Assembly (NCBI RefSeq): GCF_004210375.1
Contig: NC_134829.1
Span: forward strand, 30,520,034-30,584,033
Source of the DNA: Tachypleus tridentatus
Lineage: Eukaryota > Arthropoda > Merostomata > Xiphosura > Limulidae
Reading direction: 5' to 3'
DNA: 64,000 nucleotides
In this document: in pieces, positions 1-64,000 of the stretch
How positions within the stretch are numbered: the stretch's first letter is position 1
How the letters are laid out: each line of letters starts with the position of its first letter
Translations under genes and position numbers: made by a program
Notes under the pieces: model-generated
The model's input: only the letters and a program-made list of their open reading frames with translations
Database searches by the model: none
Told to the model about the DNA's origin: nothing

Positions 1-3000
1 AAGCCGGAAATTTTACTAAGTCCTGTGCAATTCTGACTTAGACAGATTTTACTGTATTATTTTAAATTTTGTCATATTACCCTAATTGTCATTTACAAAA
101 AAGCTTTAAATAGGATGGGTGAGCTCTGCCATGGGTGATTTAAAGAAATGCTGTGCAATTATAGTTTTAGCCTGGACAAGTGTGATACTAACAACATGTG
201 ACTTTGGAATTTTTTTCCATTGAGAAAAAAGTGAATTCCAATGTGAATTTCCCAAACTTTAACACTTTAAACATTCAGATAAGTAATAAAATATTTTACT
301 TTTATTATGTTTAAAAAGATATTTAACACTATAGCATGTGCTCTATACAGATACTGTCATCATAACCATTCATTGAAACATAATTTCTTGCTAAATAAAT
401 TATATCTATCCATGTTTATTGTTTAGGAAATTAATGATAACTTAATATGTTGTGTGTTCTTAAAGGGTACCTTAAAATTCAGGTTATAATTGTACCAGTT
501 TTGATTGTTGCAACTAATTTCATTCCAATTATATTTGCCCTAAATATATTATGTAATGGTATTTTGTACTTTATTAATATGAAAGCATTATTTACAGTAT
601 CTGGCACGAGTTGCAATTAAAAGTAAAAATGTTGATGATCATTGCATCTGAGTAGAGCACACACTACATGGCACCAATAAGTTAAATAAATTTATAATTT
701 TTTAATTATTTGATTCTTAATATAATTATGTAAATGTCATAACAGTTTTTTTGCATGCATGGCAGTTTTTCTTCTAATGGTTTAATTTTCACCAGCATAA
801 CTCTTGAGTAACTCAAACCAAGTGACAGAACAAATTTTGGAATCTTAAACTGATAGAAACTGTATTTTCTTACCTTTTTCAACTTTATGTTAACAATCCA
901 ATACGCTTGTTTTTTTTTTATAACATTTCATATTTGGTATTTTTGATATAACATTCATTATACATATAAGATGAACAGGTCATTATGTAATCAAATTTTG
1001 ACTTCAGATTTGTCAAGTTAGTTTTTAAACTGTCATAATCCTATTTCTAGAATTCTAGAATATCTTATAGTCCTTTTACTATACAAAAACTACAAGAAAA
1101 CTAAGCCGAAACATTTATGAGAATTAATATATATATATATATATATATGTATATGTATAATCTGAACTGTTTAAGTTGTACAGAAATAGAATGTTCTCAG
1201 ACAAAGCAAGTTCAACTATTTCCCATAAAAAATACATTTATTGAATGGATAAAAAATTGAATTAGCTGTTTACAAGATTTTATCTTTATAATCCAAGATA
1301 AGTACACATATTTGTGAATTCATTCACTTCAATATATAAGATATTAGTAAGAATGATGAAGTTTCTAACAATTTTAACTTCAACAGTGTTAAGGAATGTT
1401 ATTGCTTCTGTGTTTACAATCTGTATGCCTTAATGCTACCATTTTGTTTACTAGCTATCACCTGAAATAAAGCACTTCATATGCTGTAAAAAGAACTGAT
1501 GTATAATGTTTATTATTCATAAGATGATGGTCTAAGTATCAGGTGAATGAATAATATTACTACATTTATGAAAGTATTGTCTCTCCTACATTCACATCCT
1601 GAACAGTCTTTCGACATTTCAGAAAAAAAACAACATTATTACTATTTCCTTTGTGCATAAAATACCACTTACTTGCTATAATGATAAGTACAGATTTATT
1701 TTAGCAAGTAAAAATAAATACTCTTACCAATAAAGTCTTTTTACTGGCTATGTGCAAACAGGAAAGACTGCTGACATTTTCAAACAATGTATATTAACTT
1801 GTAGACTCTTTTCAATTTTCCGTACAATCCACGACCCACAATGACTCCAAACATCCTTTGTATGTTCAGCTTGCTACTGAAAGATAAAATACAAGTAGAT
1901 GTGCTAGTATAATCAAGAACCAACAATTTCAGAACGACTGAAATAAATTAACAAATTTAAGAACATAAGTACACCTATAGAAACATGTACGACAGCACAA
2001 TCTTTGTATTTCCATATCAGATTTTGAATACTCATTAAAAGATATGATGGACCTAATGAGTTATGTTATTTTTATTCTGGTTTGAAAAAATTAAAATAAG
2101 CTAATATAATATGGAACTCAAAAGCAACTCTATTGATTTAATTTTTCCAACTTTTGAAGTCTGTAAAAAAAATATTATTTAGACAAATGATGGGAAAGTT
2201 GTCAGTAAATTAAGTATTTTTAACATGGTTTTGGAAAAGGGACTTCTTGCTAATTGAATTTGATAAAGTCTTTTCTTTCATCAAATTTTCAACCATGCTA
2301 ATACCGACTTTCAGAAAGCAGTTAATAAGACACCTCACAAGAAATTAATTAGCAAGTAGAATGCTTGTGGATTTTAAATATAAACAGGTAGACATAAAAT
2401 TAGCTTAGAGTACACAGTAGTAAAAATAACAATCTGACAATTATCTAATTAGTAAAATCTAACTCGTTTTGTCTCTCAACCGTCTGTTTTGGAATCAAGC
2501 AATATCTGCTTGGCCTCAACAATGATGCTATCATAATGAAAAAAATGCCATGTACTAATAAATATGTTTCTTTTCTTTTATAAAAGTGACTTTGACAGAT
2601 TTTCTGTTACTTAGTCAGAACCTACAAAAAAGTTGGTAATTATAATGTTGTGCAGCTAAAATGTGAAGACTTGTAAAAATAGTTACTAATTCTGTATCAG
2701 AGTATTGATGTTAAGACAATTCTGACAAGAAGCTTCTTGAATTGTCTAATTACTATTCTTAAAAGTGAAAAAAGTAAAACATTTTTATTTCTATTTACAT
2801 TTTTGAGTTAAATTAAATATACCATAATCTATTTCATATATATATACCTGTGATAACCTTTTAAACAAAATTCAAATTAAAAGAGCTAAGTACATCATTA
2901 ACTAAGTTTATAATTTTTGTAGACAGCAAAATAACAAATAGATTTTGTCTAAGAGAAACTGCTCTTACAGTTCTAGACATGCAAAGTTAAATCTATTACC

Positions 3001-3189
3001 CCAAATAAATATTCAATTTTGTAATTATAAACCTTAAAACTTTTCATATCACCTATGTAACTCATACCACTACTCAATTAATATTCAAAGATAAACATAT
3101 CACACAGCAACTGCACTACTAATAATAAAAATTGCTCTAACCATAACACAATCAACAGTAACAATTACGAATACTAGAAACATGTTTAT
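1..3189. other. no gene recognised
   Basis: Very AT-rich DNA with a TA run at about 1127-1148. No conserved coding block, repeat family or RNA gene was seen. Confidence 0.7.
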
Positions 3190-3306
3190 TTAGAATTAAG
3201 CATAAAGCTACATAAGAAAGTACATGTGCTCTGCCCACCAAGGGTATAAAAACCAAGTTTTTAGGGGTGCAAGTCCACAGACATACACTGCTATGCCACT
3301 GAAGGA
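3190..3306 (-). mobile_element. short SINE family B
   Basis: Reverse copy of the shorter tRNA-like repeat. AATTAAGCATAAAGCTACAT and TGCTCTGCCCACCAAGGGTA are its tail and B-box region. An open frame across it is not a gene. Confidence 0.75.
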
Positions 3307-4481
3307 GCCTAGAAACATGAATTTGATCAAGTTCTCTCTTATTTCAAATTTCTCTACATTCCAATTGCTATATAAAACAAGTCCAAAACCAAGTCTTAAC
3401 TTTTCCACATAGGGTTAATGACTATCACAGATAAACCAGGAGTCACTCTAGTCCTATGTAAACCCTCATTCACTATAGTAGACTGCAATATGGCATCAAG
3501 TGTAATGATGTGTCTGGTAAAAAGTACATTTCAATTTTGTTAGTCTCGATGACAGTTATTCAGTTATTTTCCCCCTGGCTTTAAATTATTTTGTCCTTAT
3601 AGGTGCATATAGATCTTTAGTGGTATCATGTTGTAAGTATGTTGCATACCTTTTAACAAGTTTGTAACCAATATAATGTTTCGAACCTGAGAGAATATAT
3701 AGTTGGCTGCCACAACATATAACATTCAAGGACAGCAAGAGAATTATTGGTCCACTTTGGCTGTTTCATCCACTAAACTAGACTACATTTAATACTACAA
3801 AAAACAACAACAAAAAAAAACACAAACCTCAAACCACTTATCATTTCTATCATTATTACAAACACCACACCTACATGACAGACATATCTTATTCTCATAG
3901 ACAGATAGATGGTTATCCTTATTGCTACAAGTTTACTACTTATGCAGTCACTTCCAAATATCTGGACACATACCCCACATTATAACCTGTGCTCTGGCAA
4001 GTTTGTTTTTTTTTATCATGCAGCATTTTTGTTTAAGACATTGTTTATATTACTTACAAAGACCCACACATACATATATACACATTCTTATATATATATA
4101 TTTTAATAAGAATTGGTTTATTTCAAAGCGTTTAAGGAACTCAGTTCAAAATCTCCTAATCACAAAACATTAACTGAAAACTGGAATGGATGAGCAAGTG
4201 ACTGCTTCCAATAATCAGCTAAATACTCATTAATTACGACCACAATACCAAACGCAGCTCAACCAAACAACTTTATCATCACTGTCACAAGTCCAAATAT
4301 TTGAGATTGATACAGATAAACAAAATGTAAAGAAATACTAAACATGGCCACAAGTACATAGCTTAAATATATATATATATATATTTATAACAACACACAA
4401 AGACCAATTAGAATTTTATATTTTTTTGAGAAAAGTAAAGAAATGTACCTTTGATGACATGGTAAAATAGAAAAAAAGGAC
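3307..4481. other. no gene recognised
   Basis: AT-rich, with CA/TA microsatellites near 4065-4103 and 4368-4386. Short frames here lack coding character. Confidence 0.7.
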
Positions 4482-4624
4482 ATAGGAAGGCCACATCGGG
4501 CTGTCTACTGTGTCCACCGAGGGTTGAGTTAGAAAAGGAGGCCCGAGATAGTATTTAGTACAATGCTCCTTTTCTAACTCAACCCTCGGTGGACACAGTA
4601 GACAGCCCGATGTGGCCTTCCTAT
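4482..4624. repeat. perfect 59-bp inverted repeat with 25-bp loop
   Basis: Arms 4482-4540 and 4566-4624 are exact reverse complements over all 59 bases, separated by 25 bases. The right arm and the bases after it (GTAGACAGCCCGATGTGGCC, then ACACACAC-like sequence) match the tail of the short SINE at 12318-12440. The left arm is thus an inverted copy of part of that SINE. An open frame across the palindrome is a by-product. Confidence 0.95.
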
Positions 4625-5839
4625 ACGAAACACACACTCCTTACTCAAAATTCGGTAACACATTTTAAGCTAATAGTAATTTTTATTTGGAGTTAGAAAA
4701 TTCTATCTAAAGTATTAATTTCAAAATTTCAAAGGTTTAAATCAACCTTACAAATTATGTGTAGTAATCTTTGTGTAATTGTCTCGATACTGAATATTTT
4801 ATATTGTACAAGTCTTTACGACACACCTGACATCTAATGGCTCTTTGAGAAAACTATTGCTGTGGAGTTGATATAATATAATTTTAGGTTTTCATTGCTA
4901 CCAAAACAATAGGTTAATTTGTCTTTATTTTAAGGGGATTTATCTATGCTGTAATATGTCTGAATAACCTTAAACTTTATATGAATTCTTATAACATCAA
5001 GATGTTGTACAGGTATTTTGTTAAAATTAGTCATTCATTACCAAAATATATTGCTACTGTGTTTGTTAATAAAAATGCAAAGGTAAACGTTTTCTTGGTG
5101 CAAATGTTTGACAACAACAAAAAAATATTAAAATAAATGGTAAGCCTGATACAGTTTTACAAAACCTCGGTAGGTTTTGGCGTGTAAATAGTAACTTCTT
5201 AAGTTTTATACTATACACATAAATAGTATTTCAGCTTGATGAGTTCTGATGTTGAGAAAAAGATTTCGAATTATAGAATAGTGACTTATAATATACAAGG
5301 GATACATCTGCATGGTCATTTTTACGCACCCTCATTTGGAATCCGAAATAGGCAAATAAAGTAGAATGGGGAAAAAATCAATAGCTTATGAGATTTTTAT
5401 TCCAAATATTAGAACTAATGGTTTTCAATGATTTATTGTTTACAAGAAAATGGCCAAATTTATAAACATCTTTTGAGAAACGTGCATCTCTAGTTTTATG
5501 TTTTAATATTTTGTTATTGTATACGCGTATTAGGATTTTATAAGGTGGAAAACTATAACGTTTGACTGTGTATTGTAACTTAAACAAGACAACGTTTCGT
5601 TAGTTACTGTTTTAATGCGCTCACGACCCTAAAGTTCGGAGCGTGGTTTTTGTTTTCGGTGGTAATGAGATTCAAATAATTGAATTTTGGCTCTTATTTT
5701 GGCACGCTAACTACTAGTATGAGCTTGACTCATCGTTGTGTAAGATCAAAACAGTTTGTTTGTTTCGGATATTTGAGCATAGCTGCATAAAAGTTATCAG
5801 CGCTAGTTATTCACATTATTTTATATCCATTGTTAACTT
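4625..5839. other. no gene recognised
   Basis: SINE-tail remainder to about 4640, then AT-rich DNA. Part of 5736-5840 may be a diverged start of the CR1-like LINE. Confidence 0.6.
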
Positions 5840-7154
5840 TAAATACAGAAATAATCGAGAGGGTAGAAATTTGGGAACATCTGGGTGCCAGTGGTCACAC
5901 TGTTTTAGGTCCAATGCATTGCCGCATATGGAAATAAGGAATAATGATATTTTGGTTACAAATTTCAAAAAGAGAAATTTCAAAGGGATGTGACAAAAAT
6001 TGCCTGTTGTAAATTGGACAACTGAGTTATTTGGAGACACTAATTAGATATAGAAAAAATTCAAAGATATGTTTTAAATATTCAAGGTAAACATATTCCT
6101 CATAAAAGGAAAAGGTGGCTACAAGTGAAAAAAAAGACAGGGTGGTTTAGAATAAGTATAAGAGACAAAAATAAAGAAAATCATCACAAATTTAAGATAT
6201 TTAAATTTACTGGTATGACGAAAAATTAAGAAGATTAAGAAAGTTGATGAAATATGAAATTTGTACATCTAAAAATAATGTATAAGAAAAGGGGGCTGAA
6301 AATGTAAAACTTAAGAGTAGAAAAAATGTTAAGATGAGGGTAAAACACTTGAGGGATAATAAACGAAGGCTCGTATCTTCAGATTACGAGATGGCTGGAT
6401 TATTAAATTATGTTTTGTTTTCAGTTTTTATTGATGAAGAATTAAGCAGTGCATTTGGACAGTTGATAGTTAGAAATAATGTCTAAGAAGTTGACTGAAT
6501 TAATTCTGAGCTGGTTAAAAAACATTTGGTAAGTTTAAAGAACGACAAGGCTTCTGGGCCAGATAATATTTTGCCAAGAGTTTTTAAGGGGGTCGAAGAT
6601 TGGTTATGTGAACCACTTGCTATTATCTTTTGCAAGTCCTTGAATAGTGGGTAGGAACCAGATAATTGAAAGTTAATTAATACCACTTTTCTTTTAAATG
6701 AAGGGGATAAATTTTTTTTCAGTAACCATAGGCTCATTTAGTCTTACATGAGCTGTCGGAAAAGTTTTAGAAAGTCTGATAAAAGATGCATTGTAAAGTC
6801 ATTTAACAAAGTTTAGAATTTTATTGGACAGTGAACATGGTTTCGCCAAGGGAAAGCCTTGCCTTACAAATTTTTTGACATTCTTTGAAAAGGTTACTGC
6901 TTATATAGATTACAGTAAGGGTGTAGATATGGTCTATTTTAATTATCAGAATGCATTTGGCAAGGTATCACATAAAAAGCTTGTAAAATAATAATCTCTA
7001 GAGTTGTGAGGAATGAGTTAGTAAATTGGATAAAAGAATGACTGAATGGAAGAAAATAGAGTTGTTACAAATATAGTTCAGTTAAACTGGATTAATGTTG
7101 TATGTGAAGTACCTCAGGGCTCATTTTTAGGACCTTTGCTCTTTTTCGTGATCA
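5840..7154 (+). mobile_element. CR1-like LINE fossil, 5' and 3' truncated
   Basis: Remnant of a CR1/L2-type non-LTR retrotransposon. The line begins in the linker after the endonuclease (DILVTNFKKRNFKGM, then VVNWTTELFGDT). It continues into the reverse transcriptase fingers and palm: SLKNDKASGPDNILPRVFK near 6530-6590, a degraded NYRPVSLTS region near 6720-6760, HGFAKGKPCLTN near 6835-6870, and VPQGSFLGPLLF near 7110-7145. It then stops abruptly where another repeat begins. There are many stops and frame breaks, so it is an old dead copy. A related copy lies at 29.47-31.64 kb in the same orientation. Confidence 0.8.
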
Positions 7155-7340
7155 TGAGAAACCCACTTAAAGTAAAAAAAATATCTTAAAACGGCTGGCA
7201 TGTGTATTAAAACATTTATTAAATAAAGTAGAGAACAACGTTTCGACCTTCTTAGGTCATCTGGAGTAGGTACATCCTGTTTAGACACTATCGACCACCT
7301 GATATGTGACCAGCTAGATAAGCAGCTATTTCAAGATGCT
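7155..7340 (+). repeat. interspersed repeat C, copy 1
   Basis: Shares AGAAACCCACTT, then AACGGCTGGCATGTGTATTA and GTTTCGACCTTCTTAGGTCA with the copy at 58517. It begins exactly where the CR1-like fossil stops, so it inserted there or replaced that LINE's 3' part. On the - strand it contains GACCTaagaAGGTCGAAAC, a 5-base stem followed by GAAAC. Terminal repeats of Penelope-like retroelements look like this, but the family is not proven. Confidence 0.6.
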
Positions 7341-7979
7341 GCACAAGAGCAGTTTGCATTAGAGGGATTTTTTTGTCCTGTTCCATTATTCACTGGGCAA
7401 GTGCAGCTTTACATTAACACAGTTAGACATTTTACCAATGTAAAATAATTTCTTGTGATATTTTTGAAAGGCTTGCAAATGCTGTGATCATATCAGAGTA
7501 CGCCTTCCACGTCTTAAATTAAGTTTTCTTTTGTCATTCAGGGAAGACTGACATAGTAATGAAGCACATAAAGGTGTAAAGAAGATAAGAGCCTTGAGTG
7601 TACTTGGAATAAAACAATGTATCTGGTAACTCCAAAAGTCATCTATAACTCCTGGATGTGTAACTTGTGCCCAAGAACAATTACCAAAATTACAACATTA
7701 CTGCCCATTTCAATTTATACGTGTGAGAGAAAGTACACCAAAATAGCCTTTATGAAGTAATTCACTGGTGTTTGCTACCTCGTAAATTTAAAATATAATT
7801 CAGATATATAAGTTAGAGCTTTCAAACAGTATTATCATTTTGAATAAAGAAACAATCACATAAATGAAACTTAAAAAATAATTAAAAAACATGTTTTCAA
7901 TTTTAACCACACGTTTGTTGTCTTCCACTTGATTTTCAGGTGCAGTAGCAAACTAATATTGGATAGCAGCTGTTTTATA

Positions 7980-8115
7980 ATAATAATGACACCCCATAGT
8001 AACTCTGCGGCATGTCTTTAAATTTCCAACGCTAAAAACCGGGTTTCGATACCCGTGGTGGGTAGAGCACAGATAGCCCATTGTGTAGCTTTGTGATTAA
8101 TTCAATACAGCAATA
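7980..8115 (+). mobile_element. short SINE family B
   Basis: Forward copy with well-kept CGGGTTTCGATACCCGTGGT, GAGCACAGATAGCCCATTGT and GTAGCTTTGTGATTAATT. Confidence 0.82.
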
Positions 8116-11100
8116 AAAATGGCTTATATATTTATTTACATGTTACAAACAAACCGATTGCAAAATACAACAAGTGTTTAAACATTTAGATAACATTTAT
8201 ATGAACATTTAGAGCAAACAGTTATTCTCTTTCTTTATGGTGGCCATGGGGAAATCCTAGGTGTTGTTTAGGGCGTGATCTACTATACATTATATCTTTA
8301 AATGAATCTCCATATGAAAAGTATACACCTATGCCAATTGCAGATATTTAGATGACATTTATCTATACATTAAAAGCATATAGTTTGAATAATTCTGGTT
8401 GCTGATAGTGGCTTTATTGAAATTCAAGATAGTGGCCGGTGAGGGCAAAGTACACAACGGATTTTGCTTTCATATGAAGTTTCATATAAATAAAATGCAT
8501 GTATGCCAGTGTTTATGTTTTCTTCGTAATGTGAATAATTTGTATAATTTTGGGTACTTAGCCACTGAATTATTTATGGAAAGGAGTTAATCAACGACAT
8601 CCACCTCCATCTCTTGGGCTACTGTAATTGAATGGTGGGATTTCACCATTACTCCTTTAACATACCTACAGTTTCAATTTGTGGACGATTTTGCAGCTAC
8701 GAGAGGCGAAACATAGACTCTTGAATTCACAATGGAATACGCTAAATGCTACATCACGACCTACCCAAAATAGAACAAAAAGTTGGCAGGTATTTTGTTG
8801 GAACGAAAGGCTCCAGTTGAAAAACTGTTGATCTACTTTGAATTTAAACAGTGTAAAAAGTTAAAATATGAATAATAAACTTTTATTTCACACGGCTGGT
8901 GGATAGGTAAAAATATTACAAAAAGCTTACACTTAATCTAGTATTGTTTGAAGATAGCAAGGTCTAAATCTAGACACTGCTACACCCCATAAACTAAATA
9001 AAATTCAGAAATCATAGAAGAAGTGTTTATTTGTTTGTTTATTTTTAAAGTTTGCATTAAGCTACACAAGGGCTATCTGCGCTAGCCGTTCCTAATTTAG
9101 GCGTGTAAGACTAGAGAGAAGGCAGCTAGTCATCACCACGGCTAGAAGGATGAGCATGTTTTGGTGCGACAGGGATTCGAACCCGCGACTCTCGGATTAG
9201 TATTCGAAGGTGTTAACCACGGTGGGAAAAGAGGAACTATATGGGAGAAGGTAAAATTATATTTTGAACTTTACTGAAGGATTTTCCACTTAATGAAATA
9301 AAGCTGTATCTGAATGATTGAATGCTGTACTTTCTGTAATTATTCAAAAAGGTGAAAGAAAATACGAATTACACAGTTTTAGATTTTTTTATTGTTTAGA
9401 AGACAGGCAGTACAGTTTGGTCTCAGAACCATATCACATCAACAAACAAACAAAAATAATCTTTTGTTTAAAATTCCTAAGAGTAAACTGTAAATGGTTA
9501 TGTGCGAATACTCTTCATACCGTTAATGTTGACTTTATAAATCAAAATGGGGAATAGAATACGCTTACTATGCTTCCAAACTATATCCTTTTTTTTTTCT
9601 CCTTTGCCTTTAGGTCATCATTGGCCATCCTTCATTTTAAAGTTTGAAATACCTTTAAATATATTCATATATTAGTCAAGATATCAGTGTAATTTACTTT
9701 TGACCCTGTAAAACCTTTACATATATCATTAAAACCAATAACATAATTCTAGCCTATCACGTTTTTTTCACTACACTCTGGTTCTTACACGGATGAAATA
9801 GGTGTCCATACGTGAAGAAAACAGACCAATGTTTTGTCGAAGTATGTTGTATGTTCTACCATGAATAAAAAAAATATTGTGCTCATAAGTCGTTGTGTTT
9901 TTATCTACTAATATTTTGTGTTATATAACACTGAGGAATGGCTTTGTTCAACGCCCATACACTTGCGTAACCTATCACAGAAGTATATATTCACGACTGT
10001 ATATTGTCAAGTATTCCACATCTCAAAATTACACGTCGTCACATACGTTAGTTAGTTGCTTTGGATAGAATGCTTCCAGTTCACATATGATTACCATGGT
10101 GACTCTCTCGGGAACTCTAACCAGCGGTCTCGAAAGCTTCAGTACCTATACCTTAGTGTGCTGCTATCTATGATACATTAAACTTAACACGTCTTTTTTT
10201 TTCTGAAATAGAAATGCAATAATCACAAACAGAAATTAGTTAAACTCAGATTTTTGAAGAAAAAAAATCTTTTAGTTGTCACAACAGTGTAAAAGCGTAT
10301 AAACATACACTGAAACAACATTCTACATAAAAGAGCGTTTTCTCTTAGATAGTTTTCAACATCAACACCAGTAGTTAAACTGTCATGATATTATATTTCC
10401 AACTTCGAGACAATCCATTTACTTAAGTTAAGATTAAAAGAAAAAACAAATCCAAGCAAAATCTATTCTGTGTTGAGACAGAACACAGTTTCTTGGATGT
10501 ACATCAAAAGCTATGCTTACACACTTAAGTGTACTGAAGAGATTCAATGACTAATGCTTCTTTTAAATATTGCATTTTTATACCCTTAACAAAACATTTC
10601 CCGAATAACTAAATAGATAATTTCAGGCCTCAGTTTGTGCGTTAAAATGTCCTCTTACAAGGAAGACTTATTCATTATTGGCTATTCCAAAATGGTTAAA
10701 CGAGTTAGGGTAAGCACAGTACCCTAAAATTAACGTGACGTTTGATCGCTTATTAAGTTACGGCTCAGCGTCATTTTACGCAAGTGGACTCGAACTAAAG
10801 CTTTTTTTGGGGGAATGGTATTAAGTACCATATGTAATATATCAATCATATTTAAATTTAGGATTAAGTGCTTTAAAATAAGGTAATTTTTTATTCATAT
10901 AATTACAATTCAAATGTCCTGATGGCCTCCTGAAGTTTATAAGAATCATGATTGTACTTCTATTGTCAAACGGCTTGACATACAGTCATAATATTTGGCA
11001 TACAACTTCTCTGTGAATAACTCTACGGTTTTAGCATAAGAGATCCAATATGTATTCAACTCTCATATTTCATTTTACCAAATATCTGTTTCGAAGTTCA

Positions 11101-11617
11101 TAATTTTTGGAATACAATGCCTTATTGGCAAATGAACTAACGTTAAATTATTTATAGTTAAAGAACTATAAATTCTTTATATGATAATCATAGATCTGAT
11201 TGTCTGAATTCGACCAAAACAAAAAATCTTCGCCACCAGATGGCATTAATGTGAAAACTTTGTGCGAAAACAATGATTAAAAATTAAACAATCACCATAA
11301 GCTTTTAAAAGACCAAGTTCGGGAATACACTGAGCCGAGGGAACTATTAATTTTAACAACAAAATTTGAAAAACATGTATGTAACTAAAGACAGATTTCC
11401 TATGGTATGTACTTGTTTCACGTATTTTTCCAAAGCAATGTTTACAATTTTGTTTTTTCTTGTTTCACAATGTCTAAAAATACCGTCATTTGACGAAATT
11501 GTAGCGTTTATTAATCACAACTTTTAACATAGGCAGAATGAATAGATAAAAAGAAGTAAATAAACTCCAGGTTATTAACCCTTATCTTTCAGTTTACGCC
11601 ATTTTTTTTTCCACTCA
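8116..11617. other. no gene recognised, one SINE inside
   Basis: Apart from the SINE at 9023-9225 I see nothing recognisable. Frames at 8399-8590 and 9318-9557 have no conserved features. Confidence 0.65.
9023..9225 (-). mobile_element. SINE family A, internally deleted
   Basis: Reverse-oriented copy: GTTTG tail at 9023, then GGGCTATCTGCGCTAGCCGT, AAGACTAGAG and GGCAGCTAGTCATCACCACG. It then jumps directly to GGCTAGAAGGATGAGCATGT and the tRNA-like head (GATTCGAACCCGCGA). About 80 bases of the middle are missing relative to other copies. Confidence 0.85.
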
Positions 11618-11815
11618 CGTGCCTTGTGGTTAAATCGATAAACTCGAAATCTCCGTGTAGAGGAATGACATCTGTCACCGAACATGTTTACCTCTCAGCC
11701 CTGGAGGCGTTATAATCTAACGGTCAAATGTACTGTTTATTGGTAAAGAGTAGTCCATGAGTTGCAGTGGGCAGGCTTTGGAACGCTGTCCTCCCTCTTG
11801 TCTATCACGATATCA
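11618..11815 (+). mobile_element. SINE family A, old copy
   Basis: Strongly diverged forward copy. It shows TGGTTAAATCGATAAACTCG, then CACCGAACATGTTTACCTCTCAGCC, GGCGTTATAATCTAACGGTCAA and TTGGTAAAGAGTAG, in the same order as other copies. The 3' part is lost. Confidence 0.7.
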
Positions 11816-11960
11816 AATTAGTAACTAATACCACAAGTTTTTGTTTCCTTTATTGATTAAAAAAACATTAAAGCATATTTAATATGGCTACATGAGCACT
11901 GTACGTATAAATTGTCTTTACTTAGGTTTCGAAAGGTTTGAATATATGAAACGCAGACGT

Positions 11961-12042
11961 TAAACCTACAGCATATAAGTTAACAGTTTTAAATGTTTGT
12001 TTAAACCTACAGCATATAAGTTAACAGTTTTAAATGTTTGTT
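11961..12042 (+). repeat. 41-bp direct duplication
   Basis: Two adjacent near-identical copies of TAAACCTACAGCATATAAGT and what follows, at 41-base offset. Confidence 0.85.
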
Positions 12043-12124
12043 TATAAAGGAAAGAAAAACTTGTAATTTAAAGATGATTTAAAATCGGCACCTGCATTAT
12101 AAATTATAATTATTCAAGGGAATT

Positions 12125-12240
12125 CTTGCTTTTTGTTTGTTATCAAGCACAAAGCTGTAGAATAGGCTGGCTCTTTGTGCTTTGCTTGCCAAGGGTATTG
12201 AAACCTGATTTTTAGTGTTCTAAGCCACTAAGCTAACAAG
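12125..12240 (-). mobile_element. short SINE family B
   Basis: Reverse, diverged copy: GTTATCAAGCACAAAGCTGT tail region, then CCAAGGGTATTGAAACCTGA and TTCTAAGCCACTAAGC. Confidence 0.65.
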
Positions 12241-12317
12241 GACATGGGAATAGAATTATTAAAGCATGTACTACGTATAACTATATATTTGATAAATTAG
12301 ATGTGCTATAATATGAT

Positions 12318-12440
12318 CCCCCGTTGGGACAGCGGTATGTCTACGGATTTACAACTCTAAAATCAGAGGTTTGATTCCCTCGTTTGATACAGTAGATAGC
12401 CTGATGTGGCTTTGCTTTTAGAAAAGAATACACATACACA
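12318..12440 (+). mobile_element. short SINE family B, variant tail
   Basis: Forward copy: CCCCGTTGGGACAGCGGTAT, AGAGGTTTGATTCCCTCGTT, then a tail reading TAGATAGCCTGATGTGGCTT followed by AAGAATACACATACAC. This is the same tail type that forms the arms of the 4482-4624 palindrome. Confidence 0.78.
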
Positions 12441-13211
12441 TTTGCTATAATATGCAAGTAGAATATTTTGTTAGCAATTCATTGTTTAAATCTCAAAGAT
12501 TTGTGATAAAACTTACATTAACTGCAAATGTATTTTCACTACTTTTTCACATGCTCATGGTTTTGAATCTGTGATTGACAAATTATGAGAATTAACAGTT
12601 AACATTCTTTTGTACACATATCTGACATAAAATATATATATATATATATATCAGTCCTTTTTGTTTTTTAAGTCAGCAGGAAGAAACTAATACAAAAAAG
12701 TCGAGATGTCACTAGTGATATTTTGACTTTAGAATATCAAAATTGACAGTCAAAGTGCTAATAGTTGAAGCAAACTTTCGCACAAGTGTTGAGTTTTCTT
12801 AAGCGACGCAAATAAAAAAACAATGCATCTCCACCTCGCTCCATAACTTTACGCCTACTGAAAATCTACAGGGAAAGAAAAACTACAGCTTCATATTACG
12901 ATGCACGTGAATTCCAGATACACATCATCACCGAAAATAACTCTCAGCCAATTCAACCCGAAACAGTGAGTGGTATTTTCGATAAATATTCTGATGTGGA
13001 ATTGGATTTAAAATATATTACTTGTGGTGTTTCTTCAGATTTGCGGATTTTTTAATCAAACATTAGTTCCAGCCGTCATCTAGAATTTACGTTAATTTAT
13101 ATAATCAGAGCATAATGTAATTTCTTAAGAATATTCGAATACAAAAGATTGCTTCTAACATCTAAATAAGTTTTACAATGTTTATAAACCTAGATTATTA
13201 TAAAGTCCACT
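12441..13211. other. no gene recognised
   Basis: AT-rich DNA with a TA microsatellite at about 12631-12652. Confidence 0.7.
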
Positions 13212-13341
13212 GCTTCTTAGTGGATCAACAGTAAGTCTTGTGAGTTTATAACGTTAAATCAGGTTTCGATATCAATGGTGGGTTTGGCACAAACAGCTCA
13301 TTGTGTAGCTTTGTGCTTAATTATAAAAACAACAACAACAA
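13212..13341 (+). mobile_element. short SINE family B
   Basis: Forward copy with CAGGTTTCGATATCAATGGT and AGCTCATTGTGTAGCTTTGT, ending in ACAACAACAACAACT. It lies about 80 bases before the satellite array starts. Confidence 0.78.
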
Positions 13342-13420
13342 CTAAACCAAAAGCATTTTAAACCCTTTCAGTCTGTGTGTAACTATCTGGACAAAAAAAT
13401 AAAATAAGTTTACCAGTATA

Positions 13421-16400
13421 GAAAGACTAGAACCATCAAAACCAGTCTTCACTGAAGAAAGGTCACTAACTTAGAAAGGCTAAAACCACCACCATCAATC
13501 TTTACTGAAGAAACGACACTAGTCAAGAAAGACAAAAAACCATCAGTGCCAGTCTTCATGAATAAAGGTCACTAACATAAAAGTCTAGAACTACCACCAA
13601 TAATCTTTACTCAAGAAACGACACTAATCAAGAAAGACTAGAACCATCAGAAATGTTCTTTATCGAAGAAAGGTCACTAATTTAGAAGGGCTAGAACAAT
13701 CCACCATCAATCTTAACTAAAAAACGACACTAATCAAGAAAGACTAGACATATCAGTACCAATTTTCACTGAATAAAGGTCACTAGCTTAGAAGGGCTAG
13801 AACCACCACCATCAATCTTTACTGAAGAAACGTTACTAGTCAAGAAAGACTAGAGCCATTAGCACCAGACTTCGCTGAGTAAAAATCACTAACGTAGAAG
13901 GGCTAGAACAACCACCATCAATCTTTACTGAAGAAACGACACTAGTCAAGAAAGACTAGAACCAGCAGTACCAGTCTTCACTAAAGAAAGGTCACTAACT
14001 TAGAAGGGCTAGAACCACCACCATCAATATTTACTGAAGAAACGACACAAGTAAACAAATACTAGAACCATCAATAAAAGTCTTCATTGTAAAAAGGCCA
14101 CTAACTTAGAACAGCTAAAAAGACCATCATCCATCTTTACTGAAGAAACGACACTAGTTAAGAAAGTATAGAACCATCAGTACGAATCTTCACTTTATAA
14201 GTGTTAATAAATTAGAAGGGCTAGAACAACAACCATTAATATTTACTGAAGAAACGACACTAGTCATGAAAGACTAGAAATATCTGTACCAGTTTCCACT
14301 GAATAAAGGTCACTAACGGAGAAGCGCTAGAAACACATCTATCAATCTTTTCTGAAGAAACGACACTAATCAAGAAAGAATAGAACCTTCAGTACCAGTC
14401 TTCACTGTAAAAAAATCACTAATTTAGAACAGCTAAAACGACCATCATCAATCTTTTCTGAAGAAACGACACTAGTTTCAAAAGGCTACATCTATCAGTT
14501 CTAGTTTTCTTTGAATAAAGGTCATTAACTTAGGAGGGCGAGAACCACTACCTTTAATCTTTATTGAAGAAACGACACTAGTCAAAAAAGACTAGAACCA
14601 TCAGTACTATTCTTTTCCGAAGAAAGGTCACTAACTTAGAAGGGCTAGACCACCACGATCAATCTTTACTGAAGAAACGACACTAGTCAAAAAAGACTAG
14701 ACCCATCAATATTGTTCTTTACCGAAGAAAGATCACTAACTTAGAAAAACTAGAAATACCACCATCAATCGTTACTGAAAAAACGACACTAGTAAAGAAA
14801 GACTAGAACTATCAGTACCAGACTTCACTGAATAAAGGTCACTAAATTATCAGGTCTAGAACCACCACCATCAATCTTTACCCAAAAAATGACACTGGAA
14901 AACAAAGACTACACCTATCAGTACCAGTTTTCACTGAATAAAGATCACTAACTTAGATGGGCTAGAACCACCACCATCAATCTTTACAGAAGAAACGACA
15001 CTAGTCAAGAAAGACTAGAACCATCAGTACCAGACTTCCCTGATAAAGGCCACTAAGTTAGAATGGCTAGAATATCCACCATCAATCTTTACTGAAGAAA
15101 CGACACTAGTCAATAAAGAGTAGAAACATCAGTACCAGTCTCCACTGAAAAAAGGTCACTAATTTAAAAGGGCTAGAGCCACCACCATTAATCTTCAGTG
15201 AAGAAACGAAAGTAGTCAAGAAAGACTAGAACCATCAATACTGTTCTTTACCGAAGAATGATCACTAACTTAGAAGGACCAGAAACACAACCATCAATCG
15301 TTACTGAAAAAACGACACTAGTCAAAAAGACTAAAACAATCAGTACCAGACTTCACTGAATAAAGGTCACAAAATTATCAGGTCTAGAACAACCACCATC
15401 AATCTTTACTGAAGAAACGACGCTTGTTAAGAAAGACTAGAACCATCAGTATTGTTTTTTACCGAAGAAAGGTCACTAACGTGGAAGGGCTAGAGCCACC
15501 ACCATCAATCTTTACTGAAGAAACAACACTAGTCCAGAAAGACGAGAACCATCAGTTTCAGTCTTTACTGAATAAAGGTCGATAACGCAGAAGGGGTAGA
15601 ACCACTACCATCAATCTTTACTGAAGAAACGACACAAGTCAAGATAAACTAGAACCATCAGTACTGTCTTTACTTAAGAAAGGTCACAAACTTAGAAGGG
15701 TTAGAACCACCACCATCAATCCTTACTGAAGAAACGACACTAGTCAAGAAAGACTAGAACCATCAGTACCAGACTTCACTGAATGAAGGTCACTAATTTC
15801 TCATGGCTAGAACCACTACCATCAATGTTTACTGAGGATACGACACTTGACAAGAAAGACAAAAACCATCAATACTGTTTTTTACCGAAGAAAGGTCACT
15901 AACTTAGAAAGACTAGAAATACCACCATCAATCTTTACTGAAGAAACCACACTTGTCAGGAAAGACTAGAACCATGAGTACTGTACTTTACTGAAGAAAG
16001 GTCACTAACTTAAAAGGGCTAGAACCACCATCATCAATCGTTACTGAAGAATCGACACTTATCAAGAAAGACTAGAACCATCAGTACCAGTCTTCAATGA
16101 AAAAAGGTCACTAACTTAGAAAAGCTAGAATCACCACCATGAATCCTTAGTGAATAAACGACACTAGTCAAGAATGACCAGAACCAACAGCCCCAGTCTT
16201 CACTGAATAAAGGTCATTAACTTAGAAGGGCTAGAGCCACTGCCATCAATCTTTACTGAAGAAACGACACTAGTCAAGAATAACTAAAAACATCACTACT
16301 GTTATTTACCGAAGAGAGGTCACTAACTTAGAAGGGGTAGAACCACCATCATGAACCTTCAGTACCAGTCTTCACTGTAAAAAAATCACTAATAACAGCT

Positions 16401-19400
16401 AACTCGACCATCATCAATCTTTACTGAAGAAACGACACTAGTCAAAAAAGACTAGAACCATCAGTTTCAGTATTTACTGAATGAAGGTCAGTAAATTAGA
16501 AGGGCTAGAATCACCACCATTAATTTTTATTGCAGAAACGAAACTAGTCAGGAAAGAATAGAACCATTAGTACTGTTCTTTACCGTAGAATGGTCACTAA
16601 CTTAGAAGGGCTAAAACCACCACCATCAATCTTTACTGAAGAAACGACACGAGTTAAGAAAGGCTAGATCTATCAGTTCTAGTTTTCTTTGAATAAAGGC
16701 CATTAACTTAGAAGGGCGAAAACCACTACCTTTAATCTTTACTGAAGAAACGACACTAGTCAAAAAAGACTAGTACCATCAGTACTATTCTTTTCTGAAG
16801 AAAGGTCACTAAATTAGAATGGCTAGGACATCCACCATCAATATTTACTAAAGAAACGACAGTAGTCAAGAAAGACCAGAATCAATAATACTGTTCTTTA
16901 CCGAAGAAAGATCACTAACTTAGAAGGACTAGAAATACCACCATCAATCGTTACTGAAAAAACGACACTAGTCAAGAAAGACTAGAACCATCAGTTTCAG
17001 TATTTACTGAATGAAGGTCAGTAAATTAGAAGGGCTAGAATCACCACCATTAATTTTTATTGCAGAAACGAAACTAGTCAGGAAAGAATAGAACCATTAG
17101 TACTGTTCTCTACCGTAGAATGGTCACTAACTTAGAAGGGCTAAAACCACCACCATCAATCTTTACTGAAGAAACGACACTAGTTAAGAAAGGCTAGAAC
17201 CATCAGTACTGTTCTTTACTTAAAAAATGTCACTAACTTAGAAGGGTTAGAACCACCACCATCAATCCTTACTGAAGTAACGACACAAGTCAAAAAAGGC
17301 AAGAACCATCAGAACCAGACTTTACTGAATAAAGGTCACTAATTTCTCATGGGCTAGAACTACTACCATCAATTTTTACTGAGGATACGACACCTGAAAA
17401 GAAAGACAAAAACCATCAATACTGTTTTGTACAGAAGAAAGGTCACTAACTTAGAAAGACTAAAAATGCCACCATCAATCTTTACTAAAGAAACCACACT
17501 TGACAGAAAAGACCAGAACTATCAGTACCAGACTTCACTGAATAAAGGTCACTAAATTATCAGGTCTAGAACTACCACCATCAATCTTTACCCAAGAAAC
17601 GACACTGGAAAACAAAGACTACACCTATCAGTACCAGTTTTCACTGAATAAAGGTCACTAACTTAGATGGGCTAGAATCACCACCATCAGTCTTTACAGA
17701 AGAAACGACACTAGTGAAGAAAGACAAAAACCATCAATACTGTTTTGTACAGAAGAAAGGTCACTAACTTAGAAAGACTAAAAATGCCACCATCAATCTT
17801 TACTAAAGAAACCACACTTGACAGAAAAGACCAGAACTATCAGTACCAGACTTCACTGAATAAAGGTCACTAAATTATCAGGTCTAGAACTACCACCATC
17901 AATCTTTACCCAAGAAACGACACTGGAAAACAAAGACTACACCTATCAGTACCAGTTTTCACTGAATAAAGGTCACTAACTTAGATGGGCTAGAATCACC
18001 ACCATCAGTCTTTACAGAAGAAACGACACTAGTGAAGAAAGACAAGAACCATCAGTACCAGTCTTCCCTGAAAAAGGCTACTAACTTAGAATGGCTAGAA
18101 CATCCACCATCAATCTTTACTAAAGAAACGACAGTAGTCAAGAAAGACTAGAACCATCAATACTGTTCTTTACCAAAGAAAGATCACTAACTTAGAAGGA
18201 CTAGAAATACCACCTTCAATCGTTACTGAAAAAACGACACTAGTCAAAAAGACTAGAACTATCAATACCAGACTTTACTGAATAAAGGTCACTAAATTAT
18301 CAGGTCTAGAACAACCACCATCAATCTTTACTGAAGAAACGTCACAAATCAAGAAAGACGAGAACCATCAGTACTGTCTTTACTTAAGAAAGGACACAAA
18401 CTTAGAAGGGTTAGAACCACCACCATCAATCCTTACTGAAGAAACGACACTAGTCAAGAAAGACTAGAACCATCAGTACCAGACTTCACTTAATGAAGGT
18501 CACTAATTTCTCAGGGCTAGAACCACTACCATCAATGTTTACTGAGGATACGACACTTGACAAGAAAGACAAAAACCATCAATACTGTTCTTTACCGAAG
18601 AAAGGCCACTAACTTTGAAGGGATAGAACCACCACCATCAACCCTTACTGAAAAAACGACACAAGTCAAGAATGACTAGAACCAACAGCCCCATTCTTCA
18701 CTGAATAAAGGTCATTAACTTAGAAGGGCTAGAGCCACTGCCATCAATCTTTACTGAAGAAACGACACTAGTCAATAAAGAATAGAAACATCAGTACCAG
18801 TATTCACTGAAAAAAGGCCACTAACTTTGAAGGGATAGAGCAACAACCATTAATCTTTACTGAAGAAACGACACGAGTTAAGAAAGGCTAGATCTATCAG
18901 TTCTAGTTTTCTTTGAATAAAGGCCATTAACTTAGGAGGGCGAAAACCACTACCTTTAATCTTTACTGAAGAAACGACACTAGTCAAAAAAGACTAGTAC
19001 CATCAGTACTATTCTTTTCTGAAGAAAGGTCACTAAATTAGAATGGCTAGGACATCCGCCATCAATATTTACTAAAGAAACGACAGTAGTCAAGAAAGAC
19101 CAGAATCATCAATACTGTTCTTTACCGAAGAAAGATCACTAACTTAGAAGGACTAGAAATACCACCATCAATCGTTACTGAAAAAACGACACTAGTCAAG
19201 AAAGACTAGAACTATCAGTATCAGACTTCACTGGATAAAGGTCACTAAATTATCAGGTCTAGAACAACCACCATCAATCTTTACTGTAGAAACGACACTA
19301 GTCAAGAAAGACTAGAACCATTTGTCCCATAATTTACTGAATGAAGGTCACTAACGTAGAAGGGCTGGAACCACTACCATCAATCTTTACTGGAGAAACG

Positions 19401-19867
19401 ACACTAGTCAAGAAAGACTAAAAACATCACTACTGTTATTTACCGAAGAAAGGCCACTAACTTAGAAGGGCTAGAACAACCATCATAAATCGTTACTGAA
19501 GAAACGACACGGGTCAAGGATGGCTAGAAATATCAGTACTGTTCTTTTCGAAGAAAGGTATCTAACTTAGAAGGGCTAGAACTACCACTATCAATCTTTA
19601 TTGAAGAAACGACACTAGGCAAGAAAGACTAGAACCAACAGCACCAGTCTTTACTGAATAAAGGTCACTAACTTGAAAGGGCTAGAACCACTACCATTAA
19701 TCTTTTCTGAAGAAACGACACTAGTCAAGAAAGACTAGAACCATCAGTACCAGTCTTCACTGAATAAAGGTCAGTAGCTTAGAAGGGCTATAGCCACCAC
19801 TATGAGTCTTTACTGAAGGAACGCCATTAGTGTAGAATTGCTAGAACTACCATTATCAATCTTTATT
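13421..19867 (+). repeat. satellite array, 106-bp dimeric unit, about 61 copies
   Basis: Uninterrupted tandem array of about 6.45 kb. The typical unit is two related 53-base halves. One half contains GAAGAAACGACACTAGTCAA and ends near CAGTCTTCACT. The other contains GAATAAAGGTCACTAACTTA and ends near CAATCTTTACT. The halves align base for base at many positions (GAA-AAA-G-CACTA, CTAGAACCA, T--TCT-T-ACT), so the array grew from a 53-base monomer through a dimer. Units differ by scattered substitutions, with rarer deletions. No frame stays open through it. Flanks are ordinary AT-rich DNA. Confidence 0.95.
17401..18036 (+). repeat. exact 318-bp tandem duplication within the satellite
   Basis: Bases 17401-17718 and 17719-18036 appear identical by eye. 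Each segment is three 106-base units, including distinctive variants such as CCACACTTGACAGAAAAGAC and GACACTGGAAAACAAAGACT. Identity here against clear divergence between ordinary units marks a very recent unequal exchange. Confidence 0.9.
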
Positions 19868-21012
19868 GGCATTGGTTTAAAGAACGAATATTGAAGCTGT
19901 TGAAGATTGTTATAGGTCATATAAAATCCTATGTATAATTCTCCTGTTATGAAGCCAGTGGCTCTGAAGAAGAAAAATTAAAATACAACAATAGTGACAC
20001 ACAACCAATGCAACGAATTCACAAGCTACTCTTTCTGTGAATCCGTTTTAGAAGCCTTTACCATTATTCTCTATACTTCACGGTTGGGTACTCGGCTCAC
20101 AGTATTCAGTGTCGCGAGTTCGAATTTACGTTACCGACCTCGGTCGTTTTGACTCTGCTAAATGTAATTATAGATGACGGCATAAAACCAAAATAGAGGC
20201 TTATGGTTTGAACAAATAATATCTATAGTATCTCCAGCCTTGTTTCCTTATTATTGTGTAACAGTCTGTAGTTGCAGGTTTTTAAATTCCCATTTTGTTT
20301 ATTTATCTTGTTTACTGGCCTTTTTATGCTCAACTATGTGCAAGAAATTACGTGATGTGGTAGTTAACTTTATACAATAAACGTAGCCAGTAGCTAGCTG
20401 TCGCAGTCCATGATAATTTACTGTATCTATTGGCCTCTGATCGCATTACTTTGAGATGTAAATTGTTAAGCTGCAGCTGAAGACTGTCATGGAGATGTTT
20501 TGAGAGTATACTGAGCATTTATAGTTTTTCTGTAACTAACTTATATATATAATGCACAGCAATGAGTAACTATGTGCTTGGACTAAGACACACCTCCACT
20601 AAGCGAATATAAAATTTTATCAGTAGAAAAGCAATTTTTTTCTAATAAAACACATATTTCTAAAAATCGCTTTGAATAAACCTCTGTATATTTTAAAGTA
20701 ATTATTTTATAAATGTGTGTAATAAAATTTAATATTTGTGTGTTGACTTTTTTTACTTTTTCACTCATTCGTAATGATGAATTACCTCCTTAAATACACC
20801 AGTCGTACAATGTACAAAATTGAATATTTACGTGTTACAGTCGTCTAATATTCGTATATTATGAGCTGGGAATTGCTGTACTTAAGCTTTTCGAAAGAAT
20901 ATTAGATATCTGTATGATAGTTTCCATTAATGTTGTCATCAGAATGTTGAATAAAAGTAGAATCACCAGCCTCATCTTAATATAAATTTTACGTTTATAT
21001 AATAAAAAGAAG
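19868..21012. other. no gene recognised
   Basis: Unique-looking AT-rich DNA between the satellite and a SINE. The minus-strand frame at 20583-20768 is low-complexity Lys/Ile/Thr and is not convincing. Confidence 0.65.
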
Positions 21013-21286
21013 TGTTTGTTTTTTAATTTCGCGCAAAGCTACACGAGGGCTATTTGCGTTAGACGTCCTTACTTTAGCAGTGTAAGACTAGAGGGGAAGG
21101 CGACTAGTCATTACCACACACCGCCAACTCTTGGGCTACTATTTTACCAACGAATAGTGGGATTGACCGTAACATTATAACGCCACCACGGCTGAAAGGA
21201 TGAGCATGTTTGTTTCGACCAGACTTCGAACCCGCGCCCCTCTGATTACGAGTGGAACGCCTGAACCCACCTGGACATGCCGGGCC
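21013..21286 (-). mobile_element. SINE family A
   Basis: Nearly full-length reverse copy, from the GTTTG tail and TTTCGCGCAAAGCTAC at 21013 to the head end CATGCCGGGCC at 21286. It carries the conserved body blocks CTTGGGCTACTATTTTACCA and AATAGTGGGATTGACCGTAA. Confidence 0.93.
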
Positions 21287-21612
21287 AACTAAAAGAAATA
21301 CGTACTTTAACAGAATGGTTACAATGTATCGAAACTCTAGCTTTTGGACTGATATCGGCCTTTTATTAAAAATAATGGGTCGAATGTTACATAACAAACA
21401 CCAAGTTTTTATTTTATCATCAATGTTTTTATGGTAAATGCCACTCTTCTCCAAGTGCTGTGTTTTTTAAATGAGCAACAATAAAGCATTTTCTTCATGC
21501 TCTTTACTGTAACTTATGTAATCTTCAATCGTCAAGTTATTCCCTTTGTGCCTCTGATGAAAAGTTATCATCAGTTTGAAAACTAATGTATAAAACGCAT
21601 TTTTTGCATAGA

Positions 21613-21725
21613 CTATGTAATACTATAACCAGATAACCCTATGTAATACTATAACCAGATAACCCTATGTAATACTACAATCAGGTAACCCTATGTAATA
21701 CTACAATCAGGTAACCCTATGAAGT
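21613..21725 (+). repeat. 26-bp tandem array, about 4 copies
   Basis: Four copies of a unit reading CTATGTAATACTATAACCAG (first 20 bases) followed by ATAACC. The last two copies change ATAACCAGATAA to ACAATCAGGTAA. A single TAACCC per unit is not a telomere-type repeat. Confidence 0.85.
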
Positions 21726-21780
21726 CATACTTTGGAAAATCAACACTCTATATACATAGCATTATGAAGTTATTACAAAA

Positions 21781-22140
21781 TTAACATAAAACAACAACAG
21801 TATCTTTATATTTACTGATTACATCACAATGTGGGCGACTGTCGTTAACTTCAGTGCTCCCAGTTTCACATATTTCTTCAAAATGTTCTTTAACAATACA
21901 ACGGCATTTCCATAATTTCACATCAAACTTTGAATTCTTAAGAATTACAATGCGTGTTTGCTGACAACGGTTCATTTGAATTCTCTCATGTGCCACCATA
22001 CGGATTTCCCGTGGATCAAATATATAGGGTCCGCGGGAGGCCCAACGAATATCATTTCGCCGAGTATAGGTTTCATTATTTTCTAAATCAGATTTAGTTT
22101 GTAACAAAGAAGGAATCAAGATAAAATTATATGTAACCAT
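21781..22140 (-). CDS. unrecognised cysteine-containing ORF, possible exon
   Basis: A 119-codon open stretch on the - strand, longer than expected for its AT-rich setting and with coding-like composition. It includes RRNDIRWASRGPYIFDPREI, then ERIQMNRCQQTRIVILKN, then KLWKCRCIVKEHFEEICETG, and ends at TAA 21781-21783. A gctcag just before the ATG could be a splice acceptor, so the ATG may not be the true start. The CxC near the end after a hydrophobic strand recalls cystine-knot cytokines (IL-17 or PTTH/trunk type). The full cysteine pattern is absent, so no family is assigned. There is no signal peptide in this block. Confidence 0.4.
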   Translation of the reverse strand: MVTYNFILIPSLLQTKSDLENNETYTRRNDIRWASRGPYIFDPREIRMVAHERIQMNRCQQTRIVILKNSKFDVKLWKCRCIVKEHFEEICETGSTEVNDSRPHCDVISKYKDTVVVLC

Positions 22141-22861
22141 ATCTGAGCTTTTAATCTGTGTTATTCATTCTGCAAGCATGGAACGAAACAAGGACAACTC
22201 TTTGCTGTGGCTGTGTTGGATTGGCAAAATAATGTATAGAGAAACCGTTATTGGTTCTTTCACAACATAAACTATAAAAGTAAAAAAAAAGTATAATTAA
22301 ATTATGAAATTTAAATAATCCTACAATACCATGTTGAAGCAAAGTACAGCGTTACACTTAAATAACAGCTTCAATAAAAAATATAAAATTCACGAAATAT
22401 CTACCGCAACTTACTAAAATACTAGATCTAAAGTTCAGCACCATATATCGCGGGTTTGAACCTTAGACTTTCTGATTCACAGCTCTACATGCTAAATGTA
22501 TAAAGACGCAACGTACTAATGAAGCTCTTTTTGTTCCAGAAAAGCGGCATATGTATGAAAGAATTAACAAGTAAATGTTGATTATTGTAAAGTGTTATAA
22601 ATTGTTCAAGTTTGTTTTGTTATAAACTAACTTTTCACACATACTTCGTTATATTATTTTGTTTGAACTCTGTTGAAAGCACCAACTAACAGATCAAACA
22701 GAAAACGTTTTCTTTTTATAAGTTTACTTTTACTTGTCTTGATTTTCTTGACGAAAACAGTAAGGGTTTTACCTTTTCAGTGACTTATCAAATGTTTTCA
22801 TTTTTACTAGCTATCTTTTCGCTATCATGAAGAATAATGTATTTTATACTGATAACGATAA

Positions 22862-23130
22862 GTTTGGTTTGAATTTCGCGCAAAGCTACGTAAGGGCTAC
22901 CTGCGCTACCCGTCCCTAACTTAGCAGTGTAAGACTAGAGGGAAGGCTGCTAGTTATCACCACCCACCGCCAACTTTTGAGTTGCTCTTTTACCAACGGA
23001 TAGTGGGGTTGATCGTCACATTATAACGCTCCCGCGGCTGAAAGGGCGAGCATGTTTGGTGCGACGGGATTCGAATCCGCGACCCTCGAATTACGAGTCG
23101 AGTGCCTTAACCACCTGGCCATGCCGGGCC
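22862..23130 (-). mobile_element. SINE family A
   Basis: Full-length reverse copy. The tRNA-like head on the - strand reads GGCCATGCCAGG-type sequence with ACTCGTAATTCGAGGGTCGC and GGATTCGAATCCCGT. The body is conserved. Confidence 0.93.
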
Positions 23131-23261
23131 ATAAGGATAAGAAACATCTGTTATGGATTATTTAGAGAGAGTACTGTTTATACTACAATTTCTACTCTAT
23201 TTTTCCTCTCCTGATGGGATAGTGGTTAGCTTACAGATAGCCTGTTGTGTCCGTCCTTTTT

Positions 23262-23398
23262 TTGAAACGTACGATTCCCACAGTGGCTCAGTGGTAAGTC
23301 CGAAGGCTTATAATACTAAAATCTGACCTTTGAAACCCGTGGTAGACACAACAGAGATGGTTCATTGCAAAGCTTTATGTTTATCATCAAAACAAACT
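23262..23398 (+). mobile_element. short SINE family B
   Basis: Forward copy: CACAGTGGCTCAGTGGTAAG, CCTTTGAAACCCGTGGTAGA and a worn tail. A further fragment of the same repeat seems to lie just upstream (about 23216-23258). Confidence 0.68.
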
Positions 23399-23509
23399 GC
23401 CAGAAGTTCACAGAAAGCTGGTAAGAAGACTAATTCGCGCTATACTGTTCGGCAACCGTTCGAATCAACAAACATATTTGCAGCATAGTCAGCGAGCTAT
23501 AATGCCTTA

Positions 23510-23640
23510 ACCCTGATTGGCTGTCGGCGTCACGTGACTTTCTTTATTGACACAGATAAAGCGCATGGATAAAATTTTAGTTCATGTGACTTGAGACTAT
23601 TTCATAAGTTATCACCTTACGACTGAAACGATGATTATTC
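23510..23640 (+). promoter_or_regulatory. possible promoter-like patch (CCAAT and E-box)
   Basis: ATTGG (inverted CCAAT) at 23516-23520, followed nine bases later by the perfect palindrome GTCACGTGAC at 23529-23538, in a less AT-rich patch. Such pairs occur in metazoan promoters. No coding exon was recognised after it; an ATG at 23631 opens only 28 codons. Offered as a weak candidate. Confidence 0.22.
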
Positions 23641-24217
23641 CAAGACTAGCGACGTATAAACTACAGAAGTCTTATTTCATCGTGTGTGTCTTGAATAACT
23701 TTATGTGTGATTATTGATTTTCGTGAAGTGTGTACAATCCTGAATAAACTTGAAATTTTGCATGTGGGACATTGAACCACACAGAGAAGAAAAGAATATC
23801 AGAGTAATTTGGAGGTAGAGTTCAGAAAATAGGTGAACCAAGCAATCTCTGGGTTCTCAGGTGTGACTTTGGGTTCTCAGATGTGACTTTGATAGATGGT
23901 ATTAAAATGCAAGAAATTGTTAAAAACAATAATTTAAAATCAGATTTCGGACATTTACAAACACAGGCTCCTATATTAAATCAAAGAGGGTTTTCTTTAG
24001 CTCTAGTGTATGAGGTCCTCCGATTTATATGAAAATTAGCATGAATATGTAAGGGATAGTTATATTTTTAAACTTTTCGTATTAGTGCTAACAAGTGAGA
24101 TCTCAATGGTGTTTGGGTGACTCTTAGGATTATCTGCAGGGATTCAGCTAAAAATTGACATGATTATGTTCAATGAAAGTATGCTTTGATCAATAAATCA
24201 GTTTTACATTCATTGAT

Positions 24218-24492
24218 TGTTTGTTTGTTTTGAATTTCGCACAAAGCTACTCGAGGGCTATCTGTGCTAGCCATCCCTAAGTTAGCAGTGTAAGACTAGA
24301 GGAAGGCAGCTAGTCATCACCACCCGCCGCCAACTCTTGGGCTACTCTTTTACCAACGAATAGTGGGATTGACCGTCACATTATAACGCCCCCACGGCTG
24401 AAAGGGCGAGCATGTTTCGCGCGATGGGGATGCGAACCCGCGACCCTCAGATTACGAGTCGCACGCCTTAACGCGGTTGGCCATGCCGGGCC
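24218..24492 (-). mobile_element. SINE family A
   Basis: Full-length reverse copy, from the TGTTTGTTTG tail to CATGCCGGGCC. Flanks TTACATTCATT and TTACACATTAA look like a worn target-site duplication. The B-box region (GGTTCGCATCCCC) is intermediate between the two head types seen in this window. Confidence 0.93.
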
Positions 24493-25747
24493 TTACACAT
24501 TAATTTTAATAACTTGAATAAATGGTTATATTTGTTTCTATATCGATGGCATTTTTTACTTCTAATGCAGTTGCGCTATGCAGGTGTACCAATTCTTCTA
24601 CGATCTGTATTATTGGAGTACTTTTCTTTTTATAAATTGTTGATTATTTGGATTTTGCGACAACACCTGGTTCAAGGTGTCTAATGGTATCTTGTTCCAG
24701 CCACCTAAGCCTTACGTTTTTCAGTTAGATGACGTCTTCTTTCCCCAGGGATATTTCAGTATATTTTGATTCTGGGTTAAAACTAGTTAGTAGTGGAACA
24801 TACTTTGCTAGACGAAGTATGACGTCAACCGAATTTGATAATCGATCCATGCTGTCATGGAGCAGATGTCACGAGGTGACGTTGTTCACTGGACAAAGAA
24901 AGCGAGTTGAGGTTTGAAATACAGACGCTGTATTTCTGTCAATTTTATTCTCAGTTTTACAGTGAGACTTTCTAGAGCACTTTCTTGTGAGAAGGGAGAC
25001 TTCAAGACTAGCTATTATATAAATCTGAGTGACAGCTGTCGTCACACGTGTTCTGAGTATTCTTTTGTTTATCGAATAAGCTTTACTAAAAGTATGCCCA
25101 GCCCGTTCACTTTCACACAGAACGATCACTTTTAATCCCAATAACATTTGTAACTTTTTTCTGATCGGGTTCTGTTGTTATTTCGAATAATTCTATCTGA
25201 TACTTGTCAGAAAATCAGTTTATAACTACAAAAACAACACAGTTATGTTATGAGTGATGACACTTTGATTTACCTTCAGTTATCAAATATTTAGCTCTCT
25301 ATGGTCATAACCTCACGCGGACTTTCCTGAAATATGGTGATTGTGTTTTATTAGCACAAACCTCCTCAATAGTATTTGACCTTTAGCTGAAACATGAAAT
25401 AATGTATTTATTTTATTTCCTTTACGAATCATACACATGAAAGGTTTTACACATAAAAGCGGTTAACCTCATTTTGTATTTTATTTGGATTCGTGCAAAT
25501 GTAAAATACATACATTCCTATAAGTTTCTCTAGTTTCATCAGTATTAAAAAATTAATAATTATTTTTCACTAACAATTAAAATATTGGTATTTTGTCTGT
25601 AAAATAATTACTTTTCTTATAATTCTATCCTCAACTCTACATATCGAATTTTATCTTTCATATCAACAAAAAAAACGTTATAATACAAGGTATGATTAAT
25701 AATCTATTGCTGGTTACATTATGGTTTTCAAACATTTAATTAAATTG
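24493..25747. other. no gene recognised
   Basis: Contains overlapping short frames on both strands around 24729-25147 in a slightly less AT-rich patch. None shows a known motif or good splice signals. Confidence 0.55.
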
Positions 25748-26050
25748 TATGCCCTCTCTGTGGCACAGCAGTATGTCTGCTAACTCACAATGCTAAAATC
25801 CAGGTTTCGACACCAGTGGTGGGCATAGCACAGATAGCCCGTTGTGTACTTAATTACAACCAACCAATTCAACCATTCACTTCGTAATGTCCACTTACTG
25901 TAAAACAGAGAGTTGACTATGTCCAGCGCACCGCCCCTAGTGGCCCAGTAATGAATTTGAAAAATCATAACGCTAAAAACCGGACTTTGATACCTGTAGG
26001 GAGCACAGTACAACCAGTCTTCTGTCTAGCTTTGTGTCTAACAAGAAACA
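25748..26050 (+). mobile_element. two short SINE family B copies in tandem
   Basis: Two forward copies about 180 bases apart. The first (25748-25868) has CTAAAATCCAGGTTTCGACA and AGCACAGATAGCCCGTTGTG. The second (25929-26050) has CGCTAAAAACCGGACTTTGA and TCTAGCTTTGTGTCTAAC. A remnant of a third may lie near 26143-26180. Confidence 0.72.
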
Positions 26051-26424
26051 TGCAGTATTTATTACATTTAGAATTTATTACATTTACCAAACAGGTAAGT
26101 TTCAGACTCTTTTAAGTAAAAAATACACATTAGTAATGGACAGCCCCCCAGTGACACAGCGATACAAACCATAAGTATACAATAATGTTTAATTCCGAAC
26201 AAACAAATAATGGATATTTGGAGGATTGGTTCTTCGTATTTGAAAATTATGCTTGTACTATATAAGTTATACACAATCTTTAAAAATCATAACTTTCCCA
26301 CAGTTTTGATTTATACTCATAGGCTGATATAAATATAAGTTAGAGTGGTTACTATGATCATTATGATAAAACCTGAAGCTTGTACAAATATACAGGTCAG
26401 CGTACATCTGAAGCCTAGTGAGCT

Positions 26425-27345
26425 ATGTTCATCTAATCAAGGTTGCTTACCTCTAAGAAGAGGTCAAGTGAGTCTATATGAACAACTTGTCCAACTGTTG
26501 ACAAGGGTGAAATGTGTGAACCTAAACAGCTCATCCTACTTCTGTTAAGAGAATATGTGTCCACACCACAACTAATCCTAATGTTAACGAGGGATGAAAT
26601 GTGTGAACCTAAACAGCTCATCCTACTTCTGTTAAGAGAATATGTGTCTGCATAACAACTAATCCTAATGTTAACAAGGAATGAAATGTGTGAACCTAAG
26701 CAGCTCATCCTACTTCTGTTAAGAGAATATGTGTCTGCATAACAACTAATCCTAATGTTAACAAGGAATGAAATGTGTGAACCTAAGCAGCTCATCCTAC
26801 TTCTGTTAAGAGAATATGTGTCCACACAACAACTAATCCTAATGTTAACAAGGGATGAAATGTGTGAACCTAAACAGCTCATCCCTATTTGTGTTAAGAG
26901 AAAATGTGTCTTCATAACAACTAATCCTAATGTTGACAAGGAATGAAATGTGTGAACCTAAGCAGCTCATCCTACTTCTGTTAAGAGAATATGTGTCCAC
27001 ACAACAACTAATCCTAATGTTAACGAGGGATGAAATGTGTGAACCTAAGCAGCTCATCCTACTTCTGTTAAGAGAATATGTGTCCACACAACAGCTAATC
27101 CTAATGCTAACGAGGGATGAAATGTGTGAACCTAAACAGCTCATCTTACTTTTAATAATGAAATGTGTATCTATTTAATAACTCATCCTGCTGCTTATAA
27201 GAAATGGTATCTCTCTTCGTAAGCAACTGATTCTACTTCTGATGAGAACACAGAGTACTAATCCTACCTATAGTAAGGGGTGACGTTGGTGACATAGACA
27301 ACTTATCCTACCTCTGATAAGGGTGAAGTGTGTGTACGTATAACA
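26425..27345 (+). repeat. 87-bp tandem array (dimer of about 43 bp)
   Basis: Eight well-kept units start with AATGTGTGAACCTAA at 26511, 26598, 26685, 26772, 26859, 26947, 27034 and 27121, with degenerate units on both sides. Spacing is 87 bases except one of 88. The two halves are related: TGTGTGAACCTAAACAGCTC versus TGTGTCCACACAACAACTAA, each followed by ATCCTA and TTAA. Because 87 is a multiple of three, both strands hold long repetitive open frames of 29-residue periods. These are not taken as genes. Confidence 0.92.
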
Positions 27346-29349
27346 TAATAATCTATTTCAAAGTGGTTAGCTTGAATACAAGCCAGCATAGTGACAGCAC
27401 AAAAGTGAACAGTTCTTTCACTAAAGACAATACAATATCGAGAGATGTGAGTTCTTTTTTGAAATTACTCGTACAAAAGAAGGCTGTATAAAGTTCTATA
27501 TTTATAAACACTTGTAGAGCTGCATGAAATAAGTGTAAGGTTTCACATGAAATAGACACGCAGAAAAATTACATGGTAAATAAAAATATTTTTTGAGCAC
27601 ACATATGTATACTTTTTCGAGCGAAGTATAATGTTAATCGTACCTCCTAAACTTTCTGATCGGACACATCGTTTACACATTTTATTACACAATTAAATAG
27701 TTCAGTTTTTGATTATACTTCTGCGAAAAGTTTTTGAATTATTAAATAATGCTTTATTTAATTATTTATGTATATTAAATTGGCAAATAAATGAGCATTC
27801 TAAATGAGTTATCATGAAATTTGACGAAGTCTTAACATATAAATTTGTGAATTTCTAAACCAAAGAACCAGTAATTCGTTACACACTGGTTGTATTGTTA
27901 TACTGATTTTACTGATGGTTACTTATGAAAAATAAGTAAATGTTAATTCCTTTAATAAAATTGATATCTTATATTCTGAAATCAAATCATCCTTTAAACT
28001 TGAAATGAATAAATAATTATCATCTTTAATAACATCTTTACAGCGAGAGATATTTCTTCACGCGCATTGAAGTGTACTTTTAAAATGTAGCTGAAAATGC
28101 AAGAAGGAAATAATATCAAGAGATATCTGAAAACACATTAATGTGTTGTAACTGACATTAACTTTGCATATAGACATGTCAGAGATGTATTATTTTAAAC
28201 AAAGGACGAGCAGCTCAACACAAAAACTACACTGAATAGACATTTTATTATCCATTTCTGGATCATATAGTGAAACAATAAAGTATGAATTTTAGCTAAA
28301 GGATGTTTTAAACATAGCAGGACTCTATTATTTCATTCTGTACTAAAATAAAACAACCTTTAAACATGTAACTCAAATCACTCAAAAAACATTAATCTCA
28401 GAAACAAACTGAAAAAATGCGGTTACGCGTTTCGTCATGCGAAACGAATGGCTTTGATGTCTTCTCATAAATCACGTTTCACTATCTTTTTTTTTTTTTT
28501 TTTTGCAATGGTGTAACATAAAGTTTTGTGAAAATTGCATCAGCTACTTGTTCTTGGTCGGGTTGTTCCAGCAATCCGCTGGAGGTTGTGTTACGGTGCC
28601 AAGAATGGTTTGGAACAAGAGTTGAGCTCTTTGATTAGTTTTAAAAGAACTAGGCAGATTGGGTTACAACATACAAATACTCAGTTAAAACGCTATTTGT
28701 TTAGGAAGTTTATGTAACAGCTCATCCGGCTTGATATTGATCGAAGGGCCTCATTGAAAATGAGGTAGAATAGATCTTTTATAGAAGGAATGTTATTACC
28801 GACTTTACTTACCGGAAAATTAATCCCATGTCTAACCAGTAAAGCATAATGTAGACTAACTTATTATAAGGCTAATGAGATTTAGCTTCACACCTATTAA
28901 CAGCTAACGAATCGTGTTTTACCACATTAGATGCTATTCGCTAGTTTTAAGGAAAATGACTTTGGAACAAAAGAGAAAATACTATTTCAAGAAATGACAC
29001 TAATCAAAATGGTATAAAGCAGGTGATTGAAACATAATGCATAAATCATAACGCAACATTTTATTAAGTTAACTCGATATCTTCAGCTCTAAGAGTTTTA
29101 TTTCTCCACTTGAGGACACCTAGTTAACTTGTTTAAAGGCTGTGTTATACTTAGTTACTCTTTTAGAATTAGTCGGTTTAAACCACTTTTACACTTTCAG
29201 CTTTTTCAAATACAAATAGAAAACATTCTAATTATAATTTTATATTATTCTTAGACTTAAATTGTTAAATTATTTTTAATATTACGTCGTAGTTCTATTT
29301 TATTTTAAACGCTGTTTGACTTTTTTGGTATTTCTTGTTTACGAAAACT
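27346..29349. other. no gene recognised
   Basis: AT-rich, with a run of about 21 T near 28484-28504 that could be the A-tail of a reverse-oriented retroelement. The 60-codon frame at 28535-28717 is not recognised. Confidence 0.6.
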
Positions 29350-29412
29350 TAAACTGAGTCTCTTGTGTTAGCGATATGTCTGCGGAATTACAACACTAAA
29401 ATCCGGAGTTTG
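29350..29412 (+). mobile_element. short SINE family B fragment
   Basis: Head part only: GTTAGCGATATGTCTGCGGA and ACACTAAAATCCGGAGTTTG. It ends where the second CR1-like LINE begins. Confidence 0.55.
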
Positions 29413-29469
29413 ATGTTAACGAAATTATAATTACAGGGTAATTAAGTTTAAGTTGTATACATTAGAAAA

Positions 29470-31640
29470 TGTTAAAACCAAATCATGAGGGAGACAAGTT
29501 TTTAAAAATTGTTCGGGGTGGTTTTCTTCACCAATTGATCAGTGGTCCTACTAGGAATAATGCTATTTCAGTTTCATTGTTAACTTCTAATGTAGAAGTG
29601 GTTGATAAGGTTTGGATTGTGAAACAACTACATGTAAGTGAAAGTGGTCATTGCTGAATTAGGTTTGATTACTTGGAGATAAGGAGTAACGAAATGTTTC
29701 AAGTTTTAAAAAGGAATGAGATAAGATTTATCTTGTGAATTGGACAACTAAGTCAACTGGGTACCTATCAAGTGTAGAAAACTTGTACAAAATAAGCATG
29801 TTCTTCACAGCAAAAAAAAAAGAGATGTCTACAAGTAAAATATTCCAGATAAAGAGCAGAAAAGACTAAACTAATAAAAACATGAATTTAAGAACCTTAA
29901 CTTGACTGCAATGACGAGGGATTTTGAGAATTATAAAAGATTAAGAGAGTTGGTTAAATTGCAAATAAGAAATCGAGAACTACATGAAAAAAGTTGTCTG
30001 AAAGCGTGAAAATTAATAGTTATGATTCCTTTACACACGTTAAAGGTAAACAATATGTTAAGATGGTAACAGGCCTTTGAAGAATGATAGAAGAATCAAC
30101 ATACCTTATGATCATGAGATGGCCTGATCTTGAAATTCTACTTTATCGTCAGCTTTTGTTGTGAAGATTTAAAAAAATATTTCTGATCCTGAATAGTTGC
30201 TGGATGGAAGCAAGATTCAACAAGATGATCACATGAATTCTGAGCTTATTGAGAAAACAATGGGAAATTTAAGCAATGATACTATTATTTGGACAGATGA
30301 TATTATTTGGACAGATGATATTTTCCTAAGGGCTTCGAAGGAGGTTAAGCATTAAACATGTGAACCACTTGTTTTCTAAATCCTTGATTAATGGACAGGA
30401 AATTGAAAGTTGGCTAATGTTACTCCTTTTTTCAAGGAAGGTGTTAACCTTCTTCCCAGTAATTATAGGCCTGTTACTCTTATGTCGGTGATGGGAAAAA
30501 ATTGTGAAAGTCAGATATAAGATGCTATGCCGAGCCATTTAACAAAGTTCAAAATTTTGTCGGATACTCGACATGGTTTCAATAGAGAAAAATATTGCTT
30601 TACTAATCTTTTTGGCATCCTTTGAAGATATTACTGCTTGTGTAGTTCAGGGTAAGGATGTAGGTTTGATGCAACCGGATTTTCAAAAAACAATATACGA
30701 GATGCTGTTTGTAAAAAAAAATGTCTTTGTAGTTGTTGAGGATAAGTTAGTAAATTGGATGGACGGAAGACAGCAAAAGGTTGTAACAAATGGAATTCAC
30801 TCAAACTGAATTAATGCTGTAAGTGGAGTACGTAAGGGCTTAGAGTTAGGACCTTTGCTCTTATTTGATTTGAATGAATGATATAGATAAAGGAAGAGTC
30901 AATGAATTATTTAAATTTCCTGATGATATTAAGGTCTTGAGGATTGGTATATGTGAAGATGCTGCTGCTTTAATAAAAGATATGAATTATTTGATGAGTT
31001 GAGCGAATAAATGGCAGATGGCTTTTAATAAAAGGTAATGCATATGGATTATCATAATTTGAATTATAAATATAATTTGTATGGGAATAATTTTAACAGC
31101 GTCATGAAAGAAAATATTTTGGTGTAATAGTTGATCAGTCTCTAAAGCCATCCAAGCAGTTTGTTATTGCTAGTGGTAGAGGAAATAGGATTTCAGGCTG
31201 TTTCATTAGGAATATTGAATATAATAGGTTGTTGGTGATATCACATTTGGAGTATCTTTTTCAGTGTTAAGCTCCTTACTTCAGAAAGGACATCGAATTT
31301 TGGAAAAGGTTCAGAGGAGGGTTATTAGAATAATACTTGAAAAGAAAAGATTGTCATAATAGAACACGTTAAGATCTTTGAAACCGTTTTCTCTTAAAAA
31401 CGAAGATAAGAATTGGAGGTGATCTGATTGAGGTGTTTAATGGTGTGGATCGAACTGATAGTGTTGAGGAAGAATCTTCCTTCGTATTTAATGGGCGATT
31501 ATTTGCACATTTGTTATATTGGTGTACAGCAAATATGTAAACAGCTTCACATGATTTACAAGTTAGTCTAGAGCTTATGAAAAATATTCTCTCTCAGTAA
31601 GATCTGTAATAAGTTTGATATATGTAATATAGCTTTTCCC
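29470..31640 (+). mobile_element. CR1-like LINE fossil, longer copy
   Basis: Second and longer copy of the CR1-like LINE. It starts inside the endonuclease (GFLHQLISGPTRNNAI near 29516-29563), runs through the linker, and has the RT segments near 30240-31000. It then reaches the thumb and C-terminal region (LGVIVDQSLKPSKQ-like near 31120, RGDLIEVFNGVDRTD near 31415-31455, and VEEES). A degraded catalytic region with DDIKVLRIG and WQMAFNK lies near 30925-31030. Frame breaks and stops are spread throughout. No 3' tail is clear. Confidence 0.82.
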
Positions 31641-32875
31641 TCAAATATAACAATTTGGTTTCTTACAAGAAAAATAATTTCATTAGATTTCTTTGTTTAA
31701 CTTTTCTGATTTAAGACACTGTATGAAATTTTGGTTTATGGTCATTATAGTATGGTTTCCTTATTTTAGCACTTTGCTTTTAAAACTGTATCGAAATTCT
31801 TTCCATCATCAAAGCTCTGCAACATATAATGGAATTAGCTTTTGGGAATTCTCATAAGAAAAAGTAAGTTAATGTTTAATCCTATAATTATTAATGGGGT
31901 TCTTGTATCTCATCAATTAAAAAAGTTCCTAGTTTGTTTATTTATCATATTGCTTGTGGGTCCAATAATTCAGTAATTTTGAGGTTTCTATAATGTACGA
32001 GTTGCACAAAATAATTTAAAATGTACAATCAGTATTCAGTTTAGTCTCAGCATTTACTTCTTGGATCCCAGTGTGTATGTTACATAAAAACTGAGTGATT
32101 TCGTCAAGTATGTTTTGCTAATTTCTTTACACTGATTGTTGTAACAAATAAAAACACAAATTACTTAACCCTTTGAACCCTACAAGCTAGAAATCCAGCC
32201 TAATGGAGAGGTGTATGTGCCCGAAAGGCCAGTTTTCCAACTTGACCATCTACCAGTATAACATGGCAGGTCAGTAAAGTTGCCAGTGCTAAATTATTGC
32301 TTACTTGGCACACACCTCGGAGTCTACTGGAATTTCTTTTCTAAAAGTAGACTGACTCTTAGTTGTTGTTGCATTTACAGTTTGAAAGTGAAAGTAATTT
32401 TTAACATTTTAAGGATATTTTAACATTATGCACCTCTTAAAATTTCATTTTTTTACATTCACAATTTAATTAACCAATCTTACAATCAATGAATGCCAGG
32501 GAAATTAGCATCAACATTTACATTGTATTTCAAAGTATTGTATTATTTAAGCTTTAATTCCTCTATTTTAAAATGAAACCTTAAAGAAAAAATTCTTAAT
32601 CTTCCAAGTAACTGCAGACTTTACAGAACTTTTAAATTTATAATTTGAATACTTCTTGAGGTACTCTAGCCTTCCAGGTATAAATAAATTATAGGTTAAT
32701 TTATTTATTTTCACATTCTTCTTTCAAGTTTGTAGGTCATGTTTGGAGAAAAATTACTTTGAACTCTTGATATGTTCACTTTCTATGTATAGAATGTTAA
32801 TTGTTCATCTTATTATACTAAGTTGAGCTAAATATTTGTAAACAATAGAAAAATCACATTTTAAAATATCTTCCA
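31641..32875. other. no gene recognised
   Basis: AT-rich DNA. Searched by eye for earlier mitofusin exons; none seen. Confidence 0.65.
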
Positions 32876-33150
32876 GGCCAAGTATTGCTTAAGATACTCG
32901 ACTCATAATCCAAAGGTTGTGGGTTCGAATCCCCGTCACACCAAACATGCTTGCCTTTTCAGCTGTGGGAGCATTAAATTGTAACAGTCAATCCCACTAT
33001 TTGTTGGTAAAAGAGTAGCCCAAGAGCTGGTAGTGGGTGGTGATGACTAGCTGCCTTCCCTCTAGTCTTCCACTGCAAAATTAGGACAACTATCATAGAT
33101 ATCCTGGTGTAGTTGTGCACGAAATTCAAGCCAAACCAGAACAAACCCAA
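32876..33150 (+). mobile_element. SINE family A
   Basis: Forward copy with a diverged start, then GTGGGTTCGAATCCCCGTCA, CACCAAACATGCTTGCC, body blocks and an AAACCAGAACAAAC tail. Confidence 0.9.
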
Positions 33151-33440
33151 TAGATGTTTTGAAATTGGTGTGAAAAATTCCAGAGAGAACTCTTCAAACT
33201 ACTCTTAGCATTGTTACTATTTTTTTTCTTGTTAACACTTGAGCATTGTTTCTCACAAATAAGGATGTTAGTGAGAAAGACAATTACATTGTATTTAGGT
33301 TTTAGCTTTATAGTTCAGTTAATTATGTTACTTGTGTGTAGTAGGATAACATCCTAACATTCTGACAAAGGCTAAAGAATCTTTGCCTGTTATACCCTGA
33401 TATTGCCTTAGAGTTCCCATTGACTTGCGTTGCAATAAGT

Positions 33441-33721
33441 TTGTTTTTTGTTTGTTTGTTTGTTTTTTGGAATTTCGCACAAAGCTACTTGAGGGCTATC
33501 TGTGCTAGCCGTACCTAATTTAGCAGTGTAAGACTAGAGGGAAGGCAGCTAGTCATCACCACCCACCATCAACTCTTGGGCTACTCTTTTACCAACGAAT
33601 AGTGGGATTGACCTTAACATTATACGCCCCCACGGCTGGGAGGGCGAGCATGTTTAGCGCGACACGGACGCGAACCCGCGACCCTCAGATTACGAGTTGC
33701 ACGCCTTACGCGCTTGGCCAA
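33441..33721 (-). mobile_element. SINE family A with exact target-site duplication
   Basis: Reverse copy flanked by the exact 10-base duplication TGCAATAAGT at 33431-33440 and 33722-33731. The head is of the GGTTCGCGTCCGTGTCGCGC type, and the first bases of the head are missing. Confidence 0.95.
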
Positions 33722-33731
33722 TGCAATAAGT

Positions 33732-35217
33732 AATAATCTTAAAGGACAGAAAAGGGGAAAAAAAACCATAAAAAGTAAACTCATTATTAAGAATATAATC
33801 AAAATAAGATTTATTAAGATTATTCGACCACAAGTTGAAACGTATTTACATTTTTTTGTATTTTAATATTTATGTTTTATTCACACATTGGTGACAGTAC
33901 CTAAAATTTTTAGAATTTAGGTACAAGTAACTAAAATAGAGAAAAACAAGTTTTTAATTAAAACAGTCTCATTCATTTTGTACAAAATACTTATAATCTT
34001 GGACAAAATTTCCCATTTTGTTTTCAAGATATATTAAAAAAAGCCAAGAGGTACTGAAGTAACCAAATGGGTTCAGCCCTGTTAAGATGTCACATTGGTT
34101 TTGAAGTAAAAATTTTGAAATAAGCAACACATAAACCTAAGGCTTGGTTTCAAAGATTGTGGGTTTTGAAAAGGAAGTTATCACGCATATAAAGAAACAA
34201 ATCAGTGATGAAATATGTGAATGTTTTATTATTTCAGCCAATCTTGCAGCTAAATCTAACTTACTAAACTAAGTTTTTTGTAAATCAAATAAATAATTGA
34301 AATAGTAATGCCTGATCACAAAATATATTCTATAAATTCTGCTGTGTAGGAAATTACCAGTTTAATTCCTCTACATTTTAATATATAAACAAAAGTAAAA
34401 ATCATGTTTTTTTAATGTATGGAATATTTTAATCATTTTTACCATCTCATCTAAACTAAATAAAACTATATTGCCATTTGAAAGATCCTTTAAGAATATA
34501 TACTATCAAGAGTTGGCAATTACTTGTGAGTTTGTTAAATCTTTCTTAACTTCATTTTGACTAGCAGTTTTTTACAAGTTAAACACAACATATAATTGAG
34601 AATAAAACGTTTATTTTAAAACCATATCTTGTTAATTGTGTTTGTTAAGACTACATGTTTAATAAAATTAAGTATAATCTTTCATGGTACTTGTGTTTGT
34701 TGTTTCATGCATACTTTACTTTGTACAGTTCACACTTTTCTTGCATCTGTAACTAATTTAGTTAAGAATGCCCCTTAGCATAAAAATCCTCATGTGTTCG
34801 TGTTTTTATACACACACACACACTTCTGTAAACAATACAATCTTTTTTTTTCACAAATAGTTAACAATAAAATGCATACAAGCTAAACACACTATAATTG
34901 GTCATTGTTGCTGATTAAGCAGGAAGAAAAGGTGAACCAGAATTATGTGAAACTGTGTACCTGAACTTAGTGTTTTGAGTTTTTGTACAGTTTGTGCTAT
35001 TGTTTAGAGAAAAATGGAAGGGAGGTACACATCCTAATGTAAATTGTTTTTCACGTAGTAAAAGTTTATTATAAAAGCACCACATTATCACAAGTTTTGC
35101 CTTAGAATGTCAATTTTGTATTTAACAAAGTTATAGAAGAAAGATGATGACTTATTTTTTGCAGAGCTTACTTGTTGTTGAAGTGTATCATACAACATGC
35201 ACCTCAACATCTATTAC
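33732..35217. other. no gene recognised
   Basis: AT-rich, with a short AC run near 34811-34822. No mitofusin-like coding block seen. Confidence 0.65.
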
Positions 35218-35462
35218 TGTCTGATGTAAAACTCAGGCACTTTAATCGCACCCTTTGGGCCACAGGATCAAATTCTGTACCTGAATGTGCTTGCTCTTTT
35301 CTACTGTGGGATCATTATAATATGACAATCACTTTTGACATTTATTAATGAAGAATTGGTAGACGGTGTTACCTAGCTGCTTTTCTGTCTGGTCTTTCAC
35401 TTCAAAATTAGGAATGGCTACCACAGGTAGCCCTAAAGTGGTTTGGGCACAGCTGAAAAAAC
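35218..35462 (+). mobile_element. SINE family A, old copy
   Basis: Highly diverged forward copy recognised by ordered blocks: CTGTGGGATCATTATAATAT, GGTGTTACCTAGCTGCTTTT, AAATTAGGAATGGCTACCAC and AGGTAGCCCTAAAGTGG. Confidence 0.65.
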
Positions 35463-36431
35463 AGACAGTGAAATAAACAGGTACAACATAAACCTTTTCA
35501 CACTTGTGCTAGCAGCAGTATTATAGTTCAGGAAAATGCAAGAATATGAATAATAGTAACCTACTACTTTACATAAGGAAGCAGTTATTTCACTAAAAAG
35601 ACAATTTTCACAACAGTTAACTTAAAGGCAAATTTATTTGGAAAAGCTACACACATTAAAGTACAATTTTAAGGTTAAATAGATACACTCTGAGAACATT
35701 TCCTGGTCAGTTTGTAAACATTGCATAAAAATGGAGATGGCATTTTTTGTTAATTTATTCAAAGAAATTAGTGATATCAGTTGTTAATGTGAGATTTACT
35801 TAATATCTATAATCTTTTCATCTATTGTACTTATTCCAAAAGTGTATGTGAATCATGAGACTTTTTTCATTTAAAATTATAATTTTGAACCATTTTTATC
35901 TTTTTTATTTCTAATTATTTATTTATTTAAGAACTTTAACCATTTTTTACTTTTAAATTTTTATTATTTGCATAGTTTATTTTTTTGGAAGACGTAAAGT
36001 TCATTTTAGGTTATTGGTCTTTATAAAGTTTTTTAAGACCAACAATTGCATGGGAAAAATGTGAGATTTTTGTACTTAGCACGCAGTTTTCTACTTAGCA
36101 CGTAGTTTTCTGTCTTGGATTATTTCATTTATATTCTACTAGTGAAGTATTATTTGTATTGCTTTTAAGAAATCAAATGGAAAATTTTTATAATATCAAT
36201 AAAAATTAATATTTATTTAAGATTTATTTTTGGTGACTATTAGTGTTTATCTATTGTTACATGGGTGTAACTTATCAAAGTAGTTTGAAAAGGTAAGACA
36301 TAAATCTCTGTATGAGTTTTATTTTCTAATGTTTTGTACCATTTTGCTTGTTTTCAGCATTAGATTATGTTATAGTTGCTTTTATAAATTTTTCCTTATG
36401 GAATTAAACAATATTTTGTATTATTCCCCAG
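35463..36431 (+). other. probable mitofusin intron
   Basis: Sequence up to the acceptor at 36430-36431. The open frame beginning at 36329 is intronic before 36432. Confidence 0.75.
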
Positions 36432-36628
36432 CAAGGGTGTCTTCTTTGTTACCTCAGGAATATAGGCAACAGATGACCAATATAATGCCTCGTCACAACT
36501 TTGAAGTTCTTTATCGATTAAATTGTGACAGTCTATGCTCTGACTTCCAAGAATGTTTGGAGTTTCAATTCTCCCTGGGACTTGTGTCATTAATGAAACG
36601 TTTTCTTGGCCCAAGGAACACTAAACAA
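36432..36628 (+). CDS. Marf: mitofusin, internal exon (post-GTPase linker)
   Basis: First recognisable exon of a mitofusin, the dynamin-like GTPase of the mitochondrial outer membrane that drives mitochondrial fusion. The exon reads as 65 codons after a split first codon. It contains LYRLNCDSLCSDFQE and FLGPRNTK, closely matching the vertebrate MFN2 stretch with NCDKLCADFQED and NRFLGPKN. It is bounded by a ttattccccag acceptor and a gtaaga donor and ends in phase 0. The GTPase domain and HR1, which should come earlier, were not found upstream in this window. Identification is strong because the following exons continue the same protein in order. Confidence 0.93.
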
Positions 36629-37068
36629 GTAAGAGATTGTTAGTATTGATAGCTCTGCTGTTGTATAAATTTTAGGAGCTTATAAGTGTAAAGTACTTGA
36701 ATATTTATATCATGTTGGAGTACATGACTATTCTCAGCTATTTGCGTTGTGTGTATTTTAATTATTCTAAATTTTGGGCTCTTGTATTTATGGCTGAACA
36801 TGTTTAACCATTTAATTGTATTATTTTGTATATTAATTTGAAGTTTTAAACACTACACAGTATGTGAGGTGTAATATTTTGTTTTTTTCAAAGTATTGGA
36901 CTGTTTTAGTCAAAAAGCCATTTTACCAGTGGTTGTAAGTATTTGTTAGTTTACCTGTTTCATCAAAAAAGTTGTAATTACTCAAACACACACAAACTTG
37001 GTTTGCCTGTCTCATTCAAAAACTATTCCAAGGAGAATTATATTAGATTGTTGGTTTTCTCTTCTTAG

Positions 37069-37224
37069 ATACCTCGCCCCATTGGCATCACTCACCAGTC
37101 ACCTAGTACTGAAGTGAAACAGTTTTTTCAGCCCTCATCAGACTATTTGTCAATAGTCCAACAAATAGCACTTCTGTCACCAACTTCACAGACAGCTGTG
37201 GGTACTCTTGTTGTAGGAGGATTT
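37069..37224 (+). CDS. Marf: mitofusin, internal exon (pre-membrane linker)
   Basis: Second mitofusin exon found, 52 codons, phase 0 at both ends (cttcttag acceptor, gtaagt donor). It starts IPRPIG and ends TAVGTLVVGGF, corresponding to the MFN2 region with RPIPLTP and GILVVGGVVWK. The variable middle is rich in Ser, Gln and Pro, as in other mitofusins. The last residues are the beginning of the first membrane segment, which continues in the next exon. The reading frame is intact. Confidence 0.93.
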
Positions 37225-38115
37225 GTAAGTTTTTGTACTATGTTTTCATGATGTCAAGACATGTTAGTCCAATTAAATTTTTAAAACCTTTACTACCTTA
37301 ACCACATACATGTAGTTAGATTCTGTGGACATTAGCATATAAGTTTGACTCATTGACACTTACACTTGGTTGTGATAAATTACAAATTATAACAAAAGAC
37401 AAAGTAAAAATGACCAGTATAAACTATTTAAATCACAGCATAATATTTTTTCTCTAGAACTTCACCTTATGACTAACCATTGTTGCTGAAAACTGTGAGA
37501 GGATTTAATTATTAATTCACTTTAATATACAGCTAAAGTATGTTACATTAACCACCAAAATTAATCTTTAGGAGATATGCGAAATCCTAATGTGTCTATG
37601 TGTAATGCTTCATCTCTAGCTGTCTAAAAATTATTCACAATGGATCTTAGTGTGCAACATTGCATTGTGTCAATCCTTTTGCACTAGTAACTAGGACATT
37701 CAAAAAAATTTATGGTATGTTAATTAGGTACAATATAATTATGTAAAAGAAGTGCATCAGACTCTCCATTTTATTTTTAGTACTAGTGTTGAAATTTCAG
37801 AACAAATCAGTTTTCAGTAAGCAAAGATGATAAATTATAACCAACATTTTTAGATCTTCACACTTATTTTACACAGTTCTGTATGTGTACTAATATTATG
37901 AATTTCTGGAAATTATAAAATATTTTTAATTTTTATGCTCTTGTTTGATATCAAAATGTAGGCATGCTTTTACAAAACAAACATTCTTGTAAACTGAACA
38001 TGTCTCGTCATCATGGATTTCTACACCAAATCTGTAGTGGAGAAAAAAGGTTTGGCTGAAATGTAGCAATAAAGCTTCTAGCTGTTTTTCTTATCAATGT
38101 CTTCACTCTTTGTAG

Positions 38116-38312
38116 TTAGTTTGTACAGTTGGCTGGAAGATCATAGTACTGACAGCGGGTATTTATGGGTTATTATATGCATATGAGTGGCTAACATGGA
38201 CAAACAAGGCTAAAGAACGTGCTTTCAAGAAACAATACGTCAACCATGCTACCCGTAAGCTGAAATTAATAGTTGACTTGACTAGTGCCAACTGCTGTCA
38301 CCAAGTTCAACA
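38116..38312 (+). CDS. Marf: mitofusin, exon with membrane segments and start of HR2
   Basis: Third mitofusin exon, about 65 codons plus two bases (tttgtag acceptor, gtaagag donor). It completes the paired hydrophobic membrane segments ([20 protein letters not shown]) and then has the highly conserved [17 protein letters not shown], as in MFN2 [17 protein letters not shown]. It ends with SANCCHQVQ, the start of the HR2 coiled-coil region used for tethering of mitochondria. The split codon CA|G joins correctly to the next exon to give QQELS. Confidence 0.95.
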
Positions 38313-39038
38313 GTAAGAGCAACTTCTTTTGTCCATAAGACAAATAAATTGGATATAAATTCACATCTTCAGAATTTGCATCTATGTAATGGAAGAACAT
38401 GAATTTCAAAATTGTTTACTATTTTAATGTTTTAATGTCTAATACAAAATATTATGTCCTTTATCTTGCCTAGAAATATTGGAAAAGCAGTGGAATTTCA
38501 GAAAGAATATATTGTCTAAGAATTTTTCACAATAGCGTTTAAGATAGTTATTTCTGAAAAAGTATAGGTGGCAAGTTGATATTCTGTTTCATTATTTTTT
38601 GATAAAAGTGTTTTGTTTCTCAAGAGTACTTGTGTTAATACAATTGCAATAACAAAATATAAACTTTCAACTGGAACAATACATTCATTTGTTTTGTATT
38701 TGATATTTGTGACTCACTTTTAACTAAGGTTTTGTATTGTGTCAGAATCATTACTTGTGTTTTGTAAACTTTCTCAGTATAAATGACAAACATTTTGTTA
38801 AGATAAACAACTGGTAAAAGAAGAATATTGTATCTGCATTAAGGGCTATAGATATATTGTAATGTAAAAAAATATATTACTAGAAAAAGAATCCCAGCAC
38901 TTTTAATGTCAATGAAATATTTTTTTTTTAGTTTTTTTTTGTAATGATACTTTTGAATTATCATAATACAACAGAAATTTCAGAAGGTCTGCTTTCAGGT
39001 TTACTGAGTAGCTTGCAGAAAGAAATTTTTGGTTACAG

Positions 39039-39173
39039 GGAACTGAGCAGTACCTTTGCTCGACTTTGTCAGCTTGTTGTTGAGGTGATCAATGAAATGC
39101 AGGGAGAAATCAGAACACTTGACACAGAAGTAGAGAAGCTGGACGAATGTTTAACCATGTCGAGGATTCTGAG
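39039..39173 (+). CDS. Marf: mitofusin, HR2 coiled-coil exon
   Basis: Fourth mitofusin exon, encoding most of HR2: ELSSTFARLCQLV followed by an acidic/leucine heptad-like stretch, VEKLDECLTMSRILR. It aligns with MFN2 QQELSGTFAHLCQQV through KAKLLRNK. It begins after a ggttacag acceptor and ends at AG|gtaaag in phase 2. A 5.2-kb intron follows, holding a LINE in the same orientation. An upstream ATG ORF that overlaps this exon is intronic read-in and not a separate gene. Confidence 0.94.
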
Positions 39174-39713
39174 GTAAAGATATTTAAAGAAGTGCTTCAG
39201 TTTGGTATAATCAGTTTTCTTCAGCCATTTTGATAAACTTTCACATCTTAAATGAACATATTAATAATTTTTTTATTAAATTTAAGTAACCAAATTGATG
39301 TTTTCAGCAGCCTTGTCTACATTTTTTTCCAATTTGAACTCATATGAAAACATAGTTTCAATTCTCTTAAACATCATCTTGTATAGCGTTCCAAAGAAAC
39401 ACAAACACAATTACAGTACAACTTGGCATGACAAACAAATGAAAAGCACAGCACTCTCGTCAAAGTACTGTGTCCAACTTACCCTAATTGCAGTCACTCT
39501 TCAACTAAGGAAAAGTCAGCTATTTCATGTGAAATAACTTTATAGATGCTGATGTTGCATTATAAAATTAGTTTCAACATACTGACTGTTTTCATTTTGA
39601 TTTAATCTTTGTTTGTACACTTGTCAGTTTTTCATTTAAAAGTCTAAAGAAGTGTTAATTAGATAAACGATACAGTTTCTGCCCTTGTGAGAAAACTAAG
39701 CTATATATTTTCC

Positions 39714-42700
39714 AGTATTTTACGTGTGCTCGTTGCACTGGCAAGGACCATGTTGCCTACAAGTGTGAAACAGACCCTCATTACATTAATTGCAATGGCT
39801 CTCACCTTTCCTACTTTTGTCATTGCCCTAAATGGTTGGAAGAAAAAGAGGTGTTGCATTTGAAAACAATTCATAACATTACCTATCCTGAGGCTTGAAA
39901 ATTGCTGTCCACCACGTCATCTCGGACATATGCTGCTGCACTTCGTACCACAACTACTGTGGGAGTGCAGACAGATCTCTCTGTGCTTCCTAAAGAATTG
40001 TTCTCCAAACAAATGAAAAGTCGTTTGACCTCCATGGTTAAAAAAGTTGATGAATCAACTTCAACACCCATCTCTGTTCCCAAAATACATTCCACCAAAC
40101 CACAAGATCCGCATTCTTTGGTTCCAGGTACAGGCATTTTCACCTTCCATCTTCCACCCCAAGATGCAAAACAATCATTCATTCACATTTTCAGTCTCTG
40201 GAATTTCCTTCCAACAGCAGAAACCTGCACAATCGACCCAGGGAAGGATCATGGAGGATGACTAAGGACAGACAGGAAAAAGACGTGATCATAAACAGAA
40301 GGATTTTCCACCCAATTTGCCTACACGTAAATAAATATGGCCACCCTGATACAATGGAGCTGTCGAGGTTTACGTTCTAATTTGGATGACATCAAAACAC
40401 TGATTGCTTTCTACCATCCTGTTTGTCTTTCCTTACAGGAAACATTTCTGAAACCTTTTGGCAGTTTTCTGTATAAAAATCAGCATGTGCTTACCCTGTC
40501 TTTGCCACTTGACACACCCTTGGAGGCTGCAGCCATTCATGTTTCCTTGGGTCATATCATCACTGTTTGTTCTCTCTATCTGTCACCTGGGGAGACATAT
40601 GATCAATCCAGACCTTGATACTCTCATTGAACAGTTCCCATTCTTTTTCATCCTGTGGGACTTTAATGGACATCATCCCCTCTGGGGAAGTGCTGATATT
40701 GATGGAACGGGTTGCTCTGTAAAGCAAATGCTCTCTGATCACAACCTTTCTCTTTTCAATACTGGCTCTTCTACTTATTTCCATGCACCTTGTTAGTCCT
40801 TTACTGCTATTGATCTCTCAATTTGCTCCCCTTCATTGTTTTCCCATTTTTCATAGAGGGTTGACAATAATCCATGAGGCAGTGATCATTTTCCTATAAT
40901 CTTGAGAGAGACTGGCTGTAGTCAATTCCACCAGACCTGCATGCCCCAGTGGAAGCTGGATCAGGCAAACTGGCCCTCTTTCACTGCTGTCACAGAACTT
41001 GATCCTGCCATCGTCTGTAAGCCATTAATAGACGACTGTGTGGCAGCAGTAACTGACTATTATACAAGCAGCTGCTCAATGCATTCCTAAAACCTTGACC
41101 ACGTTTTCCACTATATCCTCGTCCATGGTGGAATCCTGCCTTCCACATGGCACACAAGGCTCAAAACGGGCCTGGAATACTTTCCGAAGATATCCCACAC
41201 CCTCAAACCGCATTGCTTTCCAGCAGCCCCTTTCACATCTCATCTCAGTCGTCGAACATGAGTTATATTGAGCGGCAGCTACAGACTGCCCTCAATTGTT
41301 TACTGAAGTGGACCACAGAACGGCTTTAACTTCTCTCTCTCTAAAACTTTTTTTGTGCACTTTTGCTGACAATAGGGTATTCACCCTGATCCTGAACTCC
41401 AAGTTGTACTGCCTATGATCCCTGAGATTGAGTTCTTGGGGCTTATCTTTTACAATAAGCTGACCTTTATACCACACATCAAGCAGCTACAGGTTAAATC
41501 TACAAGAGCACTGAACATTCTCCGTGTCCTCTCTTCCACCATCTGGGGAGCGGTTTGACGTTCTATGCTAAAGATGTATTGTGCTCTTATTCGATCGAAA
41601 TTCGACTATGGATCACTGGTCTATGGCTCTGCTAGACCATCAGTCTTAAAGATGGTAGACCCTATTCATCATCAAAGACTTCTGCCTCTGCACTGGGGAT
41701 TTCTGCACTTCCCCAGTTCAGAGCTCATACATAGTTTCATGAATCTTCTTTGCACCTCCGCTGTTTGCAACTGTCTTTACTATATGCTTCGAAATTTCAT
41801 TCCTTACCAAAGTATCCCACCTAGGGTTATGTTTTCCTTCCTTGATGGGACATGCTTTATCAGACCAGACAGTCTGCCATTGTTCCTTTCAGCCTTCTTG
41901 TCCAGGTGCATGTGGATGAATTGGGTCTGTCCGTGGATGACATTGCTGTATTCATTGGTCAACCCATCCCATCATGGCTTCTTACAGTTCCCAATTGTAA
42001 CATATCTTTAAGCCATCTGAGAAAAGTAGACACTCCTGATTGGAAATACTGTCTGCTATTAGCTGAACATCTTTTGGACCATCCTTTCATTCTTTTTTAT
42101 TTAGATGGTTCAAAATCAAGTGACTCTGTGGGCTCTGCCATGGTTTGTTGTGGCTCGATGGTTGCATGCAGAATCCCCTCTACAGCTTCTGTGTTCACTG
42201 CTGAACTGTATGCCATTTCTCTTGCCCTGGATCACAAAGAAGCTAAGCAGTACTCAAACTGCACTATTTATACTAACTCGCTTAGTTTTCTACTGGACCT
42301 GGAATCGCTTCACATTGGTTCACATCTTGTTCTTGCCGATATTCAAAACTGACTGGCCCATTTCTCTTTAACATCTACTTCTATACAGCTTTTCTGGATA
42401 CCGGGCCACGTTGGTATTCGCAGGAATGAGCTCACCGACACTGCAGCTAAGTCTGTCTGCTCTGGCACTATCACAGCTGTGCCTGTCCCATACATGGACT
42501 GTGGTCCTGTCGTCAAGACTCGGCTCCATGCCAGCTGGCAGTCGACTTGGAGTGAACAACACGAAAACAAACTTTTCCAAATAAATCCCTATATTGGACT
42601 TTGGCCATCTTGCTTCTGTAAGGATTGGAAAGAGGAAGTTGTTCTAACTAGACTATGCATTGGTCACAGTTTTTTAACTCATCATTTTCTTTTATCTGGA

Positions 42701-43481
42701 ACTGATGCACCAGTGTGTAGTTTGTGTAAAACTCAGATCACGATAAGCCACATTTTACTTTCTTGTCATCATTACGACTCTCAATGATGGCACCATTTAA
42801 AACATGTTCTGTCCCGAGGTTTGTCCATAACGTTAGACAGTGTTATCGGTGATGGTGACACTGTCCAACGTGATAATGCTTTTAGTTTTTTAAAGACCAT
42901 TAATCTTTTTAATGCCATTTAAGTTTTTAATTTATACGTTACAACTTTTTAATATGGCGCCCTTTTAAAAATCACAGTTCATCTAGTTCGATTTGAAATT
43001 AGAAACCGACCATAACATTAAATAACGCGAAATCAGGATTGGAAATGCCAACTTCAGGTGACTAACGCTGCTGTTTTAACTACCCATTAGTCATCCTGGC
43101 GAGTTATTATTGTAATTTTGCTACACGTCTTTTAAAACCTTTTTATTACTTTCCTTTTTGAAAATAGTCATAACGTCAAGTAACTCGGAACCAGGACTGG
43201 TAAGGCCAACTTCAGGTGACTGACGGTGGTTTTTGTACTTACTTGTTAGTCTTCCTGGCGAGTTATGATAATTAGTTACGCTACAGAAAGGCCTTCACAA
43301 GTTGAATTGCTGTAGTTTTTCTCTTAACATTGTAGACTAGATGTACACATTGGTTTTATACTATTTATGTTTTTAACTTTGTTTTGTTTTACCTTAATTT
43401 CCTTTTAACTTTTTACCGGATGTTTGGCACAGATAGCCTAGCTACTTTGTGCCATAAAGCACTAAATCAACCAACCAACCA
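39714..43481 (+). mobile_element. I/Jockey-group LINE, RT core deleted, inside mitofusin intron
   Basis: Non-LTR retrotransposon copy in sense orientation within the last mitofusin intron. In order: the end of ORF1 with a zinc knuckle (CARCTGKDHVAYKC, about 39727-39768); ORF2 starting near the ATG at 40337, with an AP-endonuclease-like N-terminus (QWSCRGLRSNLDDIKT, LSLQETFL); a jump near 41230; the RT thumb region (EIEFLGLIFYNKLTFIPHIK, then ALIRSKFDYGSLVYGSA); an RNase H domain (LDGSKSSDSVGSA, VFTAELYAISLAL, FWIPGHVGIRRNEL); and a C-terminal zinc motif (CSLC, HILLSCHHYDSQ) at about 42715-42786. Several stops and frame breaks plus the missing RT palm make it inactive. The 3' end is near 43481 in CCAACCAACC. 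Confidence 0.88.
42986..43275 (+). repeat. two-unit repeat in the LINE 3' UTR
   Basis: Two diverged copies of about 110-130 bases, starting near 42986 and 43163. Both contain the blocks GGCCAACTTCAGGTGACTGA (or close variants) and TCCTGGCGAGTTAT. They lie between the LINE's last ORF and its CAACC tail and so belong to its 3' UTR. Confidence 0.7.
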
Positions 43482-44407
43482 ACTGAGTTCGAGATATATC
43501 TGTAAAGTACTGGTGATATTTATCATATAACAGTGGAGCAGTACCGTTGTGATTATTGCACTTGTAAATTATTATTTATACAGTTATTATGTATGTTAAC
43601 CTTTATGTGTATCAGCTTATTAATTTGTTAATTACAACTTTAATACTACCAAACAAATATATTTCAGTTGGATGATTTTCAAAGTTTGGCATACTAAAGA
43701 CTTGTGATTTAACATTAATAGCTAACATGCTAGGCAGTCTTCAAGGAAGACGTGTATCATTTAAACATGAAAATATTATTGTCGACACAGTAATAAATCA
43801 TGAATTTTCAAGTAAAAAATTGTTTTACTGGACATTTCTTAATTTTTCACAATTGAACTAGTTCGTTGTGAAACACTTCCAAGTTATTTAAAGAAGAGTT
43901 CATACATTACATTACCTGCTGAAGTTAGTATTCCATGTAATTATCTTACTTACCCCTAGGTGGTAGTGTCTTGTTATTGTTACTCTTTTCATTTTCCTTT
44001 TGCTTTACTTTGGAAAACAATCACCTTTCCACAACTGTCTGCAAGCAGTGAAGAGTGTTATAGGGGTGAGACATAGTGGGCTTAAGTACCCACATTTCAC
44101 TCTCCTAATTTCTATTTCTTTTAATTATTTTGTTATTTAATTTTGATTATTATTATTTATGAACTTCTTCAAATGACTAGCAAATGGAGGTTAAAACTGA
44201 CAGGGGGTGTATACCCACTGCAATGTGGGTCCTATTTCCACAGTTACCTCCTAAACCTTAAGTACATTTTATATCCCACATTATAGCCTGTACTTTGGGG
44301 ATCCTTTTGATTTGTGCAACTTTTTTATTTTCGTTTATTGGAATGTGATTATATAAATGAACTTATTTTTGGTTGTTGGTATATTTTTCTTTTTGTTCTT
44401 TCTGTAG

Positions 44408-44477
44408 AAATAAGGCTGGTTACTTGATGAGTAAACTTGAGACTTTTAGCCAACAGTACCTTCAGTGTGACCAGTGA
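44408..44477 (+). CDS. Marf: mitofusin, terminal exon
   Basis: Last mitofusin exon. Joined to the previous exon it reads RNKAGYLMSKLETFSQQYLQ and ends CDQ-stop (TGA at 44475-44477), matching the MFN2 end [20 protein letters not shown]. The acceptor is ttctgtag. All five exons keep compatible phases, so the 3' half of this gene looks functional. The 3' UTR follows, with an AATAAA at 44701. Confidence 0.95.
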
Positions 44478-44725
44478 AAATTGTTCAAGTTATTAACTAA
44501 TGGCAACTCTATATTTGGTGTAACTGTGTTGATTATGTAAGTTTTAGATCCACCAGTCATTGATTCAGGAGTGTTGATGTAATCAGATAGTTTTAGAAAA
44601 ACTGTTTTTGTAGAAAAAACTTTATACTCTAGCACAGAAATTATTTGTATGAGTCATTGATGATGAATGTGCTCAAAATATTTGTTGATGTGAATACTGC
44701 AATAAAATGCAAGTATTTATACAAA
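44478..44725 (+). terminator. Marf: mitofusin 3' UTR with polyadenylation signal
   Basis: AT-rich sequence after the mitofusin stop codon. The first good AATAAA is at 44701-44706, about 225 bases after the stop. The exact cleavage point cannot be seen. The next gene on the right (45440-45795) is on the opposite strand, so the two transcripts converge. Confidence 0.6.
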
Positions 44726-45439
44726 TAATACAAATTAAAATACATAAATAAGATATTTTTTATGCTCCGTCATCTGCTTATTCTTAACATTTTGCAAAGT
44801 AATTGATAAACAGTAAGAAATAATAAATGAATTTGTAGCCTGATCTTGATTACTTGTTGTTATTTACATTTTGATATATGTTATAAGTAAAAGACAGTTG
44901 ACTGATTGTTTATCTTGTATTAAGTAGGTGTTTGTATTAGGCTATTCTTTTGGAGATGCAATTAAGTTACTCTTGTGGAATATCTGAAAGTAGTTTAATA
45001 ATTGATTTAAATTTTGTTAAGATGAGTAGGAACTGTTGTTGTTGTTTAACTTTGAGGTCTATAATTTTTATCTGCTCAGAGCATCTTATAATGAAAGGTT
45101 TAAGCAAAGCAGTACAGAAGTATATTTACATGAGATGAAAATTGCGATTGAATAACTGTTTTAAAATAACGTAACTCAACGCTAATAATGTGAAAACGTT
45201 TAAATATAGTATTTTAAAAAGTGTATAGAATCTGTGTGTAAGCCAAAACTGTTATTATACAGAGCTTTAATAAACTATTCCATATGGAAATGTGTAATTC
45301 TAGAAACATTATATTTTTTGAGTTTCTGTGACCTACGTTTTATTGTTTGGGAAATATCTATGTATACATACATACATATACACCTGGTGGTCTTCTGCAC
45401 TTTTCAGATATTTAGGCTTGTTTATTTTCTCTTGTGCAT

Positions 45440-45795
45440 TTAACTTGTAATTAAGAAGGTGACAGAAGCTTGTTCTGATGAAAGTTGAGGTTTATTTGTA
45501 AGTCTGTGCAAGACCATTGCTTCAGATTTTTTCAAATAATGTCTCATGTTTAGTTCACTATTGAAGTAACTGAAATTCAAAACTAATTTTGAATCAGTAA
45601 CTGAAACATGTTTATCTTTTATATGCTGTTGTAACAACAGAAGATCATAAGCTTCACGATAACAGGATTTTATAGGAAAAGTATCTTCAAAGAAAGTGCT
45701 CATATTTAAACCATTGATTATTGTGTGCCCCACATTACCAGTGGATTTTACTAAAGATAAATCAGTTCTTCCAGCATTGTTTCTGTGTTTTTCAC
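45440..45795 (-). CDS. unrecognised protein, probable terminal exon
   Basis: Open block on the - strand of 118 codons including the stop. It is preceded by a good acceptor (atctgtttcag at 45796 and above). It includes NNAGRTDLSLVKSTGNVGHT, FFEDTFPIKSCYREAYDLLL, SKLVLNFSYFNSELNMRHYL and ends SVTFLITS-stop. An AATAAA on the - strand lies at 45421-45426, just after the stop. Amino-acid use looks like a real globular protein and there is no repeat similarity. I do not recognise the family. It converges with mitofusin, and its earlier exons would lie to the right, possibly among the CTH blocks. None was found. Confidence 0.45.
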
Positions 45796-47170
45796 TGAAA
45801 CAGATAGTGATGTTTAATGAAATTTCTTGTGTAAATTGTTGATTAACTGATTGAAAATTATTGTATTTAAATCATGGGTGAATACGTTAGTGATTCAATA
45901 ATATAAGAAAGAATTACTAGTGCTTCTCAAAGATAACCTTTGTAATACTGGACACATTGTAAGATTTTTTACAATATCTCAGGAGGGTACTATGTACCAT
46001 GTTTATGTGGAAGTGCCTTCACCTCTGTCTTAGGTTTAACACATCAGTGTTACAGCTTTTAACTTATAAAATGTAGATGAATAAATTGAAAATCAGCATC
46101 TTAAATATTTGATGTCTCACAGAAAAAGATACATAGTTTTATGGTTGAATATTTGAATTAATTTGTCACATACCAGTTGCTTGTTAAGGAAATTATAATT
46201 TCAGCAAATTTCTGGTTTGAAAAATACACTGCATGTCTTTTTTTAACTGCTCATTTTTTTTATAAGTATTAAAATGTTTATTGAAAAATTTATGGTTCAC
46301 ATTCAACAGTTACTTTCCATAAGCATGTAGAAATATTTGGTGCATTGAAAGAGAGATGTTATTTAATTGTAAAGAACATACAAGCCATTTCTGATAAATA
46401 TCTAGATGTATTTTTAACTTGTAACAGGATAAAGCTATTTGTTGTAATTTAGTTCTTAATAAATGGATAAGATACAACAATGCCATTGCTGCTGCTTTCT
46501 TTATAAGTAATGTTTGTAAGATTTATTAAATAAAAGATTTGAAGAATATAAAATAAACTTTGACTAGTTCACAAAATATATAGGTTTCAAGTTTTTTTTT
46601 CGCACGCTAAATTCAAATGTACGAGTTTATCACACATACTGCACATTTCACGTCTGCATTATTGTACAAATTAATTGAAGAAAATAAGCGAATATAGAAA
46701 GCAGTTAATTTTTTATATGTATTTCCACAGAGTAGTGAACATTTTAAATGTAACTTTACCCACAATTATTAGATAAACCTTCAGGAAAGATCTGATTTGT
46801 ATTCCTTATATAAAGAATAAGTTACTCCCTTGGTGTTATTTATATTTAATAATTTACTCTTTTCAAAGCAATTGTGAATAGAAAAAATCACGTTTGTAAT
46901 GATACATGTTATTCAAACACAAAAAGTTAACTTTAATTTACTTTCAAAGACTAAAACACTAAAAGATGTACCTTAGAACGACTGAATGTTTTACATAAGT
47001 TGTGTAATATTCTAAATTATGTTTATAATAATAAAGGCACTTGCAAAGTGCACGCCCTCCCTTTCTTTTGCAGTAACCAGCCTAGAATGTACACCAAAGA
47101 GTTCCTCAACCTGAAACATTTACTACCATTGTAAGAAAAGTAGTTAACTTTAAATATAACACTTATGTTT
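45796..47170. other. no gene recognised
   Basis: AT-rich DNA between the unknown terminal exon and a SINE. If that exon is real, its intron starts here on the - strand. Confidence 0.6.
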
Positions 47171-47181
47171 GACTTGTATTT

Positions 47182-47456
47182 GGCCCAGCATGGCCAGGCA
47201 CTCGAGTCGTAATCTGAGGGTCGCGGGTTCGAATCCCCGTCACACCAAACATGCTGGCCCTTTCAGCCGTGAGGGCATTATAATGTAACGGTCAGTCCCA
47301 CTATTCGTTGGTAAAAGAGTAACCCAAGAGTTTGCGCTGGCTGGTGATGACTAGCTAACTGTCTTCCCTCTAGTCTTACACTGCTAAATTAAGGACGGCT
47401 AGGGCAGATAGCCCTCGTGTAGCGTTGCGCGAAATTCAAAACAAACAAACCAAATC
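47182..47456 (+). mobile_element. SINE family A with target-site duplication
   Basis: Forward copy from GGCCCAGCATGGCC to the CAAACAAACC tail. It is flanked by GACTTGTATTT (47171-47181) and GACTTGCATTT (47457-47467), an 11-base duplication with one difference. The head is of the GGTTCGAATCCCCGTCACAC type. Confidence 0.95.
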
Positions 47457-48089
47457 GACTTGCATTTAACAAAAGTTTATTATTTGTTTTGGACAGGACA
47501 ATCAATCGTTTGATTAAAATAGCAAATTTATTTCCAATTATACTGTAAAGATGCACACAGGACTGAAAGTAATTTCTGTTGTCTGCTGAACTAATATACA
47601 CGTACTTCATTAAAACTGGCTATTCTATAACATTTGTGTACTAATATAATCAAAGTTTATAATAAAGACGTACTTGAGACAGTCTTAAATTCTGCAACAG
47701 GTAATATGTAATACAATACTTAAATAACCAAATCTGTAATGTTATGCATTAAGAGTTCACACATTTTTCCTGATCAGGTTGATATTTATTGCAGTTTTTC
47801 ACACATTTTTCCCGATTTAACTGATGGTCATACCGAATAATTTGAAGGACTTTTCCGTATGCGAAATGGTTAATTGTGTTATTAACAGTAATTACTTATT
47901 ACATTTTAATAAAAAAAATACACAATCTTTTTCGTTCGTTGAGTACACATAAACACTAGTGTAAGAAAATCATATGAACTTTATTAATGTTTTAAATGTT
48001 AGTTTGATTGTTTTATCGTCCCTCTAACTTTTACGTTTTCAAATTATAAAACTAGTTTATCTTTCAACTAATAATCAATTCCATTACAT

Positions 48090-48523
48090 TCAGACAGAAA
48101 CAGTTTTATCCAGTGCCTGTTGTAGATCGTTTAGTAAATCCTCCGTATCTTCCAATCCGATGTTTGTTTGTTTTGGAATTTCGCACAAATCTACTCGAGG
48201 GCTATCTGTGCTAGCCGTCCGTAATTTAGCAGTATAAGACTAGAGGGAAGGCAGCTAATCATCACCACCCATCGCCAATTCTTGGGCTACTCTTTTACCA
48301 ACGAATAGTGGGATTGACCGTCACATTATACGCCCCTACGGCTGGGAGGGCGAGTATGTTTAGCGTGACGCGGGCGCGAACCTGCGACCCTCGGATTATG
48401 AGTCGCACGCCTTACGCGCTTGGCCATGCCAGGCCCTTCCAGCCCGACAGATAGACGTATCAAATTATCTGTAATTCCATTTTTCTGTATTCCTCTTCTA
48501 TCCCGTTGTGACTAATATCAGCT
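48090..48523 (-). pseudogene. CTH: CTH last exon, interrupted by a SINE
   Basis: Terminal coding block of CTH on the - strand, after a tctaatag acceptor. It reads ADISHNGIEEEYRKM (human AIMTHASVLKNDRDV), then loses about four bases, then ITDNLIRLSVGLE (human SDTLIRLSVGLE). At that point a 275-base SINE (48161-48435) is inserted. After it the protein resumes as GLEDTEDLLNDLQQALDKTV and stops at TGA 48090-48092 (human GLEDEEDLLEDLDQALK). The repeated GLE on the two sides is the target-site duplication. The protein cannot be made normally from this exon. Confidence 0.9.
48161..48435 (-). mobile_element. tRNA-derived SINE (family A) inside a CTH coding exon
   Basis: SINE in reverse orientation: the GTTTG-rich tail is at 48161 and the tRNA-like head ends with CATGCCAGGCC at 48435. 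It is flanked by cttccaatccga (48149-48160) and cttccagcccga (48436-48447), a 12-base target-site duplication with two differences. It belongs to the subfamily whose head reads GGTTCGCGCCCGCGT rather than GGTTCGAATCCCCGT. Confidence 0.93.
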
Positions 48524-49267
48524 CTATTAGAACAGATACAATTACTTTTATCGCGGTGCACAGGTCAAGAAATTGGTTGCAACATAATTCCTTAAAAACT
48601 AAAACGACTACAATGAAACAAACCCTTAAAAACTTCAAAATGTGATTACGACAAATAATATGATTGTAAAACAAAACAGTTCCAACAAATCGTGTAAAGT
48701 ATCATAAATAATGTTCACTAGTGGAGAAAATCATAAAAATAATTGACGAAACTCTTATGTCAATTCGAACATAAGTTGATCTAGTAAACGTAATTCTCGT
48801 CAACGTAAACTAACCATTAATCGTTACTAACTATTTTGTCTGACTCAGTATTAACGTGTATGTTGACATTAGATGTGATGCTTATAAAAGTGTGCAAGTG
48901 CTGAGATCAGGATGATAATTACAGTAAACTGTTGGACCTCATTAATAATTACAGCGATACCAAATCTGAAAGGCTACAATTGGCCTAATATTGATCTACA
49001 TATGTTTTTTTACGTTATATATCATGATATAGCCGAGATTTTCGTTATTAATCAACCATATCCTCAGATAATGATATTTAAATATACTTTAAATAGCTAG
49101 TGCGATACAAATCTGGTGTCGGAATTTAAACAAGTTCGATTCTAACGTGAGAATAAATAACTAAAAAAACTCATAAATCAAGAACTAATAAGGATAGTAG
49201 AAAGTGTATGTTGTGCTTACGGAGTTTATGTAAATATTTTGAAGACTATTTATTGCATGTAAATACT
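48524..49267. other. CTH intron-equivalent, no feature
   Basis: AT-rich sequence upstream (on the - strand) of the last CTH block. Nothing else recognised. Confidence 0.6.
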
Positions 49268-49395
49268 TTTGGCCGTCCGTGGCTGAGCGGTAAAAATGAG
49301 AAGCTTATAATAATTAAAAATCGGGTTTCTTCACCCGCGGTGGGTCAAATACAGATAGCTCAGCGCGTAGCTGTGTTGTTACCAATCACTTAATA
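49268..49395 (+). mobile_element. short SINE family B
   Basis: Forward copy: GGCCGTCCGTGGCTGAGCGG, CACCCGCGGTGGGTCAAATA, ACAGATAGCTCAGCGCGTAG. Confidence 0.72.
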
Positions 49396-49908
49396 ACGTA
49401 TCACGTGTATGTGTTATTCGCAAAATAGCAAAACAAAAAAAACTAAAAAATTTCTAATTATAGTTCGGAATATAATCGCTATGTTTTGCCAAATTCAACG
49501 TTTGGTACTACTTTGTGTAACATAGTCTGATAACGGAAACTATTTACCTGCTGTTCTGTAGGATAGCTGTATTGTGTCTCAAACTTTTCCTTGCATACGT
49601 GGCGGTTTGTTTACGACTGTCGTTTTCCTTTGATCCAGTGTTATTATTGGTCAGTTACAGAGAGCAGGTGAATTGTAAACGTAGTTTTAACGTTTGTAGA
49701 CAGACTCCTTCCTGTCCTGGGAGAGTTAAAAGTCGGAAATTGAAGTCTGATTTGTCTGATTCATTCTGAGGACTGTGTATTTATCCACTGGCCATCATCT
49801 AGAGTCATCTGTTCATTTCCCTTTTGTTTTATTTAAATACAATTTATGTATTTATTTCGTTTTTAACTTCACAACTATAACCCAATAGTCCTTTACCACC
49901 TTTGTGAT

Positions 49909-50178
49909 CGACATGGCCAAGCTGTTAAGGCGCTCGACTCGTAATCCAAGAATCAGGGGTTCGAATCACTGTCACACCAAACATGATCATTTTTCAGCCG
50001 CGCGGTCGTTATAATGTACGGTTAATCCCACTATTTGTTTGTAAAAGAGTAGTCAATGAGTTGGCGGAGGGTGTAATGACAGGCTGAGTTACCTCTAGAG
50101 TTATGCTGATAAATTAGGGAAGGCTAGCGCAGATAGCCCTCGTGTATCTTGGAGCGAAATTCATAAAACAAACAAATA
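49909..50178 (+). mobile_element. SINE family A, moderately diverged
   Basis: Forward copy: CGACATGGCCAAGCTGTTAA, GGCGCTCGACTCGTAATCCA, body blocks with small changes, and an ATAAAACAAACAAAT tail. Confidence 0.9.
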
Positions 50179-50604
50179 TTTTCTCCGTGTCCCTGACAGT
50201 TAAAACCTCAAACCGGACTTTGCCTCTTTAATTCTACTGATAACAAATCACTGATACAGAGTCTGTCCTTCTGTGTAAAGGATTCCGAATCTCCAATTGT
50301 TTCAATAATCAGGTATCTCTGTTATATTTTTGCTTCCATTTTACACCAAGCTTCGTCTGTTTAACTCCATCAATAGCAAATCACCTTTGTAGATCCTGTC
50401 CTGCATGCAGGATCCCAAATTTTTAGTAACTGCGAGAATCAGGTATCTGTGTTCTTGGATTATTATAGTCTTACTGGTATAATCCTTTAGGTTTATTGTT
50501 TGGTACTTTCGAAGTATGGGTTTCATTTAACTTGTAAATTATATGATTGATGTTACAACTTAAACATCTATGTTCAATTAAAAAAAGAAAAGAGTTTTAC
50601 TTAC

Positions 50605-50780
50605 GGTATTTCTACGAGACTTGCTACGCAGCCCAAGCTTGCAGCTGAATTAAATATTCTGAGATTGTTAACGAAGGTCTTGGCTTCTTCCTTTCCTCCT
50701 GTGATGTAAAAAACTGATTATTCCACTAAATCCTCCTCACTGTTTCTTGGCGACATCGTGTTGAGGATGACTTTCTAGCC
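50605..50780 (-). pseudogene. CTH: CTH exon with in-frame TGA and frameshift
   Basis: Block bounded by a ctttctttag acceptor and a gtaagt donor on the - strand. It starts GLESHPQHDVAKKQ (human GLPSHPQHELVKRQ), then meets TGA where human has Cys. It continues GGFSGIIS, then a run of six T where five would hold frame, then FYITGGKEEAKTFVNNLRIF and NSAASLGCVASLVEIP (human FYIKG, KLFTLAESLGGFESLAELP). The phase of the next exon fits only if one T is extra. The active-site Glu in human AESLGG (Glu339) is Ala here. The two lesions and the lost residue argue for a pseudogene. Confidence 0.85.
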
Positions 50781-51957
50781 CTAAAGAAAGTAAGGTTTAA
50801 GCTACCATCTTAACTCACTCATTATTTAACAGATAATAAGTAAACATTATATGGTTTTGAAGTTTAAAAGAAGAATGTTATGTTTTACACAGTCGCACTG
50901 TTAAAAATATTAATGCAATCTTACAATAAAATTTTCACTAATACCTCACGTCAAAAAGCCTTTCCAACTGTAATACTGTTAACACTAGCAGGTGCGAAAT
51001 ACATTGATTTGAATTAAAACCGATTCTTAAATCAGTGATACATAGACATCTCTGTTATGATTTTGAACTATAAATATATTTACTTTTAAAAAATCAGATG
51101 GTCAAGCACTAAAGTTTCAAGTTTTTGACAGAAAGAAAGGTGTGAGACAAATATATTCAATAATAATAACAAAACATTCAATTAGGTTTAGGAATTTAAG
51201 TAGTGTACGTCAGTCTCCCAATTAGGAGTTTCAAGATGCTATATTTCGCTGAATTTTTTCCGCCCTTTTAGCTGTGGGAACAATATACTGTGACAGCTAT
51301 CTCGGTATTCGACTGAGAGTAACCACATAATCAGAGGGTCCTGCTGACCAGTTGCCCTATTTTTGATCAATTGTAAATTACGAATGGTTATGTCTGAAAC
51401 TTTGGTTAAGGGGTATTTGACCTGGATGTTTAGCTCATGTGTTACATATAGCACTCTTCAGCTTACAAATAGAAGTACCACACACACTAGTGTGTATTTT
51501 CTATATATACAACGACAGTCAAATCTAACATGTAACCTAAATATTCGACTATGTACTCTTTTATTTATTGTTTTGACAATGCAATACGATGATAAGTGTC
51601 AAATTTAAAGAAAGAGTATCAAGTTCGATATTTAGACCAATTATTTAGGTGTTGTTTGACAACTCCTCACAAACTGACCAAAGAAATAATTATACTATTA
51701 ATTTGATAAGTAACGGACACTTACCACGCAGATTTTGCAAAGTAATGTTTATATGTATAAATAACAATGAAGTGCATGATTTTTGAGTAAAAACCAATAT
51801 ATCAGTAGCCTAATAGTACTGAAATATAAGTTTGGTAGTCTTTAACAGGCAAGGCTGTGAAAGAGATGTTGATGGAAAGCAGGAAGATGTTGATAATAAT
51901 ATAAGTAAATCATTTAAATGGTAGTAATACGTTTATTGGTAAAGTTATCTTCAGGAG
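50781..51957. other. CTH intron-equivalent, no feature
   Basis: AT-rich DNA. Short frames at 51239-51608 are not convincing. Confidence 0.6.
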
Positions 51958-52306
51958 CTTAATACCTTCCTTAGAACAGAAAATAATAATATCTCAAATT
52001 ATTTTAAACAGCTTAGTACCTTCCTTAAAACAGAAATGAATAACATCCCACGTTATCTTAAACTGCTTAATACCTTCCTTAAAACATAAATTAATAATAT
52101 CTCACGTTATCTTAAACAGCTTAATACCTTCCTTAAAACATGAATTAATAATATTTCAAATTATCTTAAACATCTTAATACCTTTCAGAGAATAGAAATT
52201 AATAATATCTCTAATTATCTTAAACAGCTTAATACCTTCCTTAGTACAGAAATTAATAACATTTGAAATTATCTTAAGCAGTTTAATACCTTTCATAGAA
52301 TACATA
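51958..52306 (+). repeat. 54-bp tandem array, about 6.5 copies
   Basis: Units start CTTAATACCTTCCTTA and contain GAAATTAATAATATCTC and TTATCTTAAACAG, repeated at 54-base steps with moderate divergence. No gene is associated with it. It lies between two CTH exon blocks, so it would be intronic if that locus were transcribed. Confidence 0.85.
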
Positions 52307-53168
52307 TAGCAATGAAGAATATCCAAACAATATGAAACAACATATTTGTCATAGTTGTAAATGCAAAATAAGAAATTAGGAACTGAAAAAATTTAGCACA
52401 TGCTTAATGCTCAAAATGTCATTATACGACTTTTGTTATGATATGAGGTTACAAGAATCGAGACATAAAAAAGACGCGAAAAATTTAGCTTGCATTATTT
52501 CCATTAGACCTGAATTATCTGGTGATTCACCGTGACACGTTCTTTGTTTGTTTCCTCAGATAAGATTCCACAAGAAACAATAACACTATTCTTAGTTTTA
52601 GTTTACGAGATAGGGTGAATATAGACAAAAACTGATTATCAGCTAATAAAAATCAAAATGAGAAACATTCCAGTAAGCGCAGCCACACATTTTAACCGCA
52701 ATAAAATATATATATCATTCATAACTTAATATGGGTTCAATTTTTTCTTACATCTTGTTGTAATCATTTTTCGGTTTCGTACGGGAAAAATATTGAATTA
52801 TACAATTGACCTTTTTTTTCTGCTGAGTTTTGACAGGTGAGAGGTATATAAAGTTTTGTTTTATATATCTAAAACAATTTTCAATGAATCGTAATTGTCC
52901 TCTTGAAAAACCAAACGGAACTAGATAGAACATAATTGTATAATTGCCGGCTGTAAAACACAAATACCTCAAGCTTCCATTATTATCGTCTCAAGAACTA
53001 AAACCAAAATGGAGAATAATACACATATAGATCAGGATTAACTCGTAATAAATGAATAACTGAGTTGTTAAAACGTGAGAAATAACTATAATGAAACAGG
53101 ATGAAAGGTAATGTAATGAAAGTTAGCTGAGAACAATAGAGCTTCTCAACAGTCTCTTGTTTTGACCC
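52307..53168. other. CTH intron-equivalent, no feature
   Basis: AT-rich DNA between the 54-bp array and a SINE. The minus-strand frame at 52748-52972 is not recognised. Confidence 0.6.
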
Positions 53169-53442
53169 TGGGCCAGCATGGTCAGGTGGGTTAAGGCGTT
53201 CGACTCGTAATCTGAGGGTTGCGGGTTCCAATCCCCGTCAAACCAAACATGCTCGCTTTTTCAGCCGCAGAGGCGTTATAATGTAACGGTCAATCCCACT
53301 ATTCGTTGGTAGAAGAGTAGCCCAAGAGTTGGCGGTGGGTGGTGATGACTAGCTGCCTTCCCTCTACTCTTACACTGCTAATTTTGGGACGGCTAGCGCA
53401 GATAGCCCTTGAGTAGCTTTATGCTTAATTATAAACAATATA
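53169..53442 (+). mobile_element. SINE family A with an unusual tail
   Basis: Forward copy with a normal head and body. It ends GAGTAGCTTTATGCTTAATT instead of TTGTGCGAAATTC. That ending is the tail type of the short SINE family B, so the copy looks like a chimera of the two tail types. A short TTGACC repeat on each side may be the target-site duplication. Confidence 0.88.
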
Positions 53443-54473
53443 TTGACCTAAGAGAGAGAGACACAATCCTTGGACAAAATAAACATTTGCGATATCAGTC
53501 CAAATTTTAGGGGTAAATTATTAAATTCCAGTTTTTTTTTTTACCTTATTATTCACACAGTATATTGCTCTAGTTTTTACCATATGACTCACATAGTTTG
53601 GTACTCTACCATTTACCTTGTTATTCACACAGTATATTACTCTAGTTTTATTTTATTATTCAGAATATGGTATTTTACCTGATAAATCACGCAGTTATCG
53701 ATCATTTTAAAACTTTTATCGATCTTTTATTTAGTTTACTTTTTGTACCTCTTTAAGATATATTCTTTTCATTGTTACTAAATCGTTTTTGTTTATTTTT
53801 TGAAGAACATAATATAATGATCATTTCTCTATTTTTAAGAGAAATCTCAGTTTTGTTATTGAATGGAATACCTTTCAAACAATACAGTTTTTACTAAAAT
53901 AATAGAAGAATTAAACTAAGTTATTAATTAATTGACACTTGATCGTGAACTTTAATAGACGAATTCTTGAAAAATGCCGTATTTTATTATTTTTCAATTT
54001 ATTAATTACATTAACCAGTTCAGTGCCGTAGACGAGATATATCGCTCAAGCCGATTGGTAAAACAGTGCCACGGACGAGTTAATTCGTTCTTAATAATAC
54101 CTAACTTCAACGCTAGTTGTCAGCACCATACATGCATTTGATCTACTTACAAATTGTTTCACTTTCAATCCAAATTAGCCCACTGTTGTTTTTAAACAAT
54201 AAACATATTGCTGAAATTATCACTCTATAATATAAACCTACATCAACAACAACCCTCGTCGTTAATAAGGATGTAATACTAAGATGTCGTTAATTAGATA
54301 AGTGTATCTTAACACTAACTAGTCTTAACCTGTTGACTACCAAGTATTGCAACTGCTACGGCAACTCCAAACCAAGTTCAAAATACAACTAATGCTTCCT
54401 AGTTTTAATTAATCACACCAAAACATGCAAGTGCTTCTACATGGAGGTTAACAGGCGTTAAATATTCACTCAC
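53443..54473. other. CTH intron-equivalent, local low-copy repeats
   Basis: Near 53540-53690 a TTTACCTTATTATTCACACA-like phrase recurs about four times. Otherwise AT-rich with no gene. Confidence 0.55.
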
Positions 54474-54626
54474 CTGGATAGAGAACCTTCTTCACCATCG
54501 GGTGTCCTTCCAGAAAACAAGCAATATCTAAAGCATTTTTTTCGTGCTGACGCATTCTTACTGGTAAGGTCTTCAACCCACGACAGACGAGATAACAATC
54601 AAAAGGTGATGGAACCGGACCAAGTG
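54474..54626 (-). pseudogene. CTH: CTH exon, best preserved
   Basis: Exon-like block with a ttttttcag acceptor and a gtgagtg donor on the - strand, 153 bases and fully open. It reads LGPVPSPFDCYLVCRGLKTL, then PVRMRQHEKNALDIACFLEG, then HPMVKKVLYP, followed by a split Gly codon. Human CTH has LGAVPSPIDCYLCNRGLKTL and FLESNPWVEKVIYPG in the same place. CTH is the PLP enzyme that splits cystathionine to cysteine and also makes H2S. This block alone would look like a normal gene. The decay is in the neighbouring blocks. Confidence 0.88.
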
Positions 54627-55784
54627 CTGAAAAAAGTGTGTTTGTCGTAGTACAAGTGCATAGAAAGCTTTTGTTTTCATTTCTGGTGCGAGGTGTGTAT
54701 ATGTATTGATCACTAATGAATTTACGATCACGTCTTTTATTGTGGAAAACAATATGTCATGAAGATTTGCTTTAGTTTTCATCGTTTAAATATTCAAATC
54801 TCCTTAATGTTACAAGAATTCACAGAGTAAAAAGTTGAACTTAAAAACTGTACTTTATTTGATTTCTGTGAAAGAAAGAATATTGCTTGTTTTTCAGACT
54901 TTATACAGAATATATATATATATATATATGTGTGTTCAATATTTTATTGTAATAATGCTTTGACGAGAAAGTTAATTACGTTATGTTTGATCGTTGTAAA
55001 ATACGTAATAGTGACTATTTATTAGAGATGTTCGTAAGATGTCATCTCTTTCTTGGAAATTGAGCTCAGAGATCTTTTAAAAATTTTGAAATTGAATGAA
55101 TTACATTTTACAGCTCTTTATACGGTCTTGTTCAAAATGTTTGCATACTGTTTTACATCGATCTTATTGTCTACGAGCATGAAGTAGGTGTTGAGTAAAT
55201 ACCAGTGTAATAACAGAGAAGGTGGCGTATGATTGGACAAACATGTAAGATTCGTTATTCTGGTTTGTATAAGCTGTTTTGAATATTTGTTGGTCAAAAT
55301 ACACATAAACACCTGTTTTGTTTAGACGGGTATGCTTTTGGTATAATCGTTTTCCAAAACAAATCAACGCTTTCTTCAGAAACCTTTTCTGTACTTCGTG
55401 TAGGATCATACCTTCTCTCGTGCCAGAAGAGATGTGGCTTCAAATTGTTCGACTCTCCAGAAACGGTATAAAGCAAATGAACGCTGTCAGAAAAGAAGGA
55501 TAATCCCAACGTACTGTATTCAGAATCTAGAAATATCGTCGTATTAGAGGAAACATTGTTCGAGGAGAACATACTGATTGACGCCGAAAAACTACTTAAG
55601 TGGATGACCTTGTTTTGATCATGTTAACAGGTAACGGTCAAAAGAAGTCTTACAACACATTTCGACAGGGACAGCATGAACATATTATTTACAGCTATTA
55701 CATAATATAATTTATCTTGGAGGAGTGTTTTTGGGCAAGAGCACATGCTAACTTACAGGTTGGACCCTGACGACATGTACTTAT
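54627..55784. other. CTH intron-equivalent, unresolved frames
   Basis: Two overlapping minus-strand frames (55164-55409 and 55294-55572) in a less AT-rich patch look mildly coding. I do not recognise them and see no clear splice sites. A TA run lies at 54910-54928. Confidence 0.4.
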
Positions 55785-56175
55785 TTTGGATAAGTCCTGT
55801 TTCCGGCTTGTTAAAATAATAAAGTCTCTCTTTCCTACAAGAAAAACACAAGAGGTGGTGCAGTACATGTTTGGGCAAGGTTTAATGATAACTATGTGTT
55901 CTAGGATGACAATGATACTGCTCACAGTGCACATATTGCACCGTGTTATCTTTACCAAAAAGAAATTACAAGATTCCCTTAGCCAGCAAAGTCTCCAGAT
56001 TGTAAATTCCATTGAGAACTGTTGTGCAGGACTGAGCCAGAAAATTGCTAACAACTACACTAAACTAGTTACCATAGCTGGCTTGCAGTGCATTCTAGTA
56101 ACGAGTAGATTACATTAATAGCCTTATCTACAGTATGCCACGCCACCTTGCAGAGGTAATTAAGGTACAAGAAGA
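55785..56175 (+). mobile_element. old Tc1/mariner transposase relic
   Basis: Diverged fragment of a second Tc1/mariner-type transposase on the + strand, in broken frames. It has a GGAVHVWARFND-like stretch near 55852-55890, then DNDTAHSAHIA near 55905-55940. WPA-SPD-like residues follow near 55975-56005, and MPRHLAEVIK near 56130-56165 corresponds to the family's C-terminal end. No terminal inverted repeats were recognised. Confidence 0.55.
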
Positions 56176-56734
56176 ACCGACCAACTGCTGAATTTTTTAT
56201 AAGAACTGCTATTTATGTACAGACGCTAACTGTATTAATTTAATGTTATATTTTGGCATTATATATGTTTCAGTAAGGTTTTGTTGTGATAGATAAAATT
56301 TTGCATTACACATCTTTCTCCAGGTGTCTGATAAAAGTGCTTATTGTTCTAACAAATCGTTCGTGATGTCCATGGAACCTGCCTCATTACATAAATTAGG
56401 TATGTAGATGTTTAATATAGCGTGCATTTTTCAGTTTGACAGGGCTAAATGTAATTTTTTTCCATCTTCATGATAATATTTTATTTGTTACAAAATATGT
56501 AAACATTTTGGCCAAGACTGTAATGTCGAAATTTTAAAATCAGGAGGAATAAAAGATTGAGAAATTTATTCTTTTTAAAATGGTTTACTATTTTCCAGTT
56601 ATCACAAATATATGTATATGTAATATATGAAAAATATGCATTAATGATCTCATGGTGAAGCTTTATTTTATTATATCATCGTGATGTTTCGTGCAAAACA
56701 AAACAATTCGTCCATGTGGATATATATATATATA

Positions 56735-57891
56735 CTCTTCAAAAAAAAGAAACGCAAAAGGCAAAATTTGAGACATATTTTTAACAAGTTTATTCCCGGT
56801 AGTTCTTTTGACATGTGTAAACTTTGCACATTCACTGCTAAACATCCAAATTCTGCAAAGGCGAAGTCCACGCTCACTAGTTGAAGTTTAACGTCACTCA
56901 ACGTCAATAACGAGTATGCCCCCCCCCGTGAGCATCAATAACTGCTTGGCATCTCCTGCCCATGGAAGCGATGAAATGACGAATCACATTTTGTGGAATG
57001 GCTGTCCACTCAGCCTGCAAAGCTGCTGCAAGCTGAGGTAGAGTCTGCAGTTGAGGTTGTCGCCGTCGCAGACGTCGATCCACCTCGTCCCAAAGATGTT
57101 CGATGGGGTTTAAATCTGGTGATCTGGAGGGCCAGGGAAGAACGTTGATGTTGTGGTGTCTCAAGAAGACAGTGGTGAGTCGGGCTGTGTGAGGACAGGC
57201 GTTGTCATGTTGAAAAACGTCGTTGATGTTCACCATGATGGGTTGCACATGGGGCCTAAGAATTTCGTCGACGGTTGCGTACGGTCTTATCGGAAATTCT
57301 ACGCAGCCCTGGTATGGTTGAGGCAGTAGACGTCGCAGTGGTGGTCCTATCTCGAAGGTGACGTAACCGGATGTAGCGATTTTGTGTGGGCGGGGTCACA
57401 CGAGGTCTGCCAGATCGTGGACGGTCACAAGTTGATCCATGTTGTTGGTGACGATTCCATAGCCTTGTGATGGTGCTTGGGTGGATATTCACAGCTCTGG
57501 CAACATCTGATCGAGATTCGCCTGCTTCCAACGACCAATGGCGTTGTTGCGTTGTGCTTCTGTCAGTCTTGGCATAACTGTATTGCGTGTCGGTGGCTTA
57601 ACATTGAGCTATGGAAACCGAGAACCCGTCACTTTTATAGGGATTTTGCACATGTTGCACTTGCAGAACATGTAGATCTCTCAAACAAATTTATTGGACA
57701 CGAATGCGTTTTGGCGAAAAATTTGATGTTTTCCTCCGTTTTCAAAGTGCACAACTTTTATTGTCATTTTGGTCTGACAATCACTGCCTTAGCACGTGTG
57801 ACATCACATACTCTGAGCTTGTAACGTTATTACATATATTTCTCTTTAAAATAACAAAAAATATCCCTTTTGCGTTTCTTTTTTTGAAGAG
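56735..57891 (-). mobile_element. Tc1/mariner DD34E transposon with internal deletion
   Basis: DNA transposon flanked by TA and bounded by terminal inverted repeats of about 27 bases starting CTCTTCAAAAAAAGAAACGC on each side (one end has one extra A). On the - strand it keeps the start of the transposase (MPRLTEAQRNNAIGR at 57575) and a helix-turn-helix region (SDVARAVNIHPSTITRLW), one base out of frame with that start. It also keeps the second half of the catalytic core, HDNACPHTA and SPDLNPIEHLWDEV, with 34 residues between D and E. The region with the first catalytic Asp is gone (junction near 57270). The ends look competent but the transposase is not. Confidence 0.93.
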
Positions 57892-58199
57892 TATATATAT
57901 ATAACCTCAAATACATACTACTCAATATTTTCATATCAAAAACAGCGTGAATTTCTATTATGCTTCAGATTCAATTCTTACGTTATAGGTTAATTGACAA
58001 TAATTGAGTCCTTTCTTAATTTTTTTTCAAGTTACTCTTGATCGTCCTTTTATTTAAACTGTTATCAGTTTTTTAAATCGTAAGTGTTACTGGGTGAATA
58101 TTCAGTAATTTTAGAACACAAATTCGTGAGATTACGTACTTTTTTGGACAGTCTATAATCGACAGTAATTTTACAAAACAAATGGTTGAGACAACTTAC

Positions 58200-58277
58200 T
58201 GCGTTGTGCAAAGGATAATCGTTGATATATATCCTTGCTTCTACTCACAATAGATCCCAAAGAGACGTCACAATGAA
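58200..58277 (-). pseudogene. CTH: CTH exon (post-catalytic-lysine segment), diverged
   Basis: A 78-base exon-like block on the - strand with a tataacag acceptor and a gtaagt donor. It reads HCDVSLGSIVSRSKDIYQRL then SFAQR, aligning with human CTH HSDVVMGLVSVNCESLHNRL then RFLQN. The next block (54474-54626) continues with LGPVPSPFDCYL, as expected (human LGAVPSPIDCYL). The conserved NGHSDVVMG is altered here, in keeping with relaxed constraint. The exon with the PLP lysine (KYMNG) should precede it but was not found. Confidence 0.7.
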
Positions 58278-58516
58278 CTGTTATAAATATTCAAAAAGAA
58301 ACAAATCCACCAGCACCTTATGGTCTTTCACAGACTAACAAGAAATAGAAATAATTACTTTTACATCAACAGCTTATGATCTGATTTCTAATGAGGTACA
58401 GAAACCATCACTTTTTACACCAACATATTATGATCCTTCACATAGCAATAAGAAATAGAAATACCTCCGGGCTACTGCACACAAAAATGGACTAGATTGC
58501 ATGACTTTTTTACCAT

Positions 58517-58640
58517 TTTTGATGAAGAGAAACCAACTTGAAATAAAAATATATCTCAGAACGGCTGGTATGTGTATTAACACTTTTATTGATAAGCAAA
58601 GAATAAAGTTTCGACCTTCCTAGTTCATCTTTAGGTTAAC
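58517..58640 (+). repeat. interspersed repeat C, copy 2
   Basis: Second copy: GATGAAGAGAAACCAACTTG, AACGGCTGGTATGTGTATTA and GTTTCGACCTTCCTAGTTCA. It is similar to 7155-7340 through the GTTTCGACCTT block and then diverges. Confidence 0.6.
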
Positions 58641-59439
58641 AAAAGGAGTTTGCAATTGACCGTTATCGGACACATGTCTTAGTGACGAGAGTATAAACGA
58701 GTACGGGATTGTAGGGGCGTTGCAGCAACTTATACAGGAATTAAAACCAAAATAAAGGAACACTTTTATACCCATACTAATTAATAACCTGACATCCAAC
58801 TGCAACTTTTACCATATTCAATTATTTTTCATTATTTATCTGTCTATTTAATAATGACTTGCTTGGATTTTTATATACCTCAAACAAACGTACATAGTAA
58901 AATTAGCCAAAACAGACGTGATGACATATATATTTATTCAAGTCAAAATTCTGCAAGACAGGTTAAATAAAACCAATATCAAAGAATTAGAACCTCAAAA
59001 TAAGTCAGTACCTGTTAAGTTTAAACACATCAACTTATAATATGATGTCTTTTTCATAGCAACTGTTTAAATACTATTCAAAACATGAAAACAATAACAA
59101 TCAAAACGTTCACCTCAAATAACTAGATTCAGTATTATCTTCTAAGTTACCTAACTTACAGCACATAAAATCATAATATCTTTCTGACATTCTCAGAGTA
59201 ATTGTTATTTGAAACACTAAACATGAAAACACAAACCATCAAAATGTTCACCTCAAATGACTACATTCATTATTATTTGAAATTTTTATTCAGTTTTCAA
59301 CTGTTCCTCCAGAATGCATTTATGTTTAAAAAACTTCAAATTGTCAAACAGATCGTAACAGTCATCATTTTGCATCCAAAAACACGCTCAGATCATTGTT
59401 ATAACGTCATTGTGATAGACTGGATTTAACACATCAAAA
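58641..59439. other. no gene recognised, weak direct repeat
   Basis: Two related segments near 59083-59145 and 59217-59275 share AAACATGAAAACA, TCAAAA and GTTCACCTCAAAT. Otherwise AT-rich. Confidence 0.5.
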
Positions 59440-61015
59440 TATTTTTTCAGTTCTTCCTCTAATTTTTGGATTGCATTATTCAGATTATATATTTCACATT
59501 TTTTAGTAGCTGTCTGTTTTAGTACATTAGATTCTACAGTTAATGACTTCATTTTTCAACTGGATTCTGCCATTACAGATTTTTGTTCAGCACTGTCTAC
59601 CAAAACAGTTACATCTTCTTGTAGCTTTCGTTTCACTTAATTGATCCTTGATGGCTATCCATTTTGGGGCCAAAGGTAGAACCTAAATTTTCTGCCTGTA
59701 TTTCTGTCTAGCACCTACTGCATTCTCTGGGAGAGCTAGTGTGAAATTAGACCTACCACCAATCGATTTAATATGCGCTATTACTCTCCTCTGAGCAACG
59801 AGAGAAACCACTTGCATGTTCTCAGTTAAACTTAATTACGTTATAAAGAACCTTCGCTCCACATTGGCTTGTCCAATTGATGTAATTAGTCCAAGTTTAA
59901 AAACTTCCCAAATTGTTGAGCTCTAATATGAGTTCCTTTTTTTTACATAATTATGCAAAACGAATCTACTGACTCATTTTTTAGCAGATCAAAATCTCTA
60001 AAATAATGATGATCAGAACTATGGAAAGTTTGTACACTGTCTATAAAATCATAGTATTCTTCTTTGACAGTTTCGCTTGTATCTTCATTCAGATACTGGA
60101 GTTCAATCAGCTTCTCTACGGGGTTTTGAACTGATGTTTGCAAACATCTGAATTCCAATAACACAGGCAGCAGATCCTCAGTCCTGTTATGACCAGTGAA
60201 AGCCGAGGTAAAGTAATGTGATACAATGCAAACATCAACAGGACTCCAGTATCTAACATGAATTCCTACTTGCTTCTTATTCAAGCTGCTGTTGTGAGAT
60301 TCATAGAACGTGAGTACTATTTTATTCGCTTGTTGGAAGCATGTAGCCAACTGATTGTCAAAATATGGACCAAGTCCAAAGTCTACAAGGTAAGTACATT
60401 TGCCTTCAACACATGTTAAATTTTGACCTATAGCGCTGTCAAGAAACATTTGTTTAAATGTCTCAGAAATGTTATTACAACTACTGTAGCTGAATTAGGG
60501 TATCACACATTTTACAGCCCAAATAATTTCGGCTCTAAGTACATCGGTATGAGAAATATTCTCAGATATGTTAGCATGTATATACTTATTTATACTGGTA
60601 CTTGGTTTGTCCTGACTTAAGAATAAAAAAATGCCTAAATTGTTGTTCATATGCTTCAAGTTACTTTTATATTTTTTTACATTCATGTATGGATTCACCC
60701 ATGTTCCCAAGGCCGAAAGTCTTTACAAAAATGCATACGTTGCAGCGTGCCATTTGTAGGCACTTTCTCAAGACATGTTCTATATAATTCACTCTCTTCC
60801 CAGTTCTCCTCATATTTACACTTCTCAGGCATGATGTGAGAACAATTTAAAAACAGGATCACAATTATTATCATATGATGGCAGGAGTTCCTGAACTGCA
60901 AGCAGTTCTTTTCAGGTATTTTAACCATTTTCACAGATTTTGAACCCCCTGTGTAGCTCATAGCGAAAACAACATCAACAGTATACCCTTCCAAACTTTG
61001 GTAGTTAAAAGCCAA
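59440..61015 (-). mobile_element. hAT-like transposase relic
   Basis: Broken DNA-transposon-type gene on the - strand, in several frames. From the N-terminus: a BED-like finger region (KCKYEENWEESELYRT, about 60780-60830); DKPSTSINKYI (about 60595); a 168-codon open stretch with FLDSAIGQNLTC, YLVDFGLGPYF, ESHNSSLNKKQVGIHVRYWS and SAFTGHNRTEDLL (59943-60449); a hAT C-terminal block read as SIGQANVERRF and SLVAQRRVIAHIKSIGG (about 59720-59880); and a final coil (VDSAEQKSVMAESS, LKQTATKKCEIYNLNNAIQK, about 59465-59620). The order and spacing fit hAT-family transposase-like proteins with a large middle part missing. It sits within a long gap between CTH exon blocks. Confidence 0.65.
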
Positions 61016-61367
61016 ACATTACAAAAACACGTATTTTGATCTGCCATAGTTCGACTAACTTAGGTAGAACGTTCCACAGAGATACTTGCATCAGTTCTCG
61101 ACAGACCGAAGCAGGCAGATATGAAATTTGTTTCTTTCTTATGACTTTACAAGAGACCAAGTTCAAAATATTACAGAGAATTATATTTTTTACCTGCCAT
61201 TACTCTATATTCTGACCATCTAATTTAGAGTTTACACAAAGGAAATCTGCCAACCATCCCTACACTCTTGAGATTTTTTTCATTTTTTACAGAGTTCAAA
61301 TATAAAACATTACAATGTATGTAATATGGAGCTCTGAGTCTTAGTGACATTTTCTGCACATGGTTCG

Positions 61368-61484
61368 TTTGTCTGCAATTAAGCACAAAGATACACAATG
61401 TGCTATCTGTGCTCTGTCCACCACTCATGTCGAAACCCGGTTTATAACGGCACAAGTCTGAAGACAATCCACTGGGCCCCTGAG
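61368..61484 (-). mobile_element. short SINE family B
   Basis: Reverse copy: TGCAATTAAGCACAAAGATA, CTATCTGTGCTCTGTCCACC, TGTCGAAACCCGGTTTATAA. Confidence 0.75.
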
Positions 61485-62496
61485 GAACTTCGGCACATGT
61501 AACTATGACAAAGATTTGGTATTAATCGCTAGTATTAATGTTTTGATACAGGCAATGCACAAAATTGCATATACCGCGCTAAAGAACAGATCTTAGTCGC
61601 CCAAAACTTACAGTTAAAGTTGTTATCAATGTGCACTTATCTGTTGACACAGAAACATAATGTCTTATATATTATACAGTCATAATTTAGTGTGATGCAA
61701 CAGACCTTAGCCATAAAGAAGTCTTAAATTCATAATGAGCTAAGTGTCTTTCCTTCCGAAGTTGTAGTTTATGTCTTTTCACCTTCCTTGAATAACACGT
61801 TCTTGAAATCTACTGATTTATAAAGATCTTATCAAATAAAATGGATGGGGGACCTTTCTAATAATCACCTTCTTTACTATCTTTAAACTTTTGGCAATAG
61901 CCATCGTTCAAATATCACCCTGTACAAAACAATTCACTGTGTATAAGAAACTATTTTCAAAGGTTTAATAATTGTTAGACGAAACTAAATAATGTAGCAT
62001 TGTTACTTAATGTTAAACTGACTTACAATCTCTAACATGCTTTATGCCAATTATTGCGGGAATAATACAGGTTACAGCCAAAACTTGATGAAATTTGAAA
62101 CACGAAAAAACTTTTTTTTTTGTTCTATATCCATGACTCGTCACGTGATAACTCTAATTCAAGGGATTTTTACAACTTTCCAAACATGTTTGTGATATCA
62201 TTTAACCTTCAATAAACACAGATAAACAAACACTAGATACTAAACTTACAATACTAACATTAGATATCATAAGTATAAGATAAATAATAATTCATTTTCT
62301 AAAGTCAATTTTGATATTTTTGACTAGCACAACTATTTATATTGACGTCATTTCAACAGCATGAATCAAAATACGGATGTAAATACACTTCAGTAGACAT
62401 TTTGTCTATTTTTCTTTTTTTTCTTTAAGTTTGGCTAGGGAACTTTACCGTACTTAACATAATCAATAAATGGATTTATAATGTTAATCTACGACA
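61485..62496. other. no gene recognised
   Basis: AT-rich DNA searched by eye for the missing central CTH exons; none seen. Confidence 0.55.
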
Positions 62497-62631
62497 TTCT
62501 TTTACCAACGAATAGTGAGAGTGACCGTCACTTATAACGACCCCACGGCTGAAAGAGCAAGTATGTTTGGTATGACGGAGATTCAAACCAGCGACCCTCG
62601 GATTGCCTTAGCCACCTGGCCATGCCGGGCC
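62497..62631 (-). mobile_element. SINE family A, 3'-truncated copy
   Basis: Only the head half is present, in reverse orientation: TTTTACCAACGAATAGTGAG to CATGCCGGGCC. A block of about 12 bases in the head is missing. Confidence 0.9.
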
Positions 62632-62704
62632 ATTTACTACATCTGAAACAGCAGAAAAGTAACAGAAAGGACTACACCAAATGAAATAAAAATTAACTAA
62701 ATAT

Positions 62705-62808
62705 TATGTCATTACCATGCACTGTTTCACTCTAGCACAGATCACGTGTTTTCAAGACGTATGTCATTACCATGCACTGTTTCACTCTAGCACAGATCAC
62801 GTGTTTTC
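62705..62808 (+). repeat. 49-bp direct repeat at 55-bp offset
   Basis: Two identical copies of a segment starting TATGTCATTACCATGCACTG and ending CACGTGTTTTC, at 62705 and 62760. Each carries an E-box-like CACGTG. An ORF across them is not considered real. Confidence 0.85.
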
Positions 62809-63054
62809 GAAACTTCCTTTGAATTTTATAAAACATCAAAGACCAGAATGTATTAGACTTTCCGGTTTAATTCTGATCCAGCATCAATACGGTTGGGTTT
62901 TTAAAATACCTTCTCAAATAAGGTCGTGTTGTGTCATGATTTTTTTTTTCATTTCGGTGTGAAAAGGAACGTATCAGTTACATAACCTTCATTGGCAACG
63001 ATAAAAAAAGGCAGTATAGAACATGTAGTCTTTAGTAATGTATTCTGTTATATA

Positions 63055-63333
63055 AGGCCTGGCATGGCCTAGCGCGTAAGGCGTGCGACTCGTAATCCGA
63101 GGGGCGTGGGTTCGCGCCCGCGTCGCGCCAAACATGCTCGCCCTCCCAGCCGTGGGGGCGTTATTATGTTACTATCAATCCCACTATTCGTTGGTAAAAG
63201 AGTAGCCCAAGAGTTGGCGGTGGGTGGTGATGACTAGCTGCTGTCCATCTAGTCTTACACTGCAAAATTAGGGACGGCTAGCACAGATAGCCCTCGAGTA
63301 GCTTTGTGCGAAATTCAAAAACAAACAAATAAA
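63055..63333 (+). mobile_element. SINE family A with exact target-site duplication
   Basis: Full-length forward copy flanked by exact CTGTTATATA repeats (63045-63054 and 63334-63343). The head is of the alternative type: GGCGTGCGACTCGTAATCCG, then GGTTCGCGCCCGCGTCGCGC. Its integrity suggests it is among the younger insertions here. Confidence 0.95.
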
Positions 63334-63343
63334 CTGTTATATA

Positions 63344-63983
63344 ATCCTTATTAAATAACTCATCGAGACATGTAATATCAATCATACTATATGGAAGTCG
63401 GTAGTTATATAGTTGAATATTTACAAATGAATTACTGAAATAACTCAGGTTGCTCAATGTTACAAATATGTTTAAAGAACTGAATAATATAAATCAAATA
63501 TTGATATTTTAGGCAATAACTGAAGCTACGTTGCGCATACGTCTAGTGTATTTTGCTTTTCAGAAAAGGAGCATTCAAACTAACGTAATATTAGATACAT
63601 GGCGGTGGCTGTGAGCCAAAGGATAGGTGAAAGACGGGTGATATAAATTGAAGTGTCGTAAGTTGCTAGAGGGCGATAACTAATGTTGTATATTTCATAA
63701 GCAGTCACTGTTGTGATATCGAATAAGATAATGAGTTAACTTTAATTATTAAAGCTTCAAATAGACATAGAAACAATAAACTATTATGTCTTCCACTTTA
63801 TCAAAATAAGTTTATCTGTATGTTAAGATGTCTTCACTAGAACCTGTTCTGCGAGCACCCGAGGGCGGCCTAACGATGTTGACAAACATCTTCACCAAGT
63901 TTAATCTCAGAAGGATATTTCCTTCTTCCTTTAATGTTTAAAAAGGTCCTGTTAACTTTTGCTTATTAGTGATTGGTACCTAC
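63344..63983. other. CTH intron-equivalent
   Basis: AT-rich DNA with a short GC-rich patch at 63847-63875 and the 16-base inverted repeat GATGTTGACAAACATC at about 63875-63890. Ends at the donor of the CTH edge exon. Confidence 0.5.
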
Positions 63984-64000
63984 CTCCAAACATGTCATCT
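63984..64000 (-). pseudogene. CTH: CTH exon end at window edge
   Basis: The last 17 bases read on the - strand as codons for DDMFGG followed by a gtaggta donor. This matches the cystathionine gamma-lyase motif DDVYGG (around human Tyr114, which stacks on the PLP cofactor), with Phe in place of Tyr. The match is short. It is supported by further CTH-like exons on the same strand to the left. The rest of the exon lies outside the window. Confidence 0.5.

Follow-up and report, generated by a model that had tools for sequence, protein, structure and literature searches.

Does a short retroposon that interrupts the final coding exon of a cystathionine gamma-lyase (CTH) locus of a horseshoe crab record a metabolic change, or does it sit in a copy that had decayed on other grounds? 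We analyzed a stretch of 64,000 nucleotides (the window; contig C5, positions 30520034–30584033) together with the genome (2.17 Gb, 205 contigs), in which 45 of 63 candidates of a genome-wide CTH profile search were scored against a family cut-off of 27 bits. The Coagulin family PF02035, which is not known outside horseshoe crabs, gave 19 matches in this genome, on C11 and C7, and one exon agrees at 48 of 48 residues with coagulogen of PDB 1aoc, an entry from Tachypleus tridentatus. CTH-like exons were assigned by order and strand to copy W in the window and to seven copies on contig C1: A (72.31–72.32 Mb), B (73.56–73.58 Mb), C (73.72–73.73 Mb), D (73.62–73.65 Mb), E (73.505–73.51 Mb), F (73.66–73.68 Mb) and G (76.09–76.11 Mb). 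The family to which they belong is CTH-like but divergent, and exon 223–279 occurs in it at least eight times, seven times on C1 (72.3–76.1 Mb) and once on C5, in the window; an exon for the N-terminal 38 profile positions was found in none of the CTH-like copies. Very probably the feature is a SINE within a CTH-like pseudogene that arose by duplication and is unprocessed. In the part of the literature that our search reached, no paper was found that deals with this SINE or describes a horseshoe-crab CTH pseudogene.

The sequence-only reading of this DNA had described a 275-base SINE that splits the final coding exon at a CTH locus and is framed by a 12-base target-site duplication with GLE on both sides. 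Both observations stand (Table 1): the 12-base direct repeats of W are separated by exactly 275 bases, with GLE codons on either side. The empty site of the paralogues is a single CTTCCAGTCCGA (D and E) or a single ATTCCAGTCCGA (F and G), and because all four SINE-free copies carry only one copy of the target site, a chance repeat is excluded and the insertion is a true one. The element is short, dispersed and multicopy, occupying 12 places in the window (the W insertion counted) and yielding 6640 first-look candidates in the genome, 40 of which were scored, at 95–100% identity. A SINE is thereby confirmed as inserted, with target-site duplication, in the final coding exon of the CTH-like W.

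Table 1 Features of the CTH-like copy and its surroundings (window coordinates)
Feature	Position	Strand	Remarks
SINE, 275 bases	48161..48435	-	head adjoins 48435; tail (..AAACAAACAAACA) adjoins 48161; repeated element
Target-site duplication, low-coordinate copy CTTCCAATCCGA	48149..48160	.	direct repeat
Target-site duplication, high-coordinate copy CTTCCAGCCCGA	48436..48447	.	direct repeat
Last coding exon, 5' part	48436..48523	-	splice acceptor just above 48523; PADISHNGIEEEYR then GITDNLIRLSVGLE in shifted frame
Last coding exon, 3' part (GLEDTEDLLNDLQQALDKTVSV)	48090..48160	-	normal stop at 48090-48092
Premature TGA in entering frame	48460..48462	-	due to 4-base deletion near 48484
Exon 265-340 (about)	50604..50781	-	TGA in frame at 50737-50739; one additional T shifts the frame
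Exon 223-279, open	54472..54624	-	profile match 69.1 bits
Exon 70-108	63967..64000	-	truncated at the window end, running on to C5:30584113; 24.6 bits, under the cut-off of 27
C5 part similar to C1 CTH cluster	31803..64000	.	sampled: 31.8-39.0, 43.0-46.6, 46.6-56.3 and 56.8-62.4 kb

The tRNA derivation that had been claimed for the element is plausible, as judged from sequence motifs in the W SINE and its siblings. A box-A-like TGGCCA(A/G)G occurs at 48426 in the W SINE and at five other SINE places of the window, and an exact B box, GGTTCGANTCC, is present at three SINE places in the window, the W SINE being without it. On the other side of the balance, neither ARAGORN nor Rfam recognized a tRNA in the SINE. 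The one weak Rfam match, to the Plastid-ycf2 5'UTR (E = 0.21; 18.9 bits, where the gathering threshold is 65.7), runs antisense to the SINE and was rejected as chance.

The best genome matches of the SINE outside the window, among the 40 of 6640 candidates scored, are at C1:73564687 (97%) and C1:73715977 (96%), and both sit within the C1 cluster of CTH-like exons. Over 701 bases around the exon, copies B and C are 97% identical to W and hold the SINE at the same site. The last exon was read in seven copies, with the site filled in three (W, B and C) and empty in four (D, E, F and G); for copy A it is absent among the matches listed (45 of 63 candidates scored). The filled copies further have in common (i) four SINE substitutions, absent from the remaining five of eight near copies aligned, and (ii) a 4-base deletion near 48484, found in all three filled and in none of the four empty copies. 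Shared site, flanks, substitutions and deletion together suggest that the SINE inserted once and that W, B and C descend from this event via duplication. The target-site repeats are identical in B (12/12) and differ at one position in C and at two in W; the letters of the B repeats recur at the empty site in D and in E. The sequence-only reading had dated the insertion by the two mismatches of W; both are private to W and the B repeats are identical, so these mismatches are later changes that postdate the duplication, and a dating of the insertion by them is not supported. The single difference in C would likewise be a later, private change.

Seven non-SINE segments of W were compared with the other copies, D being left out of segment 53957–54460. 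In three of these segments (48436–48814, 49399–50307 and 53957–54460) W, B and C differ from one another by 0.8–2.3% and from D, E, F and G by 3.6–5.3%, the distance from W to B and C amounting to 0.8–1.3%, 1.7–2.3% and 1.2–1.6%, respectively. This grouping places the SINE insertion, in relative terms, between the split from D, E, F and G and the split among W, B and C. A point against our reading is that the SINE itself diverges more between W and B or C (2.9–3.6%) than its flanks do. Other segments group W differently. The 61-base segment 48100–48160 yields no grouping, W being 1.6% from both B and D. At 54421–55014 the distance of W is 0.7% to C, 0.8% to F, 1.0% to G and 1.3% to B, so that W is not set with B and C, and at 55207–55726 W is nearest to G and F (0.8–1.3%) as compared with 3.5–4.0% from B and C. 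Over longer stretches, C, B and D are 99%, 98% and 95% identical to W at 43.0–46.6 kb; at 56.8–62.4 kb, G and F match W at 98% along all 5601 bases and E does so along 5175, as compared with 96% for C along some 3050 bases and 91–92% for B in two pieces. Since the segments group W differently, one tree cannot account for the copy as a whole: W is a mosaic, in which the half with the SINE is B/C-like and the upstream half is E/F/G-like. Such a copy would have arisen by recombination or conversion between the SINE lineage, contributing the 3' half, and an E/F/G-like lineage, contributing the 5' half.

The remaining exons show what kind of gene copy the SINE is found in. Introns are retained, as the exons of W lie kilobases apart and have splice-site-like ends, and disabling lesions are present in number: the TGA and the extra T of exon 265–340, the 4-base deletion, the SINE and the missing positions 139–203. 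Exons 139–182 and 181–203 are absent from the window by tblastn (best chance matches at E = 2.3 and 0.53); the same queries match loci of the C1 cluster at E = 9.2e-11 to 1.1e-26, and exon 70–108, the next one upstream, sits at the end of the window. The missing exons contain TKYMNG, which we take to be the PLP-binding lysine motif. As a working CTH enzyme (PF01053), W is thus disqualified by the absence of the PLP-lysine exon from the window. The A, B, C and D loci do contain this exon. With 45 of 63 candidates scored genome-wide, both 139–182 and 181–203 are listed for A, C and D and 181–203 is listed for B, and neither appears for W, E, F or G among the matches listed. One observation argues against a pseudogene: exon 223–279 is open and near-invariant, W differing from each other copy at 0–3 of 153 sites, and this is by itself not the pattern required of a long-dead gene.

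The sequence-only reading implied that a CTH gene still working in this lineage was inactivated by the SINE. Whether it could have done so depends on the order of the lesions. In all three filled copies the SINE is accompanied by the 4-base deletion, and it could precede that deletion. The in-frame TGA of exon 265–340, in contrast, is common to W and the SINE-free copies E, F and G, at a position where copy D has TGT, a conserved Cys codon; the extra T is confined to W. By parsimony the TGA would be older than the SINE, in which case the insertion probably struck a copy that was already broken. This order is uncertain: the exon has been lost from B and C, whose similarity to W breaks at 50307, and in the region of the exon W is only 2.2–2.6% from E, F and G, as against 3.6–4.6% in the adjoining segments on each side. 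Because W is unusually close to E, F and G at just this place, conversion could have carried the TGA in later. Weighed together with the missing PLP-lysine exon of W, and with the state of CTH elsewhere in the genome, a killing of the gene by the SINE is unlikely.

At C4:3.33–3.36 Mb, seven CTH exon matches lie between profile positions 39 and 381, with the exons open where read; two of the seven fall below the family cut-off, and positions 110–133 and 204–225 are unmatched. The joined C4 peptides have a cystathionine gamma-lyase as their best PDB match (1.2e-118), and copy D matches the same enzymes more weakly (4.7e-87). A normal-looking CTH gene thus appears, by its exon sequences, to be kept on C4, and its completeness is putative in view of the two unmatched intervals. 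Another CTH locus, with five matches, is found at C1:134.04–134.06 Mb. A single degraded CTH exon (130–183) at C6:99858513–99858677, by eye C4-like, is another pseudogene fragment. With W broken and a normal-looking CTH elsewhere, the locus reflects ordinary gene decay and says nothing on cysteine or H2S, on which the insertion had been thought to bear; nor is there evidence that CTH is absent from the animal. The alignment with other CTH copies of the same genome, proposed along with that reading, bears out a real SINE, present in W, B and C; the metabolic interpretation is not supported.

The position of W on a second contig was traced through its flanks. Sequence similar to the C1 cluster starts at 31803–31806. 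To the left of 31803, repeats apart, the sole near-identical match outside the window is on C5 in the stretches tested: window positions 3000–31806 have an inverted duplicate on C5 at 28.976–29.011 Mb, about 1.5 Mb away, which has 98–99% identity (tested at 3.0–11.5 and 31.0–31.8 kb) and ends where the C1-like block starts. W may therefore have come to C5 inside a segment that starts where the inverted C5 duplication ends. The flank of this duplication matched only itself, repeats apart, and did not lead to a right-hand end of the block. The roughly 97–99% identity to C1 copies along long stretches might suggest that W is artefactual and represents a haplotype of the C1 cluster left unmerged in the assembly. 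This is very unlikely, since W joins B/C-like and E/F/G-like halves, keeps an exon lost in B and C, and continues at 31803–31806 into sequence whose near-identical match is on C5. Elsewhere in the window, 13420–19831 is taken up by two long tandem arrays, of 27.8 and 32.3 copies, whose repeat unit measures 106 bases (78% matches). Overlapping broken ORFs at 40337–42787 give the impression, from their sequence, of a decayed retrotransposon; three ORFs at 40.3–42.4 kb matched no Pfam family at E 0.01.

We then consider what would be translated from the filled copies. A tail of about 30 residues, gained by reading through the SINE, had been predicted for W. From the acceptor, the entering frame reads PADISHNGIEEEYRKMELQII (the eleventh residue being D in copy C), and the 4-base deletion shifts it so that translation stops at 48460–48462, upstream of the SINE and separated by 12 bases from the repeat edge at 48447. 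The entering frame stops ahead of the SINE in all three filled copies. A SINE-derived tail of 36 residues does exist in another frame than the entering one, the frame on which the prediction was based; the predicted read-through product is not supported. The intact last exon of copy D, for comparison, matches profile positions 334–380 at 2.3e-9. In E, F and G the frame extends beyond the region homologous to CTH, where it joins an unrelated open frame at least 60 residues long; for copy F, the downstream open frame of 108 residues matched no Pfam family at E 0.01. W, B and C all retain the splice acceptor and an open exon 223–279, which would favor expressed copies with a new, SINE-encoded C-terminus (exonization); judged from the reading frames, such expression is extremely unlikely, given the early stop in each of them, the lack of the preceding exon in B and C, and the TGA and frameshift within that exon in W. 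The evidence calls for no function of the SINE at W.

It is barely conceivable that the TGA at the conserved Cys codon of W, E, F and G encodes selenocysteine and the copies are selenoproteins: the TGA stands for the TGT of D, and E, F and G are otherwise in frame through that exon and the last, but no Rfam family reached its gathering threshold at seven loci around E, F, G and D (a search without positive control, and a SECIS could lie outside these loci), and no PLP-lysine exon is found for E, F and G among the matches listed (45 of 63 candidates scored).

A SINE carried by a duplicated, unprocessed CTH-like pseudogene therefore remains our reading of the locus. A wider proposal, which we regard as doubtful, is that the CTH-like copies on C1 and C5 constitute a recombining duplicon in which interlocus exchange goes on producing mosaics across two chromosomes, with D perhaps kept as a divergent second CTH. 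The filled and empty SINE sites serve to order duplications in the CTH-like cluster of the horseshoe crab, and the case shows that, where a SINE is found in a metabolic gene, paralogues should be checked before a metabolic change is read from it.

Comparison with known systems places the element and its host copy as follows. Like tRNA-type SINEs, the W SINE is about 275 bases long with a 12-base target-site duplication, many dispersed copies, a box-A-like motif in the head, with an exact B box in siblings only, and a short A-rich repeated tail; unlike them, its tRNA origin was not confirmed by ARAGORN or Rfam, and it was not matched to a named family with the tools used. Relative to cystathionine gamma-lyase (PF01053; PDB 2nmp and related chains), exon 223–279 of W is alike (69.1 bits), whereas positions 139–203 are missing and the last two coding exons are broken. 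Retroposons that predate duplications are known in unprocessed pseudogenes, as in Alu-marked segmental duplications. As in these systems, introns are kept here, several independent lesions are present, and filled and empty paralogue sites give the relative order of insertion and duplication. The present case differs from them in that the host is a horseshoe crab, the paralogue is CTH-like, and W is a mosaic of two sublineages that lies on a second contig.
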